Part shown: one piece after another, positions 1 to 64,000 of the stretch
Position numbering within the stretch: position 1 is the first letter of the stretch
Layout: every line of letters starts with the position of its first letter
The notes under the pieces: generated by a model
Databases searched by the model: none
The model's input: the letters and a program-made list of their open reading frames with translations, nothing else
Told to the model about the DNA's origin: nothing
Translations under genes and position numbers: made by a program
NCBI GenBank assembly: GCA_007280915.1
Contig: QYQL01000017.1
Span: forward strand, 1 to 64,000
Direction: 5' to 3'
Length of the DNA: 64,000 bases
Origin: Verrucomicrobiaceae bacterium
GTDB lineage: Bacteria; Verrucomicrobiota; Verrucomicrobiia; Chthoniobacterales; Terrimicrobiaceae

Positions 1-221
1 ACACTCAAACGGCGACTTCTCCCTCCTCCATCGCCCTCCCGAACACGGTTCTCTCCCTCTCGTGGTCCTCCATTTCCCAACTTCCAGACCTGTCCAGCTT
101 TGATCGCGCACTTTTGTCCAGGTTTGTTTGCAGCGCCACATGGCCCTTGATAACACTTGACGTTTCCCTCTCCGACATGGGATTTGATAGGAGGTGATCA
201 TTTTCCCCGACCTCTGAACCT
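1..221. other. Leader region upstream of the FHA-MoxR operon
   Basis: No convincing gene is visible. A 78-codon frame on the minus strand covers most of it but has no recognisable features. A TTGACG at 157-162 could be a -35 element for the downstream operon, but no good -10 follows at the usual spacing. An 11-base perfect match to the anti-Shine-Dalgarno complement (AGGAGGTGATC) lies at 189-199, some 27 bases before the first ATG of the MoxR gene. That is too far for a normal ribosome site, and no start codon lies within ten bases of it. Confidence 0.4.
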
Positions 222-1568
222 ATGGCAAATCTCGTAACCAATTTCGGCGGTGACGGAACCGGGATGGTTCACCACCTCAAGCAAAGCCCGGTGGCGATTG
301 GTTCCGCCGGGGATGCACACCTGAACATCGGATGGGATTCCTCCTCGCTTCCCCGGCATGCGGAGGTTTTCCTCAACGAGGGGGCATGGTTTCTTCGGGA
401 TCTCGGAGCTGGAAACACGCTGCTGAACGGCAACCCTGTCACCTCCTCGCGGTTGGCGGACGGCGATGTTTTCAGCATCGGTCAGGCCGCATTTCGCTTT
501 GATGATCATGCGGCGACTCCACCGCGCGAGCGAGCGGCGGGCACGGCAGCCGCCACACAGGGTGCGGCGCTGGAGACCCTGGTGCCCGCGATGGCGGACC
601 GCACCAAGGTGATCCTCGGCGAAATTTCGAAGGGAATCGTCGGCCAGCGCGAGATCATTCTCGACGTGCTCACCGCGATCATCTCCCGCGGACACGTCCT
701 GCTCATCGGCATGCCCGGCCTGGCCAAGACCACGCTGGTACGCACGATCGCTGATGTTCTGGACATGAAGTTCAACCGCATCCAGTTCACCCCCGACCTG
801 ATGCCGTCGGACATCACGGGAACGGACATACTCGAGGTGGACGAGGAGACCGGCAAAAAGGAATACCGCTTCATTAAGGGACCGATTTTCACGCAGATTC
901 TTCTGGCGGATGAAATCAACCGGACGCCGCCGAAAACCCAGGCGGCACTTCTGGAGGCGATGCAGGAGTTCCGCGTGACCGTCGGAGGAGAATCGATGGA
1001 CCTCGGCAAGCCGTTTTTTGTCCTCGCGACCCAGAATCCCCTCGAACAAGAGGGAACCTACCCGCTCCCCGAAGCCCAGCTCGACCGGTTCATGTTCTCG
1101 GTCTATGTCGATTATCCCACAGAGGATGAGGAGGAACTGATCGCCAAGCTCACCACCGTGCGCACAAAGCAGATGATCAACAAGGTCATGGGCGCCGCGG
1201 AAGTGCTCGAGTTGCAGGAATGCGTGCGGGATCTCCCTGTCTCCGACCACGTGATCAAATATGCGGTGCGCCTGGTGCGCTCGACGCGGCCGGCCGATTC
1301 CCGCTCGCCCGATTTCATCAAAAAATACATCCATTGCGGTGCCGGCCCGCGCGCCGTCCAAAACCTGGTACTCGCCGCGAAAGCCCGCGCGGTCATCGAT
1401 GGGCGCCTGCTCGTGACCGGAAACGACATCCGCTCGGTGGCGCGCCCGGTCCTCCGCCACAGGATGTTCACGAATTTCACAGCCGACTCGGAAGGAATGG
1501 ACACCGACAAGATTGTCCAGCGCCTTGTGAAGGAGGTTGAAGAACCCTCGGAGAAAGATTACCGTTAG
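222..1568 (+). CDS. MoxR-family AAA+ ATPase with N-terminal FHA-like domain
   Basis: A cytoplasmic ATPase of the MoxR family, which act as chaperone-like activators of vWA proteins. Residues about 20-95 have the FHA pattern (IGS, RHAEV, DLGAGNTLLNG, LADGDVFSIG). A MoxR AAA_3 core follows: Walker A GMPGLAKT at 163-170, Walker B LLADE ending at D230/E231, sensor region ATQNPLEQEGTYPLPEAQLD from 269, and a likely arginine finger at R289. Two residues normally important for phosphothreonine binding in FHA domains look replaced: Ser follows the IG where Arg is usual, and Leu lies three before the His where Ser is usual. The first gene of a ten-gene operon, 30 bases ahead of the next. The partners are presumably the DUF58 and vWA proteins downstream (inferred from context). 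The MoxR assignment is firm and the FHA part likely. Confidence 0.93.
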   Translation: MANLVTNFGGDGTGMVHHLKQSPVAIGSAGDAHLNIGWDSSSLPRHAEVFLNEGAWFLRDLGAGNTLLNGNPVTSSRLADGDVFSIGQAAFRFDDHAATPPRERAAGTAAATQGAALETLVPAMADRTKVILGEISKGIVGQREIILDVLTAIISRGHVLLIGMPGLAKTTLVRTIADVLDMKFNRIQFTPDLMPSDITGTDILEVDEETGKKEYRFIKGPIFTQILLADEINRTPPKTQAALLEAMQEFRVTVGGESMDLGKPFFVLATQNPLEQEGTYPLPEAQLDRFMFSVYVDYPTEDEEELIAKLTTVRTKQMINKVMGAAEVLELQECVRDLPVSDHVIKYAVRLVRSTRPADSRSPDFIKKYIHCGAGPRAVQNLVLAAKARAVIDGRLLVTGNDIRSVARPVLRHRMFTNFTADSEGMDTDKIVQRLVKEVEEPSEKDYR

Positions 1569-1598
1569 CCGCCGGTTTACCCCACCCCCAGTTATCCC

Positions 1599-3086
1599 AT
1601 GAGAAAGTTATTCCTGATCCTCGCAGCATCCACGCTTTTCGGCATACGCGCCAAGGCCGATCCGCAGGCCCCGGAACCTCCGCCCTTGGAAAAACCAAAG
1701 CCGAAGTCGGCGAACGTGTCGTCCGCCGAGACGATGATCACGCTGCCGCCGCCGCCGGCCACCCCGATCAAGCGCCAGGAAAAAAAGAATCCTCCCAAGC
1801 CTCCCGCCCTGATCACAAAAATCCGCAGTGAGGACCCCGAGGACTGGACCCGCAGCCCCAATGACCTGCGGGGGCTTCTTGAGTCCATGAGCGCCGAGAT
1901 GGGCGTCAATTTCACCTCCCAGGTCAAGCCCTTCAGGAAAGTGAGCCCCAACCCGGAGGATAATCCGGTTCTTTATCGCTCGGGCTACAAGACGTTCGAG
2001 CTGTCCACTGACGAGATCAGCCTCCTCCGGCAATATCTCCACAACGGGGGCACGATCGTTTTCAACTCGCTCGTCGGAAATCCCAACGCCTACGAATCCG
2101 CGAAGCGGGCCGCGCAGCTTCTCCTGCCGGAAGGCCAGCTTTACCGCCTGCGCACCGACCACCCGCTCTTCAGCAGCTATTTCCAGATCGGTGAAGTCAA
2201 ATTCCGCGACCGGATGGTCCGCGACGGGGTCGTCGTTGACAACTATCCCTTCATCGAGGGAATCGACATCGACAACCGCACCGCGATCATCATCTCGCGC
2301 TGGGATTTCGCTCTTGGATGGTCGAAAAACGCCCACGAAAGCTGGGGCTATGCCGATGAGGACGCTCGGCGCCTCGGGGCCAACATCATGGCCTACGCCA
2401 CCGCGATGAAGAAGAGCGGACAGTCGGTCGGACAGAGCGTGGTTCTGGAAAATGCCTCGGGCTCAAAGCCCGCCGGAGCCGTCCGGATCGGACAGGTGAA
2501 GCACAACGGTCCCTGGAAAACGCGCGAGACGGCGCTACCGATGCTTCTCGGCGAACTGAACAAGGTCACGGGCACGCAGGTGAGTTTTGAAATCAAGCAG
2601 GTGACACTCGACGACCCGGCCATCTTCGAACTTCCGTTCCTCTACCTCTCCGGCACCACGGATTTCACGCTCAGCCCGGAGGAGATTGCCAACCTCAAGA
2701 GGTATCTTGGCAATGGCGGCGTCCTGCTTGCGGAGGCCTCGGAAGGGAGGGATTCCTTCGACAAGGCGTTCCGACGCGAAATCGCAAAAGTCCTGCCCCA
2801 GTCGCCGCTGCAACCGTTCAAGCCCGGCAGCCCGGTGTTCAACTCCCCGCGGCAAATCACATCGGCCCGGGTCCGCCCGGCGCTCGCCGCCGCGCGCGGC
2901 AACCAGGTTGAGATCGCCCCCGAACTGCTCGGCATCGAGCTCGATGGCGGGGTCGCCGTGGTGTATTCGCCCTACGATCTCGGAGCCGGATGGGAAAAAG
3001 CGCTGGCTCCCTACGCTCTCGGCTACGAACCCTCCACCGCCACCGACCTCGGGATCAACATCTTCTGCCAGGCCCTCACGCGTTGA
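1599..3086 (+). CDS. Secreted protein with two DUF4159 domains
   Basis: Residues 1-20 form a signal peptide (charged MRK start, hydrophobic core, cut after GIRAKA), so the protein is exported. A proline-rich linker to about residue 65 is followed by two domains of the DUF4159 kind, at roughly 75-265 and 285-495. Each has the glutamine-amidotransferase-like pattern of a hydrophobic strand, a threshold such as STDEISLLRQYL or SPEEIANLKRYL, then NGG and a strand. The tandem arrangement suggests an internal duplication. DUF4159 proteins commonly accompany MoxR, DUF58 and vWA genes, as here. The biochemical role is unknown. It lies six bases before the next gene. Confidence 0.8.
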   Translation: MRKLFLILAASTLFGIRAKADPQAPEPPPLEKPKPKSANVSSAETMITLPPPPATPIKRQEKKNPPKPPALITKIRSEDPEDWTRSPNDLRGLLESMSAEMGVNFTSQVKPFRKVSPNPEDNPVLYRSGYKTFELSTDEISLLRQYLHNGGTIVFNSLVGNPNAYESAKRAAQLLLPEGQLYRLRTDHPLFSSYFQIGEVKFRDRMVRDGVVVDNYPFIEGIDIDNRTAIIISRWDFALGWSKNAHESWGYADEDARRLGANIMAYATAMKKSGQSVGQSVVLENASGSKPAGAVRIGQVKHNGPWKTRETALPMLLGELNKVTGTQVSFEIKQVTLDDPAIFELPFLYLSGTTDFTLSPEEIANLKRYLGNGGVLLAEASEGRDSFDKAFRREIAKVLPQSPLQPFKPGSPVFNSPRQITSARVRPALAAARGNQVEIAPELLGIELDGGVAVVYSPYDLGAGWEKALAPYALGYEPSTATDLGINIFCQALTR

Positions 3087-3092
3087 GCAGAG

Positions 3093-3845
3093 ATGCATTC
3101 CCGGCCTCGCGCTCTTTTCCGATCCTCCTCGCTCGCGCTGTTGTTTTTTGCCGCGGGATCCGCTCATGGGTTTTCCCAGGACCCGATGGAGATCTGGAAA
3201 GACGGATCTGCAGCTGACATTTCCCAAATCGCGGCGGCTCGCGCGAAGTCTCCGGCAGAACTCCGGCCGTTTTTCGATCTCGCGACCGCCTATGACAAGG
3301 CGATGAGGAACGCTCCTCTCTCCGAGTGGCGGCCTGCCGTCCAGAAACTCGCCACCCAGCCGGACGCAAACGCCGCGCTGAAAGAAGCCGCCCTCATCTG
3401 GGAAGCGAGAGCAAGAATGGCGGAGTTCCGGCTGCTGCTTCTGGACTATTACAAAAAGAAGGCCTCGTTTCCTGCCTCGCTTGCGCCGATCGCCGAAAAG
3501 ATCCCGACGGAGTTGAAATCCGACCCGTGGGGGCAGCCGTGGCAATACCAGGCGGTCGCACCCGCACATTTCCCAAACCTCCCCGCGCAAGGATTCAAGC
3601 TCGTCCCTTCCAAATACCCCGGCCTGCAGCCGATCGCCGAGCTTTCCGTGACCGGGTTCACGCCCCCGGCGCTGACCGTCGGACCGGCAAATGTCGCCAA
3701 CGCGATGCGCGTGGCCGTGGAGGGAGGGCAACCGGTGATCCTCCAGGAAGGCCTCACCTCGCGGAATATCGGACTCCTCAAAGTCACCCCTGCCGGAAGC
3801 CTCTGGGCGGTCGACGGGTTTTTGATCTTCAAAGCAAAGAACTGA
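3093..3845 (+). CDS. Secreted protein with GspG-like C-terminal segment
   Basis: A 250-residue protein with an N-terminal signal peptide (about residues 1-28, hydrophobic stretch SLALLFFAAGSAHG). It is helical to about residue 110. Residues 112-180 then read like the end of a type II secretion major pseudopilin: a helix, a YYKKKASFPASL turn, then KSDPWGQPWQY, close to the DPWG.PY.Y signature of GspG. It lacks the prepilin peptidase site and the long N-terminal helix, so it is not a pilin itself. The stop codon overlaps the ATG of the DUF58 gene by one base (TGATG), so translation is probably coupled. Function unknown; probably a periplasmic accessory of the operon. Confidence 0.7.
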   Translation: MHSRPRALFRSSSLALLFFAAGSAHGFSQDPMEIWKDGSAADISQIAAARAKSPAELRPFFDLATAYDKAMRNAPLSEWRPAVQKLATQPDANAALKEAALIWEARARMAEFRLLLLDYYKKKASFPASLAPIAEKIPTELKSDPWGQPWQYQAVAPAHFPNLPAQGFKLVPSKYPGLQPIAELSVTGFTPPALTVGPANVANAMRVAVEGGQPVILQEGLTSRNIGLLKVTPAGSLWAVDGFLIFKAKN

Positions 3846-4744
3846 TGGATTCGATCACCGAGCTGATTCCCGCAGGGCTGATGAGCAAGCTCCGGCAGAT
3901 GACGCTGCGATCGCGGTATGTGAGCGAAGGCTCGATGTCCGGCTCCCACAAAAGCCCGTTCAAGGGCCAGAGCATGGAGTTCGCCGACCGCCGGCGCTAC
4001 ATCAAGGGCGACAACCTGCGGGATCTGGACTGGAAGGTTTACGGGCGGACCGAGCGTTACTACGTGCGGCAGTTCGCGGAGGAGACATCGCTGCGCGTCA
4101 ACATGCTCATGGATGCCTCCGCCTCGATGGGTTACGCCTCGGAGGGCAACATCACCAAATACCAATATGCCTGCCGGGTGGCCGCCGCTTTTGGATACGT
4201 CACCACCGGGCAGCAGGATGCCATCGGCACGTATGTCTTCGGCGACAAGGTCCGCGAATCCATCCCGGCCCGCACCGGCAAGCCCCACTTCCGACTGGTC
4301 CTCGACCGCCTCTCGGTGCAGAAACCATCCGGCCCGACCAATACCGGCGCCTGCCTGCATGCCCTGGCCGAGACGATTTCCCGGCGCGGCCTGATCCTCA
4401 TCGCCAGCGATTGCTTTGACGATCCGGATGCGGTATTCAACGCGATCGCCCACTTCCGCAAGCGGATGCACGATGTCATCCTGCTGCAGATCCTCGATCC
4501 GGCGGAGCTCGAGCTTCCCTACAAGCGGGTGACGGCGTTTGTGGACATGGAAACCGGCGAGCGACTCGAACTCGATCCCGTTCACGCACGGCTGGCCTAC
4601 AAAAAGGAACTCCAGAATTTCATTGGGACGATCCGCGACCACTGCGCGAAGATGAATGTCGACTACCGGCTTGTCTCCACGGCCGAGCCGTTCGACGATT
4701 TCATCCTCCAGTATCTGAGCGAGCGGCGAAGGATGTCGCTGTAG
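3845..4744 (+). CDS. DUF58 domain protein (vWA-like)
   Basis: A 299-residue cytoplasmic protein of the DUF58 family, which pairs with MoxR ATPases. The family signature is clear at residues 48-69: D-R-R-x-Y-x-x-G-D-x-x-R-x-L-D-W-K-x-x-x-R. A von Willebrand-like fold follows with the metal-site motif DASAS at 90-94. No signal peptide or membrane segment is seen. The open frame extends far upstream, but the ATG at 3845 is chosen because it touches the previous stop and gives the usual family length. In characterised relatives DUF58 proteins are partners or targets of the MoxR ATPase; that role is inferred here. Confidence 0.9.
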   Translation: MDSITELIPAGLMSKLRQMTLRSRYVSEGSMSGSHKSPFKGQSMEFADRRRYIKGDNLRDLDWKVYGRTERYYVRQFAEETSLRVNMLMDASASMGYASEGNITKYQYACRVAAAFGYVTTGQQDAIGTYVFGDKVRESIPARTGKPHFRLVLDRLSVQKPSGPTNTGACLHALAETISRRGLILIASDCFDDPDAVFNAIAHFRKRMHDVILLQILDPAELELPYKRVTAFVDMETGERLELDPVHARLAYKKELQNFIGTIRDHCAKMNVDYRLVSTAEPFDDFILQYLSERRRMSL

Positions 4745-4759
4745 AAAAATCATCGTCAC

Positions 4760-6922
4760 ATGATTCTTCTTTCACCGTTCCTGCTTCCCGCGTTCGCGGC
4801 CCTGCTGCTGCCGGTGCTGCTGCATCTCTGGCAGAAGCGGCACGTGGTCAGCACGCCGTTCAGCACGCTGCGCTTCCTGAAAGCGGTCGCGTCACGCTCC
4901 CGGCGCAGCGCGAAATTTCAGGATCTGTTTCTCTTTCTGCTCCGGTTTCTGATCATTGCGGCCCTCGTGGCGGCGGCTTGCCGTCCGGTGCTGCCGAAGA
5001 ACATCGCGCGGTGGTTCGGAGCAAAGACCCAGCGCACGGTTGCTCTGGTTGTTGACCGCTCGCTGAGCATGTCCCTCTCCACGGGCAGCGGAAACCGCCT
5101 CGATGCCGCGAAGACCATGGCCGAAACCGTGATGGATTCGCTTTCGCCGGGCGACCAGGTGATGGTCCTTTCCGTCGGACGCACAGTGGATCCTCTCGTC
5201 GCCCAGCCCACTGCGGATCATGCCCTCGCCCGGCGCGCCATCCAGTCCATCAAACCATCCCAGGAGCCGACCCGATTCGAGGATGCGTTCCGCGAGGTCC
5301 GGCAGGCGCTCGCCCGCGCGCCGGTCGGAACCAAGGAGATGTATCTCTTCACCGACAACCAGGAAGCCGGCTGGGTGTTCGACAGGAACGCGATGTTCAA
5401 CGACGCCTGGAAGACCACCGAGATCCACGCTCTGGTCGTCTGTCCGGATGACCTCAACCCGGCGAACGCAACGCTCGGAAAACTGAAGTCCGGGGTCCCG
5501 TATGTCACAGCCGGGGGCGTGGTCCGCGGCTCGGTCGCCGTTTACAATTTTGGGAACAACGTCTTCCGGGATGTCCTCACGATCTCCTGCGGAGCGAAGG
5601 ATGTGGGCAAGCGCACGGTCGAGGTCGCCCCGAACAGCTCGCAGGAGGTCGGTTTCGATTTCATCGCCCCAACGACGCTCGACGGGCGCTGGGCGTCCTG
5701 CGGTGTCCGGCTTTCTGGGGACAACCTTCCCGCCGATGACCGCGTGGATTTTGTGCTTCCGATCGCGACGGGCTCGCGCGTCCTGGTGGTGGAATCGGGC
5801 ACTGGTCCGGACCGCACGCGTTCGGGATTTTTTGTTCGCAAGGCGCTCGAGATCGGAAGGGACTGCGAGATGAAGTCGATCGCCCCGGAGGCGTTGACCA
5901 CCGAGCCCCTCGACGGGTTCTCCGCGGTTTTTCTCGCGGGCATTTCCCAAATTGATGACCGCTCGACCGTCCGACTGGAGCGGTATCTGGAATCCGGCGG
6001 CACGGTTTTTGTTTTTCCCGGTGACGCGACCGATGCCGACGGGATGAACCGCATCGATTGGCTTCCGGTCCGGATGGGAAAGCTCACCGACCTGCCGGCC
6101 GGCCGCCAGGCGGTCTTCGCGAAAGTTCCCGACCATCCGGTTTTCGTCAATTCCTGGAGCGCCCAGAACCCGTTTCCCGCGCTGCCGCAACGAAGGCTGG
6201 TGGATCTGAAGCCGACGAGGGACGCCCGCGTCCTTCTCACGATTGCCGACCAGCCGTTTTTGATCACCGCCGCGCATGGGGCGGGACAGGTCTTTTTCCT
6301 CAACGCGTCTCCCGATCGCTCGTGGGGAGATTTTCCGCTGACGGCCTCATTCCTGCCACTGATGAAGCAGGTGGCAAGGCTCTCGGGCGCACGGGGAATC
6401 GGGGACACGTCGTTTCTTGTTGGGGATCCGGTTCCGGCGGCGGGCAGCCTCACCAACTCCGGACCGCTCACCCTCACGCTCCCGGACGGCTCGAAGAAAC
6501 CCGTCCCGAAAAATGCTCCGCAGATTCTCGACTCCATCCCCTCTCTCGGTGTCTATCTTCTCGATTCGGAGTCCGAGGGAACCGTTCACGCGTTCACCGC
6601 GCGCCCCGATCCGGATGAAGGAAAACCCAGTCCCGCGCCACCTGCGATGCTTCAGGACATTCCCGGCCTCGAACGTGTCACTGGGCCTGCGGCCCTCCAG
6701 CAATGGCTGGGCGAGCAGCGCGGCATGACCCCCCTCTGGCCTCTGCTCCTGCTCGTCGCTCTGCTGCTTCTTGTGGCGGAGGCGCTCTTCGCCAACGCGG
6801 CGGCCAAACAACGCTCGCTCGGCGAGGCAAAACACATCGCCACCGGCCGCTTGAACCGCCGCCGCGCCGGGCAGCCGTTCCGGGAAGCCGGACTGAACCC
6901 GACGGAAACGGAGGCCCAATGA
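4760..6922 (+). CDS. BatA-type membrane protein with vWA domain
   Basis: A 720-residue inner-membrane protein. Two hydrophobic segments at about 6-24 and 55-74 match the BatA N-terminal double-TM domain. A vWA domain follows with the metal-binding motif DRSLS at 99-103. The middle contains a glutamine-amidotransferase-like domain (VLVVES near 343, later AVFLAGISQIDD and RYLESGGTVFVFPGD) and residues about 655-680 form a third membrane helix. The topology predicts a large periplasmic part held between N- and C-terminal anchors. It overlaps the next gene by ATGA. Likely works with the MoxR ATPase and DUF58 protein encoded in the same operon. Confidence 0.88.
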   Translation: MILLSPFLLPAFAALLLPVLLHLWQKRHVVSTPFSTLRFLKAVASRSRRSAKFQDLFLFLLRFLIIAALVAAACRPVLPKNIARWFGAKTQRTVALVVDRSLSMSLSTGSGNRLDAAKTMAETVMDSLSPGDQVMVLSVGRTVDPLVAQPTADHALARRAIQSIKPSQEPTRFEDAFREVRQALARAPVGTKEMYLFTDNQEAGWVFDRNAMFNDAWKTTEIHALVVCPDDLNPANATLGKLKSGVPYVTAGGVVRGSVAVYNFGNNVFRDVLTISCGAKDVGKRTVEVAPNSSQEVGFDFIAPTTLDGRWASCGVRLSGDNLPADDRVDFVLPIATGSRVLVVESGTGPDRTRSGFFVRKALEIGRDCEMKSIAPEALTTEPLDGFSAVFLAGISQIDDRSTVRLERYLESGGTVFVFPGDATDADGMNRIDWLPVRMGKLTDLPAGRQAVFAKVPDHPVFVNSWSAQNPFPALPQRRLVDLKPTRDARVLLTIADQPFLITAAHGAGQVFFLNASPDRSWGDFPLTASFLPLMKQVARLSGARGIGDTSFLVGDPVPAAGSLTNSGPLTLTLPDGSKKPVPKNAPQILDSIPSLGVYLLDSESEGTVHAFTARPDPDEGKPSPAPPAMLQDIPGLERVTGPAALQQWLGEQRGMTPLWPLLLLVALLLLVAEALFANAAAKQRSLGEAKHIATGRLNRRRAGQPFREAGLNPTETEAQ

Positions 6923-9123
6923 TGAGCGCAATTTTCTGGGAGCCCCTTTTGCCGCCCGCCATTCTTGCGGCGCTGGGTCTCCTTGCATTTGCAATCACCG
7001 GGTGGAGCTTCCTCACCCAATTTCCCAAGTCTTCCCCGGGCCGCGTGATCGGCCTTGCGGTCCTCCGCCTGCTGGCGATCGCGCTTGTGCTGGTCATGCT
7101 CTTCCAGCCGAAGCGAAAAATCGAGGAGGTCACGGTCGTCAAACCCCAGCTCGCCGTGCTCCTCGACACCTCCGAAAGCATGACCGATCCGGTGGACCCG
7201 AACCAACCCACGCGCGCCGATGCCGCGAAAGCCTGGCTGGATTCGGAGGCATTCCAAAAGGCCCGCGAAAAGTTCGATGTCCGGCTGTTCCGCTTCGCCG
7301 ACCGTCTCGAGGAAATTCCGGAAATCGATTCTGCAAAGAACACCGTATTCAACGGTGGCTCGTCTGTCATCCTCGGCTCCACGCTCCAGCTTGCCGACCG
7401 CTTCAAAGGCCAGCCTCTCCAGGCGATCCTCCTGCTCAGCGATGGGCAGGACACATCCGGAAACGCGAAGGACTTCACCTGGACCGGACAGGTTCCGGTT
7501 TTCACGTTCTCTCTGGAAAAGCCGTTCGCCCGCCCGGCCCGCCAGAAACGCCTCTCGCTCTCCGGAGTGGATTTCCCCGGCAAGGTCGTCGTCGGCACAC
7601 CGGTGGATGTCAAATTCTCGGTCACTGCCTCCGGGATGGACGGACAGGTCGTTCCGGTCCAGCTCCGGCACGGGGAAAAAAACGTCGCGGAAACCAACCT
7701 CGCATTCAGCGGCGATGAGCAGACGAAGGAGGCCTCGTTCCATGTGACGCCGGACACGATCGGTCCCTGGGAGCTTGAACTCCGGGTCGCCAACGAGGCG
7801 GCCGACGAGGATGCGAAGTCCCACCCGATCATCATCCAGGTCATGCAGCCCGGACAGCGGATCCTCTACCTCCAAAACTCGCTGAGCCCGGATTTTAAAT
7901 TCATCCGCCGCGCGATCTCCGGGAACAACGGCCCGGCTCCGGATGCTTTTGTCCGCTGGGCGGACGGGCAGCTCGCGGGCGTTGGATCGAATGCGCCGGC
8001 GCCGGAGATTTCGACGGCCGGGCTCACCCCCTATTCGATCGTCATTCTCGGCGACATTTCCTCGCTCAAGCCCTCCGAGTTCGACGCCCTCAAGGATTTT
8101 GTGAGCCGCGGCGGCGGGCTTCTGGTCATCGGCGGACCGAATTTCTTTCCATCCCCGGTCCTTGCCTCCAGCCCGCTGGGAAAAATCCTGCCGGTCACAA
8201 CCCCGGCTCCGTATGAAAACCTGACCCTCCCGGTCGCGTTCACGGAGGACGGCCTGCGCCACCCGGCGCTGGGTCAGCTCTTCGGCAAGATTGCCAAGCT
8301 GCCTCCACTCCTCGGGGTCAACGTTAGCACCCCAGCCGGGGCCGGAAGCCAGGTTCTCATCGAGGGCAAAACGGACAAAGGCCCAATCCCGATCCTCGCG
8401 ACCGCGCGTTATGGCGACGGGCGGGTCGTGACGGTGATGACCGACACGCTCTGGCGCTGGCATCTTGCTGCCACCACGCGAATTGACGGCCGCAACCCGT
8501 TCGACCTCCTTTGGGGGGAGATCATCAAATGGCTGGTCCCGGAAATGGCGAACCGCGAACGCGTGGACATCATTGATCTCTTTGCCGAGCGCGGAAACTA
8601 CCTGCTCGGCGAACCGGTCGAAATGCGCGCCATCGTCCGCCTCGGCTCGGGCGAACCCGCTCTTCCCCCCACCCTTCCGCTCAAGGTGAAGACGCCGGAT
8701 GGAAAGACGTTCGAGTATCAGATGGCTCCCGGTGATGTTTCGGTTCCCGGGAGCGCCGCAGTGCGCGGGTTCCGCGCGAAAATCGAGACGAACACCACCG
8801 GGGTGTTCGTCGCGACGACCTCCGCCACCATCTCGGGACGCCCGCTCACCGGCGAGGCTCGCTTCGTCGTCAACCGGCCGTCCACCGAGAAGACCGGTGA
8901 ACCGGAAAATGCCGCGTTCCTGGAAACTCTCGCGAAGCAGTCGGGCGGGCAGCACTACCAGAAGGATCAGGCGGACGCCTGGCTGGATGACATTCCGTTC
9001 CAGGAGGACAACTTCACCCGCATCACCGTGGAACCTCTCTGGAACAACCCGATTCTGCTCGGCTTCCTGATTGTGATCATCTGCGCCGAATGGTATGTTC
9101 GCAGACAGGCTTCCCTCCCCTGA
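6919..9123 (+). CDS. Membrane-anchored vWA / amidotransferase-like protein
   Basis: 734 residues from the ATG that forms an ATGA overlap with the previous gene; the open frame runs further upstream but inside that gene. Two TM helices at about 13-33 and 44-63 are followed by a vWA domain with metal motif DTSES at 83-87. A glutamine-amidotransferase-like domain comes next (SIVILGDISSL, then FVSRGGGLLVIGGP), and a TM helix lies near the C-terminus (NPILLGFLIVIICAEW). The build is parallel to that of the preceding gene, so the two are probably ancient paralogues that may form a pair. The role beyond MoxR/vWA context is unknown. Confidence 0.88.
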   Translation: MMSAIFWEPLLPPAILAALGLLAFAITGWSFLTQFPKSSPGRVIGLAVLRLLAIALVLVMLFQPKRKIEEVTVVKPQLAVLLDTSESMTDPVDPNQPTRADAAKAWLDSEAFQKAREKFDVRLFRFADRLEEIPEIDSAKNTVFNGGSSVILGSTLQLADRFKGQPLQAILLLSDGQDTSGNAKDFTWTGQVPVFTFSLEKPFARPARQKRLSLSGVDFPGKVVVGTPVDVKFSVTASGMDGQVVPVQLRHGEKNVAETNLAFSGDEQTKEASFHVTPDTIGPWELELRVANEAADEDAKSHPIIIQVMQPGQRILYLQNSLSPDFKFIRRAISGNNGPAPDAFVRWADGQLAGVGSNAPAPEISTAGLTPYSIVILGDISSLKPSEFDALKDFVSRGGGLLVIGGPNFFPSPVLASSPLGKILPVTTPAPYENLTLPVAFTEDGLRHPALGQLFGKIAKLPPLLGVNVSTPAGAGSQVLIEGKTDKGPIPILATARYGDGRVVTVMTDTLWRWHLAATTRIDGRNPFDLLWGEIIKWLVPEMANRERVDIIDLFAERGNYLLGEPVEMRAIVRLGSGEPALPPTLPLKVKTPDGKTFEYQMAPGDVSVPGSAAVRGFRAKIETNTTGVFVATTSATISGRPLTGEARFVVNRPSTEKTGEPENAAFLETLAKQSGGQHYQKDQADAWLDDIPFQEDNFTRITVEPLWNNPILLGFLIVIICAEWYVRRQASLP

Positions 9124-9138
9124 AAATATCCCACCACT

Positions 9139-9789
9139 ATGAAAATCCACCTCCTGCTCGCCCTCCTCGCTCCGCTGTGTCTGGCCGCCTCCGACGGCTC
9201 GAACCTGATTCCCAACGGGGACATGAAGGCCGCGGATCCCACACAGGGATTCTTCATCTCGTTCCCCTACCAGGGGGCCTATGTGAAAAACGCGGATTTC
9301 GTGAAACTCGGACAGCTCGGCGGCCGCACGTGCATCGTCATGCAGGGAACGGACAAATATGCGGGCATGAAAGGGATGAAAGTGCTCAGCCCTCTGGCCA
9401 AGGTTGAGGAAGGAAAATCCTACAAGGCGAGCGTTGACTTGTATCGCGAGCTGAAGCAAACGCACTTCAAGGTCTTCGTGGAACTGTATGCCGAGGATCC
9501 CCGCCCCAACCCATCGATCTCGTCGGTGCAGACAATGCAGATTCCCGCCGGAGACGGACATCCCGCGCTGGTCGAGGTCTATAAAAGAGATCTCAACATC
9601 AAAACGGGGATTCCGCTCAACGAATGGACGAAAGTGGAAACCGACCTGCAGGTGCCGGCCAAGGAAAACCTGAAGGTGCTCGGCAAACCGGCTGTGGCAT
9701 CGTATGCGACAATCAAGGTGATTGTCCTCGGAGCGGGGTCCTTTGATTTCATCCACACGGCAGGAGCCACGAATTTTCAGCTGAAATAG
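9139..9789 (+). CDS. Secreted beta-sandwich-like protein
   Basis: A 216-residue protein with a clear signal peptide (MKIHLLLALLAPLCLAA). The mature start LIPNGDMK resembles the opening of carbohydrate-binding and galactose-binding beta-sandwich domains of the CBM4/9 type, and the remainder is strand-rich with no catalytic motif. Fifteen bases separate it from the preceding gene and four from the next, so it belongs to the operon. Probably a periplasmic or surface binding protein; the ligand is not predictable. It may instead be a structural subunit unrelated to sugars. Confidence 0.6.
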   Translation: MKIHLLLALLAPLCLAASDGSNLIPNGDMKAADPTQGFFISFPYQGAYVKNADFVKLGQLGGRTCIVMQGTDKYAGMKGMKVLSPLAKVEEGKSYKASVDLYRELKQTHFKVFVELYAEDPRPNPSISSVQTMQIPAGDGHPALVEVYKRDLNIKTGIPLNEWTKVETDLQVPAKENLKVLGKPAVASYATIKVIVLGAGSFDFIHTAGATNFQLK

Positions 9790-9793
9790 CCCC

Positions 9794-12700
9794 ATGCAAT
9801 CCTCGAAGCAAACCTGCATCCGCCTCGAACAAGTCGGTTCGCGCATCCGCATGGCGCGGGCCGGGCGCTGGCTTCTCGCCGGTCTGGCCGTCTGCGGGGC
9901 GCTGCTGCTTTTGATGGCAGGCCTGGACCGGTTCTTCCGCTTCGGGCCGGTCGGCAGGTGGACAGCATTCGTCATCACCCTCCTCCCGCTTCTCGCGGCG
10001 ATTGTCATGGCGGTTTATTCGTGGGGACGGCGGCTCAGCCTCGATGCCGTGGCTCGTTGCGTCGAGAAGGCGACGGCCGGAGGCGGGGGAGACAACCCGC
10101 TGATCAGCGTCGTCCAATTTCACCGGCTTCTTCCCGAGTCCTCCTCGTTCCGCAAGGCTGTCATCGGGGAAATCAAAGACCCGTTCCCGCAGGTCAAATG
10201 GGGACTCGTTTTCAACGCGACCTGGCTCGGTCGCGTGGCGCTCGGTCTGGGAGCCATCCTCCTCGCCGCCACGACGTGGGGAGTTGCCAACCCGAAGACC
10301 TTCGGCAATGCGGTTTCGCGGCTGGTTCTTCCGGGAAGCCAGATCGCGCCGCTCACTTTCACAAAACTCGCGAAGCTGGAACCCGGCGACGCAACGGTCA
10401 TCCACGGAAGCCCGATCTCGATCCACGCCGAACTCACCGGGGTCATTCCAAAATCCGTCTGGCTGCGCTACCGCGAAGAGGGAGGCGAATGGCAGCAAGC
10501 CCCGATGAAGGGGGATGCCGCCAAGGGGGCATTCAATTTCGAATTTCCAAAAGTCTTCACGTCGTTCGTCTATCAGGTCGTCGCCTCGGACCTCACCACC
10601 CAGCAGTTCCGCGTCAAGGTCAACCCGCGCACCGCCATCAGCAAGGTCCGGACGATCGTCACGCCGCCCACCTACTCCCTCCAGAATCCGACGGTGATCG
10701 AATCGGGAACCGTGCTCCCAGAGCTCCTCCCCGGCAGCAAAGTTTCCCTGGCCCTCACATTCAACAACCCGGTATCGAAGCTCCGGGTCGCGGGCTCACC
10801 GAAGACCTCCTGCTCGCAGCCAGCCGGAGATTCCCAGACATGGAATTTTGAAGCGTCCGTCTCGGTTCCGGAAACATTGCTTCTGGAATTCCACGACTCC
10901 GCCGAAACGGTTTCCACACAGACCATCGAAATCAGGACGACCGCGGATGCACCGCCGGAGATCACGCTGGAGACACCTCCGGAAGGCTCGACGGTGGTCG
11001 CGAAACCGGGCGACCTCGTGGACATCCGGTTCAAGGCGGCCGACGCAGTCGGCATCGCAAAAGTTTCCCTGATGTCCGAGGACCCCTCCTCCGGGAAAAT
11101 GACGCCGGTTCATGAGTTTCCCGACGTGGCTGGCAAGACAACCTACGCGGGCGCATGGTCGCTTCCCGTCCCCGCGCGGACGGGTGGCCAGGACCGCCTC
11201 ACCTACAAACTGATCGTCGAGGACGGGAACACGATCACGGGGCCTGGGACGGCGGCCTCGCCAGCCATCACGATTTCGGTGACGGACTCCGCCGGAGCAG
11301 CAACCACCGAGGCCAAAGCCAAGGATGCCGCACTCAAGGGGCTCGACCATTTGGTCGAACTTCAGGAAAGCAACCTCCGTGCGACAACGGCTGCAAAATC
11401 GCGGAAGGATTCCGCAGCGGCTCCGGCGCTGCTGACCGCACAGAGCGGAATTTCCGACATGATGCTCTCCCTCTGCTCCGGGGCGCAGACCATCTCGACA
11501 GCGATGCGTGAAAATCTCCTCGGCATCCTCCGCTCCGAAATGCCGCAGGTCATCTCCTCGCTTCGCGATGCCGCCGCCTCCAAGTCGGCGGACATCACCG
11601 CCAAGACGCTTGGCTCGGCGGAGACGATCGAGTCGCTCATCCTGTCCAAATTGAAAGGCACCGCGACCGCCGCCTCCAGCGACCTCGAACGCAAGGAAGC
11701 CGGCGCCACGATCTCCGCGCTGGAAAGCCTCCTGTTCCGACAGCGCGATCTCTACAAGCTGACCAAGGGAGCCCCTCCGGAAAAAGGTCCGGCCCTCTCG
11801 GCGACGCAGGATGAAATCGCCGCCGCCGCCGGACAGGTCAAGGGCGAGCTTCTGGCCGCCGGAAAATCCGCCTCCACCGGAGACGAAGCCCTCCGCACGC
11901 GCCTGCTCAAGGTCGCAGACCTCTTTGAGCAGAACAAAATCGCGGACAATATGTTCCGCTCCGCCGAGCAACTCGACTCGAAGGACATCGCCGCCGCGAC
12001 CACCACCGAATTATCCCTGATCGAAAAGCTCACCGAAATGGTCAAGCTCCTCAACGAATGGCAGGTCGCCGCCGCAACGGAGGAAGCGAAGGAGACGACC
12101 GCAGCGGCGGAACAGATGAAGTCCAAGCTCGAAGTCCTCGCCACGATCCAGCAGGCCATCGTCGAAAAATCGAAGGAATTCTCGCGCAAGAACGCCTCCT
12201 CGCCACAGGACCTAGCGGTCGTCGCGGAAATCAAGGAGCTCAAAACCCAGATCCAGCAGGCGGCTGAGCAGATGGTCACCGACCTCCATACATTTCCCGA
12301 CATCCCGGCCACGGAACAGCTCATGGTCCAACTCTCGGAAATCGTTGAAAAGATCGAACAAAACGACGTGGAGAAATCGGAGGAAGGCGAAGTCAAGGTC
12401 ACGACTTACGACATGGAAAAAGAGGAGAGCGTGCTCAAGGACATCGAAGAGGCCGCGAAGGCGGAAGCGCTCGATCCGCAGGCCGAATCCTGGGCCGCAG
12501 ACATCAATGATCCTGCCAAAATGCAACAGGAGGCCTACGACGCGAACGAGTTTCCAGAGATCCCGAATGTCCCGCTCCCGGAGACGTATCAGGACACCGT
12601 CGGCGAACTGCTGAAAAACGAGGAGAAGGTGGACAACGACGACACGGCCACCAATAAATTCAGCGCCACCATCAGCGGGGGATTCAAGGGGCAGGAGGGC

Positions 12701-13375
12701 GATATGGCCACGATGAGCGGCATGGGACAATCGGGATCAGAAAAACCCAGCCACAATGAGCAGTCGGGCCGCAGTTCGGGAGGACGAAGCGGCATGGCAA
12801 ACGGCGAAATGACCGGCAGCACCGCCAACAACCTGGAGGGGGACAAGGCGGATGCCCGCCGCACGAAAGATTCCCAGCAGCGCGGCTACGTTGATGATCC
12901 GGCCGGTATGCAGGAAACCGCCGCTACGGGCGGCGGCAAGGGGTCGGGGTTCAGTGACCGCGAGGGCATGGAAGGCGACGGGGTCGTCCAGTCGGCCGCC
13001 GCTCCGGAGATCGCAGCCGCCAACGCGAAGGCGGCCGCCCAGGCTCAACTTGCCGAAAAGGCCTCCACCCAGGCCGCCAAAGCCGAGATGTTCTACATCA
13101 ATGCCGACGGGATGAAGGAGGTCGCCCGCCTCATGGATGCCAATGCAGCCGCCCTCCGCGAAGGCCGGACCGCGGATTCCAAGGGGCTCCACCAGCAGAT
13201 CGTGACGCGCCTCCGCCAGATGCAGGGCGGCCTGACGAGCGGAACCACCGTTCTCGACAACAAAGGCTCCGGCTCACGGCCCGGTGCCGATGCCATCACA
13301 GGCGGCGACGAAGGCCGAGCGCCCGAGGGATACCGCGATCAGGTGGCCGATTACTTCCGCCGACTTTCCGAGTAG
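9794..13375 (+). CDS. Giant three-TM helical protein of the MoxR/vWA operon
   Basis: 1193 residues. Membrane helices lie at about 26-43, 56-76 and 146-164. Beta-rich, Ig-like segments follow (about 180-500), then a long Ala/Glu/Lys-rich stretch with heptad character, probably coiled coil (about 505-920). A Gly/Ser/Gln-rich, low-complexity region (about 960-1060) precedes a final helix ending in YFRRLSE. This resembles the DUF4175-like giants found next to vWA/DUF4159 genes in Verrucomicrobia and Planctomycetes; I recognise the type by architecture only. It probably forms an envelope-spanning scaffold for the neighbouring proteins (inference). It lies five bases ahead of the next gene. Confidence 0.72.
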   Translation: MQSSKQTCIRLEQVGSRIRMARAGRWLLAGLAVCGALLLLMAGLDRFFRFGPVGRWTAFVITLLPLLAAIVMAVYSWGRRLSLDAVARCVEKATAGGGGDNPLISVVQFHRLLPESSSFRKAVIGEIKDPFPQVKWGLVFNATWLGRVALGLGAILLAATTWGVANPKTFGNAVSRLVLPGSQIAPLTFTKLAKLEPGDATVIHGSPISIHAELTGVIPKSVWLRYREEGGEWQQAPMKGDAAKGAFNFEFPKVFTSFVYQVVASDLTTQQFRVKVNPRTAISKVRTIVTPPTYSLQNPTVIESGTVLPELLPGSKVSLALTFNNPVSKLRVAGSPKTSCSQPAGDSQTWNFEASVSVPETLLLEFHDSAETVSTQTIEIRTTADAPPEITLETPPEGSTVVAKPGDLVDIRFKAADAVGIAKVSLMSEDPSSGKMTPVHEFPDVAGKTTYAGAWSLPVPARTGGQDRLTYKLIVEDGNTITGPGTAASPAITISVTDSAGAATTEAKAKDAALKGLDHLVELQESNLRATTAAKSRKDSAAAPALLTAQSGISDMMLSLCSGAQTISTAMRENLLGILRSEMPQVISSLRDAAASKSADITAKTLGSAETIESLILSKLKGTATAASSDLERKEAGATISALESLLFRQRDLYKLTKGAPPEKGPALSATQDEIAAAAGQVKGELLAAGKSASTGDEALRTRLLKVADLFEQNKIADNMFRSAEQLDSKDIAAATTTELSLIEKLTEMVKLLNEWQVAAATEEAKETTAAAEQMKSKLEVLATIQQAIVEKSKEFSRKNASSPQDLAVVAEIKELKTQIQQAAEQMVTDLHTFPDIPATEQLMVQLSEIVEKIEQNDVEKSEEGEVKVTTYDMEKEESVLKDIEEAAKAEALDPQAESWAADINDPAKMQQEAYDANEFPEIPNVPLPETYQDTVGELLKNEEKVDNDDTATNKFSATISGGFKGQEGDMATMSGMGQSGSEKPSHNEQSGRSSGGRSGMANGEMTGSTANNLEGDKADARRTKDSQQRGYVDDPAGMQETAATGGGKGSGFSDREGMEGDGVVQSAAAPEIAAANAKAAAQAQLAEKASTQAAKAEMFYINADGMKEVARLMDANAAALREGRTADSKGLHQQIVTRLRQMQGGLTSGTTVLDNKGSGSRPGADAITGGDEGRAPEGYRDQVADYFRRLSE

Positions 13376-13380
13376 CCGCC

Positions 13381-15528
13381 ATGACGTCATTTTTTTCAAG
13401 CCCGTCCGCCCGTCGCTTCGTGCCGGTCCTGTCCGCCCTGTCCCTTTTCCTCGGCGGAGCTTCCGGTGCGGAGGATTGGAAAATGCCGCAGCTCAACTAC
13501 CGGATGCCGGTCCGCGTCAAATCGCAGCCATCCCAGCCAGCGAACGGCTTCCTCATCCGCCTTCCGGATTTCGGCCAACTCCGGCCGGATGGCCGGGATA
13601 TCGTTCTATTCGACGCCGCCGGTGGCATGGTGCCCATTCGCATGGTCTATCAAAAGCCTGGCCTGCACTCCCTGATCCTCGCCAAAGATCTCAAACCGGG
13701 CACCCCCTACACGTTGTATTTTGGAGGCGAAGCGCCGACCAAAATCCAGATCCCGAGATGGGAGCCGGCCACCAGTCTTTTCTTGGAGACGAGGCCTCTC
13801 CAGGAAAACCTGAAAAACGCCTCATGGACCAAGCTGGAATCCCTCTGGTCGAAGACCACGGCCTCGTTCGGCGCGGACTTCGTCGACTCCATCAGCCACA
13901 GAGGAAATCCTTTCGGCCCGCATTTCGGCTACATCAGCCGCTACACCGGCCGGGTCGCATTCCCCGACCGCAAGGAAATCGAGCTTTACGGATGGGGGCT
14001 GGATGCGGCCGGATTCAAACTGGACAACAAACCGCTCTTCTTCCAGCAGGTCCCGGCGGACGTGAAATATCTGTCGCACAAGGGAAACATCCAGACGAAG
14101 CGCATCCCCGTTCCCGCCGGGCCGGTCGCAGTCGAGGTGCTCCAAGGCAAAGAACCGCAGGGCGGAACCATTGAGATGGAGGGCATGGTGGACTTCGGCT
14201 GGGTGGATCCCAAAATCGCGGCAGAGGCGGCCCGCGTCACGAGAGAGAACGATAAAGCCGCCAGCGAGGATCAAAAAACCAAGCCCCCGCAGCCATTCAC
14301 TCCGTTCCCGAAAAACTGGTATGAGCACCCCGGCACCACCGAGGCAGGAGCGATCGAACGGATCAACAACGAGCCGGTGCCCCTTCCAGTCGTCACCCTC
14401 GAAACCTACATCGGCTGGAACGATCTCTGGATATTCGAGGCTTCGACGAAGCTTGCCTCCCCGCTGCCGCCGGGATGGACCGCAAGCTGGGAATTCGGCG
14501 CGGGTGGCAAGGCTACCGGCACCGAAATCCGCCAGGCCCTGGCGGGAATCGAGCCCCAGCCGGTCCGGGTGACCCTCACAAACGGCACCTCCAAACTCAC
14601 CGGCTTCACGAGCCCGAATACATTCGCCGAGGTCCGCGAGGCCAGCATCAACGAGCCCGCCGACACCGCGCGCTACTGCGAACTGATCGGCGCGGCCGCC
14701 CCGGAATCCCTCACTCCCGCCGCGCTCGGGCCGTTTTGCGTTTTCCTTGCTGAATTCGGCCCGGCCGATCTCCTGAAAAAATTCACTCCGGTATGGATGA
14801 ATAGCGACCGGAATTCCCCGCTCTTGGAAAAGGTGATTCCCTCCTACATCAGCGCCCTGGCCCAGACAGCGCCGAAGGAGGCCCTCGAGGTGCTCAAAAA
14901 AGCGCGGGCCGACTTCCGCTCGCCCGAGATGCAAAAGAAGCTGGCGATCCTCCAGCTGGACATCCTCGTCTTCATCCTTCAGGACCCCTCCGCTGCCGAG
15001 CAGGGGCACTCACTCTCGTTCCTGCTGAAAGGAACGCCCGAAGAAAAGCTCGGTGACATCCGCACGGGCGATCTCTACCGCCTCACCAACCAGCCGGAGA
15101 AGGCGATCGCCGCCTACCAGGCCGCGCAGAGCCCGGAGGCCCGGACAAAAAAACAGGCGGCCATGGACCAGTCCACCTCGATGCAGGTCAAAAACCTCAT
15201 CGACGGCGGCGAACCCCGCGACGCCATGAACACGCTCGCCGCATGGGAACTCCAGAACCCGATGGCGAAGCTCCAGTCGGATTTCCTCCTCCTGCGCTCG
15301 CGGGCGCTCATCGCTCTCGGACGCAACGCCGAGGCCGCCCGCGAACTCCAGTCGTTCGCCGAACTCAACCCGGACAGCCCGTATCAGATCGACACCGACT
15401 TTTATCTCGCCACCGCCTTCAAGGGCCTCGGGCGCACCCGCGAAGCGGAAGATTTATGGAAAAAGATCATCGAAAAATACCCAAAAAGCGAATTGGCCCG
15501 CGAAGCCGAACGCCTGCTCGGTCAGTGA
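13381..15528 (+). CDS. Secreted protein with beta-sandwich and TPR region
   Basis: 715 residues. An N-terminal export signal (about 1-32, hydrophobic VLSALSLFLGGASG) is followed by a DUF2341-like region (YRMPVRVKS, IVLFDAAGGMVPI, PGTPYTLYFGG). The C-terminal third is helical and repeat-like, with degenerate tetratricopeptide units, the clearest at the end (DTDFYLATAFKGLGRTREAE then AEDLWKKIIEKYPKSELARE). Such a tail suggests a protein-interaction role in the periplasm. Its TGA overlaps the GTG of the next gene. Function not known. Confidence 0.7.
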   Translation: MTSFFSSPSARRFVPVLSALSLFLGGASGAEDWKMPQLNYRMPVRVKSQPSQPANGFLIRLPDFGQLRPDGRDIVLFDAAGGMVPIRMVYQKPGLHSLILAKDLKPGTPYTLYFGGEAPTKIQIPRWEPATSLFLETRPLQENLKNASWTKLESLWSKTTASFGADFVDSISHRGNPFGPHFGYISRYTGRVAFPDRKEIELYGWGLDAAGFKLDNKPLFFQQVPADVKYLSHKGNIQTKRIPVPAGPVAVEVLQGKEPQGGTIEMEGMVDFGWVDPKIAAEAARVTRENDKAASEDQKTKPPQPFTPFPKNWYEHPGTTEAGAIERINNEPVPLPVVTLETYIGWNDLWIFEASTKLASPLPPGWTASWEFGAGGKATGTEIRQALAGIEPQPVRVTLTNGTSKLTGFTSPNTFAEVREASINEPADTARYCELIGAAAPESLTPAALGPFCVFLAEFGPADLLKKFTPVWMNSDRNSPLLEKVIPSYISALAQTAPKEALEVLKKARADFRSPEMQKKLAILQLDILVFILQDPSAAEQGHSLSFLLKGTPEEKLGDIRTGDLYRLTNQPEKAIAAYQAAQSPEARTKKQAAMDQSTSMQVKNLIDGGEPRDAMNTLAAWELQNPMAKLQSDFLLLRSRALIALGRNAEAARELQSFAELNPDSPYQIDTDFYLATAFKGLGRTREAEDLWKKIIEKYPKSELAREAERLLGQ

Positions 15529-16226
15529 AGCGCCTCGTCATTCTTGCACTGGTCTCCTCCGGAATCATACGCGCGGAGATCTATGACCCGCCGACATCCT
15601 CCCCGGGTGGCGTTCGCGGAAGCGTGAACTCCCCGATCAGCGCGGCCGTCCTCGTCGGGGCGAACCTGACTTCGATTTACAGCGGAACCGTCTCACCGGA
15701 CCACAGAACCTTCGAGTTCAAAGGCATCCCGGTCGGAAAATACGACATCCTCCTCTTCGACGAGCCTGCGGACAAGAACCGGAAGGGAGCGATCTATTCC
15801 GGCCTGACCGTCACGCCGGGGACTGCGGAAGTGCCCGCCCAGTTCGCCGACCGCTTCATGGAACGGACCCGCCTCAACGACAAATTCTTCTCCCGCTTCA
15901 ACATCGCCGCCTTTTCCTTCACCGAGGGGAATTCCATCGGCCTCGCCGTCATTGAGCGCATCAAGGAAAGCCCGATCACCCACATGGACGGAACAGTCCA
16001 GACCCACTACCTCCGCCGGGTTGAACTCGCGACGATGGAACTCGCCGTGGACGACTGGAAGACGAATACGAACCGCCACGTCTACCGTGTCGAGATGCCG
16101 ATGGAGACCGGAAAGCCGTTTCTCGATTACATCCCCGTCCCGGCGCTCGGACGCATCCGCGTCGTTGACTCGGTGAAGGACCTCGGCCAGATCAGCCTGC
16201 CGGTGGTCGCTGGCACGAAGGAGTAG
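15525..16226 (+). CDS. Small secreted protein, carboxypeptidase-regulatory-like
   Basis: 233 residues from a GTG at 15525 that overlaps the previous stop (GTGA). This start gives a proper signal peptide (VKRLVILALVSSGIIRAEI), which the longer upstream frame would not. Residues about 27-75 fit a short Ig-like fold of the carboxypeptidase-regulatory type (VRGSV, FEFKGIPVGKYDILLFD). The rest is strand-rich and unrecognised. The last gene of the ten-gene operon; 84 bases separate it from the phosphofructokinase gene. Confidence 0.65.
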   Translation: MKRLVILALVSSGIIRAEIYDPPTSSPGGVRGSVNSPISAAVLVGANLTSIYSGTVSPDHRTFEFKGIPVGKYDILLFDEPADKNRKGAIYSGLTVTPGTAEVPAQFADRFMERTRLNDKFFSRFNIAAFSFTEGNSIGLAVIERIKESPITHMDGTVQTHYLRRVELATMELAVDDWKTNTNRHVYRVEMPMETGKPFLDYIPVPALGRIRVVDSVKDLGQISLPVVAGTKE

Positions 16227-16310
16227 CCGACGTCAAAAGGTAAAAAGTTTTTCTGTCCGCCGCGATGCGGGCTTGATGAATCGCCGGCTGGCAGGCAAAG
16301 TGTGCAGCCT

Positions 16311-17528
16311 ATGAGCAGACTGGAAGGAAAAGTGCTGGTGGCGCAGGGCGGAGGCCCGACTGCGGTAATCAATCAAAGCATCGTTGGAGTAACCCTCGAA
16401 GCGCGGAAATTCGCCCAGGTCAAGGCGGTCTATGGAGCGATCCACGGCGTGCGCGGAATCATCGAGGAGGATTTCCTCGACCTCACCCGCGAGACCTCGC
16501 ACAACCTTGAGCAGGTTGCCGACACACCCTCCTCCGGACTCATGTCCACGCGCGACAAACCGGATGAGGAATATTGCGCCCGCATGTTCAAGGCGATGCA
16601 GAAGCACGACATCCGCTACTTCTTCTATGTCGGGGGCAACGACTCCTCCGACACCGTCCGCATCGTCAATGAGCAGGCGGAATCCGCAGGCTACGATTTT
16701 CGCGCCATCCACATTCCCAAGACGATCGACAACGATCTCGCGGTCAACGACCACTGCCCGGGTTTCGGATCCGCCGCGCGCTTTGTGGCGCAGGCGTTCA
16801 TGGGGCTGAACCTCGACAACCGCGCCCTGCCCGGAGTTTTGATCGGCGTCGTGATGGGCCGCCACGCGGGCTTCCTCACGGCCGCCTCGGCGTTGGCCCG
16901 CAAATACGTGGATGACGGCCCTCACTTGGTTTATGTGCCCGAGCGCGCGTTTTCGACCGAGCGTTTTCTCGCCGATGTGGATCGTGTTTACAAGGAGCAC
17001 GGCCGCTGCATCGTCGCGGTCTCCGAGGGGATTCAGGACGAGAAGGGCGAAAGCATCGCCGCAAAACTCTCGAAAGAGGTCGAACGCGATGCCCACGGCA
17101 ACGTGCAACTCTCCGGCTCCGGTGCGCTGGGCGATCTGCTCGGCGACGAGGTGAAGTCAAAACTGAAAATCAAGCGCGTGCGCTCCGACACTTTCGGCTA
17201 TCTGCAACGCTCGTTCTTGGGCGTGGTCAGCAACCGCGATGCCCGAGAGGCACGCGAGGTCGGCGAGATCGCTGTCCAATACGCCATGTGGGACAACGTG
17301 GACGGATCAGTCGTCATCCGCCGCCCCGTCCTGAACTACAGCGCCTCCTACGACCTGGTCCCCATCCGCGAAGTGGCGGCAAAGACCCGGCATATGCCAG
17401 ATGAATTCCTCATTCCCGAAGGCAACCATGTGACGCACGAGTTCCTGAGCTACTGCCGCCCGCTGGTCGGCTCAAACTTCCCCGAACCCCACAGGCTCCG
17501 GGCGCCCCGGGTTCCGAAGATCGAGTAA
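16311..17528 (+). CDS. pfp: Diphosphate--fructose-6-phosphate 1-phosphotransferase
   Basis: Interconverts fructose 6-phosphate and fructose 1,6-bisphosphate in the cytoplasm. 405 residues from the ATG at 16311; a GTG three codons earlier is less likely. Phosphofructokinase landmarks are GGGPTAVIN (13-21), GGNDS (108-112), PKTIDND (136-142) and MGRHAG (182-187). The donor-selecting positions read Asp (GGND rather than GGDG) and Lys (PKTID rather than PGTID). In this family that pair marks pyrophosphate rather than ATP as phosphoryl donor. The enzyme would thus run glycolysis reversibly and save ATP. It stands alone between the MoxR operon and a radical SAM gene. Confidence 0.93.
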   Translation: MSRLEGKVLVAQGGGPTAVINQSIVGVTLEARKFAQVKAVYGAIHGVRGIIEEDFLDLTRETSHNLEQVADTPSSGLMSTRDKPDEEYCARMFKAMQKHDIRYFFYVGGNDSSDTVRIVNEQAESAGYDFRAIHIPKTIDNDLAVNDHCPGFGSAARFVAQAFMGLNLDNRALPGVLIGVVMGRHAGFLTAASALARKYVDDGPHLVYVPERAFSTERFLADVDRVYKEHGRCIVAVSEGIQDEKGESIAAKLSKEVERDAHGNVQLSGSGALGDLLGDEVKSKLKIKRVRSDTFGYLQRSFLGVVSNRDAREAREVGEIAVQYAMWDNVDGSVVIRRPVLNYSASYDLVPIREVAAKTRHMPDEFLIPEGNHVTHEFLSYCRPLVGSNFPEPHRLRAPRVPKIE

Positions 17529-17596
17529 GTGGAACTTCCAGGGCGATCATAGGCGGTAGTTCCTTCGCTCTGCACCCCCGACCGACCGATTGACCC
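17529..17596. other. Short intergenic with possible hairpin
   Basis: A 6-base inverted repeat GGAACT (17531-17536) and AGTTCC (17558-17563) with a 21-base loop follows the phosphofructokinase stop. There is no T-run after it, so it is a weak terminator candidate. Confidence 0.25.
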
Positions 17597-18574
17597 GTGG
17601 GACTTCTCAAGGACATTCTCTCGATCAACAAGAAGCCGGAGTCCTGCCGCGACTACGGGACCTGCGGTTGCGCGCACACGCCGTCGATTCCCAAGCATGT
17701 CTTCATCGAACTCAGCGGCGCGTGCAATCTGGACTGCACGTTCTGCGCGTATTCCTGGTCTTCCCGCCGCCGCGGGCGCATGGACCTCGGCCTGCTCGAA
17801 AAAATCCTGAAGGACCTCCGCAAGCTGGAGCCGATTGACTACATCATGTTCTCCGCGCTCGGCGAACCGACCCTGCACCCGGAGTTCGACGAGGCGTGCC
17901 GGATGGTTCACCGGGCAGGATACCATCTTGTCGTCACCACGAATGGAACCCGTCTCCGTCCGGAAATGGTGTCCCTGCCCATCGACGAGCTTTTCATCAG
18001 CTTCAATACCCCATCCCCCAAGGCTTATGAGATGAAGCATTCAGCGGTGCCTCTTCCCAAACTGATCAGGACAATCCGTGATTTCATCGACGCGGTGCCG
18101 TTGTTCGACACCAGCATCTACCTCTTCACAGAAAACCGGCTGCACTACCCTGATGCGGGACCTCTCATTCGACCGGATGATCCCGCCTCCGCCCGGCACC
18201 TGCAAAAGCTTTTGCGCGAGTGGAACCCCACCATCGAGATCCTCTCCCCCATCCCGGATACCATTGAGATCCAGCCGCATGTTTATGCCCGTCTCAAACC
18301 GCTCACCCTCTGGGCGAACTGCAATCCACCGGCTCACATCGAAATCGAGGAAGCCGTCTCCATTCCGGCTGCGACCTGCAATTACTACAAGCACCACATC
18401 AACGTTCTCTGCGACGGCGAAGTCTCGGTCTGCTGCGGTGACTACGACGCATCGATCAGCCTCGGCAATGTTACCACCGAACCGCTGCGAAAGATCTTTC
18501 TCCGGAAATACGAAACCCCGGACCTCGCGGTCCATTCCATCTGCCGCCGCTGCAAGGGAAAGATCGCTTCGTGA
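17597..18574 (+). CDS. Radical SAM protein with SPASM-like tail
   Basis: 325 residues from a GTG start. The radical SAM cluster motif is CNLDCTFC with cysteines at 43, 47 and 50, which binds a 4Fe-4S cluster and S-adenosylmethionine. The C-terminal part (CNYYKHH, then VCCGDY, finally CRRCKG) has the cysteine spacing of a SPASM or twitch auxiliary cluster domain. Extra N-terminal cysteines (CRDYGTCGC, 17-25) are unusual. SPASM proteins modify peptides or sugars, or mature enzymes. No precursor peptide or partner gene is seen beside it, so the substrate is open. Confidence 0.85.
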   Translation: MGLLKDILSINKKPESCRDYGTCGCAHTPSIPKHVFIELSGACNLDCTFCAYSWSSRRRGRMDLGLLEKILKDLRKLEPIDYIMFSALGEPTLHPEFDEACRMVHRAGYHLVVTTNGTRLRPEMVSLPIDELFISFNTPSPKAYEMKHSAVPLPKLIRTIRDFIDAVPLFDTSIYLFTENRLHYPDAGPLIRPDDPASARHLQKLLREWNPTIEILSPIPDTIEIQPHVYARLKPLTLWANCNPPAHIEIEEAVSIPAATCNYYKHHINVLCDGEVSVCCGDYDASISLGNVTTEPLRKIFLRKYETPDLAVHSICRRCKGKIAS

Positions 18575-18634
18575 ATCCTCACAGCAGGAGGAAGGGTTGG
18601 TCTTTCCAAAATACTCTTTGCTCAAAAAATATTC

Positions 18635-18664
18635 TGTGAAAATCCGCGTCAATCTGCGGTTTCT
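18635..18664. repeat. Solo arm of the ATCTGYG repeat family
   Basis: A stretch of three adjoining 10-base units (CTGTGAAAAT, CCGCGTCAAT, CTGCGGTT-type) aligns by eye with the right-hand arms of the elements at 47410-47540 and 62863-63002. No matching inverted left arm is found upstream, where coding sequence of the radical SAM gene begins. It ends 16 bases before the panB ATG, so it lies in the panB leader. Rated by eye only. Confidence 0.6.
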
Positions 18665-18680
18665 ACGGTAAAAATCATCC

Positions 18681-19460
18681 ATGAAAAAGTCGGCTGATTT
18701 CCTCCTCGAAGCCAAACGGGACTCCCGGAAAATCGCGTGCCTGACGGCATACGACTATCCGACGGCCCGCCTGTTGGACGGCGAGGATCTCGACATTCTC
18801 CTCGTCGGAGATTCGCTCGGAATGGTGGTCCTCGGCCACCCGGACACAACATCCGTGAGAATGGACGACATGCTCCATCACACACGCGCGGTGGCGCGAG
18901 GGGTGGCTCAGGCATGGATTGTTTCGGATCTTCCCGCCGGGAGCTGCCCATCCCCGGAGGCGGCCGCGGAAAATTCCGCGCGCCTGATCGAGGCTGGGGC
19001 TGACGCGGTGAAGATCGAAGGCGGCCGGGAATGCCTGCGGATGATTGAGGCGATCCGTGGAGCCGGGATTCAGGTCGTCGGACACCTCGGCATGCTCCCT
19101 CAGCGCGTTGTAGAGGAGGGAGGCTACCGGATCAAGGGCCGCTCGGACAGCGAAGCCGAGCGTATGATGGACGACGCGAAAGCTCTGGAAAATGCCGGCG
19201 TCGCAGCGATCGTGCTGGAACTCGTGTATCCGCCGGTCACCGAACAGCTCACCTCGATGCTCAGAATCCCCACGATCGGAATCGGGAGCGGTCCGGCCTG
19301 CGACGGACAGATCCTCGTCATCCACGACGTCATCGGGCTCTTTCCCTGGTTCCGGCCGAAATTTGCAACGGCCCGGGCGGATGTCGCCGGTGAGATCCGG
19401 CGCGCGGCGGCGGAATTTGTGCAGGCGACCCGGTCAGGCGGTAAGGGCAAACCTCTCTGA
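18681..19460 (+). CDS. panB: 3-methyl-2-oxobutanoate hydroxymethyltransferase
   Basis: Transfers a hydroxymethyl group from methylenetetrahydrofolate to 2-oxoisovalerate, giving ketopantoate in pantothenate and coenzyme A synthesis. 259 residues, the usual length. PanB landmarks are the LTAYDYPTARL opening, VGDSLGMVVLGH with metal-binding Asp, the DAVKIEGG strand, GHLGMLPQ, and IGIGSGPACDGQILV with VIHDVIGLFPWFRPKF. It needs magnesium and acts as a cytoplasmic oligomer. panC and panD are not in the window. Its 3' end overlaps the convergent ABC-F gene by 27 bases. Confidence 0.96.
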   Translation: MKKSADFLLEAKRDSRKIACLTAYDYPTARLLDGEDLDILLVGDSLGMVVLGHPDTTSVRMDDMLHHTRAVARGVAQAWIVSDLPAGSCPSPEAAAENSARLIEAGADAVKIEGGRECLRMIEAIRGAGIQVVGHLGMLPQRVVEEGGYRIKGRSDSEAERMMDDAKALENAGVAAIVLELVYPPVTEQLTSMLRIPTIGIGSGPACDGQILVIHDVIGLFPWFRPKFATARADVAGEIRRAAAEFVQATRSGGKGKPL

Positions 19461-21041
19461 GCCGAGGAGACCGGATTTTTCGAGGAAGTAGTCGTAGCCG
19501 CCCGCGTAGGACGTAACGGTCCCCGCGTTGATGTGGAGGATCCTGTTGGCGAGCTTGCGGATGAAGTGGACGTCGTGGGAGATGAACACCAGCGTGCCTT
19601 CGTAGGCCTCGAGCGCGAGCACGAGCGACTCGACCGTGAGGATGTCGAGGTGTGTGGTCGGCTCGTCCATGAGCAGAAGGTTCGGCGGATCGACCAGAAA
19701 CTTGATCAGGTTGAGACGCGTCTTTTCTCCCCCGCTGAGCACTGCGGTTTTTTTGTGGAGGTCGTCCTTGCGGAAGAGGAACGAGCCGAGGATCGCGCGG
19801 GCGTCCTCCTCACGCAGCGTGCCATTCGCGGCGAGGACTTCCTCAATGACGGACTTTGCGGGGTCCAGCATCGCCGACCGGTGCTGGCTGAAGTAGCCGA
19901 TCTTGGAATTGTGCCCCTCCTGGCGCACTCCTTTCTGGAACGGGACGATCTCCGCGAGGATTTTGAGGAGCGTCGATTTTCCGGCGCCATTCGGTCCGAC
20001 GAGGGCGGTCCGTTCGCCGCGCTCGATCAGGAGGTCGAGGCCGCGATAGACCGGGTTGTCGCCGTAGGCCATGTGGATCCCCTCCAGGCTGATGGCGCGC
20101 TGCCCGCCTCGCGGCGGCTGCGGGATCCGGAAGCGGAACGGCTTCTTCGGCGCCTCCGGACGCTCGACTTTTTCCATCCGCTCGATCTGCTTGAGCTTGC
20201 TCTGTGCCTGGGCGGCCTTGGAGGAAACCGAGCGGAACCGGTCGGCAAATTCCTGCAGGGCGGAAATTTCCTTCTGCTGGTTTTTGTATGCGGCCGCCTG
20301 CTGCTCATAGTTCGCCTCGCGCTGTCGCATCGCCTCGGAATAATTCCCGGTGTAGGAGACGATTTTCTTGTTGGTGATCTCGAAGACCTTGCCCACGAGG
20401 GCGTCCATGAACTCGAGATCGTGGGAAATCAGGAGCACCGCACCGGAATAATTCTGGAGATATTTCTGGAGCCAGAGCAGAGAGAGCAGATCGAGGTGGT
20501 TCGTGGGCTCATCTAGGAGGAGGAGATCCGGCTCCATCACGAGCAGGCGCGCCAGGTGGGCACGCATCACCCAGCCGCCGCTCAGCTCCCTGGCCGGACG
20601 CTCGAAATCCTGATCCCGGTATCCGAGGCCCTTGAGCATCTTGCGGGCTTTGGCCTCGACGTGCGGGTTGCACAGCGCCTCGTGTTTCGCATGGGCCTCG
20701 AGATATTCCGGACCGTCAACGATGCCTTGCTTTTCCAGTGAGGCGAGGATCGCCTCCAGAGCGGGCACTTCGCCCGCCCGCCCGGTTGCAATATCCAGAG
20801 CCGATTCGCCGCCGACAGCCTCGCCCTCCTGGGGAAGGTAGCCGAGCATCGTCCACTCGTCGCGCTGCACGGTTCCAGAGTCCGGCTCATCAGTTTTCAG
20901 GATGAGCGAAAAAAGTGTGGATTTGCCGGCGCCGTTCGGCCCGACAAGCGCCGTGCATTCGCCATAGTTGACCTGAAGGCAGGCATCCTCGAAAAGGACG
21001 CGCCCCCCATGGCTTTTTTTCAGATCCCGGATCGTCAGCAT
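19434..21041 (-). CDS. ABC-F family ATPase
   Basis: 535 residues from the ATG at 21041. A longer frame starts further upstream but would run into lpxA. Two ABC domains in one chain without membrane segments define ABC-F. Walker A GPNGAGKST occurs at 34-42 and again near 370. Signatures are LSGGW and LSGGEKTR; Walker B regions are LLLLDEPTNHLD and LLLMDEPTTHLD. A charged inter-domain linker is present. ABC-F proteins bind the ribosomal E site and relieve stalling or resist antibiotics; this one resembles housekeeping Uup/YbiT-type members. It is the last gene of the lpx operon, ten bases after lpxA. Confidence 0.92.
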   Translation of the reverse strand: MLTIRDLKKSHGGRVLFEDACLQVNYGECTALVGPNGAGKSTLFSLILKTDEPDSGTVQRDEWTMLGYLPQEGEAVGGESALDIATGRAGEVPALEAILASLEKQGIVDGPEYLEAHAKHEALCNPHVEAKARKMLKGLGYRDQDFERPARELSGGWVMRAHLARLLVMEPDLLLLDEPTNHLDLLSLLWLQKYLQNYSGAVLLISHDLEFMDALVGKVFEITNKKIVSYTGNYSEAMRQREANYEQQAAAYKNQQKEISALQEFADRFRSVSSKAAQAQSKLKQIERMEKVERPEAPKKPFRFRIPQPPRGGQRAISLEGIHMAYGDNPVYRGLDLLIERGERTALVGPNGAGKSTLLKILAEIVPFQKGVRQEGHNSKIGYFSQHRSAMLDPAKSVIEEVLAANGTLREEDARAILGSFLFRKDDLHKKTAVLSGGEKTRLNLIKFLVDPPNLLLMDEPTTHLDILTVESLVLALEAYEGTLVFISHDVHFIRKLANRILHINAGTVTSYAGGYDYFLEKSGLLGSERFALTA

Positions 21042-21051
21042 CGGCCGGTCC

Positions 21052-21825
21052 TCAGCGAACGATTCCGCGCTGGGAGGACTCGATGAAAGTGAGAAGATGG
21101 TCACGAACCTCCGACGCGGGCAGGTCGGATGCGATTTTCTCGCAGGCCTGTTTGACGTTCAGGTTCGCGCGGTAGAGGAACCGGTAAGCCTCGCGGAGCG
21201 AACGCACATCCGCCGCCGCAAACCCGCGCCTCTCCAAGCCGACCTGGTTGATTCCGCGGATCTCGGCGGGATTCCCGTCGGCGATCATATACGGGGGCAC
21301 ATCCTGCACGATCTTTGTGCATCCGCCGATGATCGAATGGCGTCCGATCCGGCAGAATTGATGGACTCCGGAAAGCCCGCCAACGACGGCATGGTCCTCA
21401 ACGATGACGTGGCCGGCGAGGGTTCCGTTGTTTGAAAAAATGACATGGTCGCCAACCGTGCAATCGTGCGCGACGTGCGAGTAGGCGAGGAAATTCCCGT
21501 GGTTGCCGATCTTCGTCAGCGTGCCGGGAAGCGTCCCCCGGTTCACGGTGCAGAATTCGCGGAAGGAATTGTTGCTGCCGATCTCGAGTCGGGTCGGCTC
21601 GCCGGAATATTTCAAATCCTGCGAACGCTGGCCGATCGAACAATACGGGTAGAACACGTTGCCGCCGCCGATTTTGGAAGGCCCGGCGATCGTGACATGC
21701 CCGAGCAGTTGGCAGTTCGCGCCGATCTCGACGTCCTTGCCGACATGGCAGAACGGCCCGATTTCGGTCCCCTCGCCGATCACCGCGCCGGGATCGACGA
21801 CCGCGCTGGGATGGATGCCTGTCAT
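21052..21825 (-). CDS. lpxA: UDP-N-acetylglucosamine O-acyltransferase
   Basis: First step of lipid A synthesis: moves a 3-hydroxyacyl chain from acyl carrier protein to UDP-GlcNAc. 257 residues with the typical left-handed helix hexapeptide repeats from IHPSAVVDPGAVIGEGTEIG onward. The catalytic His region is SHVAHDCTVGDH, followed by GGLSGVHQFCRIG, then a C-terminal helical part beginning with the LxxAYRFLYR-type pattern. It overlaps lpxC-fabZ upstream by ATGA, so translation is coupled. Cytoplasmic trimer. Together with LpxC it implies a lipopolysaccharide-bearing outer membrane. Confidence 0.96.
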   Translation of the reverse strand: MTGIHPSAVVDPGAVIGEGTEIGPFCHVGKDVEIGANCQLLGHVTIAGPSKIGGGNVFYPYCSIGQRSQDLKYSGEPTRLEIGSNNSFREFCTVNRGTLPGTLTKIGNHGNFLAYSHVAHDCTVGDHVIFSNNGTLAGHVIVEDHAVVGGLSGVHQFCRIGRHSIIGGCTKIVQDVPPYMIADGNPAEIRGINQVGLERRGFAAADVRSLREAYRFLYRANLNVKQACEKIASDLPASEVRDHLLTFIESSQRGIVR

Positions 21826-23123
21826 TTGTCAACCAGCCCGAACAGGAGCAACCCCTCGGAAACCACCTCGCCGTTGACAAGACACCGGCAGGCCGCCTTG
21901 CCAAGGCGCTTCTTTGCGCTTGTGAGTTCGCACTCGATGAAGAGCGTGTCGCCGGGCATCACCGGCTTGCGAAATTTCACCTCGTCCGCACTCATGAAGT
22001 AGCCGATTTTTCCGGCGTTCTCGGTCTTCAGCATCATCACAATGCTCGCGACCTGCGCCATCGCCTCGAGCTGCAGCACTCCCGGCATGACCGGATGACC
22101 CGGAAAATGGCCCTGGAAAAACGGCTCATTGATCGAGACCGCCTTGACTCCAACCGCCCGTTTGTCGTCCTGCAGTTCGATGATCCGGTCCACCATGAGG
22201 AACGGGAACCGGTGCGGGAGCACGCGCATGACCTCGTTGATGTCCATGGCACCGGACCCGGCGGTGACGGGGCGAGGGGCAGAGGCGACGACCTCGGCAT
22301 GGCGGGCTGCCAGCTTCTTCGCCGCCTCGGTGTTGATGCCATGCCCCGGCTTGACCGCCACGACATGCGCGCGGAGCCTCCGTCCACAGAGGGCCAGGTC
22401 GCCGATGATATCAAGAATCTTGTGCCGCACAAACTCGTCCGGAAACCTCAGCGGTTCCTTGCTCAGCACGCTGTCCCCGCGGGCGACGATCGCGTTCTCC
22501 AAACTGCCTCCCTTGATGAGCCCCTTGTCCATCAGCGGCTTCACGTCCTCGTAAAAAACAAATGTCCGCGCCGACGCGATCTCCTTTTCGTAGAACTCGG
22601 GAGTGATCTCGGCGGAAAGGAACTGGGTGAAGCGCCCCTGTGGACCGACCTGCGTGCAGGAGATGCGGAACTTCGTGTCCGGAAGGATCATCAGGATCGA
22701 TTCGCCCAGCTCGATCGTCACCGGCTCGGTGACCTCGAGGTAGCTGCGGGCGGCATCCTGGGCAACGATTCCGGCCTTCAAAATCATCTCCGCATACGCG
22801 GAGGCGCTCCCGTCGCCGATCGGCGGCTCGTTCGCGTTCATCTGGATGAGCGCATTGTCCACGCCGAGCCCGCTGAGAGCGGAAAGCACGTGCTCGACCG
22901 TGTGGATTTTCACCATCCCCTGAACAAGCGTGGTGGCGCGCTCGACGGTTTTGACATGTGCGGCGGCGGCATCCACGACAGGCTCGTCGGGAAGATCCAC
23001 CCGCTGGAATTTGAACCCGTGCCCGACGGGGGCGGGCAGGATGGTGAGTGTGACGTTCTCCCCCGTGTGAAGGGTGCTTCCGCTCAGGGTCGCGGGTGAT
23101 GCTAGTGTGCGTTGTTTATCCAC
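21822..23123 (-). CDS. lpxC-fabZ: LpxC-FabZ fusion (deacetylase / dehydratase)
   Basis: 433 residues carrying two enzymes. Residues about 1-280 are LpxC, the zinc deacetylase committing UDP-acyl-GlcNAc to lipid A: VEH with zinc ligand H78 and catalytic E77, HKILD with H234 and D238, and GHG with H261. Residues about 292-433 are FabZ, the 3-hydroxyacyl-ACP dehydratase: LPHRFPFLMVDRI, GHFPGHPVMPG with catalytic H339, and LEAMAQ with E353. Such fusions are known in Bacteroidota, Chlamydiota and Verrucomicrobiota relatives. It lies three bases after the cyclic-nucleotide-binding gene and is coupled to lpxA. All expected catalytic residues are present. Confidence 0.96.
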   Translation of the reverse strand: MDKQRTLASPATLSGSTLHTGENVTLTILPAPVGHGFKFQRVDLPDEPVVDAAAAHVKTVERATTLVQGMVKIHTVEHVLSALSGLGVDNALIQMNANEPPIGDGSASAYAEMILKAGIVAQDAARSYLEVTEPVTIELGESILMILPDTKFRISCTQVGPQGRFTQFLSAEITPEFYEKEIASARTFVFYEDVKPLMDKGLIKGGSLENAIVARGDSVLSKEPLRFPDEFVRHKILDIIGDLALCGRRLRAHVVAVKPGHGINTEAAKKLAARHAEVVASAPRPVTAGSGAMDINEVMRVLPHRFPFLMVDRIIELQDDKRAVGVKAVSINEPFFQGHFPGHPVMPGVLQLEAMAQVASIVMMLKTENAGKIGYFMSADEVKFRKPVMPGDTLFIECELTSAKKRLGKAACRCLVNGEVVSEGLLLFGLVDK

Positions 23124-23126
23124 GTG

Positions 23127-23621
23127 TCAATAAGGTGATCTGCTGTGCAGGACGTCGAGATACTTCTCGTTGCTTGCGCGAAGGCGCCCGACAAGCGCCC
23201 GGCCGATCGCGCCAAGGATTTGAATCGCTGCCGAGGGTTGGAGGCCGCCAAGAACGCCAATCGTCATGCGGGTGATCCGCAGGAGCACGCACCGCTCGAT
23301 CGAGGTGACATCTGCCGACCGGGGGCCGTCGTCGACGAGGGAGATCTCCCCGAAAAAATCGCCGCTTTCGATTTTCGAAAACTCGATCTCGCATCCGTCG
23401 GCCTCCACCGTCACCTTCGCACTGCCTTCAAGAAGAACATAGAGACAATGGCCGGGATCGCCCGCGCTCACGATGCGGACCCCGGCTGGAAACTCGAGTA
23501 TGTCGGTCAGCTTAAGGAGGGCCGCCTGTTCCTCCGTGCCCAGGCTGGCAAAGAGTGAGAACTTCTGGAGTCGGGGGTCACCCGCCTGCAGGACCGTTGT
23601 TATGTGGGATGATTTTTCCAT
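23127..23621 (-). CDS. Cyclic-nucleotide-binding domain protein
   Basis: 164 residues, essentially one cNMP-binding domain: FASLGTEEQAALLKL, then ILEFPAGVRIVSAGDPGHCLYVLLEGSAKV and the cassette around GDFFGEISLVDDGPRSADV. The GE-x(7,8)-RSA-type phosphate-binding cassette is recognisable (FGEISLVDDGPRSA). There is no DNA-binding helix-turn-helix at the C-terminus, so it is not a CRP-type regulator. It lies within the lpx operon, overlapping the upstream ABC ATPase gene by 44 bases and three bases before lpxC-fabZ. It may give nucleotide control over envelope synthesis (inference). Confidence 0.82.
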   Translation of the reverse strand: MEKSSHITTVLQAGDPRLQKFSLFASLGTEEQAALLKLTDILEFPAGVRIVSAGDPGHCLYVLLEGSAKVTVEADGCEIEFSKIESGDFFGEISLVDDGPRSADVTSIERCVLLRITRMTIGVLGGLQPSAAIQILGAIGRALVGRLRASNEKYLDVLHSRSPY

Positions 23622-24267
23622 CGAGCATTCGAATGCGGGCAGAGGCCATCGCGGCCACTGACTCGCTGTGCGTCACAATAACCAGCACGGCAATTTTTTG
23701 GGAAGCAATCTTTAAGAGTGTTTCGCAGACCCGGGCGGCATTTGCGGAATCGAGGTTTCCGGTCGGCTCGTCAGCGAGGAGAAGGCGGGGGCAGCCGGCA
23801 AGCGCTCGGGCGATCGCGGTGCGCTGCATTTCTCCGCCGCTGAGCTGGTGCGGAAAATGCCCCGAACGCGCGGAAAGACCGACCAGATCCAGCATTTCAT
23901 CCACCCGCGGGGCGGCCTTGCGGGCGGACTCGCCCCTCAGAAGCAGCGGAAGCTCGACATTTTCCCGCACCGTCATCGCCGGCAGCAGGTTGAAAAACTG
24001 GAAGACGATCCCGAGGGTGTTTCTCCGATACGAGGTGAGCGCCCTCTCCCCTGCGCTGTGCAGCGGGATACCATCGACGAGGATCTCCCCCGAGGTCGGT
24101 CGGTCGAGTCCGCCGAGAAGATTGAGCAGCGTGCTCTTCCCGCAGCCGCTCGGTCCCGTGACGGTCACGAACCCGCCTGCCGGAATGTCGAGCGAAATGC
24201 CATCCAGCGCGCGGACGACGCCGCTGCCGGAAGAATACGTTCGCGTGACATTTCGGAGATGGATCAT
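23578..24267 (-). CDS. ABC transporter ATP-binding protein, LolD/MacB type
   Basis: 229 residues from the ATG at 24267 (MIHLRNVTRTY); the longer frame to 24318 would overrun the divergent gene. Walker A GPSGCGKST, Q-loop region, signature LSGGEMQR and Walker B LLLADEPTGNLDS are all intact. The EPTGNLDS ending and length fit the LolD/MacB/FtsE clade, which moves lipoproteins or works mechanically on envelope substrates. No permease gene is adjacent, which is odd; it leads the operon of cyclic-nucleotide-binding protein and lpxC-fabZ. Its partner permease must be elsewhere. Confidence 0.85.
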   Translation of the reverse strand: MIHLRNVTRTYSSGSGVVRALDGISLDIPAGGFVTVTGPSGCGKSTLLNLLGGLDRPTSGEILVDGIPLHSAGERALTSYRRNTLGIVFQFFNLLPAMTVRENVELPLLLRGESARKAAPRVDEMLDLVGLSARSGHFPHQLSGGEMQRTAIARALAGCPRLLLADEPTGNLDSANAARVCETLLKIASQKIAVLVIVTHSESVAAMASARIRMLDGKIIPHNNGPAGG

Positions 24268-24291
24268 ACTGTCGCCCACCATTGCCGCGAT

Positions 24292-25056
24292 GTGACCCCT
24301 GTTCAAGCAGACTTCCAAATCCTCGGGGAAACTCCCGACCTGCTAGCCGTCGCCAAACCGGCCGGCCTCCTCGTGCATCCCACGAAACCGGACGGCCCCC
24401 GCACGCTCTGGGATGCCCTCCGGGAACTGCTCGGCTACGAGTTGCTCACCGGAGGACAGGTTTCGCTCATCAACCGGCTGGACCGGGAAACCAGCGGAAC
24501 TGTGCTTGTGGCAAAATCTTCGGATGCCGCCCGGACCGCCGCCATGGCGATGCAGGAGGGAAAAATCCGGAAGTCCTATCTAGCGATCGTCCACGACTGG
24601 CCCCGGCAGGACGAATTCGAGGTCGATGCCCCGATCATCCGGCTCGGCGAGGTTGGAGAAACAACCATCCACCTTCAGCGAGCGGTGCATCCGTCGGGAG
24701 CCGGGGCAAGAACACGGTTCCGCGTCCTCTCAAAAATCGAGCGCCACCAAGGTCGATTCGCACTGCTCGCCGCCGAGCCGGTCACCGGCCGCACTCACCA
24801 GATCCGCGTCCACATTGCTCATGTCGGCCACCCGGTCGTCGGCGACAAAATCTACGGCCCTTCCCCGGAGTGCTACCTGGAATTCATCCGCACCGGCTGG
24901 ACTCCACTCCTCGCGGAACGCCTGCTCCTCCCGCGCCACGCGCTCCACTCCGCATCCATCTCGCTCGATTGGAAAGGCACCCCGCTCTCCTGGTCCTGCC
25001 CCCTGCCACCGGATATGGCGGATTTCCTGAAAATCGCCGACAATCGCTGTCCCTGA
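24292..25056 (+). CDS. RluA-family pseudouridine synthase
   Basis: Converts uridine to pseudouridine in rRNA or tRNA. 254 residues from a GTG at 24292; an in-frame ATG at 24259 would instead overlap the divergent ABC gene start by nine bases. Family motifs: LLAVAKPAGLLVHP, NRLDRETSGTVLVAK with catalytic Asp at 64, KSYLAIV, and the RTHQIRVHIAHVGHPVVGD block. There is no S4 domain, so it is of the short RluA/RluC/TruC kind. The exact target site cannot be predicted. Confidence 0.9.
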   Translation: MTPVQADFQILGETPDLLAVAKPAGLLVHPTKPDGPRTLWDALRELLGYELLTGGQVSLINRLDRETSGTVLVAKSSDAARTAAMAMQEGKIRKSYLAIVHDWPRQDEFEVDAPIIRLGEVGETTIHLQRAVHPSGAGARTRFRVLSKIERHQGRFALLAAEPVTGRTHQIRVHIAHVGHPVVGDKIYGPSPECYLEFIRTGWTPLLAERLLLPRHALHSASISLDWKGTPLSWSCPLPPDMADFLKIADNRCP

Positions 25057-25161
25057 CCGGCATCCACCCACAGATGTCCCACCGCCAGCAACAGGAATTT
25101 CATCCGGATCAATGGCTCTTGTCTTTCTCCGAAAAACTTGGAATGATGCTGGTTCCTTCCC

Positions 25162-25704
25162 ATGGCGTCTGATCATTTGGAAAACTGGTATCTGAGAAAG
25201 CACGATTCCGCAGAAATCTTCGGTCCTGTACGCTTTGAACAAATCCACTCTTGGGCGCTGACGGCGCAGATCAACTCCCAAGACATGGTTTCCATCGACA
25301 AGGAAGTGTGGACAAAAGCGCCGATGATTCCCGACCTCACGATGGACTGGCTCATCGAGGTCTCCGAGAATCTTCTCTACGGGCCGACCACGGCAGAGGC
25401 ATTGATGGAGTTCTGCAGACTGGGAGAAATCACCCGGGACACCCCGATCATCAACTGCAAAACGGCAGAATCCATGTCGCTCGGAAAAGCGGCGTTTTTT
25501 ACCGAGGGTCTGCCGGTGCCCGGACTGGATCCGGCAAAAGGCGGGATCCGCGTCAACCTTCAGAAGCGCATCCGCGAACTGGAATGCTCGCTGCTGGAAA
25601 AACGCCGCCAACTTGCCATCGCGCAGGAAACTATCGCCAAGCTGGAAGCGAAGGTCCGCGATCTGGATCACAAGCTGGCGGACATCCGCGCAGGCCGGAA
25701 ATAG
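25162..25704 (+). CDS. GYF_2-like domain protein with C-terminal coiled coil
   Basis: 180 residues, cytoplasmic by appearance. The N-terminus matches the GYF_2 (DUF4339) pattern: WYLRKHDSAEIFGPVRFEQI, a helix, then WTKAP. A second similar block begins near residue 73 (LLYGPTTAEALMEFCRLG). The last 50 residues (KRIRELECSLLEKRRQ, AKVRDLDHKLADIRA) have heptads of a coiled coil. GYF_2 domains bind peptides and often sit in bacterial envelope or signalling proteins; the partner is unknown. It ends three bases before a convergent gene. Confidence 0.65.
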   Translation: MASDHLENWYLRKHDSAEIFGPVRFEQIHSWALTAQINSQDMVSIDKEVWTKAPMIPDLTMDWLIEVSENLLYGPTTAEALMEFCRLGEITRDTPIINCKTAESMSLGKAAFFTEGLPVPGLDPAKGGIRVNLQKRIRELECSLLEKRRQLAIAQETIAKLEAKVRDLDHKLADIRAGRK

Positions 25705-25707
25705 CCG

Positions 25708-26088
25708 CTACTTCGGGCCGGGCAGATAGGACATCGCCGCGATGACCGGGGTGGTGAGCACCGTTGTGGAATCCTTCTCGAAGGTATAAGCGAGCCGTCC
25801 GCCGACAAAAACCCTGTTCGGGGTGTATTCGGAAGAGTCGGCATTCGTTCCCCCGCAAATGATGATCTGGAGGGCGCGGGCCTGCTTGTTGGACGAGGTA
25901 AGTATGGCGTGAAGGTGTTTCCCGACACACACCGCATAGATGACATCTTCGGTGGTCCGGATCTCCAAATTGTCCCTGGCATGCAGTGACTCCACATCGA
26001 GTTTCTCGACACTTTTTCCGCCGGATGCCGGCGAAACAACGGTTCGGGGGGTGTCAATCGCCAACTCGCTGGAATCGTCGGAACTCAT
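25708..26088 (-). CDS. Unknown 126-residue protein
   Basis: Start chosen at the ATG giving MSSDDSSELA; the frame continues upstream into the helicase gene. No known domain recognised. The first third is Ser/Asp-rich and probably disordered, followed by a strand-rich part ending in PVIAAMSYLPGPK. There is no signal peptide or membrane helix. It lies 44 bases after the UvrD-type helicase gene on the same strand and may be the last gene of that operon. Confidence 0.5.
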   Translation of the reverse strand: MSSDDSSELAIDTPRTVVSPASGGKSVEKLDVESLHARDNLEIRTTEDVIYAVCVGKHLHAILTSSNKQARALQIIICGGTNADSSEYTPNRVFVGGRLAYTFEKDSTTVLTTPVIAAMSYLPGPK

Positions 26089-26132
26089 GAGCGGAAGTTT
26101 GCTGTCAGATTCTCCGGTTTGGCAACGCCAAA

Positions 26133-28145
26133 TCAAAAGGGGCTTTCTTCTCCCCGACTCGCAGACGGCAAGCCCACATCCCACGTTTCCATGAGATCCT
26201 CCGGAAGTTCGGAGAGAAAACGCGACGGACGCTGGAAGTTGTCGCCGTATCCCGCGTTGAGGCGGAGTTCCGGATAGGTCAGGTAGAGGTCGTCCTTGCA
26301 GCGGGTGATCCCGACATAGAACAGCCGTCGCTCCTCCTCAATGGCCTCAGGACTCTCCAGGCTTCGCGCACTGGGAAACATGCCGTCGGCCAGCCAGATG
26401 AGAAAAACGACCTTCCATTCCAGCCCCTTTGCCTGATGCAGCGTGGAGAGCGTGATTTTTTCGGAGTCCGCCTCGCCGGCAAAGGCATCCGCCGTCTCAA
26501 CTCCGCCAAGGAGGGCGAGTTGCGAAAGAAATTCCGCAGTCGAGTCGAACTGTCCGGCGAATCCCGCCAGCGTCGCGAGATCCTCGCGCCGCGCGTCAAA
26601 GTTCGCGAACTTCGTCTTCATGTAGTCCTCGTAGATGGCAAAGAGCACGCATTCCATCATGGCAGCAGGCGGCAGCGGGCCGGGCGCAGGCACGAGGTCG
26701 GAGACCGTATGGACGAGCTGCGCCCAGGTTTTCGCGGACTTGGCGGGGACTTTGAGCTTCAGGAGACCGGAAAAATCAGCGCCGCCCGCGAGAGCCGCGG
26801 ACGTCTGCGACCAGAGGGTTTCGGAGGTCTTGTTCCCGATGCCGGGCAGAAGGCGGACCATGCGCTTGAAGGCGACTTCGTCGCGCGGATTCGTCGCAAA
26901 TTTCATGAATGCGGCGACGTCCTTGACGTGGGCCTGCTCGAAAAACCGGAGCCCGCTCGTGATCGAAAACGGTATCCCCCGGCGGGTGAATTCCATCTGA
27001 ATTTCCATCGAGTGGTAGTGCGCGCGATAGAGGACCGCCATCTCATGAAGCTCGATCCCCTCATCGCGGAGTTCTAAAACGCGCTGGGCGACAAAGGTGG
27101 CCTGTTGGGAATTCGTTTCGAGGCACACGAGAGCCGGACGGACCGGGTGAGACTTGCGGACAGCAGCAAGATTTTTCGGAAACTGGTTCTCGTTTCCGAG
27201 AATCGCAGCATTCGCGAGGTTCAGGACCTCGGGAACGCTGCGGTAGTTGGTCTCAATCTTGTAAACTTTCGCGCCTGCATGCCGCTCCGGAAACCGGAGG
27301 ATGTTCTCGCAGTTCGCCCCGCGCCAGGAATAGATGCTCTGCGCGTCATCGCCGACAACCATGATGCTGCCGTGCTTCGCCGCGAGCAGATCGACAAGTT
27401 CAGCCTGGATCCGGTTCGTATCCTGATATTCATCCACGAGCACGTGGCGGAACTGCTGCTGATACCGTTCCGCAACATCCGGGTTGGTCAGAAGGAGCTC
27501 CAGCGTCTTGCAGAGAAGATCGTCGAAATCCATCGTGTTGGTTTCCTTTTTGCGGGCCTCATACAATCCTTGGACCCTTTCAATTTCGACCTCCAGAGGG
27601 ATGAAGTAGCGGTATTTTTCCCCGAGAACTTTGCGGATTGGGGATCCGGTATTGATCGCGTAGCTGAAGATGTCGCCGAGAACCTCTGCCTTGGGAAACC
27701 GGCGTTCTCCGGAAGAAAGCCCCTCCCGGGCGAGCACGCTGGCAATCAGGTCCTCCTGATCCTCGCGGTCCATGATCGTGAACCCCTGCCGGAATCCGAT
27801 CCGCTCGGCGTGGGAACGAAGGATCCGGTTTCCGATCGAATGGAACGTGCCACCCCAGACTCCCTCGCCGCCGCCCGGAACCAGGGTCCGCACCCGGTCG
27901 AGCATCTCGTGGGCCGCCTTGTTCGTGAAGGTCAGAAGCAGGATGGAGCGCGAAGGAATTCCTTGTGCAAGGAGCCATGCCACACGGTAGGTCAGGGTGC
28001 GCGTCTTTCCGCTCCCGGCACCGGCAATGACCAGAGCGGGCCCCGGCGGCGAAGTCACAGCATCATGCTGCTCGGCATTCAGCTCCGCCGCAAAATCAAT
28101 CGGCGGGACGGTCGGCGAGACATCAAGGGTATAAGCTCTGGCCAC
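26133..28145 (-). CDS. UvrD/PcrA/Rep-type DNA helicase
   Basis: A superfamily 1A 3'-5' helicase of 670 residues for repair, replication restart or recombination. Motifs in order: Q-motif LNAEQHDAV, I AGAGSGKT (41-48), Ia LTFTNKAAHEM, II VDEYQDTN, III GDDAQSIYSWRGA, IV NYRS, V TLHQAKGLEWKVVFL and VI YVGITRCKD. The length is a little short of PcrA (about 720-750), with a reduced C-terminal tail. It starts three bases after the carboxypeptidase gene. Whether it is the main UvrD or a paralogue cannot be decided from the window. Confidence 0.95.
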   Translation of the reverse strand: MARAYTLDVSPTVPPIDFAAELNAEQHDAVTSPPGPALVIAGAGSGKTRTLTYRVAWLLAQGIPSRSILLLTFTNKAAHEMLDRVRTLVPGGGEGVWGGTFHSIGNRILRSHAERIGFRQGFTIMDREDQEDLIASVLAREGLSSGERRFPKAEVLGDIFSYAINTGSPIRKVLGEKYRYFIPLEVEIERVQGLYEARKKETNTMDFDDLLCKTLELLLTNPDVAERYQQQFRHVLVDEYQDTNRIQAELVDLLAAKHGSIMVVGDDAQSIYSWRGANCENILRFPERHAGAKVYKIETNYRSVPEVLNLANAAILGNENQFPKNLAAVRKSHPVRPALVCLETNSQQATFVAQRVLELRDEGIELHEMAVLYRAHYHSMEIQMEFTRRGIPFSITSGLRFFEQAHVKDVAAFMKFATNPRDEVAFKRMVRLLPGIGNKTSETLWSQTSAALAGGADFSGLLKLKVPAKSAKTWAQLVHTVSDLVPAPGPLPPAAMMECVLFAIYEDYMKTKFANFDARREDLATLAGFAGQFDSTAEFLSQLALLGGVETADAFAGEADSEKITLSTLHQAKGLEWKVVFLIWLADGMFPSARSLESPEAIEEERRLFYVGITRCKDDLYLTYPELRLNAGYGDNFQRPSRFLSELPEDLMETWDVGLPSASRGEESPF

Positions 28146-28148
28146 GCG

Positions 28149-28982
28149 TCACTCGGCTCCGGGGATCCGGAATTTTTCCATGGTCTCCGGGGACATTCCC
28201 AGTCCGTAGGCCAGGAGATTCACCGACTCGTTCCAAATCCGGGATTTACTGTCCCCCAGAACGATGGCGATAACATCCTTCCCGTTGTAGGAACCGCTGG
28301 AGATCAGGCAATGCCCGGCCTTTTCGGTATACCCGGTCTTCATGCCGTTGCAGAAGGAATAGTAACGCAGCACGCGGTTGGTATTTTTCCATGTGGTCGT
28401 TTTCCCCGAGTTGTAACGGAATGTGTAGAAGCGGCTCCTGATGATCTCCCGCAGGACAGGGTCGCGGTAGACCGCTCTCGCCACGCGGGCCATGTCCCGC
28501 GCGCTCGAATACTGGCCGTCGGCAGGCAGGCCGTTCGGATTCATAAAATTCGAGGAGTAGCCGCCGAGCGAGCGCATCGTGGAATTCATCCGGCCCGCAA
28601 AATCGGCGACGCTGCCGGCATTATCGCGGGCGAGGGCGCGGGCGGCGTCGTTGCCGCTGTGGACCAGCAACCCGTGCAGGAGCTGCGACCTGCTGTATTG
28701 CTGTCCGGGCCGGACATCGAGTTTGGTGGGTTCGCAGTTGGTATCCACCTCCTTGATTGTGACCATCTGCGACAGGTCACCCGCATTGGCGACAATGTAG
28801 GCCGTGAGAAGCTTCTGCGTGCTGGCGACCGGCCGCTTCTCATCCTCGTTCTTCTTCAAGATCACCCGCCCGCTGTTGGCGTCGAACAGGATCGCGGAAT
28901 GCGCGGTGATAACCGGCGGCTCGACGGCTGTCAGCGTTCCGGCGGCAAAAAAAACAGTCAGGATCAGATGAGGAATTTTCAC
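28149..28982 (-). CDS. D-alanyl-D-alanine carboxypeptidase (PBP5-type)
   Basis: Removes the terminal D-Ala from peptidoglycan pentapeptides in the periplasm. 277 residues from a GTG at 28982, giving a signal peptide (VKIPHLILTVFFAAGTLTAV). The serine-protease S11 motifs are complete: STQK (54-57) with nucleophile Ser and Lys, SGN (109-111), and KTG (215-217). The catalytic domain only is present, without the PBP5 C-terminal anchor. It follows the TPR gene by ten bases and precedes the helicase by three. Confidence 0.93.
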   Translation of the reverse strand: MKIPHLILTVFFAAGTLTAVEPPVITAHSAILFDANSGRVILKKNEDEKRPVASTQKLLTAYIVANAGDLSQMVTIKEVDTNCEPTKLDVRPGQQYSRSQLLHGLLVHSGNDAARALARDNAGSVADFAGRMNSTMRSLGGYSSNFMNPNGLPADGQYSSARDMARVARAVYRDPVLREIIRSRFYTFRYNSGKTTTWKNTNRVLRYYSFCNGMKTGYTEKAGHCLISSGSYNGKDVIAIVLGDSKSRIWNESVNLLAYGLGMSPETMEKFRIPGAE

Positions 28983-28992
28983 GGGCGGGACC

Positions 28993-29751
28993 CTACCTGT
29001 TTGCGGGCTCGGATTTAAGCACTTTCTCAATGGCCGTGTCTTTTTCCGCTCCGAGCTCGATCGCGCGGTAGTAGTGCCGCCGGGCCAGTTCGATCGCAGG
29101 GGGCTTCTCCTCCAGATAGAACACGGCGAGATTGTATTGCGCGTCGGCGTAGGTCGGATCGAGTTCGACAGAGCGTCGCAGTTCGGACTGCGCTCCGTCG
29201 ATCCAGCCCTTCCGGCCGATGACGACCCCCAGGTAGTTTCTCGCACGCGGATTCCGGGGATCCTGCAAAACCGCCTGTGCAAGGGCGGCCAGCGCGTCGT
29301 CGAACTTCTCCTGGTCCATATAAATCATTCCCAGGGTCAGCCATGCTGCCGGATTTTCGAGACGGAGGGAAACCGCCTTTTTCAGAAGCTCCTCCGCACG
29401 CAGAGTGTTCCCGGAATAGAATTCAACAAGACCGAGATTCACAAGACCGACGAGACTGTCCGGCACGAGGGAAAGAACTTGCTCAAACGCCTTTCGCGCA
29501 CCGGGGTAGTCTTTGCGCAGGAAGGCGGCGTTGCCTTGGTTCGCAGCCTCGCGCGCCACCTCCGGGACAAATGCACCCTCCTTTTTCCTGTCTTCGGCTT
29601 GAAGGGTCATGGACAGGAGAAAGACCACCGCAACGACCACAAGCAGTGTTGCCAGGAAAAGCGTCTCAGGCTTTCGCGCCTGTGAACCGGCTTCAACACA
29701 GGCGGAACGCCTGGGCTCCCTGCCACGGCCTGTCGTCACTTTTCCGCTCAT
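28993..29751 (-). CDS. Membrane-anchored TPR protein
   Basis: 252 residues. A cytoplasmic basic tail is followed by one TM helix at about 31-51 (LFLATLLVVVAVVFLLSMTLQ-like), then five or so tetratricopeptide units, for example AFLRKDYPGARKAFEQVLSLVP and PAAWLTLGMIYMDQEKFDDALAALAQAV. It probably acts as a scaffold at the membrane. The ATG overlaps the stop of proC (ATGA), and the D,D-carboxypeptidase gene lies ten bases downstream, which hints at an envelope role. Confidence 0.8.
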   Translation of the reverse strand: MSGKVTTGRGREPRRSACVEAGSQARKPETLFLATLLVVVAVVFLLSMTLQAEDRKKEGAFVPEVAREAANQGNAAFLRKDYPGARKAFEQVLSLVPDSLVGLVNLGLVEFYSGNTLRAEELLKKAVSLRLENPAAWLTLGMIYMDQEKFDDALAALAQAVLQDPRNPRARNYLGVVIGRKGWIDGAQSELRRSVELDPTYADAQYNLAVFYLEEKPPAIELARRHYYRAIELGAEKDTAIEKVLKSEPANR

Positions 29752-30545
29752 TCGCCGGAGAGTTCCCTGGACCTTTGGGTCGCTGCGCTCACCGCCTCGA
29801 TGATGGCGCTGCGAACTCCCCGCGTCTCGAGTTCCCTCAGCCCCGCCATCGTCGTGCCGGCCGGGCTGGTGACCATCTCGCGAAGGACGGCCGGATGCTC
29901 GGATGTTTCGGCCAGCATTTCAGCCGCACCGATCACGGTCTGCACCGCCAGATCAAGGGCCAGCTTGCGGGGAAGCCCGCAGGCGACTCCTCCATCGGAC
30001 ATGGCCTCGATCACGAGATAAATATACGCGGGACCGCTCCCGCTCAGCCCGGTCACCGCATTCAACATTTTTTCCTGGACGGGGAAAACCGCTCCGATAC
30101 CCGCAAACACGGCCTCCGCCACCTCGACATCGGCGGGGGTCACGTTATCCGAGCAGGCATAGGCGGTGGCCGCACGACCGACCATCGCCGCCGTATTCGG
30201 CATGGCCCTGATCACCCGGCATCCATTCACCCGTTTTGCCAGGGAGGAGATCGATACTCCCGCCACGATGGAAACAATGAGCTTGTTCTCCAAGGCAGCC
30301 CCCGCCTGCTCGACCGCGCCGGCGACATCCGCCGGCTTCATGCAAAAGAGAACGGCCGGAGCAAAGGCCGCAGCTTCCGCATTCGAAGCAGACACATTCA
30401 CGGAGGTCTCATCCTTCAATTTCCGGAGGAGCGCCGGCTCGGGGCAGGCGGCAATAATATCCGAGGGGCCGCAGACTTTGGCGCGCAGCATTCCCCGGAT
30501 GATTGCTGAGGCCATTTTGCCCGCTCCCAAAAACGCAAATTTCAT
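29748..30545 (-). CDS. proC: Pyrroline-5-carboxylate reductase
   Basis: Last step of proline synthesis: reduces pyrroline-5-carboxylate with NAD(P)H in the cytoplasm. 265 residues from the ATG at 30545. The Rossmann start FLGAGKMASAIIRGML and the family block GLSGSGPAYIYLVIEAMSDG, then the C-terminal VTSPAGTTMAGL, are unmistakable. It heads a minus-strand operon with the TPR, carboxypeptidase and helicase genes, and is divergent from the HIT gene with 77 bases between. Confidence 0.95.
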   Translation of the reverse strand: MKFAFLGAGKMASAIIRGMLRAKVCGPSDIIAACPEPALLRKLKDETSVNVSASNAEAAAFAPAVLFCMKPADVAGAVEQAGAALENKLIVSIVAGVSISSLAKRVNGCRVIRAMPNTAAMVGRAATAYACSDNVTPADVEVAEAVFAGIGAVFPVQEKMLNAVTGLSGSGPAYIYLVIEAMSDGGVACGLPRKLALDLAVQTVIGAAEMLAETSEHPAVLREMVTSPAGTTMAGLRELETRGVRSAIIEAVSAATQRSRELSGE

Positions 30546-30622
30546 GGCGGGGAGCCTAGCACCGGATTCGGATGCGTGCGAGCGCCGATTTTCGAGTCGC
30601 ATGCGCTGGTTCCTTGTCCATA

Positions 30623-31147
30623 ATGCTGCGAATGGAAGAGAATTTTCCGAAAGGCCACGTTGAATCACTTTGGGCCCCCTGGCGGGTGGAGTATTTTCGA
30701 GCCGAACACCGGACAGGTTGGGATTTTTTGACCGAGGCGGCCCGGACCGACGACGATGCGGCCCACCTCGTCGTCACCCGCAGGAAGTCGAGTTTCCTCA
30801 TCATGAACAAATACCCGTATTCCGCCGGACACCTGATGGCGGTGCCCTATCGGAAGACCGACAGGATGGCAGACCTCACCGGAGATGAGGTTCTTGAATT
30901 GTGGGATCTCTCCATCCATGCGCAGAGGCTTCTCGAGAAGGCCGTCCTGGCACAGGGGTTCAACCTTGGTTGGAACCTCGGCCGTGCCGCAGGCGCCGGA
31001 GTGGAGGGGCACATCCATATTCACATCGTCCCGCGCTGGGCCGGCGACTCGAACTTCATTGCCACCATCGGCGGAACGCGCGTCATCCCGGAGGCACTCC
31101 AACCGCTCTACGATCGCCTCGTTGCCATCCAGCAGGAACTTTCGTGA
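30623..31147 (+). CDS. HIT-family hydrolase/phosphorylase
   Basis: 174 residues from the ATG at 30623 (a second ATG three codons later is also possible). The histidine triad is EGHIHIHIVPRW with His at 130, 132 and 134. The N-terminal part (LWAPWRVEYF) and the central GHLMAVPYRK fit the branch related to Ap4A phosphorylase and Fhit-like enzymes that cleave dinucleoside polyphosphates. Substrate not certain. Its stop overlaps the GTG start of avtA. Confidence 0.88.
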   Translation: MLRMEENFPKGHVESLWAPWRVEYFRAEHRTGWDFLTEAARTDDDAAHLVVTRRKSSFLIMNKYPYSAGHLMAVPYRKTDRMADLTGDEVLELWDLSIHAQRLLEKAVLAQGFNLGWNLGRAAGAGVEGHIHIHIVPRWAGDSNFIATIGGTRVIPEALQPLYDRLVAIQQELS

Positions 31148-32394
31148 ATTTATCAAAACTCGGCCAACTTCTGTCCGGCGGCAGCGGGATCGAGCAACTG
31201 ATGGACGATCTCGGCCATGCCCTCGCAGCTTCGGGCTCCTCGCCCCACATGCTCGGCGGCGGCAATCCGGCGCACATCCCGGAGATGGAAAAAATCTGGG
31301 CCGGGCGCATGAAGGAAATCACAGACGATCCGGCAACCCTCCGACGCACGCTGGCGATCTACGATCCTCCGCGCGGAAACCCCGGGGTCCTGGAAGCGCT
31401 GGCCTCACTGTTAAAATCCGAATACGGCTGGCCGGTCGGCCCCGAAAATATCGCAGTCACTCCCGGCGGACAAACCGCGTTCTTTTTTCTTTTCAATCTC
31501 TTCGGCGGACGCCGACCCGACGGCACTCCGGGAAAAATCCTCTTCCCTCTGATGCCGGAATACATCGGCTACGCAAATCAGGCCCTTGAGCCGGACATGT
31601 TCACCTCCCTGAGGCCAGCTATCGAGCGGACGGGTTCCCACTCGTTCAAATATCACCTCGACTTCAGCCGGCTCAACCCGGGCCCCGAAGTCGCCGCAAT
31701 GTGCGTCTCGCGCCCGACCAATCCGAGCGGAAATCTGATCCCGGATGCGGAAATGCAGCGGCTGGCGGAAATTGCCGCGCAGCGGGGAATCCCGCTCATC
31801 ATCGACAACGCCTACGGCTGGCCGTTCCCGGGAATCGTTTTCGGCGACGCGAAGCCGATCTGGACCGAGCGGACAGTCCACGTGATGAGCCTCTCAAAGT
31901 TCGGGCTGCCAGGCACGCGGACCGCATTTGTTGTCGGCCCTCCGGAAGTCGCCGCCGCCATTTCTTCGATGATGGCGGTCACGGGTCTGGCAAACGGCAA
32001 CTTCGGCCAGGCGATCGCGGGCCCTCTGATCGAAAGTGGAGAGGTCCTCCGTCTGAGCCGGGATGTGATCAGGCCGTATTACCAGCGGAAACGGGATGCC
32101 GCGCTTGAGGCGGTTGCGGAGTTTTTTCCGGACAGCCTCCCCTACGCGCTTCACCGGAGCGAGGGAGCCATGTTCCTGTGGATCTGGATCGAAAATTCAC
32201 GCCGTTCTTCCAGGGAACTCTACGAAACTCTCAAAACGCGCGGAGTTCTCGTCGTTCCGGGGGAATATTTTTTCTTCGGGGAGCCTAGTGATGAATGGCG
32301 GCACCGCCACGAGTGCCTCCGGGTCTCGTTCGCCATGGGCGAGGACGATGTCCGGGCCGGCCTCAAAATCATCGGCGAGGAAATCGCACGCTAA
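31144..32394 (+). CDS. avtA: Valine--pyruvate aminotransferase
   Basis: A PLP enzyme of fold type I exchanging amino groups between valine and pyruvate (alanine synthesis). 416 residues from the GTG at 31144, translationally coupled to the HIT gene (GTGA). AvtA landmarks: GIEQLMDDLGHAL, MLGGGNPAHIPEM, TPGGQTAFFFLFNLF, RPTNPSGN, IDNAYGWPFPG, and the PLP-binding SLSKFGLPGTR with Lys at 252. Close to the E. coli AvtA pattern over its length. It overlaps the convergent M23 gene by four bases. Confidence 0.92.
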   Translation: MNLSKLGQLLSGGSGIEQLMDDLGHALAASGSSPHMLGGGNPAHIPEMEKIWAGRMKEITDDPATLRRTLAIYDPPRGNPGVLEALASLLKSEYGWPVGPENIAVTPGGQTAFFFLFNLFGGRRPDGTPGKILFPLMPEYIGYANQALEPDMFTSLRPAIERTGSHSFKYHLDFSRLNPGPEVAAMCVSRPTNPSGNLIPDAEMQRLAEIAAQRGIPLIIDNAYGWPFPGIVFGDAKPIWTERTVHVMSLSKFGLPGTRTAFVVGPPEVAAAISSMMAVTGLANGNFGQAIAGPLIESGEVLRLSRDVIRPYYQRKRDAALEAVAEFFPDSLPYALHRSEGAMFLWIWIENSRRSSRELYETLKTRGVLVVPGEYFFFGEPSDEWRHRHECLRVSFAMGEDDVRAGLKIIGEEIAR

Positions 32395-33134
32395 AGCCCG
32401 AGGTCTTCGAACCGGTTGACCCGGAAATCCTTCCTGGGTGCCGCCGGGGATTTCATCGGCGACGGCTTTGCATTGGGAGACTTGCGCATTGAGGATTCGT
32501 CGGTCGGTGCGGATGTAATGGTTCCTGTGTTGTAGGTGTTGATGACAATCATCGCGCTGCGCCCCCCGCCAGGAAGCTTCCGGTGGGATGAGATGAACAC
32601 ACTCGGTTTGAAATAGTTCACGAGATCCCGCGGAAATGCGGACCGGTTGATTCCGATGTAAAGGTTCTTGCGGATCTCGAAATGCAGGTGGGCGACATAC
32701 ATCCCGCGGTTCGTGCCAATCGTCCCCACCTGCTGGCCCCGGGTCACCTGCTGACCCTCCCGGACCAAGATTCTGTCGAGATGGGCATACATAGAATCCA
32801 CGGTATTCAGGGTGCCGTTCTCCATGTAGACATGCCGGATCAAAACGACGTTCCCCCACCCCATCCGCGCATCCCTCGCGAACGTCACATATCCGTGCCC
32901 GATCGCATAAACCGGCGCTCCGAGGTCGCTGCCTCCCCCGCCCAATCCGTTCCAATCCTCCCCGGGATGATAGGAAAGGAATCCGCGTGATTTGTAGTAT
33001 CCATCGGCATCGGGCTTTCCGACCGGCTCGTCGAACCCGTCCGCCACGCGGGTCCGGATCTGGTCCGCCCGTGGAGCGGCAGAAAGCAGCGCGGCGAAAA
33101 GGAACATCGCCATCCAGAAAAACCAGCGTCGCAT
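32391..33134 (-). CDS. M23-family metallopeptidase (LytM type)
   Basis: 247 residues, exported (signal MRRWFFWMAMFLFAALLSAAPRA-like, about 1-22). The zinc site of M23 peptidoglycan endopeptidases is seen in H56-x3-D60, H118 (YAHLD) and H149-x-H151 (AHLHFEI). The folding elements GAPVYAIGHGYVTFA and GWGNVVLIRHVY are typical. All active-site residues are present, so it is likely an active cell-wall hydrolase. A basic tail follows the domain. It lies 42 bases downstream of the GH114-like gene on the same strand. Confidence 0.9.
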   Translation of the reverse strand: MRRWFFWMAMFLFAALLSAAPRADQIRTRVADGFDEPVGKPDADGYYKSRGFLSYHPGEDWNGLGGGGSDLGAPVYAIGHGYVTFARDARMGWGNVVLIRHVYMENGTLNTVDSMYAHLDRILVREGQQVTRGQQVGTIGTNRGMYVAHLHFEIRKNLYIGINRSAFPRDLVNYFKPSVFISSHRKLPGGGRSAMIVINTYNTGTITSAPTDESSMRKSPNAKPSPMKSPAAPRKDFRVNRFEDLGL

Positions 33135-33176
33135 GAGTCGTTTAAGTTAGCGGCGGAGGAGGAAATGCGCAACCCC

Positions 33177-34067
33177 TCAGGGCTTCTCCGGAACGATCAC
33201 GTTGAGTTCCCGGACGCTGACATACGGGACAAACCCGATCGCACGGAGTTTTTTGTAGGCGTCCGCGATGCAGGTGCTTTTTTTTGCGTAATCAATCCCG
33301 AAGACCATTTTTCCCGCACGTTTGATGGCGAGCGCATTTTGCCGGTTTTCCTCGCACCATGCCTGCTTCGCTGGCTTGTCATGGGCGATGTAGAAAACCG
33401 ACTCGATGCCGATGCCGTCGATGGCATCGAGATACTTCCGGTTCGGCTTCGGCTCCGCGAATGTCCACGTGTAAAGCTCGGGACAATTTTGCGGGACGAT
33501 CCTGAAGGCCGGGTTCTTTTCCTTTGCGTAACGGGAGATGCGGACAATCAGGTCCACCATCGCATTTGCCCTCTGCTCCAGCATCATGTCCGAACCCGGA
33601 ATCTCCTCGTAGGTTGTGATCATGTCGAGATAGGCACCGTCAAAGCCCGCATCGAGAGCCCGGTCCACACGCCCCTTGACCACCGGCCACCATTTGTCAT
33701 CCCAGAATTTGACATACTGCTCCGTCGGCCACCCGTCCACGCTGCCGGCCTTAAGGTCGACCGGAACCGAACCCCATTCCGGCCTGCCTTCCTCGATGGC
33801 ACCGATCTCGAAATAGGCGAGAACAAGCGTTCCTGATGCCTTGAGCTTTTCGATTTCCTCCCGGGTAAAATAATCACTTCCCCCTTCGCGGGAAAGATCC
33901 ACCACCGCAAGATCGAACCCGGATCCGGCGATCTCATCCAGCTTGCCGTCTTTGTAATCGCAAAGCTGATAAACCCACGTCCGGACGTCGTCCCATGCCT
34001 TCTCTCCGGCCACTGCCAACGGCACCCGAAGCAATATCAGGGCGATGATGAAAGAAATGCACTTCAT
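33177..34067 (-). CDS. GH114-like secreted protein (TM1410-type barrel)
   Basis: 296 residues with a signal peptide (MKCISFIIALILLRVPLAVAG). Family pattern of endo-alpha-1,4-polygalactosaminidase (GH114) and the TM1410 group: WVYQLCDYK, FDLAVVDLSREGG, LVLAYFEIGAIEEGRPEWG, DAGFDGAYLDMITTYEE and DGIGIESVFY. The barrel keeps the conserved acidic residues at the strand ends (VVDLS, YLDM, GIES). The substrate would be galactosamine-rich exopolysaccharide in known members; not proven here. Confidence 0.82.
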   Translation of the reverse strand: MKCISFIIALILLRVPLAVAGEKAWDDVRTWVYQLCDYKDGKLDEIAGSGFDLAVVDLSREGGSDYFTREEIEKLKASGTLVLAYFEIGAIEEGRPEWGSVPVDLKAGSVDGWPTEQYVKFWDDKWWPVVKGRVDRALDAGFDGAYLDMITTYEEIPGSDMMLEQRANAMVDLIVRISRYAKEKNPAFRIVPQNCPELYTWTFAEPKPNRKYLDAIDGIGIESVFYIAHDKPAKQAWCEENRQNALAIKRAGKMVFGIDYAKKSTCIADAYKKLRAIGFVPYVSVRELNVIVPEKP

Positions 34068-34196
34068 GCAGCAGAGGTTACCTCAAAAATCGGATTTTGA
34101 CACCAGGAACCAAGGACCCGACACCGGTCTGGGGAAATTCCCGACGCCTCAGATTTTATTTCCGAACGGCTGTTTTCATTGTAGTGGTTTCGGAAT
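34068..34196. other. dapA leader region
   Basis: Divergent intergenic between the GH114-like gene and dapA. A short inverted repeat, TCAAAAATC and GATTTTGA, lies at about 34084-34101. No riboswitch fold, such as a lysine aptamer, was recognised. A promoter for the dapA-dapB-folK operon is expected here. Confidence 0.35.
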
Positions 34197-35069
34197 ATGT
34201 CATTTGCAGGAACCCATACCGCCCTTGTCACGCCATTCCGCAAGGGCCAGTTTGACGAGGAAGCTTTCCGTGGCCTGATCGAGGAGCAGATCGCCGGAGG
34301 GATCACCGGAATCGTTCCGGTCGGCACCACCGGGGAATCACCAACCCTTGACCATGATGAGCACAACAGGGTGATCCGCACGGCAATCGAAGCCGCGCGG
34401 AGCAGGTGCCGGGTGATCGCCGGCACTGGATCGAATGCCACTTCTGAAGCCATTGCCCTGACAAGGGAAGCCGAGCGCCTCGGTGCTGACGCCGCGCTGC
34501 TGGTCGCGCCATACTACAACAAGCCCTCCCAAGAAGGCCTCTACCGCCACTTCAAAGCGATTTCGGAATCCGTCAAAATTCCTTTGGTTCTTTACAGCAT
34601 TCCCGGACGTTGCGGGATTGAGATCGGCGTGGAGACGGTTGTCCGCCTTGCGCAGGACTGCCCGAACATCCGGGCCATCAAGGAGGCCGGTGGATCCGTG
34701 GAACGTGTCAGCCTGCTTCACGCGGTCCTTCCGCCGGAGTTTGAAATTCTCTCCGGCGACGATTCCCTGACAGTCCCGTTCCTTTCGGTCGGTGCCGTCG
34801 GGGTCATCAGCGTGGCCTCGAATCTCTATCCTGCCGAAGTCTCCCGCATGGTCCGGCTCTGGCTGGACGGGGATACCGCCGGCGCCACCGCGATCCACCG
34901 CCGGTTCTATCCTCTTTTCAAGGACCTCTTTATCGAACCCAACCCGGTTCCGGTCAAATTTGCCCTCTCGCTCCGCGGCACAATCGCGCCCGATGTCCGC
35001 CTGCCGCTCTGTGAAATGTCTGCGGCGAACTGCGACAGGCTGCGCAAGGTTCTGGAGGCACTCAAATGA
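34197..35069 (+). CDS. dapA: 4-hydroxy-tetrahydrodipicolinate synthase
   Basis: Condenses pyruvate with aspartate semialdehyde, the first committed step to diaminopimelate and lysine. 290 residues, standard length. Class I aldolase features: GTTGESPTL with T44/T45, catalytic Tyr at 133 (LVLYSIPGRCG), and the Schiff-base Lys at 162 (IRAIKEAGGS). Cytoplasmic tetramer. Coupled to dapB by ATGA overlap. The product feeds peptidoglycan synthesis as well as lysine. Confidence 0.97.
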   Translation: MSFAGTHTALVTPFRKGQFDEEAFRGLIEEQIAGGITGIVPVGTTGESPTLDHDEHNRVIRTAIEAARSRCRVIAGTGSNATSEAIALTREAERLGADAALLVAPYYNKPSQEGLYRHFKAISESVKIPLVLYSIPGRCGIEIGVETVVRLAQDCPNIRAIKEAGGSVERVSLLHAVLPPEFEILSGDDSLTVPFLSVGAVGVISVASNLYPAEVSRMVRLWLDGDTAGATAIHRRFYPLFKDLFIEPNPVPVKFALSLRGTIAPDVRLPLCEMSAANCDRLRKVLEALK

Positions 35070-35800
35070 TCCGGCTTCTCATCAATGGATCCAAGGGCCG
35101 GATGGGATGCGCCCTGGTTGCCTGCGCTTCGGAAGATCCCGAACTCACCGTCTCTGCGGGAGTGGACGAGGGTGATGATTTTGCATCCGCCCTCAACCTC
35201 TGCGATGCCGTTATTGATTTCACCCATGCGCCGGCAACCGCTGCCATCGCGGAAGCGTGCGCCGCCGGGGGAAAGACGCTCGTCATCGGAACCACCGGGC
35301 ACTCGGATGCCGACCGGGCCCGGATCGTCTCCGCATCAAAATCCATCCCGATCGTCTATGCTCCCAACTTCAGCATCGGCGTGAACACGCTCTTTTGGCT
35401 CACCCTCAAGGCTGCCGAAATCCTCGGACCGGATTTCGATCTGGAGGTCGTCGAGATGCACCACCGACTCAAAAAGGATGCTCCCAGCGGAACGGCGCGG
35501 CGGCTCGCTGAGATCCTCGCCGAAGTGCGCGGCCTTTCCTATGATGACGAGGTGCGCCACGGACGCGAGGGCATGCCCGGCGAACGCACCCGCACGGAAA
35601 TCGGAATGCACGCAATCCGCGGAGGAGATGTGGTCGGCGATCACACCGTTATTTTCGCCAACACCGGCGAGCGCGTCGAACTCACGCACAAGGCCTCAAG
35701 CCGAGACACATTCGCCAAGGGTGCTCTCCGCGCTGCCAAGTGGGCCATCACGCGTCCCGCAGGACTCTACGATATGCAGGATGTTCTCGGTCTCCGCTGA
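35066..35800 (+). CDS. dapB: 4-hydroxy-tetrahydrodipicolinate reductase
   Basis: Second enzyme of the diaminopimelate pathway, using NAD(P)H. 244 residues. The nucleotide site NGSKGRMG near the N-terminus, GTTGHSDADR, NFSIGVNTLFWL and the catalytic block EMHHRLKKDAPSGTA (His at 132-133) match DapB. Translationally coupled to dapA. Cytoplasmic. The final DMQDVLGL is the usual C-terminal strand and helix. Confidence 0.97.
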   Translation: MIRLLINGSKGRMGCALVACASEDPELTVSAGVDEGDDFASALNLCDAVIDFTHAPATAAIAEACAAGGKTLVIGTTGHSDADRARIVSASKSIPIVYAPNFSIGVNTLFWLTLKAAEILGPDFDLEVVEMHHRLKKDAPSGTARRLAEILAEVRGLSYDDEVRHGREGMPGERTRTEIGMHAIRGGDVVGDHTVIFANTGERVELTHKASSRDTFAKGALRAAKWAITRPAGLYDMQDVLGLR

Positions 35801-35803
35801 TGG

Positions 35804-36328
35804 ATGAGAGCCGGAATCGCACTCGGATCCAACCTTGGTGACCGCCTGAACTCCCTTCGCGAAGCCAGGCGATTCCTTTTTTCACTTCACGACGGGCCCG
35901 GTCCGTTCCTCTGCTCGAAAATTTACGAGACCGAGCCTGTCGATTGTCCGAACGACTCTCCGCGCTTTTTGAACGCCGCCATCGAACTGACAACCTCCCT
36001 CTCCCCGCTCGAGCTTCTGGCCTGCCTGCAATCCATCGAGCACAAGCTCGGACGTCCTGCAGATCACTCCTTCCACGGGCCGCGCACTCTCGATCTGGAC
36101 CTCCTGTATTGCGACAATCTTCAGATGTCACTCGATGCCCTAACCCTTCCCCATCCCGGGATCGCGGATCGGCTGTTTGTGCTCCGGCCCCTCTGCGACA
36201 TCTGTCCGGATCGGATCCTTCCCGGACAAACCACGGGAATTCATGCGCTGTGCGAAGCCCACGTCTCGCAGGCACCTGCCGCCCCGGTAATTCAGATGGC
36301 TACCTGGGAGAGTCCCTATGGCCGCTGA
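35804..36328 (+). CDS. folK: 6-hydroxymethyl-dihydropterin pyrophosphokinase
   Basis: Transfers pyrophosphate from ATP to hydroxymethyl-dihydropterin in folate synthesis. 174 residues from the ATG three bases after dapB. HPPK landmarks: GSNLGDRLNSLREA, YETEPVD, FLNAAIEL, and the signature GPRTLDLDLLYCDN followed by LPHPGIADRLFVLRPL. Placement behind dapA-dapB is metabolically unrelated. Its last 29 bases overlap the convergent propeller gene. Confidence 0.95.
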   Translation: MRAGIALGSNLGDRLNSLREARRFLFSLHDGPGPFLCSKIYETEPVDCPNDSPRFLNAAIELTTSLSPLELLACLQSIEHKLGRPADHSFHGPRTLDLDLLYCDNLQMSLDALTLPHPGIADRLFVLRPLCDICPDRILPGQTTGIHALCEAHVSQAPAAPVIQMATWESPYGR

Positions 36329-38432
36329 ATTCCGGTCCGCCAGCGGCGACGTAGCCGTTGCTCGCTCCGGACTTGTCGGGGCTCACCCAGAAGGAAAACA
36401 GCTTTCCGTTGCTCAGATGAAACCGGAATTTCACCGGTTTGCCGGTGAGCGCGGAAAGATCCTCCGCGCCGTTCCATGAGATCATCTGTCTGGTTTTGTC
36501 GATGGAAACGGGCACGCAGTTTTCTTTGGTAAACGGGGCGATGACGTTGCCGGACTCGTCGAGCACTTCCACCCGCAACTCGCCGCTCGGAGCCTCAATA
36601 TTCACAAAAAGCTGCCGGCCTGTGAAAGTCACCGGACGGGTTGTCAGGGATCCGCGCTTGTCATCCGCATCCATGGAAACAAATCCATCGCGCCGGAGAA
36701 ATGCGACGCCGGTGCTGCCGCGGTCATACTCGCCGTTCTCTGTCCAATGGTTTTTGGCCTTTGCGGGATTACCCTGAAACCCGGTGTAGTAGAACCAGAG
36801 TTGGTCGTCCTGAATCACGCAAACTCCTCCGACCGACTGCACATACCCCCTGTCCCATACATCGGAACGCGAGGCCGGGATGAAGGCTTCACGATCCGGA
36901 CGGCTCCAGTGAAATCCGTCCCGGCTGTAGGCTAGGTTCAGCTCGGTGATCTTGGGAAGGCCGCCGCCGCCGGGATTCCGGAAAATCTCAAAAATCCCGA
37001 GCATGATGCTTTCGTAGGCCACCGCATCGAGGTTGTAGAGCTGCGGCTGGACTTTGAACTTCGGATCGGGTGGATCCAGCCGGTCGGCCCTCGCCCAGAA
37101 AACCGGGGCATTCGGCTTGTCGACATTGCCGACAAACGGCGCGTCCCATTTCGGACCTTTCAGGAAATCGTCGCGCTCCCAGTAGTGGCGGCTGCGGTAG
37201 GTTTCCGGAGCAGGCGTTGACCACCGGATACTGAACACCCATTTCTTGCGGAACGGATTATAGAACATCGTGCTGCGGTCGCCTGTCGGACCGGATTCGA
37301 CCGGCTTCGTCCAGCGGATACCATCGGGAGAAACCATGAGCAGTCCCTCGCTTCGGGACAGCCCCATCCCGTCGGGCCCATGCAAAAACATCTTCCACCG
37401 CGCTTGCGGATCCTTGTCCTCGTAATCAGGAAAAACAGCCCACGAGTCTGGCATGATTGTGGGATCCAGCACGCGATTCGAGCCGGGAAACGCATCGAGC
37501 TTCGGCCGGTCCCAATGGATGCCATCGCGGCTGGTCGCGGTGCAGATGGCATTCAGCCAGCCGGCCTCATACCACATGCGGAAAAGTTTTTGCCCGGGAT
37601 CCCACCAGACGCCGCCGCTTTTCGGGCAGGCGACGGCATTGCGCGACCGGTTCAATTCCATCTCGGTCTCCGGAGAAAGGACCGGATTGCCCTCGTATTT
37701 TTTCGCCTTGTGGAACGAACGCTTCAGGTCGGTTGTCTCGATGAGAAAATCGTCCACGAAAAGCTGACGCCCGAGATCGATCGGGATCACCTTCGGCGGA
37801 TGATCGAGATACGGCACATCGATCGGTTCCAGTGTCCGTGCCGCAATCGAGCGCGGCGGCCATTCCCTGGGAAGGCGGATCCCGTTGTAAAGAAGCTCCC
37901 CGTCATTTTCATTCCACGGTTTCGGCGGTTGGGGAACCCAGCTGGTCACATTGCCAGGCCCCACGAGCAAGGCCCATTTTCCCAGCCGGAACTCATCACC
38001 TTTCTCCACCTGCTTCCGATAAACCCGGACCCGGTCGATGGCCGATGTGCCGAAAAGCTGGAATGTCTTCTGTTCCTTGTCCCAGGTGAACCCATAGCCT
38101 TCCAGCGTCGAGGCCAGGCTCCCTGCGTGCGGATTATCCGGTTCCGCCGTCAGCACGGTCACCGTGCCGGGCTTCGCGCAGCGGAAACTCAGGCATTCAA
38201 TCGAGCCGCGGATGAATTTTTTCCCGCTGAGCCGGCGCGGCACTTCTTTCAGCGTATGGGGACGGTCCAAAAAAAGCCTGACCCCGGGCTCGAACTGATC
38301 GATTTCATATGCGTTCATGACCTCGATGTCCGCAGGATCACCAGTGATCCCCGGCTCTGCGGCTCGAAATGCCCCCGACGGCGCAACGCAAAGAAGAAGC
38401 AACCAAATCCGCACGATTTGAAATTTTGACAT
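36300..38432 (-). CDS. Secreted five-bladed propeller glycosidase-like protein
   Basis: 710 residues with a signal peptide (about 1-24, IWLLLLCVAPSGAFRA). An N-terminal region to about residue 210 is of unknown type. From about residue 215 (RQLFVDDFLIE) repeated SRDGIHW and SPDGIRWTKP blades suggest a five-bladed beta-propeller of the GH32/43/68/117-like superfamily. A C-terminal beta-sandwich follows. Such proteins are frequent in Verrucomicrobia and Planctomycetes without assigned activity. The canonical GH32 motifs are missing. It is divergent from the GH106-like gene, with 75 bases between the starts. Confidence 0.6.
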   Translation of the reverse strand: MSKFQIVRIWLLLLCVAPSGAFRAAEPGITGDPADIEVMNAYEIDQFEPGVRLFLDRPHTLKEVPRRLSGKKFIRGSIECLSFRCAKPGTVTVLTAEPDNPHAGSLASTLEGYGFTWDKEQKTFQLFGTSAIDRVRVYRKQVEKGDEFRLGKWALLVGPGNVTSWVPQPPKPWNENDGELLYNGIRLPREWPPRSIAARTLEPIDVPYLDHPPKVIPIDLGRQLFVDDFLIETTDLKRSFHKAKKYEGNPVLSPETEMELNRSRNAVACPKSGGVWWDPGQKLFRMWYEAGWLNAICTATSRDGIHWDRPKLDAFPGSNRVLDPTIMPDSWAVFPDYEDKDPQARWKMFLHGPDGMGLSRSEGLLMVSPDGIRWTKPVESGPTGDRSTMFYNPFRKKWVFSIRWSTPAPETYRSRHYWERDDFLKGPKWDAPFVGNVDKPNAPVFWARADRLDPPDPKFKVQPQLYNLDAVAYESIMLGIFEIFRNPGGGGLPKITELNLAYSRDGFHWSRPDREAFIPASRSDVWDRGYVQSVGGVCVIQDDQLWFYYTGFQGNPAKAKNHWTENGEYDRGSTGVAFLRRDGFVSMDADDKRGSLTTRPVTFTGRQLFVNIEAPSGELRVEVLDESGNVIAPFTKENCVPVSIDKTRQMISWNGAEDLSALTGKPVKFRFHLSNGKLFSFWVSPDKSGASNGYVAAGGPEFSGHRDSPR

Positions 38433-38507
38433 GATTCGTTTCCGGGGAGGATTGTATCGGTCAGTTTTTCATTGGGAAGCCACGCTTTGTCCAGTATCAA
38501 AGGCCAG

Positions 38508-41500
38508 ATGAGACTCCCCCGGTTCTGCGCATTTTTTCTTTGGTCTTTCGCAGTGTTGCTGTCCGCAATGAATGCTCAGTCAGCAGACCGGCTAGAACAG
38601 GGTTTTGCCACTCCCCCGGCGGACGCGCGCCCGCAAACCTGGTGGCATTGGATGAATGGCAACGTCACCAAAGAAGGCATCACCGCCGATCTGGAAGCCA
38701 TGGCGCGCATTGGCATCGGAGGAGCTCAGATCTTCAACGCGGCCCAGCATGACGACCTGCTGCGCCACACGGAACCAGCCGGACCAATCAAAACGCTGAG
38801 CCCGGAATGGATGGCGCTGACCCAGCATGCAATCCGGGAGGCGGAGCGGCTCGGGCTCGAACTCGCGATCCACAACTGCCCGGGCTGGAGCGAATCGGGA
38901 GGTCCGTGGGTGCCTGTGGACCAATCCATGCAGAAGGTGGTCTGGAGCGAAACCAACGTAAAAGGGCCATCCTCATTTTCCGCTCAGCTGAAACAACCTG
39001 ATACCGTCCGCGGATACTACCGCGACATCGCCGTGTTTGCGTTTCCCACGCTGCCGGGCGAGGAGACTGCAGCCCCCCTTCTCGATCCGAAGATCAGCTC
39101 CGACGGACAGAAGATCGACGGTGAAGCAATGCTTGACGGCGATGTCGGCACGGGAACAGAAATCCCGATCCCTACAAAAGACGCCCCGAAAAGCTTTTTG
39201 TTCGAGTTCCGCGAGCCAGTGACATTCGGCACGCTCCGCTTGCTCCTCAAGTCCGACGCCGACGAGACCGTCTATGTCGGTGGAAAAATCGAAGCAAGCG
39301 ATGATGGAAAATCGTTCCGCAAGCTCGGCGATGTGGACCTCTACATCATCAAGCTCAACACCACGACGACGATCAGCCTGCCTCCCACAAAGGCAAGGTT
39401 CGTGAGACTGTCGATGACCACCTCGAACGAGCGCTCGAAGACGATCACATTTTCCGGCGTCCAATTCGGTGCGCCGGGAATTCCGGGAATCGGAAAGAAA
39501 GCCGCTTTCGAAACGCGCGGGGATCGGAAGCCGTCAACCTCGACGGATGCCCCGCTTCCTCCCGAGGTGTGCATCCCGCCGGGACGCCTGCTGAATTTGA
39601 CCGCCCGCATGAAGCCGGACGGTCATTTGGATTGGGATGTGCCAGCGGGCAATTGGACAATCCTCCGGATGGGCCACACATCCACCGGCATCCAGATTCA
39701 TCCGGCGATGGATGCCGACCGCGGGCTTGAATGCGACAAGATGAGCCGCAGCGCGGTCGAGGCTCATTTCAACAACATGATGGGCAAGGTGATCGCGGCA
39801 GCAGGCCCCCTCGCCGGCAAGTCGCTCAAAATGGTGCTCGCCGACAGTTGGGAAGCCGGCTGCCAGAACTGGACCCCGGCATTCATCGCGGAATTTACTC
39901 AGCGGCGCAAATACGACCCCACACCGTGGCTGCCGACATTGACCGGGCGTGCGGTCGGATCGCTGGAGGATAGCGAGCGCTTTCTGTGGGACTTCCGCCG
40001 CACCATCGCGGATCTGATCGCCGAAAACCATTACGGAACTTTTCAGGAGCTCTGCGCCAAGCACGGAATGCTTCTCACTGCCGAAGCCCCAGGCATCGGA
40101 AGCCCTACGATTGCGGACTCCCTCCAGTGCCAGAAGTTCACCGATGTGCCGATGGGGGAATTCTGGATGGACGGACACAATGACAGCCGGGAGCCCGCGA
40201 GCGCAGCGCATGTGTTTGGAAAAAAATTCGTCGCAGCGGAGGCGTTTACAGCGTTCATCCCGGATGCGCGATGGACGAAGGCGCCGTTTGATTTCAAAGC
40301 GATCGGCGACCTGAACTTCTGCCGCGGCATCAACCGGTTTGTCTTCCACCGTTACGCGATGCAGCCGTGGATGGATCGCGCGCCCGGAGTAACCATGGGG
40401 CCATGGGGCAGCAATTTTGAACGCACCCAAACGTGGTGGGAGCAGGCCCGGGCGTGGGTCGCCTACCTGCAACGTTGCCAGTATCTCCTCCAGCAGGGCC
40501 TCTTCGTTGCTGATATCGCCTACTTCTATGGCGAGGGCGCGCCAAATACCATCACCGGCAAAGAACCGAAACTGCCCGACGGCTACAGCTTCGATGCGAT
40601 CAACACGGACGTCCTTCTGAATCACGTCAGTGTGGATGAAACCGGCCGGATCGTTCTGCCGGATGGCATGAGTTACCGCCTTCTGCTGCTTCCCGAGGAG
40701 AACAGGATGACCCCGGAAGTTCTTAAAACCATTGCCTCACTGGTCAAGGCCGGCGCCATCGTGGCAGGCCCGCGTCCCATGAAATCCCCCAGCCTGACGA
40801 ACCAACCGGATGCCAACGCGGAAATTTCAAGGCTCGCCGCCGAAGTCTGGGGGGATTGCGATGGGAAAAACGTGACATCCCACGCATATGGCAAAGGCCG
40901 TGTCGTGTGGGGAGTGCCTGTTGCCGACATTCTCAAGGAGTTGAAAACCCCGCCGGATTTTTCCTCCGACTCGCCTGCGGACTTCGCCTTCATCCACCGG
41001 CAGATCGGCGACACCGATGCGTATTTTGTATCGGGTCAGAAAATGGATCCGGTCACCGCCCGTCTGACATTCCGCGCAGGGAACCGGATTCCTGAGATAT
41101 GGCATCCGGAAACAGGCCGGATCGAACCCGCTCCGGTGTTTTCCGTGAAAGATGGATTGGTCACCGTCTCACTGCACTTCGATCCAGCGGAGGCAATGTT
41201 TGTCGTCTTCCAAAAAAGCGCGGAGGGGGTTGATCCGATCAAGACCTTTGCGCGCGATGGAGAAAACCTCCTCGCTCCTGGTTCGGCCCAAACAGCCAGT
41301 CTCACTCAGTCCGATAGAAAACTCATTGTGAATACCAGCGCCCCAGGACACTACAAAGCGACCACCGCATCGGGCAAAACGCTGGAGGCCCATGTCAAGG
41401 CATTGCCGGATTCAAAAGTCCTGCCTGGCCCATGGGTGCTCAGGTTTCCGCCAAAATGGGGAGCTCCTGAACAAGTCACTCTCGACAAGCTGATTTCCTG

Positions 41501-41900
41501 GACCGAACACCCCGATGGAGGGGTGAAGCATTTCTCCGGCACGGCGACCTACACCATCGAATTCGAATGGGACGGAACTTCCGCTCTCCTGGATTTTGGA
41601 AAGGTGAAAGAAATTGCCGAGGTGCGGCTGAACGGAAAGGACCTCGGCATCCTCTGGAAACCGCCCTTCCGAGTGGATGCGAGCAGCGCGCTACGATCGG
41701 GCCTCAATAAGCTGGAGGTGAAAGTCACAAACCTCTGGCCGAACCGCCTGATCGGCGATGCCGGGCTTCCGGAAGACCAGCGCGTCACATGGACCACTTA
41801 CCAGCCTTATCACCCCAATGATCCGCTCCTGGAATCCGGTCTGCTCGGTCCGGTCCGCTTGGTGCCCGTTGCCCGCGTGGCTTTTCCGGAGGCCAAGTAG
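38508..41900 (+). CDS. Secreted GH106-like glycosidase (alpha-L-rhamnosidase family)
   Basis: 1130 residues from the ATG at 38508 (MRLPRFCAFF, a good signal peptide to about residue 27). The N-terminus matches the GH106 pattern: FATPPADARPQTWWHWMNGNVTKEGI, LEAMARIGIGGAQIF, and LGLELAIHNCPGWSESGGPW. A large catalytic region follows, then a C-terminal jelly-roll (YTIEFEWDG, VRLNGKDLGILWKPPFRVD) like GH2 sugar-binding domains. GH106 members remove alpha-L-rhamnose. It lies eight bases ahead of the first GH32 gene. The exact sugar is inferred from family only. Confidence 0.82.
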   Translation: MRLPRFCAFFLWSFAVLLSAMNAQSADRLEQGFATPPADARPQTWWHWMNGNVTKEGITADLEAMARIGIGGAQIFNAAQHDDLLRHTEPAGPIKTLSPEWMALTQHAIREAERLGLELAIHNCPGWSESGGPWVPVDQSMQKVVWSETNVKGPSSFSAQLKQPDTVRGYYRDIAVFAFPTLPGEETAAPLLDPKISSDGQKIDGEAMLDGDVGTGTEIPIPTKDAPKSFLFEFREPVTFGTLRLLLKSDADETVYVGGKIEASDDGKSFRKLGDVDLYIIKLNTTTTISLPPTKARFVRLSMTTSNERSKTITFSGVQFGAPGIPGIGKKAAFETRGDRKPSTSTDAPLPPEVCIPPGRLLNLTARMKPDGHLDWDVPAGNWTILRMGHTSTGIQIHPAMDADRGLECDKMSRSAVEAHFNNMMGKVIAAAGPLAGKSLKMVLADSWEAGCQNWTPAFIAEFTQRRKYDPTPWLPTLTGRAVGSLEDSERFLWDFRRTIADLIAENHYGTFQELCAKHGMLLTAEAPGIGSPTIADSLQCQKFTDVPMGEFWMDGHNDSREPASAAHVFGKKFVAAEAFTAFIPDARWTKAPFDFKAIGDLNFCRGINRFVFHRYAMQPWMDRAPGVTMGPWGSNFERTQTWWEQARAWVAYLQRCQYLLQQGLFVADIAYFYGEGAPNTITGKEPKLPDGYSFDAINTDVLLNHVSVDETGRIVLPDGMSYRLLLLPEENRMTPEVLKTIASLVKAGAIVAGPRPMKSPSLTNQPDANAEISRLAAEVWGDCDGKNVTSHAYGKGRVVWGVPVADILKELKTPPDFSSDSPADFAFIHRQIGDTDAYFVSGQKMDPVTARLTFRAGNRIPEIWHPETGRIEPAPVFSVKDGLVTVSLHFDPAEAMFVVFQKSAEGVDPIKTFARDGENLLAPGSAQTASLTQSDRKLIVNTSAPGHYKATTASGKTLEAHVKALPDSKVLPGPWVLRFPPKWGAPEQVTLDKLISWTEHPDGGVKHFSGTATYTIEFEWDGTSALLDFGKVKEIAEVRLNGKDLGILWKPPFRVDASSALRSGLNKLEVKVTNLWPNRLIGDAGLPEDQRVTWTTYQPYHPNDPLLESGLLGPVRLVPVARVAFPEAK

Positions 41901-41908
41901 CTCAGGAT

Positions 41909-43627
41909 ATGAAATATTTTCTTGCGCTGCTGCTGATCGTCCAGTCGGTCTGCGCCAACCCAACACCAACGCCCCCCGTCAAACCGGTCACACGCGAGCG
42001 CACGATGTCCCTCGACAAACGCTACCTGCTTCTGCCCGTCAAAAACCGACCCAAGGACAAGCAGCACGCCTCGCTCATTGTGGACGGCGTGGCCGTGCGG
42101 AAATTCAATATTGAGCTGGATGAAAAGCCCGACTGGTTCGCCCACCTCGACGTCAGCGATTGGAAGGGCAAAACGGCAACGCTCCGCATTGACAATCTGC
42201 CGGCAGATTCCAAGGCAGCCGACCTTGTCTCCACCTCCGATGAAGTTTGGAACGCCGCCGGTCTCTACCACGAAACGCTTCGTCCGCAATTGCAGTTCTC
42301 GACCAGATGCGGCTGGATCAATGACCCCAATGGTCTCGTTTTTTACAATGGCGAGTATCACATATTTTTCCAACACTCCCCCTATAGTTGGAGCGGAGGA
42401 GGCCCCCACTGGGGCCATGCGACAAGCACGGACCTAGTGCATTGGCGGGAGCACGGCGAAGCGGTTTATCCCGACGACCTCGGGGGCCCATGGAGCGGCA
42501 GCGCGGTCGTTGACTGGAAAAACACCAGCGGATTCGGCAAGGACGGCAAACCGCCGCTCGTGCTGATCTACAGCCACGTCGGCAATCCCGCCACGCAGCA
42601 CATCGCCTACAGCACGGACGGCCGCACATTCACAAAGTTCGATGGCAATCCCGTGCTCAAGAACATCAGCTTTCTCAACCGCGACCCAAAGGTTTTCTGG
42701 CACGAACCGACCCAACGCTGGGTGATGGTGCTCTATGTCGGCGAGGGCCCCGCCGAGCCCGGAAAACCCATGCCTGGCCACACCATTCAGTTCCTAACGT
42801 CGCCAAACCTCAAGGATTGGACTCCCGCCAGCGTGACAAAAGGCGGAGGAGGCTATGATTTCTTCCTCTACGAATGTCCCGACTTCTTCGAGTTGCCGGT
42901 CGATGGCGATGCCTCAAAAAGAAAATGGGTGCTCTCGGCCGCAGACAGCGCCTATGCCGTCGGCTCATTCGACGGGAGCCGATTCACTCCTGACGAGATA
43001 CGTATCCAGGGCCAGTCACGTCGAGGCTGTTTCTACGCGCCGCAAACGTTCAGCGACACGCCGGACGGACGCCGGATTCAGATCGGATGGGGACAGGCTC
43101 CCGCGCCGGGCATGCCATTCAATCAGCTCCTCACGCTGCCATGCGAACTTCAGCTTCGAAAGACTCCCGAGGGAGTTCGTCTGCGGCGCATTCCAGTCAA
43201 AGAACTCGAAACGCTGCGGGGAAAATCATGGAAAAACGACCGGCCCACACTGGCAGAGGGTGATGCAAATCCCCTCGCCGACGCGCGGGGCGAACTGCTG
43301 GAAATCCGAGCCGACTTCACTCCCGCCGCCGACAGCGAAGTGACGTTCAACGTGCGGGGCGTCGAGATCCGATACAATGCGGCCACGCAGGAAATCTCGG
43401 GCACCGACGTGCATGCGCCCGCGCAGCTGGAAGAAGGACGGCAGGTCATCACGATCTTTGCCGACAGAAATTATTTCAACGTCCTGGCCGCCGATGGCCT
43501 CACCTACATGCCATTCCCGGTCATCCCCAAGCCGGAAAACCTCGGCGTCTCTGTGAACGTCAAGGGCGGGGCCATTTCAATCCATCAACTCGAAGCCTTC
43601 GAATTGAAATCGATCTGGAAAAAGTAA
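41909..43627 (+). CDS. Secreted GH32 fructanase, copy A
   Basis: Splits beta-fructosyl linkages of levan, inulin or sucrose. 572 residues with a signal peptide (1-16). An N-terminal DUF4980-like module (about 28-100; KRYLLLPV, IELDEKPDWFAHLDVS) precedes the five-bladed propeller. All three catalytic motifs are intact: WINDPNG with nucleophile D139, RDP (258-260) with transition-state D259, and YECPD with acid/base E322. A C-terminal beta-sandwich follows. Copy B at 45188-47389 is a close paralogue. It is followed by a repeat-filled intergenic region and a regulator on the other strand. Confidence 0.95.
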   Translation: MKYFLALLLIVQSVCANPTPTPPVKPVTRERTMSLDKRYLLLPVKNRPKDKQHASLIVDGVAVRKFNIELDEKPDWFAHLDVSDWKGKTATLRIDNLPADSKAADLVSTSDEVWNAAGLYHETLRPQLQFSTRCGWINDPNGLVFYNGEYHIFFQHSPYSWSGGGPHWGHATSTDLVHWREHGEAVYPDDLGGPWSGSAVVDWKNTSGFGKDGKPPLVLIYSHVGNPATQHIAYSTDGRTFTKFDGNPVLKNISFLNRDPKVFWHEPTQRWVMVLYVGEGPAEPGKPMPGHTIQFLTSPNLKDWTPASVTKGGGGYDFFLYECPDFFELPVDGDASKRKWVLSAADSAYAVGSFDGSRFTPDEIRIQGQSRRGCFYAPQTFSDTPDGRRIQIGWGQAPAPGMPFNQLLTLPCELQLRKTPEGVRLRRIPVKELETLRGKSWKNDRPTLAEGDANPLADARGELLEIRADFTPAADSEVTFNVRGVEIRYNAATQEISGTDVHAPAQLEEGRQVITIFADRNYFNVLAADGLTYMPFPVIPKPENLGVSVNVKGGAISIHQLEAFELKSIWKK

Positions 43628-43673
43628 ACCGGCTCAATCTCGAAACCCCGCAATGGTAGGGCGGGATCGCCGA

Positions 43674-43709
43674 GCCCGCCGACTTATGCAGCAGGACGGC
43701 TCGGCGGGC
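43674..43709 (+). terminator. GC-rich hairpin after GH32 copy A
   Basis: A perfect 9-base inverted repeat, GCCCGCCGA (43674-43682) and TCGGCGGGC (43701-43709), with an 18-base loop, lies 46 bases after the GH32-A stop. There is no T-run, so it would be a non-canonical terminator or simply part of a dispersed GC-rich repeat. Confidence 0.4.
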
Positions 43710-43762
43710 CATCTCTGCCAGATCGAACCAGCTGCTGTTCCCGCGCGTCAGGATGTTGATTT

Positions 43763-43890
43763 ACCACAAAGACACAAAGGAAGCAGGTTGCGAGTGGAAG
43801 GTTCCCCGTTTGCGTTTCATCCGCCAGGTAAATCTCACCGTCAAGCATCTCTTCATCCACCACCCTTTGTGCTCTTTGTGTCTTTGTGGT
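43763..43890. repeat. Inverted repeat element, CTTTGTG type
   Basis: Perfect 17-base inverted arms, ACCACAAAGACACAAAG (43763-43779) and CTTTGTGTCTTTGTGGT (43874-43890), enclose 94 bases. The right arm continues inward as three units CTTTGTGCT, CTTTGTGT and CTTTGTGGT (43865-43890). Total length is 128 bases, similar to the ATCTGYG elements at 47410 and 62863. No open frame of note lies inside. It sits between the tails of the GH32-A gene and the convergent regulator gene. Confidence 0.8.
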
Positions 43891-43914
43891 GATTTTTATC
43901 AGGTTAGGATAAAA

Positions 43915-45045
43915 CTATGCCTTCACCCGAACAGAAGCATTCCGGTTGGCTTGGTAGGCCCCGCAACTTCCCCGCACCGCCAGATGCGGTGTCAGCATCA
44001 CCGCACGGGGAGGCCATTCCGGCTGCGCGATGCGCTGCATCAGGGTGTGGAATGCCGTCACGCCGATTTCCCGGCAGGGTTGGTGAATCGTGGTCAGCGG
44101 CACGACAAGCAGCGTGGCGTAGCGGACATCGTCGAACCCCGCCACGCGGACCTGACCGGGCACGCTCAACTTGAGCTGCTCCAGCGTGCGCATCAACACC
44201 GCGGCGGTATGATCGTTGGCACAGATGAAGGCGTCGAAAAGCCTCCCCGCCGTCAGCTTGCGCACAAATTTCAAATCGGCCGGATCGCCCCACGACACCC
44301 AGTCCGGGCGCAGTTCGATCTTGTGGCGTAGGAGAGCCTCCCGGACTCCGGCAATGCGGATATCCACACTCGATGCCGAATGCGGACGCGCCACGAAAGC
44401 GATCCGCCGGCAACCCAGCCTCACGAGGTGCTCGGCGAGCAGATATCCCCCGGCGAGGTTGTCAACCCCGACCAGATCGAAATCGCTCCGGCTCGGAAAC
44501 GCCCGCAGATCGCGGTCGAGCAGCACGACATGAATGCCTGCGTCCCGCAACCTAGTGGCGATCCGTTCGTTCACCGTCTCGTTGTCGCTCGACAGTTCGA
44601 AGGGGGCAAAAAACACCCCCTCAACCTGTCGCTGGATGAACTGTTCGCAAAGCTGCTCGGCATGGTCCCGGCTCAGGTCGCTGTGCGAAAGGGCCGATCC
44701 ACCCCAGATCACGCTGTAACCGTTCACCCGCGCCAAGCTGGCAATCTCACCGCAAATGACCCCGAAAATTTCGGTTGTTCCGAGACCGGGAACAAGCAGG
44801 CCCAACTGCTTGGTCGGAACGCTTGCGGTGACTTCCCTCACATACGATCCCGAGCCGGCACGTCGCTCGATGAGACCCTCCGCCTGAAGATCCCGCATCG
44901 CTCTCGCGACAGTAGGGCGGGAGGTGCCGAACTCCTCAACAAGCTGCGCCTCGCTCGGCAGGCGTTGTGCTTTTCCAAACTTCCCGGAAAGGATGCCTTC
45001 GCGGATCTGATCGGAAATCCTGCGATGAAGAGGATGCTTGGGCAT
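43915..45045 (-). CDS. GntR-type HTH regulator with LacI-like sugar-binding domain
   Basis: 376 residues from the ATG at 45045 (MPKHPLHRRI). Residues 1-71 are a winged GntR helix-turn-helix (IREGILSGKFGKAQRLPSEAQL, then TSRPTVARAMRDLQAEGLIERR). Residues about 79-365 are a LacI/ribose-binding-protein-like effector domain (LGLLVPG, GVFFAPFE, DNLAGGYLLAEHLVRLGCRRIAFV, FICANDHTAAVLMRTL, RVAGFDD). The architecture is that of AraR-like regulators. It is divergent from the second GH32 gene, and 142 bases between the starts hold paired motifs that could be its operator. Likely a sugar-sensing repressor of the fructan genes (inference). Confidence 0.92.
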   Translation of the reverse strand: MPKHPLHRRISDQIREGILSGKFGKAQRLPSEAQLVEEFGTSRPTVARAMRDLQAEGLIERRAGSGSYVREVTASVPTKQLGLLVPGLGTTEIFGVICGEIASLARVNGYSVIWGGSALSHSDLSRDHAEQLCEQFIQRQVEGVFFAPFELSSDNETVNERIATRLRDAGIHVVLLDRDLRAFPSRSDFDLVGVDNLAGGYLLAEHLVRLGCRRIAFVARPHSASSVDIRIAGVREALLRHKIELRPDWVSWGDPADLKFVRKLTAGRLFDAFICANDHTAAVLMRTLEQLKLSVPGQVRVAGFDDVRYATLLVVPLTTIHQPCREIGVTAFHTLMQRIAQPEWPPRAVMLTPHLAVRGSCGAYQANRNASVRVKA

Positions 45046-45187
45046 AGGATTTACAGGTTGTGAATCTGATATTACAGGTTTTACGAACCTAGAGGCCAAT
45101 TGTTTTTACACCCATGGTTTTCCACGCGAATCATCCAAGGCACATATCGGTTCCCTTCCCCGCACTTCTTCCCCGTTCCAGGAATTC
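45046..45187. promoter_or_regulatory. Divergent control region, GntR/LacI regulator and GH32 copy B
   Basis: 142 bases between the two starts. TTACAGGTT occurs at 45051-45059 and 45072-45080, in direct orientation with a 21-base spacing, about two helical turns. The second copy runs into a near palindrome AGGTT-TTACG-AACCT (45076-45090). This is a good operator candidate for the adjacent regulator. A purine-rich AGGA lies just ahead of the GH32-B ATG. No confident -35/-10 pair was identified. Confidence 0.5.
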
Positions 45188-47389
45188 ATGAAACTTCCCG
45201 TCCTCATTACCCTTGGCCTCTGCATTCCCATTCTCCACGCTGCTCAGCCGGATGATGTCATCGCGGATTTTGAAGCGGATGGATATGGAGACTGGAATGT
45301 AGCGGGCACCGCCTTCGGTCCGGGCCCAGCTCAGGGGGCGCTGCCGCGTCAGATGAAAGTCGAGGGGTTCAAAGGTCGCGGCCTCGCTAATTCCTTTGGT
45401 AGTGGGGATAATAGCACCGGGACGCTCACTTCTCCGGAGTTCACAATCCGCCGCAAGTTCATCACGTTTCTCATCGGCGGCGGTGGGTTCGAAGGCAAAA
45501 CCTGCATGAACCTGATTGTCGATGGAAATGTCGTTCGAACGGTCACGGGACCGAACATCGAACATGGAGGCACTGAGAAACTGGCTCCGGGCTCGTGGGA
45601 GGTGGGCGAGTTTGCCGGCAAAACGGCCGTCATCGAAATTGTGGACAACCAGAAAGGTGGCTGGGGGCATATCAATGTGGACCAAATCGAGCAGTCCGAC
45701 ACGGCTGTGCATGCGCCCCTCAAGCTGATCACACAAGAGCGCACTATTCCCCTCGACAAGCGCTACCTGCTGCTGCCCGTAACAACCCGGGCCCGGGAGT
45801 CGCAGAAGCAACGCGCCACCCTGACTGTGGACGGCGCACCGGTGCGGGTATTTTACCTGGATCTGGATGAAAATCCCGAGTGGTTTGCCCACCTCGATGT
45901 CAGCGAGTGGAAGGAAAAACCGGCCACGCTCCGCATCGACAATCTTCCCGAATCCTCGAAAGCCATCGATCTCGTCACCACCTCCGATGAGATCTGGAAT
46001 GCTGGCGGTCTCTATAACGAGGCTTTGCGACCCCAGATTCAGTTCTCGACCAGGCGCGGATGGGTCAACGACCCCAACGGGCTCGTATTTTACAACGGCG
46101 AGTATCACCTCTTCTTCCAGCACAACCCGTATGGATGGAACGCGGGCGGCCCGCACTGGGGACATGCGACCAGCCCCGATCTTGTGCACTGGCAGGAGCA
46201 CGGAGAGGCGCTGTATCCGGACGACTTCGGAGCGATGTTCAGCGGAAGCGCGGTCGTTGATTGGAAGAATACGAGCGGATTCGGCAAGGACGGCAAACCG
46301 CCACTCGTGCTGATCTACACCGCCGCAGGCAACCCTTTCACCCAGTGCATCGCCTACAGCACGGACGGACGCACGTTCACGAAGTTCTCCGGCAATCCTG
46401 TGGTGAATAATATCACGCGCGGAAACCGCGATCCGAAAGTCACCTGGCATGAACCGACGCAGCGCTGGGTGATGGTCCTCTATGTCGGTCAGCCATCCCC
46501 CACCGGCGGGACGGACGCAAAAGGGAATCCGAAACAGACTCACACCATCCATTTCCTCACGTCACCGAACCTCCGGGACTGGACGCCCTCAAGCGTGACT
46601 AGCGGCGGCGAAGACTCCGACCACTTTCTCTTCGAATGCCCGGATTTCTTTCAACTCCCGGTCAATGGCGATGCCTCAAACAAGAAGTGGGTGCTCTCCG
46701 CCGCAAACTGTGAATATGCCGTCGGAACGTTCGACGGAACCAAATTCACCGCCGAAGGGGAACGCGCTCCCGGTATGCGTCCCGGCGGTTCCTTCTACGC
46801 ACCGCAGACGTTCAGCGACATGCCGGACGGACGCCGCATCCAAATCGGCTGGGGACGTGCGACCGCGCCGGGCATGCCATTCAACCAGCTCCTCACGCTG
46901 CCCTGCGAACTTCAACTCCGGCAGACCCCCGATGGGCTGCGCCTGCGGAGGCAACCGGTCAAAGAACTCGAATCCCTGCGCGGCAAATCCTGGAAATCCG
47001 ACAAGTCCACTCTGGCCGGGGGTGATGCAAATCCCCTCCCGGGCGTCCATGGCGAACTACTGGAAATCCACGCCGACTTCACTCCCGCCGCCGACAGCGA
47101 GGTGACGTTCAATGTGCGCGGAATCGAAATCCGCTACGACGCCGCCAAGCAGGAGATCTCAGGCCCGGGCGAGCATGTGCCCGCACCGCTGCAAAACGGA
47201 CGGCAGACGATTACGATCTTTGCCGACAGAAACTACTTCAACGTCCTCGCCACCGACGGCCTCACCTACATGCCGTTCGCGGCCATACCCAAGCCGGACA
47301 ACCTCGGCGTCTCGGTGAGCGTGAAGGGCGGGGCAATCACCATCCACCAGCTCGAAGCTTTCGAACTGAAATCCATCTGGAAAAAATGA
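45188..47389 (+). CDS. Secreted GH32 fructanase, copy B with extra N-terminal module
   Basis: 733 residues from the ATG at 45188 (signal peptide 1-19). Residues about 20-172 form a beta-sandwich module absent from copy A (VIADFEADGYGDWNVAGTAF, then GGWGHINVDQIE), typical of levanase-like GH32 proteins. A DUF4980-like part (about 186-260) precedes the propeller. Catalytic motifs are intact: WVNDPNG with D295, RDP (414-416) with D415, and FECPD with E483. Long runs match copy A, so they are duplicates that differ by module gain or loss. Probably cleaves polymeric fructan, with the added module for binding. Confidence 0.95.
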   Translation: MKLPVLITLGLCIPILHAAQPDDVIADFEADGYGDWNVAGTAFGPGPAQGALPRQMKVEGFKGRGLANSFGSGDNSTGTLTSPEFTIRRKFITFLIGGGGFEGKTCMNLIVDGNVVRTVTGPNIEHGGTEKLAPGSWEVGEFAGKTAVIEIVDNQKGGWGHINVDQIEQSDTAVHAPLKLITQERTIPLDKRYLLLPVTTRARESQKQRATLTVDGAPVRVFYLDLDENPEWFAHLDVSEWKEKPATLRIDNLPESSKAIDLVTTSDEIWNAGGLYNEALRPQIQFSTRRGWVNDPNGLVFYNGEYHLFFQHNPYGWNAGGPHWGHATSPDLVHWQEHGEALYPDDFGAMFSGSAVVDWKNTSGFGKDGKPPLVLIYTAAGNPFTQCIAYSTDGRTFTKFSGNPVVNNITRGNRDPKVTWHEPTQRWVMVLYVGQPSPTGGTDAKGNPKQTHTIHFLTSPNLRDWTPSSVTSGGEDSDHFLFECPDFFQLPVNGDASNKKWVLSAANCEYAVGTFDGTKFTAEGERAPGMRPGGSFYAPQTFSDMPDGRRIQIGWGRATAPGMPFNQLLTLPCELQLRQTPDGLRLRRQPVKELESLRGKSWKSDKSTLAGGDANPLPGVHGELLEIHADFTPAADSEVTFNVRGIEIRYDAAKQEISGPGEHVPAPLQNGRQTITIFADRNYFNVLATDGLTYMPFAAIPKPDNLGVSVSVKGGAITIHQLEAFELKSIWKK

Positions 47390-47409
47390 CCGGACCATCA
47401 TTTATGAAG

Positions 47410-47540
47410 CCGCAGATTGACGCCGATTTTCACAGATTATTTCTGGCAGAAAGCAGTGGGAGGTTTCATGCAAAGTCGCTGCACCAACATCTCAGCTGTC
47501 TTCCCTTCTTCCATCTGTGTCAATCTGCGCCAATCTGCGG
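47410..47540. repeat. Inverted repeat element, ATCTGYG type
   Basis: Left arm 47410-47437 and right arm 47513-47540 are inverted copies with 24 of 28 positions paired by hand count, around a 75-base centre. The right arm is three roughly 10-base units (ATCTGTGTCA, ATCTGCGCCA, ATCTGCGGTT). Total 131 bases. It fills most of the space between the GH32-B stop and the sugar-permease start, ending 28 bases before that ATG. Confidence 0.8.
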
Positions 47541-47568
47541 TTAACCCTTCTGTAGTCTTTCTTTTATC

Positions 47569-48891
47569 ATGAATCCACGTCTCTTCCTCTGGTCTCTCGT
47601 CTCCGCGCTTGCGGGGTTTCTCTTCGGCTTCGACACGGTCGTCATCTCCGGCGCGGAGAAGACGATCCAGGCGCTCTGGGGCCTGAGCCCGGCGATGCAC
47701 GGGCTCGCCATGAGCGCGGCCCTGTGGGGCACCGTCCTCGGGTCGGTCGTGGGAAGCTGGCCGACCGATCATTTCGGGAGAAAGAAGACGCTCTTCTGCA
47801 TCGGCTCGCTGTTCCTCGTCGGCTCGCTGTGGTCAGCAGGCTGCAACGACGTCTATTCGTTCATGATCGCAAGATTCATCGGCGGACTCGGGATCGGCAT
47901 CTCAACCGTGGCCTCACCGCTTTACATCTCGGAAATCGCGCCGCCGGAACGCCGCGGAAGGCTCGCCGGAATGTTTCAGTTCAACATCGTCTTCGGCATT
48001 CTCGTCGCATTTCTCTCGAACTTCCTGCTGGCCGGCATCGGGGAAAACTCATGGCGCTGGATGCTCGGGATCATGGCGGTTCCCTCGATCATCTACACGC
48101 TCGCCTGCCTCATCATTCCAGAGAGCCCGCGCTGGCTGATCGGCCGCAAGGGCGACCGCGCTGCCGGGGCACGCGTCATCCGCCTCATCTACCCGGATGC
48201 CACGGAGGCCGAGATCGAGGCGAAGGTGGATGAAATCGCCTCGGTGTCCCATGATAAGTCGAGCACCGGACGGTTCTGGAGCATGCAGCTGAAGACGCCG
48301 ATCCTGCTCGCCTTCCTGATCGCGTTCTTCAACCAGCTCTCCGGCATCAATGCGATCCTGTATTTCGCGCCGCGAATTTTCGAGCTCGCCGGGCTGGGAG
48401 CCAAGGCGGCATTGCTCCAGTCGGTCGGCATCGGGGTCACCAACCTCATCTTTACGTTCATCGGCCTCTGGCTGATCGACCGCCTCGGCCGCCGCACGCT
48501 GCTCTACATCGGCTCGTTTGGCTACATCGCTTCGCTCGGCCTTTGTGCATGGGCGTTCTTCACCAAAACTTTCGCCATCGTTCCCGCGTGCGTCTTTGCG
48601 TTCATCGCGGCCCATGCGGTCGGACAGGGAACGGTCATCTGGGTTTTGATATCGGAGATTTTCCCGAACCGCCACCGGGCGCAGGGTCAGTCGCTCGGCA
48701 GCTTCACCCACTGGATCTTCGCCGCCCTCCTCACCCTGTTTTTCCCGTCAATGGTCACAGCTTTCGCACCCGGATACGTGTTTCTATTTTTCTGCTTCAT
48801 GATGGTCCTCCAACTCATCTGGGTGAAAATGATGGTTCCCGAAACCAAGGGTCGGACTCTCGAAGACATCGAGCGGCACCTGGAAGCCTGA
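47569..48891 (+). CDS. MFS sugar porter (SP family)
   Basis: 440 residues and twelve predicted membrane helices. Sugar-porter motifs: GFDTVVISGA in helix 1, GRKKTLF after helix 2, GGLGIGISTVASPLYISEIAPPERRG, PESPRWLIGRKG at the end of the first half, QLSGINAILYF in helix 7, DRLGRRTLL, and PETKGRTLEDIE at the C-terminus. Imports a monosaccharide, probably fructose or glucose released by the GH32 enzymes, by proton symport or facilitated diffusion. Followed twelve bases later by a PfkB kinase, a natural partner. Confidence 0.92.
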   Translation: MNPRLFLWSLVSALAGFLFGFDTVVISGAEKTIQALWGLSPAMHGLAMSAALWGTVLGSVVGSWPTDHFGRKKTLFCIGSLFLVGSLWSAGCNDVYSFMIARFIGGLGIGISTVASPLYISEIAPPERRGRLAGMFQFNIVFGILVAFLSNFLLAGIGENSWRWMLGIMAVPSIIYTLACLIIPESPRWLIGRKGDRAAGARVIRLIYPDATEAEIEAKVDEIASVSHDKSSTGRFWSMQLKTPILLAFLIAFFNQLSGINAILYFAPRIFELAGLGAKAALLQSVGIGVTNLIFTFIGLWLIDRLGRRTLLYIGSFGYIASLGLCAWAFFTKTFAIVPACVFAFIAAHAVGQGTVIWVLISEIFPNRHRAQGQSLGSFTHWIFAALLTLFFPSMVTAFAPGYVFLFFCFMMVLQLIWVKMMVPETKGRTLEDIERHLEA

Positions 48892-48903
48892 GCCCACGCC
48901 ACC

Positions 48904-50058
48904 ATGAGCACACCGATGACGATTTATCGCGAGCTGGCCTCACTCGCGCCTGTCATTGCTGATTTCAAAGCACGGACAGCCGCACCGGCGGAACGCTACC
49001 GCGGGCTCTGCGGCTTCGACGGCTTTATTGACACCTTCGTAAGGCTGCAGATTCCCTCCTCGATGGCGGAATTCGGCCCGAAAGTTGCCGCCGCCGCAGG
49101 CGTCTCGGCATCGTATCCGGCAAGCCATCTGGGCGACAAATTCGGAGGCAACGGGCCTCTCTTTGCCGCAGCGATGCATGACATTCACGGCGGTGAAATC
49201 GATCTGACTTACATTGGAGCGATGGGCGCGGGGGAGGTTTTGCCGATCTTTCATGATGCGCTGGTTGGAAAAACCCAACGGCTTTTTACCCTGGCTCACC
49301 CGGCCCACACGACTTGTCTGGAATTCACCGACGGCAAGGTCATGCTCTGCGATATGGCCCCCTGCGGAGACGTAACATGGGAGCGGCTTCTCGAATGTGT
49401 CGGCGGGACGGCTCTGGATGAACTCCTGCGCGACGCCGGGTTCATCAGCGCCGTGAACTGGGGAAAACTCCCTCACGCCGGAGTGATTTGGAGCAATATC
49501 GCCAACCGTCTCACCGAACTCGGAGTCCCTGCAAAGAAAACCCACTTTTTCATGGACTTGGCGGAATTCGAAACCCGTCCGCCCGCTGACCGCGAAGATT
49601 TGCTCTCCCGACTGGGACCGATCACCCGCCAATGCCGGACCATCCTGAGTTTCAATCTCAAGGAAGCCTGGCAAATGGCGGAAAGCTTCGAGGGCCATTT
49701 TCATGGAAAAAAATCTCCTGATGACGTCGCCGAACTGGCCGCCCTCCTACGTTCGCGCATCGATGTCGATCGCGTGATCATCCATCCGAACGACGGCGCC
49801 GCCTGCGCCAGCGCAGACGGAACCGTCTATGTGCCGGGACCATATTGCCGCGAACCGCTGATCTCAACCGGAGCGGGAGATAATTTCGGCGCAGGGTGCC
49901 TCTCCGCCGCCATGCGCGGGCTCGATGACGCAGGAATCCTGCTGGCCGGAAACTGCGCCAGCGGGCATTTCGTCCGCTCCGGCCGCTCGGCATCATTCGC
50001 GGACATGAGAAATTTGCTCGACGCCTGGAGTGAAGGAGCCCTCGGTGAACGCCTCTAG
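48904..50058 (+). CDS. PfkB-family sugar kinase
   Basis: 384 residues, cytoplasmic. The PfkB signature STGAGDNFGAGCLSA (from about 321) has the catalytic Asp at 326 and the anion hole GAGD. An N-terminal GFDGFIDTF and a GGNGPLFAAAMHDI substrate region are present, and the lid is atypical. With the porter before it and GH32 genes on either side, fructose is the likely substrate, which would make it a fructokinase; ribokinase-like specificity is possible. It is 129 bases ahead of the third GH32 gene. Confidence 0.86.
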   Translation: MSTPMTIYRELASLAPVIADFKARTAAPAERYRGLCGFDGFIDTFVRLQIPSSMAEFGPKVAAAAGVSASYPASHLGDKFGGNGPLFAAAMHDIHGGEIDLTYIGAMGAGEVLPIFHDALVGKTQRLFTLAHPAHTTCLEFTDGKVMLCDMAPCGDVTWERLLECVGGTALDELLRDAGFISAVNWGKLPHAGVIWSNIANRLTELGVPAKKTHFFMDLAEFETRPPADREDLLSRLGPITRQCRTILSFNLKEAWQMAESFEGHFHGKKSPDDVAELAALLRSRIDVDRVIIHPNDGAACASADGTVYVPGPYCREPLISTGAGDNFGAGCLSAAMRGLDDAGILLAGNCASGHFVRSGRSASFADMRNLLDAWSEGALGERL

Positions 50059-50187
50059 CTGAAAACCTTCCCTTTCGCTGAAGCGTTGGGCATATTCCTG
50101 CATCAGAACGATGAGTTGCCTGGTGAAGTTTGCAAACCGGGAGCGCTCGATTTTGAAAACAACAAGTCCCCCACCCGGCAAGCCGCG

Positions 50188-51810
50188 ATGAAATCGTTGA
50201 TCCTTTTATGGTGTTTTTCCCTGGCGACTGCTGCGGCTGTCGAATCTGCCGCCAGCAGTAATTCTCAATCCCCCGGCGTGCTCATGCATCAGGCTGATGT
50301 GTTGGATCAAGCGGTCGCTCTGGATCACAACCGGCCTGCCTGGCACCTCACTCCAACGGTCGGCAGTTGGTGGGATGTGAACGCCCTCATGTATCACAAG
50401 GGCCGCTATCACGTGATGTTCATGAAGCACATGTTTGATGATCAGGGAAACGCACTGCCCGATAACTGGGGGCATGCCTCCAGCACGGACTTGCTGCACT
50501 GGCAATTTCACCCTGACACGTTGCATTCGGGCCTCTTCGATGATGGAAAAGCCCGTCCATTCTGGAGCGGGGATGCCATCGAAAATGCGCCGTTGCCGAC
50601 GATCATTCCCCTCGTTGTCAAAAACGGTATCAACAGCGGTGTCTGGGCGGCGCAACCGAAGGATGACGAACTCCTGGAATGGAAATTCATCCAGCAGAAA
50701 CCCATTCTTTGCCAGAAGCCGAAACCCGCCGCGCCGGCTGTTGGCCAAAAGTCCGAATACATTATCTTCGACTCCACTGCATGGTATGACGCTTCGAAGC
50801 AGACCTACTTCCTGCTGTGCGGCAACAAGAACTTCCGTCCCGGCTACGAGGGGGATTGCACAAGCCTGTTCACCGGAAAGGACCTCCTCCACTGGGAATA
50901 CGTCGGACCTCTTTACAAAAGCCGCCGCGACATGACGTCCATCCACGAGGACACCGCCTGTCCGGACTTCTTTCCGCTCGGGGACAAATGGCTACTCCTC
51001 TCCCACGTCCATAATCCCTGGACCCATTGCCGCTACTATGTCGGCAGCTTCGACGGCACCACGTTCACGCCGGAGAGTGTCGGACGCATCGGCTGGATCA
51101 ATGACCAGATCGCCGCCCCGGAAACCATGCCCGACGGCAAAGGCCGGCGGATATTTTTCGGACAGGTGCGCACCGCTGGAAAAAACGGCCTGTGGAAAAC
51201 TTCCTTCTCCATGCCTGTCGTCCTGAGCCTCGGCGAGGACAAAACCCTCCGGTTTCAGCCTGCCGATGAGCTTCTGACTCTGCGCGACAACAGCCATACC
51301 GAGAAAGACCTCACCCTCGACGACCGGTCCCTGCCTCTACCCGAAGCTGCAGCCCGGTCCGTCGAACTTCGCGCCACATTCACCGACGTCAACGCGAAGG
51401 CGGTCGGCTTCCGGGTCGCCAGCTCGCCCACTCAGGACGAATTCACCGACATCTCGTATCTTCCTGAGGAAAAAGTCATCGAAATCAACTTTGCGAAAAG
51501 CGATCTCAAAAACCGCACCCGCTACACCCGCTACCACTCGCGCGCTCTGGAGGGAAAAATGATCGAAGCAAACCCGGACGTAACCGTCCAGCGGATGCCA
51601 TTTGAGCTCAAGCCCGGCGAACCGCTGGATCTGCATGTCTTCGTGGACGGCTCCATCATCGAAGTCATCGCCAATTCCCGCGCCTTCACAGCGCAGACCA
51701 TCTACCCTTCGAAACGCGACTCAGTCGGCTCATACATTTTCGCACGCGATGGAAAAGCCAACGTGCCCCTGCTGGAAACCCACCACCTCAACTCCACGCT
51801 GAACCGCTGA
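50188..51810 (+). CDS. Divergent secreted GH32-like protein, copy C
   Basis: 540 residues from the ATG at 50188 (signal peptide about 1-18). The GH32 fold is clear (WWDVNALMYHKGRYH, WGHASSTDLLHW, DFFPLGDKWLLLSH, C-terminal HVFVDGSIIEVIAN). The catalytic motifs are altered. The first reads WWDVNA, keeping D63 but losing the flanking N, P and G of NDPNG. The second reads FDSTAW, keeping D195 but with Phe for Arg. The third reads TACPD with Ala257 where the acid/base Glu stands, although E254 is three residues earlier. It may be a changed-specificity hydrolase, a transferase or a binding protein. Confidence 0.85.
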   Translation: MKSLILLWCFSLATAAAVESAASSNSQSPGVLMHQADVLDQAVALDHNRPAWHLTPTVGSWWDVNALMYHKGRYHVMFMKHMFDDQGNALPDNWGHASSTDLLHWQFHPDTLHSGLFDDGKARPFWSGDAIENAPLPTIIPLVVKNGINSGVWAAQPKDDELLEWKFIQQKPILCQKPKPAAPAVGQKSEYIIFDSTAWYDASKQTYFLLCGNKNFRPGYEGDCTSLFTGKDLLHWEYVGPLYKSRRDMTSIHEDTACPDFFPLGDKWLLLSHVHNPWTHCRYYVGSFDGTTFTPESVGRIGWINDQIAAPETMPDGKGRRIFFGQVRTAGKNGLWKTSFSMPVVLSLGEDKTLRFQPADELLTLRDNSHTEKDLTLDDRSLPLPEAAARSVELRATFTDVNAKAVGFRVASSPTQDEFTDISYLPEEKVIEINFAKSDLKNRTRYTRYHSRALEGKMIEANPDVTVQRMPFELKPGEPLDLHVFVDGSIIEVIANSRAFTAQTIYPSKRDSVGSYIFARDGKANVPLLETHHLNSTLNR

Positions 51811-51819
51811 AGCGCGCGA

Positions 51820-53907
51820 TCACTTCGCCGCCCGATCAGCCCAGAGCTTCTCCGTGACCGGGAACATCGACACGCGGAATTTCGTGCAGCCGAATGGCAC
51901 AAGTTCGATTTTCGCCTTCTCGCCGCCGCTCACGGGAGCGGCAGGGAGCGGCTGGAGTTCCGTCGGCTTCCAGTCGAACTGCACAGCATCCGCACGCAGG
52001 CGGAGGGGCGATGAAAGCGACCAATCCCAATTCTTCGGCATCGGAGTGCGGACGACTTCGATGCCGCTGCTGCGCGGATCGACATTCAGCGCGTAGTTCC
52101 ACACGGCTCCCGGCGCAACGCGGTTCGGAGTCTCGTCGGCAATCGGGAGAGCAAACAAAAGCGGCCCATACATCACGCTTGCAAATGGATTGTGGACATC
52201 CCTCACCTGCGAGAGCTGGCGGGAGCGCGGCTGATGAAATTTAGCAACCTCCTCCTGACGGAAGTAGTCCTGGTCGGGATAGGATGTCTCCTGACCGCAG
52301 ATCAACCGGGGCGTCATCGGGAAGCGGATTCCGATCCGGTCGCCGGTTTTCCATGTGCGGTCGAGCTTCACGAATCCATTGGCATCCACCTCCATTTTCA
52401 CAGGTTGGTCGTTGATTTGGATTTCGGGATTCTTGCACCATGCTGGAATGCGGAGGGAAACCGGGAACGCCGCATCGCGCGAGGGAGTCACTTCCATGAC
52501 GATGGATTCCTCGAATGGATAAACAGTTTTACTTTCCACGATGACGTCCACCCCGTCGGCAACCTGTGCCTTCACCCGGCACGGACCGTAAAGCGTTGCA
52601 GCAAGGCCGTGGTCGGGCGTGGCCATCCACATGTGCATGATGTAATTCGGCAGAACGCGGCTCACGTTGCCGACGCAGCAGAGACAGGGGTGCCCGATCG
52701 GGGTAAACTGATACGACCCAAGCGAAGGATTGTGGGGTTCCTCCAGCGGGAGCGATTCGTTGAGGCGGTTCGGGCTCTGGTAATAGCACATCGTCTCGAA
52801 ATCGCGGGCGATCGGTGCCGGGCCGGCATTGAAGAAGATCTGCTCGATGCGGTCGGCATAGCTCCCCTCGCCCGTGATGCGGAGGAGCCAGAGATATGTC
52901 CAGTTGGCGGCAGCCACGTTGCACGTTTCCACATTGCGGGTGGAGCCGATGCCGGCCAGGTGTTCCTCACCGGAGACCAAACCATTCGGCAGCAGGAACG
53001 ACTGGTCGCTCCATTTCACCGCGCTCTTTGTGGCATCAAGGAGGTGCCGGTCGCCAGTCCACGGATACAGCAGCGCGGGAACCCGTTCGTTCTCGTAAAA
53101 TATGACAGCATGCCCGGGAACTATTTTCCCGCTGTTCCAGGTTTCGACCGCCTTCTTGAATCCGGGTCGCTCCAGCACCGAGCGAACGTTGGCCAGAACC
53201 TGCGGATCCCGGCTCAGGAGATACGTGTCGATCATCGGGTCGAGATTGACCATGCCGTTCACCACCCCGAAATCATCCTGAAAATCCGGGAGCGGAAAAT
53301 TCCGGTAAACTTTTACCAGAGCTTCCAGAATCCTGGGATCGCCGCTCGCCTGGTAATAGGCGACCAAAGCACGTCCCATGTGCGAATGCGCCCAACTGTT
53401 GAATCCGTCGTCATTGAAGATGCTATTCGGCATCCAGTAGACAAAGGAATCGCCCCCTTTCAGAATGCCGTCCACCACCGGATCCAGCCGGGACTTCGCT
53501 TTTGCGATCAGGTCCGGATCATTCAGGATGTAGGCCATCCTCACCAAGCCATCCAGCCAGTAGGCGCACTGCTCGAGCGGCCAGCCGGTCCCCTTTTCCT
53601 TAACGCCTCCGGCTTTGAAATCCTGCCCCGACCAGCCTTTTGCATAGGTCTCCGCCCGCTCATCAAGATGCCCCGTGATGCCCTTCCCGGCGGCCAGCGC
53701 CCAGTCACGCAGCCAGCCGGTCGGCTCGACCGCTCCCGGCTTGAGCGGCTGGAAAGCCATCGGCACATCCTCAGCACGGGTAACCAGCGCTGTGGCGCTC
53801 AGGAAAATGAGGGCGATGAAAATCCATCTCCAACAGGATCGACAGGCAAAGTGCCGCCAATGATGACTTGAAAGGGGGAAGGCAATTGAGCGGAGGGAGT
53901 GATTCAT
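51820..53907 (-). CDS. GH127-family beta-L-arabinofuranosidase-like protein
   Basis: 695 residues, DUF1680/GH127. The N-terminus has a hydrophobic export segment (about 28-45, WIFIALIFLSATALVTRA) behind a basic stretch. The (alpha/alpha)6 barrel carries the zinc-thiolate site: E327 and C329 in the ETCNV motif, then C410-C411 in CLCCVGN, equivalent to Glu338/Cys340 and Cys417/Cys418 of the characterised HypBA1. GLVRMAYILNDP and PLEQCAYWLDG also fit. It likely removes beta-L-arabinofuranosyl or related residues from plant glycans. It is convergent with GH32 copy C, with nine bases between. Confidence 0.92.
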   Translation of the reverse strand: MNHSLRSIAFPLSSHHWRHFACRSCWRWIFIALIFLSATALVTRAEDVPMAFQPLKPGAVEPTGWLRDWALAAGKGITGHLDERAETYAKGWSGQDFKAGGVKEKGTGWPLEQCAYWLDGLVRMAYILNDPDLIAKAKSRLDPVVDGILKGGDSFVYWMPNSIFNDDGFNSWAHSHMGRALVAYYQASGDPRILEALVKVYRNFPLPDFQDDFGVVNGMVNLDPMIDTYLLSRDPQVLANVRSVLERPGFKKAVETWNSGKIVPGHAVIFYENERVPALLYPWTGDRHLLDATKSAVKWSDQSFLLPNGLVSGEEHLAGIGSTRNVETCNVAAANWTYLWLLRITGEGSYADRIEQIFFNAGPAPIARDFETMCYYQSPNRLNESLPLEEPHNPSLGSYQFTPIGHPCLCCVGNVSRVLPNYIMHMWMATPDHGLAATLYGPCRVKAQVADGVDVIVESKTVYPFEESIVMEVTPSRDAAFPVSLRIPAWCKNPEIQINDQPVKMEVDANGFVKLDRTWKTGDRIGIRFPMTPRLICGQETSYPDQDYFRQEEVAKFHQPRSRQLSQVRDVHNPFASVMYGPLLFALPIADETPNRVAPGAVWNYALNVDPRSSGIEVVRTPMPKNWDWSLSSPLRLRADAVQFDWKPTELQPLPAAPVSGGEKAKIELVPFGCTKFRVSMFPVTEKLWADRAAK

Positions 53908-53979
53908 GGGGACTGTGCAGGTTATCTGCCGACCGGCATTTTCCTCAAGGGTGATTTCCCGAAAGATGGCCCGCCGGCA

Positions 53980-54546
53980 TCAAGGGTGTCCGCCCATCTG
54001 CCACAGCTTGATCGCCTCGATCGGATGGATGAGCATGATGACGTTGAGGGTGAGGTTGTCCCGCACCCAGAGGGCACACCCGATCTCCATGGCCAGGAAA
54101 AGAACCACACTCGCCCAGACCGGCAGCCGCCAGGCCAACAGAAAGCCGAACGACATCATCAGGACGTCGCTCAGGGAATTGAAAATACTGTCGCCCGAAT
54201 ACCCGAGGGCCATGGTTGCATCGCGATAGCGGTTGATGATGATTGGAGAGTTTTCCAGCATCTCCCATCCCGCCTCCACGATCACGGCGGCCAGATACCG
54301 GAACCGGAGCGGAACCCGCCGGGCCACGAGCCAGAGCAGGGCGAAAAACACGAACCCGTGTCCGATGTGGGAAAACGAATACGCATCGGCCAGGCGCTGC
54401 GAGCACTCGCTGCTCCAGATGCTGCCCTCCCAGAGCCCCGGTTTTCCGTCAGGCCCGAAAACCGAGCGTCCCATCCACCGCTCGAAACCGGCGAGGATCG
54501 CGAGAACGGCGGCGACGATCCCGAATATCCCGAATGCCTTTTTCAT
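53980..54546 (-). CDS. DUF2585/UPF0314 integral membrane protein
   Basis: 188 residues from the ATG at 54546 (MKKAFG); a GTG seven codons earlier is possible. About five hydrophobic helices. The family block WSSECSQRLADAYSFSHIGHG, EAGWEMLENSPIIINRYRDATMALGYSGDSIFNSLSD and the ending VIMLIHPIEAIKLWQMGG are recognisable as DUF2585. These are small inner-membrane proteins of unknown function, with conserved His, Glu and Asp in the membrane core. It follows yajQ by 30 bases. Confidence 0.85.
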   Translation of the reverse strand: MKKAFGIFGIVAAVLAILAGFERWMGRSVFGPDGKPGLWEGSIWSSECSQRLADAYSFSHIGHGFVFFALLWLVARRVPLRFRYLAAVIVEAGWEMLENSPIIINRYRDATMALGYSGDSIFNSLSDVLMMSFGFLLAWRLPVWASVVLFLAMEIGCALWVRDNLTLNVIMLIHPIEAIKLWQMGGHP

Positions 54547-54576
54547 TACTGCGCGATGTATCCCCACCCCGGCTGA

Positions 54577-55068
54577 TCAGTCCCGGAAGTTTTTGAAATC
54601 CAGAACGACACCAAAATCCCGGCCCCGGCAAAAGGCGATGACGTTCTGCAACTCATCGCGACTTTTTCCGGTGACCCGGACCTGGCGGTCTTGAAGCGAG
54701 CTCTGGACCTTCAGCCCGGCTGCCTTGATCTCCTTCACGATCTCCTTCGCCTTGTCGCCTTCCAGTCCCTGCTTGATCAGAAAATCCTGTGTGGCATGTC
54801 CAAGCGGAGAAATTGCAGGATCCTTGCGCTCGACATTCCGGAGATCGATGTTCCGCTTGGCCAGCTTGCCGACAACCATGTCATGAAGCGCCTTGAGCCG
54901 CGTCCCGTCCTCGGCCTTCAGCGCGATTTTTGAATCGACAGGCTTCCATTCAATCGTCGCCGGACTCCCCTTGAAATCAAACCGCGTGGCAAGTTCCTTG
55001 AGCGCTTGGTTGACCGCGTTGTCAACCTCCTGCTTGTCAATTTCCGAAACGATGTCGAACGAGGGCAT
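54577..55068 (-). CDS. yajQ: YajQ-family nucleotide-binding protein
   Basis: 163 residues, full length. Family start MPSFDIVSEIDKQEVDNAVNQ and DFKGSPATIEW, the region RDPAISPLGHATQD-like (KDPAISPLGH), and the end VRVTGKSRDELQNVIAFCR are typical. The family folds as two ferredoxin-like halves; a member in Xanthomonas binds cyclic di-GMP, others bind RNA or nucleotides. Cytoplasmic. The gene is 51 bases after the spermidine-synthase-like gene on the same strand. Confidence 0.94.
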   Translation of the reverse strand: MPSFDIVSEIDKQEVDNAVNQALKELATRFDFKGSPATIEWKPVDSKIALKAEDGTRLKALHDMVVGKLAKRNIDLRNVERKDPAISPLGHATQDFLIKQGLEGDKAKEIVKEIKAAGLKVQSSLQDRQVRVTGKSRDELQNVIAFCRGRDFGVVLDFKNFRD

Positions 55069-55119
55069 GTGAGGAACGATAGCGGCGGCGGCGCAGGACG
55101 GTCAATGACAGGAATCTTA

Positions 55120-55788
55120 TCAAACTTCTCCGACGTAGATGCGATGGGCCGCCCGCTTTGCACGTTCGTGGGACTTGGCCTCATACTCGAAGGCGTGAAA
55201 CCCGGCCCGCTTGAGTTGGTCGAGAAAGGCAGGCTCCCTCACCGCAGACCAGAAGGCGACGCGTCCCCCGGGGCGAAGAGCACGGCGGATGAGTGAGAGG
55301 CCGCTGGCATTGTAGAGGCGAGAGTTTTTCGCCTGCACCAGCGAGGTCGGGCCGTTGTCCACGTCAAGAAGGATAGCATCGAAGCGGGCGTTTGTTCGCT
55401 TGATGCAGTCGAAGACGTCGCCGGTGAAGGTGTCCACACGAGAGTCAGCCAGGAGTGATCCGTTCAGGCTGGCGAGAAATTCCCGGTTCCAAGCCACGAC
55501 CTCAGGCAGAAGTTCAGCCACCTGAACGAAGGCCATCGGTCCTGTCAGTTCGAGCACGCGTCGAAGGCTGAACCCCAATCCCAAACCGCCGATCAGAACA
55601 CGAGCCTCGTTGCTCTGCGGGCGGAAGACACAGGCAAGGTCGGCGAGCATGGTCTCCGAGACCGTATTATTTGATCCCATGAGTTGCCGCCCGTTGAGTT
55701 TGAGAAAATAGTCTCCATCGTGCTCATGGAGCGAGAAGCGCGATCCATCCGGTGTGCGGGTCTCCGCGAGGTTGCGAAAAGGAATCAC
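55120..55788 (-). CDS. Spermidine-synthase-like methyltransferase-fold protein
   Basis: 222 residues from a GTG at 55788 that overlaps the stop of the preceding gene (GTGA). A Rossmann-fold pattern of the PAPT/SpeE kind: VLIGGLGLGFSLRRVLELTG (nucleotide loop), ELLPEVVAWNREFL, DSRVDTFTGDVFDCI and FDAILLDVDNGP (acidic catalytic-type loop). It is shorter than typical SpeE and lacks most of the N-terminal beta domain. It may be an aminopropyl-transferase relative or a methyltransferase of unknown substrate. Confidence 0.75.
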   Translation of the reverse strand: MIPFRNLAETRTPDGSRFSLHEHDGDYFLKLNGRQLMGSNNTVSETMLADLACVFRPQSNEARVLIGGLGLGFSLRRVLELTGPMAFVQVAELLPEVVAWNREFLASLNGSLLADSRVDTFTGDVFDCIKRTNARFDAILLDVDNGPTSLVQAKNSRLYNASGLSLIRRALRPGGRVAFWSAVREPAFLDQLKRAGFHAFEYEAKSHERAKRAAHRIYVGEV

Positions 55789-56192
55789 GCCCGCGCCCCC
55801 GGCGTGGAGAGCACCCCTGAGAAATGGAGCAGGGCGGCATCGGCCGCATCTGTCGGCGCCAGTTTCTCCAACCATGCCCGCCCTTCGGAACTTGCGATCC
55901 AAGCCTTGGTTTTGTTCAAAGCATCATCCACTGTGGCGGGAGAGGCTGCCTGCGCAAGCAGTTTGCGGGCTGGAAGAATCCCCTTCGGCAATGGGGAGGC
56001 TGGAATCGTCACCGGTATTACGACTTCCACGCCCAACCACTCCTGCAACTCCGGGAGAATGTCAGCAGGCGTTTGAAACCGTTGCCAGACACGGTCCTCG
56101 TGATCGGGATCCACGGATGCAATGAACTCGTTTGCCAGGCTGAATCCGGGAGCGTTCGCATGAATGAATTCCCTGCACTTGTCGCCGTGCAT
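55785..56192 (-). CDS. Unknown 135-residue protein
   Basis: No family recognised. The start is taken at the ATG at 56192 (MHGDKCREFI) because the codons upstream (to an ATG at 56279 or a TTG at 56285) encode a low-complexity leader. Mixed alpha/beta composition, a proline-rich middle (PVTIPASPLPKGILPARK), and no signal peptide. Coupled to the spermidine-synthase-like gene by GTGA overlap, so the two are probably co-expressed. Confidence 0.55.
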   Translation of the reverse strand: MHGDKCREFIHANAPGFSLANEFIASVDPDHEDRVWQRFQTPADILPELQEWLGVEVVIPVTIPASPLPKGILPARKLLAQAASPATVDDALNKTKAWIASSEGRAWLEKLAPTDAADAALLHFSGVLSTPGARA

Positions 56193-56353
56193 TTTGAGTC
56201 GCCCCTTTGTTCCTGTGCTGTATTTGCGCGTTTCCACAGCCGTTGTTTTTGGCCCCTCCGCGTTCGTTAGTCCAACCATTTCCAAGCGGCGGATGAGTTA
56301 AGGGTGATGTTGCCTCTTGCCACATCGTAGCCAATGGCCCCATAGTGCGGCCT

Positions 56354-56470
56354 ATGGGAGATTCCAATCCGAAAAACAACCAGAAGAAAAAAGCCCAGCA
56401 AATCGCAAAGAAGGCCGGCAACCAGAAGAAGCCGGCGGCACCCGCTCAGGTGCTTCCAAAGAAAAAGTAG
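56354..56470 (+). CDS. 38-residue lysine-rich protein
   Basis: A tiny open frame from ATG to TAG, too short for usual gene-calling. The product starts MGDSNPKNNQKKK and ends VLPKKK, with 12 lysines and no acidic residue except one Asp. Very basic, disordered small proteins of this look could bind nucleic acid or the ribosome; I know of no named family. It lies between divergent gene starts (56192, minus) and the 3' end of the histidine kinase gene (56483, minus), and the codon usage and composition look deliberate rather than random. Confidence 0.5.
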   Translation: MGDSNPKNNQKKKAQQIAKKAGNQKKPAAPAQVLPKKK

Positions 56471-56482
56471 ACCCCCGGCGCG

Positions 56483-59400
56483 CTATGGCCGGCAGTGGCG
56501 GGCGAGGCACGCGGCAATCTCATCCTTTTTGAACGGCTTCGAGAGGAAGTCGTCCATGCCTGCCGCCATACAGCGCTCACGGTCGCCGAGCATCACATTT
56601 GCCGTGAGGGCGATAATCGGCACTCTGAATCCCGGGCCAGCCTCGGTTTCGCGGATCATCCTCGCCGCCTCGATTCCATCCATGACAGGCATCTGCATGT
56701 CCATGAAAATTGCGGAGAACTTCCCCGGTAAAAATGCATCGATGGCCTCCTGTCCGTCCCGAGCAAATTCCGCCCTCCAGCCGATGGCTTCCAGCATTTT
56801 GCCCGCGAGCAAACGGGAGGTGCCATCGTCCTCGACGACGAGGACAAGGTTTCCTGGCGGAGAAGCCTCTCCAGTCCCGGGGGAAGTCGGGACGGGCTGA
56901 GGCGTTTTTTCAACCACCTCGTTGTCCGGATGCCCGGCAGCACCATCGATCGAAAGCCGCAAAGTAAAGATGCTTCCTCGGCCGGGTGTCGAAATGATGG
57001 TGATCTTGCCTCCCATGGCTTCGGCGAGGCGCTGAGAAATGGCAAGGCCGAGACCCGTCCCCTCAAACGAGCGTCTCAGCGTCGAATCACCCTGCGTGAA
57101 CGGCTTGAACAGGAGGGGGATGGTTTCGGAAGGAATGCCGAGACCGGTGTCTTCCACGGAGAATTCCAGCGCCGGTTGGTCGCCGCAGGATGTCGCCACG
57201 ATCCGTAGGACAACCGATCCGCTCGATGTAAATTTGACCGCATTGCCGAGAAGGTTGATCAGAATCTGGCGGATCCTCCGTTCGTCCCCGGTGATTTGCT
57301 CCGGCACCCCGGGATCCGTCTCGCAGCGGAATTCGAGCCCTTTGACCGCAGCGGTATTCCGGATGGGGAGGCAGGACGATTCCACCAGGCCGGCAATCAG
57401 AACCGGACCGGTCTCGAACTTCATGCGCTTTCGTTCGATGCTGGAAAAATCCAGGATGTCGTTGACGATCTGGAGGAGGTGCTCCCCGCAATTTAATATC
57501 GTGCGGGCTTGCTCCTTCTGCTCGCTTTCGAGTTGGGATTCGGAAAGTAGTTCTGCAAAGCCGAGGACTCCGTTGAGCGGGGTGCGGAGTTCGTGGCTCA
57601 TCACGGCAAGAAATTCGCTCTTTGCCCGGTTGCCCGCCTCCGCGCGGTCGAGGGCATCGAGAAGATTCGATTCGAGGGCTTTTCGCTCGGTGATATCTTC
57701 CTTGACCGCGATGAAATGGATAATCCGGCCCGAGCTGTCAAAAACCGGCGAGATGGTCGCCGACTCCCAGAACAGCGATCCGTCCTTGCGCCGGTTATGG
57801 AATTGCCCCTTCCAAATCTGCCCGGAGTTGATGGTTTCCCAGAGATTGCGGTAAAACGATCCATCCTGCTCGCCGGATTTGAGAACACGGGGATTCTGTC
57901 CGACCGCCTCCGCAAACGTGTAGCCCGTGGTCTTTTCAAAGCAGGGGTTCACATATTCGATGTTCCCATCGAAATCCGTGATGACAATGGTGTTCGCGCT
58001 CTGCTCGACAGCCGTCCGGAGATTATTCAACTCCTCCTCCGCCTGCTTGCGCGCGGTAATGTCGATCCCGATTCCCAAAAGGAACGGACGCCCTTCGACA
58101 ACCATCTGCCGTCCGGTCAGAAGGAACCACTTGAACTCCGGCCCCCCGCGCATCAGGACGCGGACTTCTGCGCTCTCGAACCTGGTGCTTCCCAGCACGC
58201 CCGACATTTTTATTTGGATCGAAGCGCGGTCATCCGGATGAATTGTTTCGATCGCATCCGTGGCAGCGATCTCAGCATCCGGCTTTCCGACAACCTCATC
58301 GCGCTCGTAGGCGTTCCAGCGCACGAATCGACCCTTCTCGTCGAGCATGTAGAACGTGCCCGGGATGCTCTCGATGATGGCCCGGTTCAGCGCCTGCTCA
58401 TGCTTCGCCGCTTCGTCCGCCTTCCTGCTGTCGTCCTGACGGGCAAAGCTCTCCATTGCAAAATCGATATCGCCCGCCATCTCCACCAGCAGATTGCGCG
58501 CCTCCTCATCGAACACATGGGGGATGCCGCTGTAGAGGGTGAGTGCCCCGATGGTTTTTTGTCTCAATCGCAAAGGGAGTGCTGCGGAGGCTCTCCAGCC
58601 GAAAGCCTTGGCCTTCTCATGCCAGGGCGCCGTGATCGGGTCATTTTGAAAATCCTGGCACCAGACCGGGGTGTTTTCACGGATTGCAGTGCCCGTGGGC
58701 CCTCGTCCAAAGGGGTCATCGGCATCCAACGAAATCTCGATGCCCTCCAAATATTCGGTGCCGACACCGAACGCGGCCGTCTCCCGAACCAGTCCTGTCG
58801 CATCATCCACTATGCCGATCCACGCCATCGCCATGCCCCCGAATTCCACCGCAACCCGGCAGAGCATCGGCAGCAACTCATCCGAACTCGCCGAACGCAC
58901 AATCGCCTGGTTGCTCTGGCTCAGCGCGGCATAAAGCTGGGTGAGGCGGGCGATCCGGGCTTCGGAATCTTTGCGCTCCGAAATGTCGTCAAAAACGGTC
59001 GCAAACCGGCCCGGCTGGGGACAAAATGCCCTGATCTGAAAATGCCGTGCGAGCGCACTGCTGAATTCCTCGAATTGCACTGGGTCGCCGGTAAGAGCCA
59101 CGCGTCCGTAGCGATCAATCCACATCGGCTCCGTCTCCGGCATGATCTCCTTGACCGTCCGACCAACGACGTCCGCCGCCTTCATCCCGGTCATGCGTTC
59201 AAACGCCGGATTGACAGTGAGAAACCTGTAATCGGCCGGCTTGCCGTGGGCATCGCAAATAATTTCGTGCAAAGCGAAGCCGTTGATCATGCTCTCGAAC
59301 AGCATGCGGTAGGTCTCCTGCATCTCCGCACGATGCTTCTCGGAGCTGAGGAGATTTTTCAAGATCCTGCTCTGGCGTTTCCGGTAGAATAAGCCGACTC

Positions 59401-60346
59401 CTGTCGCGACCAGAAGGATGACCAGTCCGATGAGGATCCCGACGACACCCGCCCGGTAAGCGGCAACGGTAGAAATTTCCTGCTGATCCAATTTACTCAC
59501 AAGAAACCATGACGACCCCGGGACCACGCCCAACTCGGTCAGCACTTCCTTCCCGCGGTAGTCTTTGCCTTGAAATCTGCCCTTCTTGCCGAGCGCCGCC
59601 TGCACGGCAGGAAGACTGGTGAGGGTCAGCGGGAAGCGCAGAGCCATGGAGGCATTGGGAGCGAAGCGCAGCTCGTTGACGATCACCACCTCGTCCCCCT
59701 CGCGCTGGGCGAGAACTGTTTCGGTGCTGTCACTTTCCGTGGGCCAGAACTGGAGGAGTGAAAACAGCTCGTCTTTTGCGTGGCTCCGCAGAACCAGCAC
59801 CGCGACCGGCCGCCCGCTGCCATCCCGCACCGCCACTGCGATATCAATATGCACTGCGGCATCTTCCGAGAGAAAGAAATCGGAAACGACAGCCTCTCTG
59901 CGTGACAGCGCATCCCGGATGGCATTCTTTGTGGCGGCAGACACCAGTAGGTGCACATCGTTGGTTGCCAGCAGAAGATTGCCAGACGGATTGAACAGAA
60001 GGATGTTCGCATATCCCGGCATCTCCGCCTTCATAAGTTCGCGCAATTTCGCGCGTGACTCCGGGTTTTCCGGAGCAGCCAGGAATTCCGGGGCCACGTT
60101 GCCGATCAGTTCGTCATTCGCGGCCCTCGCGGCATCGGCCATGCGTTCCTTCCGCCATTGATAGATCTGCTTGACCTTGAGCTCGCCGATGCCGGAGAGC
60201 GCATGGTATTTTTCCTTCGAGACCTCCTCCCGCTCGGCCAGATAATAAGAATAAACGCTAAACACCAGCCCTAGCGCAACTGCGACAATGCCTGCAGCCA
60301 GCACTATGCGGGCTCTGCGGTCGAGTGGCATACCTTGAGATTTCAT
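56483..60346 (-). CDS. Hybrid sensor histidine kinase with PAS/GAF domains and receiver
   Basis: 1287 residues from the ATG at 60346. TM helices at about 13-36 and 299-322 enclose a periplasmic Cache/CHASE-like sensor. Inside follow a PAS (about 345-470), a GAF (about 490-640), two more PAS domains with PAC tails (about 660-780 and 790-905), a HisKA with phospho-accepting His918 (MSHELRTPLNG), an HATPase (NLLGNAVKF, DTGLGIP, GTGLGLAI) and a C-terminal receiver with D1216 (IFMDMQMPVMDG) and Lys near SKPF. All catalytic residues are present. No separate response regulator or Hpt is adjacent. Membrane signalling; the stimulus is unknown. Confidence 0.93.
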   Translation of the reverse strand: MKSQGMPLDRRARIVLAAGIVAVALGLVFSVYSYYLAEREEVSKEKYHALSGIGELKVKQIYQWRKERMADAARAANDELIGNVAPEFLAAPENPESRAKLRELMKAEMPGYANILLFNPSGNLLLATNDVHLLVSAATKNAIRDALSRREAVVSDFFLSEDAAVHIDIAVAVRDGSGRPVAVLVLRSHAKDELFSLLQFWPTESDSTETVLAQREGDEVVIVNELRFAPNASMALRFPLTLTSLPAVQAALGKKGRFQGKDYRGKEVLTELGVVPGSSWFLVSKLDQQEISTVAAYRAGVVGILIGLVILLVATGVGLFYRKRQSRILKNLLSSEKHRAEMQETYRMLFESMINGFALHEIICDAHGKPADYRFLTVNPAFERMTGMKAADVVGRTVKEIMPETEPMWIDRYGRVALTGDPVQFEEFSSALARHFQIRAFCPQPGRFATVFDDISERKDSEARIARLTQLYAALSQSNQAIVRSASSDELLPMLCRVAVEFGGMAMAWIGIVDDATGLVRETAAFGVGTEYLEGIEISLDADDPFGRGPTGTAIRENTPVWCQDFQNDPITAPWHEKAKAFGWRASAALPLRLRQKTIGALTLYSGIPHVFDEEARNLLVEMAGDIDFAMESFARQDDSRKADEAAKHEQALNRAIIESIPGTFYMLDEKGRFVRWNAYERDEVVGKPDAEIAATDAIETIHPDDRASIQIKMSGVLGSTRFESAEVRVLMRGGPEFKWFLLTGRQMVVEGRPFLLGIGIDITARKQAEEELNNLRTAVEQSANTIVITDFDGNIEYVNPCFEKTTGYTFAEAVGQNPRVLKSGEQDGSFYRNLWETINSGQIWKGQFHNRRKDGSLFWESATISPVFDSSGRIIHFIAVKEDITERKALESNLLDALDRAEAGNRAKSEFLAVMSHELRTPLNGVLGFAELLSESQLESEQKEQARTILNCGEHLLQIVNDILDFSSIERKRMKFETGPVLIAGLVESSCLPIRNTAAVKGLEFRCETDPGVPEQITGDERRIRQILINLLGNAVKFTSSGSVVLRIVATSCGDQPALEFSVEDTGLGIPSETIPLLFKPFTQGDSTLRRSFEGTGLGLAISQRLAEAMGGKITIISTPGRGSIFTLRLSIDGAAGHPDNEVVEKTPQPVPTSPGTGEASPPGNLVLVVEDDGTSRLLAGKMLEAIGWRAEFARDGQEAIDAFLPGKFSAIFMDMQMPVMDGIEAARMIRETEAGPGFRVPIIALTANVMLGDRERCMAAGMDDFLSKPFKKDEIAACLARHCRP

Positions 60347-60420
60347 CGTGTGCTGCTGCCCACTAACGGGGGGACATAAGCGGCAAATCCTATTATGAAT
60401 CTCTGGGGCCATTCTGACAA

Positions 60421-60459
60421 TCCCGATTTGACATCCCGATTTGACATCCCGATTTGACG
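60421..60459. repeat. Threefold 13-base tandem repeat
   Basis: Three head-to-tail copies of TCCCGATTTGACA (60421-60433, 60434-60446, 60447-60459); the first two are identical, the third differs in its last base. It lies in the divergent space between the histidine kinase (start 60346) and dinB (start 60524). The unit contains TTGACA, a perfect -35 hexamer, in each junction. It could be an operator array, or a promoter region duplicated by slippage. Confidence 0.75.
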
Positions 60460-60523
60460 AGCCGCACGGGTGACGCCCGGCGGAGCCTTGATCCGGAATA
60501 CGGAGGGGGATAGTTTTTCCACC

Positions 60524-61585
60524 GTGCCACGCGTCATCTTCCACCTCGACATGGATGCCTTTTATGCATCGGTCGAGCAGCGCGACGAACCGTCGCTTCG
60601 CGGGAGGGCGGTCATCGTCGGGGCTCCGCCCGACCGCCGCGGGGTGGTCTGTGCCGCGAGCTATGAGGCCCGGACGTTCGGAGTTCGTTCCGCGATGTCA
60701 TCCCGCACGGCGCACAGACTGTGCCCGGCGGGTGTTTTCATCCGGCCCCGCATGGACGCCTACCGAAGCGAATCCCGCGAAATCATGGGCCTGCTGGCGC
60801 AGTTCGGCGGCTCCATCGAACAGATGAGCGTGGACGAGGCTTACCTCGACATGAGCCACCGGTTTGAGAGTTTCGAGTCGGCAGCCGTCATGCATCTTGG
60901 GCGGGAAATGAAGGAGATCATCCGGCGGGAACGGGGACTGACCGCCAGCATCGGGATCGCCGGCAAAAAATTGCTCGCGAAAATCGCCAGCGATCACGGA
61001 AAGCCGGACGGCCTCTTCTGCATCAACGAGGCTGAGAAAGTCCCATTCCTGCGCCCCCTCCCAGCTTCCGCGATCCACGGAGTCGGCAAGGTCACAGCGG
61101 AAGTTCTCACGCAGGCCGGGCTGCGCACGATAGGCGACCTGCAGGATTACCCGGGCGATCTGCGGGCGCTCGTGGGGTCCTACGCAACTTCCCTCAAACG
61201 CTTCGTATTCGGCGAGGACGACCGTCCGCTCGAATATGACGGCGAGGTCAAAAGCGTGAGCGCGGAAGAAACATTCCAGCGGGACACTGACGATCGCAGA
61301 GTCCTCGTGCCGGCGCTGAAGGAACAATCCCGCGAGCTTGCCGAAAAGCTCACCAAGGAGCGGCTGGCTGCAAGGACGGTCCAGGTCAAGGTCCGCTACA
61401 GCGATTTCAAAACCCTCACCCGCCAGACCAGCGTGGAAGACCCGATCGAAAGCGCAGAGGACATCTACGCCCTCGCTTGCTCGATCCTGCGCCGGGAAAG
61501 ACTGGTGAACCGCCCGCTCCGGCTTCTGGGTCTGGGGGTCACCGGGCTTGTGCCGCCGAGCTCGCAGCTCATCCTTCCTTTGTGA
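60524..61585 (+). CDS. dinB: DNA polymerase IV (Y family)
   Basis: Translesion polymerase for bypassing damaged bases. 353 residues from a GTG at 60524, placing LDMDAFYASVEQRD at the expected distance from the start; a GTG at 60470 would add an unlikely leader. Catalytic acids are D9 (LDMD) and D104-E105 (SVDEAYLD); the thumb has GIAGKKLLAKIASDHGKPDG, helix-hairpin-helix GVGKVTAEVLTQAGLRTIGDL, and the little-finger domain ends at the C-terminus. No clear beta-clamp motif is obvious beyond the QLILPL tail, which resembles QLxLPL clamp boxes. It overlaps the convergent U32 gene by 17 bases. Confidence 0.95.
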   Translation: MPRVIFHLDMDAFYASVEQRDEPSLRGRAVIVGAPPDRRGVVCAASYEARTFGVRSAMSSRTAHRLCPAGVFIRPRMDAYRSESREIMGLLAQFGGSIEQMSVDEAYLDMSHRFESFESAAVMHLGREMKEIIRRERGLTASIGIAGKKLLAKIASDHGKPDGLFCINEAEKVPFLRPLPASAIHGVGKVTAEVLTQAGLRTIGDLQDYPGDLRALVGSYATSLKRFVFGEDDRPLEYDGEVKSVSAEETFQRDTDDRRVLVPALKEQSRELAEKLTKERLAARTVQVKVRYSDFKTLTRQTSVEDPIESAEDIYALACSILRRERLVNRPLRLLGLGVTGLVPPSSQLILPL

Positions 61586-62837
61586 TGAGGTAGAGCTGAT
61601 CGCCCGTCCGGACCTTCTCCGGCACCGGGAATGCCGCGAGGACACCTTTGTCAGCCTGAGTGACGGGGTCACCCTTTTCCCCGGTGCGCAGCTCGGTGAC
61701 TTCCGCTCGAACGGCTCCGGTCGTATCACCGAGAATCCAAATCGCATCCCCGACCCTGAGACATCCAGCTCTGACCAGAACCTCGGCGACGCCGATCCGG
61801 GAATAGTATTTCGTGATCTCGCCGACAAAAACCTTCTTTTCGGTCGCCTGGGAGTTTGAAGAAGCCGCCCATTCGCCAAGGGGTTTCCCCAGATAGTAGC
61901 CGCCCTCCCAAAAGCCCCGGTTGAAGACTTTCTCCAGTTCCGCCATCCCCTCCCCGGATTTCCTGAACTCGTCAAACACACCTTCGTTCCATGCATCGAT
62001 CCCCATCCGGTAGGCACGGACAACGGTCGAAACAAAATCCGCCGAGCGCCCTCGACCCTCAAGTTTCAGAACCAAGACGCCCGCGTCCAGGATCTGATCC
62101 AGGAACGGAAGCGTGCAGAGATCTTTCGGAGACATGACCTGATGCCCGTCAATGACGAGTTCGTCACCGGTCTCCTGATCCGTCACGAGGTAGCTCCTGC
62201 GGCAGGGTTGAAAGCAGGAGCCGCGGCTCGCCGAGGCCTGCGGACCGTATTGGGACAAGCTCATCTGGCACTTGCCGGAAAATGCGACGCACAGGGCACC
62301 ATGGGCGAAAATCTCGATCTGCAGAAGGCTTCCGGACGGACCGGTGATGTTCTCCCCCCGGATGCCCGAGATGATTCCGCCGATCTGGTCGAGACTGAGC
62401 TCCCGTGCCAGCACAATCACATCCGCGAAGGCGGAATAGAACCGCACTGCAGCGAGGTTTGTGACGTTCGCCTGCACGGAGAGGTGGACCGGGAGTCCCT
62501 CGGCCCGGGCGATTTGCAAGACAGCCGGGTCCGCCGCGATCACCGCGTCAACTCCTGCTATTTTTGCAAGGCTGCAAAGCGTCCGAGCCTCATCCAGTTC
62601 GCCGTCGAAGAGGATGGTATTAAGCGTCAGGTAGGCTTTCGCTCCGAATTTCCGGCACTTCGCAACGATCTCCCGCAGGTCGCCGTCCTGGAAATTGCTG
62701 GCCGCACGGGCGCGCATGTTGATCTTGCCGACGCCGAAATACACCGAGTCGGCTCCGGCTTTCAAAGCAGCGGAGAGAGACCCCCACGAACCGGCGGGAG
62801 CCATCAACTCGATAGTGTGCTCTAGGGTTCCCTTCAT
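61569..62837 (-). CDS. Peptidase U32-family protein
   Basis: 422 residues. Family start MAPAGSWGSLSAALKAGADSVYFG, region QANVTNLAAVRFY, and the cysteine cluster spread across HGALCVAFSGKCQMS and SRGSCFQPCRRSY. These four cysteines mark U32 proteins such as TrhP and RlhA. Known members hydroxylate tRNA or rRNA bases rather than cleave peptides, and some use iron-sulphur centres. A C-terminal beta-barrel domain (VGEITKYYSRIGVAEVLV) is present. TrhP-like tRNA hydroxylation is the best guess. The 5' side faces the repeat element at 62863. Confidence 0.88.
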   Translation of the reverse strand: MKGTLEHTIELMAPAGSWGSLSAALKAGADSVYFGVGKINMRARAASNFQDGDLREIVAKCRKFGAKAYLTLNTILFDGELDEARTLCSLAKIAGVDAVIAADPAVLQIARAEGLPVHLSVQANVTNLAAVRFYSAFADVIVLARELSLDQIGGIISGIRGENITGPSGSLLQIEIFAHGALCVAFSGKCQMSLSQYGPQASASRGSCFQPCRRSYLVTDQETGDELVIDGHQVMSPKDLCTLPFLDQILDAGVLVLKLEGRGRSADFVSTVVRAYRMGIDAWNEGVFDEFRKSGEGMAELEKVFNRGFWEGGYYLGKPLGEWAASSNSQATEKKVFVGEITKYYSRIGVAEVLVRAGCLRVGDAIWILGDTTGAVRAEVTELRTGEKGDPVTQADKGVLAAFPVPEKVRTGDQLYLITKEG

Positions 62838-62862
62838 GAACCTAAAAACCGCAGAAGGTTTG

Positions 62863-63002
62863 GCCGTAGATTAACAAGATTACCACAGATTGAGAAACAG
62901 ACGAGGCACATGAAAATCTCACCCGTTTTACAAAAAGCCATGTCATTGATAACGTGTCGCATGTCCGATATAAATCTGTGAAAATCTGCGTTCATCTGTG
63001 GC
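62863..63002. repeat. Inverted repeat element, ATCTGYG type
   Basis: Left arm 62863-62891 and right arm 62973-63002 pair as imperfect inverted copies around an 81-base centre. The right arm is again three units (ATCTGTGAAA, ATCTGCGTTC, ATCTGTGGCT). Total 140 bases. The last base of the element is the third base of the TAG stop of nth, so its insertion may have set the end of that gene. The left arm lies 26 bases from the start of the U32 gene. Confidence 0.75.
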
Positions 63003-63646
63003 TATGAGGATGAACCCTTCTCGGCCGAGGGGCAGAGGGCGCGGAGTTCGCAATCCGTGCAATCCGGTTTGCGAGCCATGCAGCGGCGCCGGCCGTGGAA
63101 AATGAGCCAGTGGCTCAAGTCGGTCCACCGCTCACGCGGAAACAATTTTACGAGATCCCTTTCGATGTGAACCGGGTCAGAAAATGTGGTGAGCTCCAAG
63201 CGCTGAGAAAGCCTTCCAACGTGGGTGTCCACGACCACTCCCTCGTTGATTTGGAACGCGTTTCCAAGAACAACATTAGCCGTCTTTCGACCGACTCCAG
63301 GCAGCGCAGCAAGATCGGCCAAAGTCCTAGGAACCCGCCCCCCGTGCTCCGCAATCAGAGCCGCAGCCATCGCACGAATATTTTTCGCCTTGTTCCTGAA
63401 AAATCCGGTCGAGTGGATGATTTTTTCCAACTCACCCTGGGGAATCGCCGCAAAAGCCTCGACCGTCTGGCAGCGCCGGAAAAGAACGGGCGCGACCAGG
63501 TTGACCCGCTTGTCGGTGCACTGGGCGGAGAGAATCGTCGCAACCAGCAGCTCCAGCGGGCTGGAAAACACCAGCTCGCAATGCGCGTCGGGATAAATTT
63601 CGGGCAGAAGCTTCAAAAGGGCTTCCGCCCTTTCCTTGCGGGTCAC
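63002..63646 (-). CDS. nth: Endonuclease III
   Basis: Base-excision glycosylase/AP lyase removing oxidised pyrimidines. 214 residues from a GTG at 63646 that overlaps the stop of the upstream gene (GTGA). Helix-hairpin-helix LPGVGRKTANVVLG with catalytic Lys121, catalytic Asp140 (VVDTHVGRLSQRL), and the iron-sulphur cluster C189-x6-C196-x2-C199-x5-C205 are complete. Cytoplasmic. Confidence 0.97.
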   Translation of the reverse strand: MTRKERAEALLKLLPEIYPDAHCELVFSSPLELLVATILSAQCTDKRVNLVAPVLFRRCQTVEAFAAIPQGELEKIIHSTGFFRNKAKNIRAMAAALIAEHGGRVPRTLADLAALPGVGRKTANVVLGNAFQINEGVVVDTHVGRLSQRLELTTFSDPVHIERDLVKLFPRERWTDLSHWLIFHGRRRCMARKPDCTDCELRALCPSAEKGSSS

Positions 63647-64000
63647 GGTGCTCCGAGTGCCGTCAGGCGCTCCTTCGCTTTGGCCGCATACTGGCTGTCG
63701 GGATAATCCTTCACCAGCTGCTTGTAGGACTCCTTCGCGCGATTGAGCTGCTGCGTCTTGAATTTCGGGTCCGCGCTGGCGCCAGCCTGTTCCTCAAGGA
63801 GTTGTCCTCCCTGCCAGAGCCCCTCGGCCGCGGCAAGAGGAACCCCGGAGTAGAACTGTGCGATCTTCGTGTAGAAGTCGATCGCCTGTCCGCGGAACTC
63901 CTCCTTCTGCTTCGGATCGGTGGCATCCTCCATCTTCTTCCTCATGATGTTCCCGCCGAGAAGAAACGAACCCGCACGGAGCTCAGCGCTCGCGTTCTGA
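63643..64000 (-). CDS. TPR/BamD-like protein, 5' end outside the window
   Basis: The frame is open from 64000 leftward without a stop, so the gene starts beyond the window; only the last 118 codons are seen. An internal ATG at 63945 exists, but reading continues upstream (QNASAELRAGSFLLGG). Pattern of tetratricopeptide or tol-pal YbgF/BamD outer-membrane-lipoprotein type: FYTKIAQFYSGVPLAAAEGL and AKESYKQLVKDYPDSQYAAKAKERL. It ends overlapping nth, so they are probably one operon. Confidence 0.7.
   Translation of the reverse strand, partial: QNASAELRAGSFLLGGNIMRKKMEDATDPKQKEEFRGQAIDFYTKIAQFYSGVPLAAAEGLWQGGQLLEEQAGASADPKFKTQQLNRAKESYKQLVKDYPDSQYAAKAKERLTALGAP

Follow-up and report, generated by a model that had tools for sequence, protein, structure and literature searches.

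A secreted GH32-like protein from a cross-phylum clade with a replaced, and possibly rebuilt, acid/base network

Introduction

GH32 is a textbook family of retaining glycosidases, and the acid/base Glu and the adjacent Arg are regarded as constant throughout clan GH-J. In Arabidopsis cell-wall invertase 1 (AtcwINV1), Arg148 of the RDP motif has been proposed to protonate the acid/base Glu203, and the RDP Arg is reported to be completely conserved in the clan; Asp239 of the same enzyme is weakly hydrogen-bonded to the glucose moiety of sucrose, and its mutation or removal lowers the calculated pKa of Glu203 (PMC3360783). A His/Asp dyad acting as general acid has simulation support for GH117, and has been proposed for GH3 NagZ and GH156 (PMC11574756). 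Here we analyse a gene at 50,188–51,810 on the forward strand of a 64,000-nucleotide window (the whole stretch of DNA under study) from a Verrucomicrobiaceae bacterium, and compare its product with AtcwINV1 and with the GH32 beta-fructofuranosidases of Frischella perrara (PDB 7vco), Bifidobacterium (3pig and 6num) and Thermotoga maritima (BfrA). The protein shares with these enzymes the fold, both Pfam domains, the nucleophile and stabiliser Asp residues and a WGHxxS motif, whereas the Glu of ECPD, the Arg of RDP and the Tyr of YASK are replaced, and Asp255 and His275 have been gained.

Results and discussion

Domain architecture and active-site motifs

The frame runs uninterrupted from an ATG start, with no internal stop, and encodes 540 residues with a signal-peptide-like N-terminus. 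Both GH32 domains score above their Pfam cut-offs: the five-bladed propeller, GH32N, at residues 53–358 (50,344–51,261, + strand; PF00251 Glyco_hydro_32N, E = 1.3e-24), and the beta-sandwich, GH32C, at residues 361–527 (51,268–51,768, + strand; PF08244 Glyco_hydro_32C, E = 7.3e-17). The fold search agrees, in that an AlphaFold2 model of the whole protein (50 aligned sequences, mean pLDDT 88.7, pTM 0.89) retrieved only GH32 structures among its best 50 matches in the PDB, headed by 7vco (E = 1.9e-36, TM-score 0.73, 22% identity in the structural alignment). The protein is GH32-like in family and fold class, as a first-pass annotation of the sequence had proposed.

That annotation had also read the altered motifs as ACPD, DVNA and FDST around two surviving aspartates, and the translation agrees. 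Specifically, (i) the nucleophile of WxNDPNG is present as Asp63 (50,374–50,376) in the altered setting SWWDVNAL, with WWDVNA in place of the motif; (ii) the stabiliser of RDP is retained as Asp195, preceded by Phe194 rather than Arg (50,767–50,772; IIFDSTAW, with FDST for RDP); (iii) the ECPD region reads HEDTACPDFFPLG (HEDTACPD), such that Ala257 (50,956–50,958) occupies the position of the acid/base Glu, three residues after Glu254; and (iv) Ala309 (51,112–51,114) stands at the site of the YASK Tyr. The pair Glu254-Asp255 (50,947–50,952) forms the putative relocated acid/base segment. His275 (51,010–51,012) aligns, by means of an Arabidopsis fragment checked against PDB chains, with Asp239 of AtcwINV1, a position that adjoins the acid/base residue. 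All of these features lie on the forward strand.

Distribution of the pattern across phyla

A profile built from the protein and six near relatives yielded 80 loci from public genomes, a sample that is not random because it was obtained by pattern scan. Most of the 114 GH32-type sequences in the first alignment share the change, with ECPD reading xED-x-[A/S/M]-C. In a comparison of 91 tree-defined clade rows with 20 canonical rows, position 257 carries Asp in 2 of the clade rows and a non-acidic residue (Ala, Ser, Met or Gly) in the other 89, as against Glu in 18 of the canonical ones; Arg194 occurs in 0/91 versus 18/20 (and in 34 of 37 rows of a larger canonical set), and Tyr at position 309 in 2/91 versus 15/20. 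Asp255 and His275 are each present in 89 of the 91 clade rows and in none of the 20 canonical rows, with the caution that Asp255 itself served to label the first 89 rows, though not the later ones; His275 played no part in labelling any row. In the 11 clade rows from a later search, which were not used in defining the pattern, Asp255 occurs in 10 and His275 in all 11.

Addition of these 11 rows from a phylum search, and of more from two further phyla, gave an enlarged set of 164 aligned rows. Here, 116 rows lack Arg194 and an acid at 257 and possess both Asp255 and His275, 32 combine Arg194 with Glu257 and lack Asp255 as well as His275, and the remaining 16 are scattered; no row carrying Glu257 has both Asp255 and His275. 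The motif pattern is not due to chance, since it occurs in 116 of 164 GH32-type rows and in no canonical one. As the first-pass annotation had supposed, the residue at the acid/base site of our protein is not a Glu; alignment to GH32 across the 164 rows extends this from one protein to a clade.

When the clade is taken as the 120 rows with neither Arg194 nor Glu257 or Gln257, Asp63 is found in 120, Asp195 in 117, His275 in 118, Asp255 in 116 (always together with His275) and Glu254 in 95, position 254 being otherwise Asp (20), Gly (3), Met (1) or Thr (1); at position 257, 3 rows have Asp and the other 117 have Ala, Ser, Met or Gly. The catalytic aspartates are near-invariant despite a mean pairwise identity of ~39%, and the Asn preceding the nucleophile occurs in only 37 of the 91 rows. 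Judged from these alignments (~120 sequences examined), the protein is a member of a cross-phylum clade in which the entire acid/base network has been replaced, with representatives in Verrucomicrobia, Planctomycetes, Lentisphaerae, Poribacteria, Latescibacteria, Chloroflexi and other phyla. This large clade is apparently undescribed so far; a search of open-access papers for GH32 proteins devoid of that catalytic Glu, for new families of clan GH-J and for GH32 in these phyla found no description of it, and we know of no assayed member. Candidates for a solved structure were rejected, as the five PDB matches checked residue by residue (7vco, 6num, 3pig, 1uyp and 1w2t) all carry the EC motif, its Glu being mutated to Asp in 1w2t. 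Plasmid-borne relatives from haloarchaea, Streptomyces and Arthrobacter were likewise set aside, the five that were read being canonical EC/RD rows.

The source genome holds seven GH32N genes, and the ED..C plus His pattern recurs on contigs C95 and C98 and in one gene on C153. The clade member on C98 (L004) and two from Poribacteria (L065 and L071) have Ala in place of the stabiliser Asp195, with readings of SAPCIW and GGAPCAW, and retain Asp63, Asp255 and His275.

Phylogeny and conservation

A tree was inferred with the trait columns left out (quick search, mixture model, no bootstrap), in which 40 clade rows fall on one side of a branch and 34 canonical rows on the other (SH-aLRT 96.8). The protein is placed in an 11-row subclade (support 99) with L036, L037, L038, L042, L045 and others, on a long branch of its own (1.35). 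The changes that give DVNA (Pro64Val and Gly66Ala) and FDST (Pro196Ser) are largely confined to the protein or its near kin, whereas the ECPD change and the loss of the RDP Arg are common to the whole clade. Of the 35 positions with a conservation of 90% or more across the clade, the protein retains 32, and just 4 of the other 101 rows retain fewer; it departs at Thr57, Ser196 and Phe208, and also, at less conserved positions beside the nucleophile, at Val64 and Ala66.

These data bear on whether the protein might be a non-catalytic sugar binder, as the first-pass annotation had offered among its options, or a degenerating copy. The long branch, the altered DPNG and RDP motifs and the missing Glu, Arg and Tyr could be read in that way. 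However, the 540-residue frame and signal peptide are intact, the model is well folded, and the protein lies inside the clade's range of conservation; a sugar-binding role is improbable because the nucleophile and stabiliser are retained, being kept in 120 and 117 of 120 clade rows, as are the 32 strongly conserved positions. A lone degenerate protein is rejected on the clade-wide pattern and the same 32 positions. On comparison with its relatives, the protein looks divergent rather than broken.

The tree also contains an apparent reversal. Nested within the clade, L061 (Planctomycetota) and L080 (Bacteroidales) have Asp at position 257 but neither Asp255 nor His275, both of which have been lost, and by sequence this lineage is one that regained an acid at the ECPD position as it lost the other two residues. 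L161 has Asp at 257 with Glu at 255, and retains His275. The near-exclusion of an acid at 255 versus 257 provides the best comparative hint that both do the same job, a hint which rests on one or two events.

A candidate mechanism

We favour, at a probability of roughly 0.55, an active secreted enzyme of beta-fructofuranosidase type from a distinct GH32-like clade, with an acid/base site rebuilt on Asp255, probably in concert with His275. As in GH32, the anomeric carbon would be attacked by Asp63, with Asp195 stabilising the transition state, and configuration would presumably be retained. The ECPD Glu is gone, as are its Arg and Tyr partners, and its part in donating and accepting the proton would pass to two acidic residues where the same propeller strand begins, with Asp255 the most likely acid/base, Glu254 supporting it, and His275 pairing with Asp255 from the end of the next strand. 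A residue that became fixed once in a clade can nonetheless be kept for fold or substrate binding rather than for catalysis.

The first-pass annotation had suggested that Glu254 might substitute for the missing Glu. The changed acid/base site and a nearby acidic substitute both stand, but Glu254 is probably not the main one, as Asp255 is better kept in the clade (116 versus 95 of 120 rows, with His275 in 118). It is conceivable, if rather unlikely, that Glu254 reaches the normal acid/base site via a longer loop before the strand, so that the enzyme would be a standard GH32 hydrolase whose glutamate has moved. Consistent with this, an acidic residue (Glu or Asp) occupies position 254 in 115 of 120 rows, and the models place Glu254 three residues before the start of its own strand, just as they place the ECPD Glu of a canonical GH32 from the window, although DSSP strand ends are weak evidence on such placement. 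Against it, the near-invariant residue is Asp255, position 254 is Met in the near relative L036 and Thr in clade member L103, and the clade has also lost the Arg and Tyr with which the canonical Glu is partnered.

The position of His275 is a known site of specificity and pKa tuning in GH32, from plant invertases and fructan exohydrolases that vary at the equivalent of AtcwINV1 Asp239; those enzymes retain ECPD and RDP, whereas in the clade the position is a near-invariant His. A His/Asp pair about 20 residues apart that replaces a carboxylic acid donor is also found in the GH117 3,6-anhydro-L-galactosidases, which are five-bladed propellers, but GH117 is inverting and has the His before the Asp; Pfam and PDB sequence searches with the protein gave no match to the GH117 family or to a GH117 chain. 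His275 might itself be the general acid, held by Asp255, in the manner of the dyads described for GH117 (inverting) and proposed for GH3 NagZ (retaining) and GH156 (PMC11574756). The joint presence of Asp255 and His275 in 116 of 120 rows fits this idea, as does their 20-residue spacing, near that of His302 and Asp320 in GH117 though in reversed order; we consider it unlikely, however, given that His275 also occurs in canonical rows that retain the Glu. Because it is found in a few such rows (L171, L172 and L177), His275 may have been in place before the Glu was lost, or may have a role at the +1 subsite. These three rows and L134 are GH32 rows that retain ECP and have SPH at the His275 position.

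A bolder reading, which we offer tentatively and regard as doubtful, is that the clade constitutes a separate family of clan GH-J, in which an Asp-His dyad stands in for the Glu/Arg/Tyr network, having arisen within the GH32 fold and been reversed in one lineage, and which would act on fructan-like polymers whose breakdown canonical GH32 enzymes are unable to complete. By lacking the Glu and Arg yet retaining both nucleophile and stabiliser, such a clade would demonstrate that the acid/base machinery is replaceable as a unit. Many genes from environmental genomes that are named GH32 or sucrose-6-phosphate hydrolase may then differ in mechanism or substrate, and sister lineages with an acid at either of two strand positions would provide a clean test system for acid relocation.

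Gene neighbourhood

Upstream of the gene and on the same strand are two canonical GH32 genes, at 41,909–43,627 and 45,188–47,389 (75% identical to each other; the latter assigned by Pfam and by its NDPNG, RDP and ECPD motifs), an MFS sugar porter at 47,569–48,891 (Sugar_tr, E = 6.3e-103; TIGR00879 above cut-off) and a PfkB-family kinase of the prokaryotic ketohexokinase (Khk) type at 48,904–50,058 (PF25270, E = 5.5e-30). Between the two canonical genes, a divergent regulator at 43,915–45,099 on the reverse strand fuses a GntR-type DNA-binding domain to a LacI-type sugar-binding domain. The porter, the ketohexokinase-like gene and the canonical GH32 genes suggest that the enzyme releases a ketose. 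A fructan-like substrate would probably be trimmed outside the cytoplasm alongside the canonical enzymes, and the ketose would enter via the porter and be phosphorylated by the ketohexokinase-like protein. The same neighbours point away from a fructosyltransferase (the first-pass annotation had raised a transferase as one possible change of function) or a glycosidase of another furanoside. Positions near the substrate do differ in much of the clade (loss of Arg194, and the Asn before the nucleophile in 37/91 rows), as a changed acceptor or sugar might entail, but the neighbourhood speaks for ketose release and use and no evidence points to a transferase, and we give either alternative very little credence.

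Related arrangements occur elsewhere in the clade. L036 carries, all on one strand, a sugar porter, a PfkB gene and the clade GH32, with a canonical GH32 farther along, and in L039 a sugar porter follows the clade gene. A canonical-type GH32 lies within the fetched flanks of seven clade loci (L036, L038, L059, L061, L070, L090 and L099). Among 93 flanking proteins surveyed, GH32, MFS and sulfatases are the commonest, with no single dominant partner, and a scan for promoters and terminators gave results at chance level. In L099 (Verrucomicrobia V1-690), the canonical-type paralogue adjoining the clade member, in a frame starting near 3600, has Asn in place of the nucleophile (GWNTNPYG) and Gln in place of the acid/base residue (NQCPD), and is likely a dead GH32.

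Two further genes of the window, both on the reverse strand, merit mention. A GH127-type protein at 51,820–53,907, convergent with the gene studied here, bears a weak resemblance to aceric acid hydrolase (NF049879, scoring far under the cut-off). At 36,300–38,432, a 710-residue open frame without a Pfam match lies opposite a GH106 alpha-L-rhamnosidase gene at 38,472–41,900.
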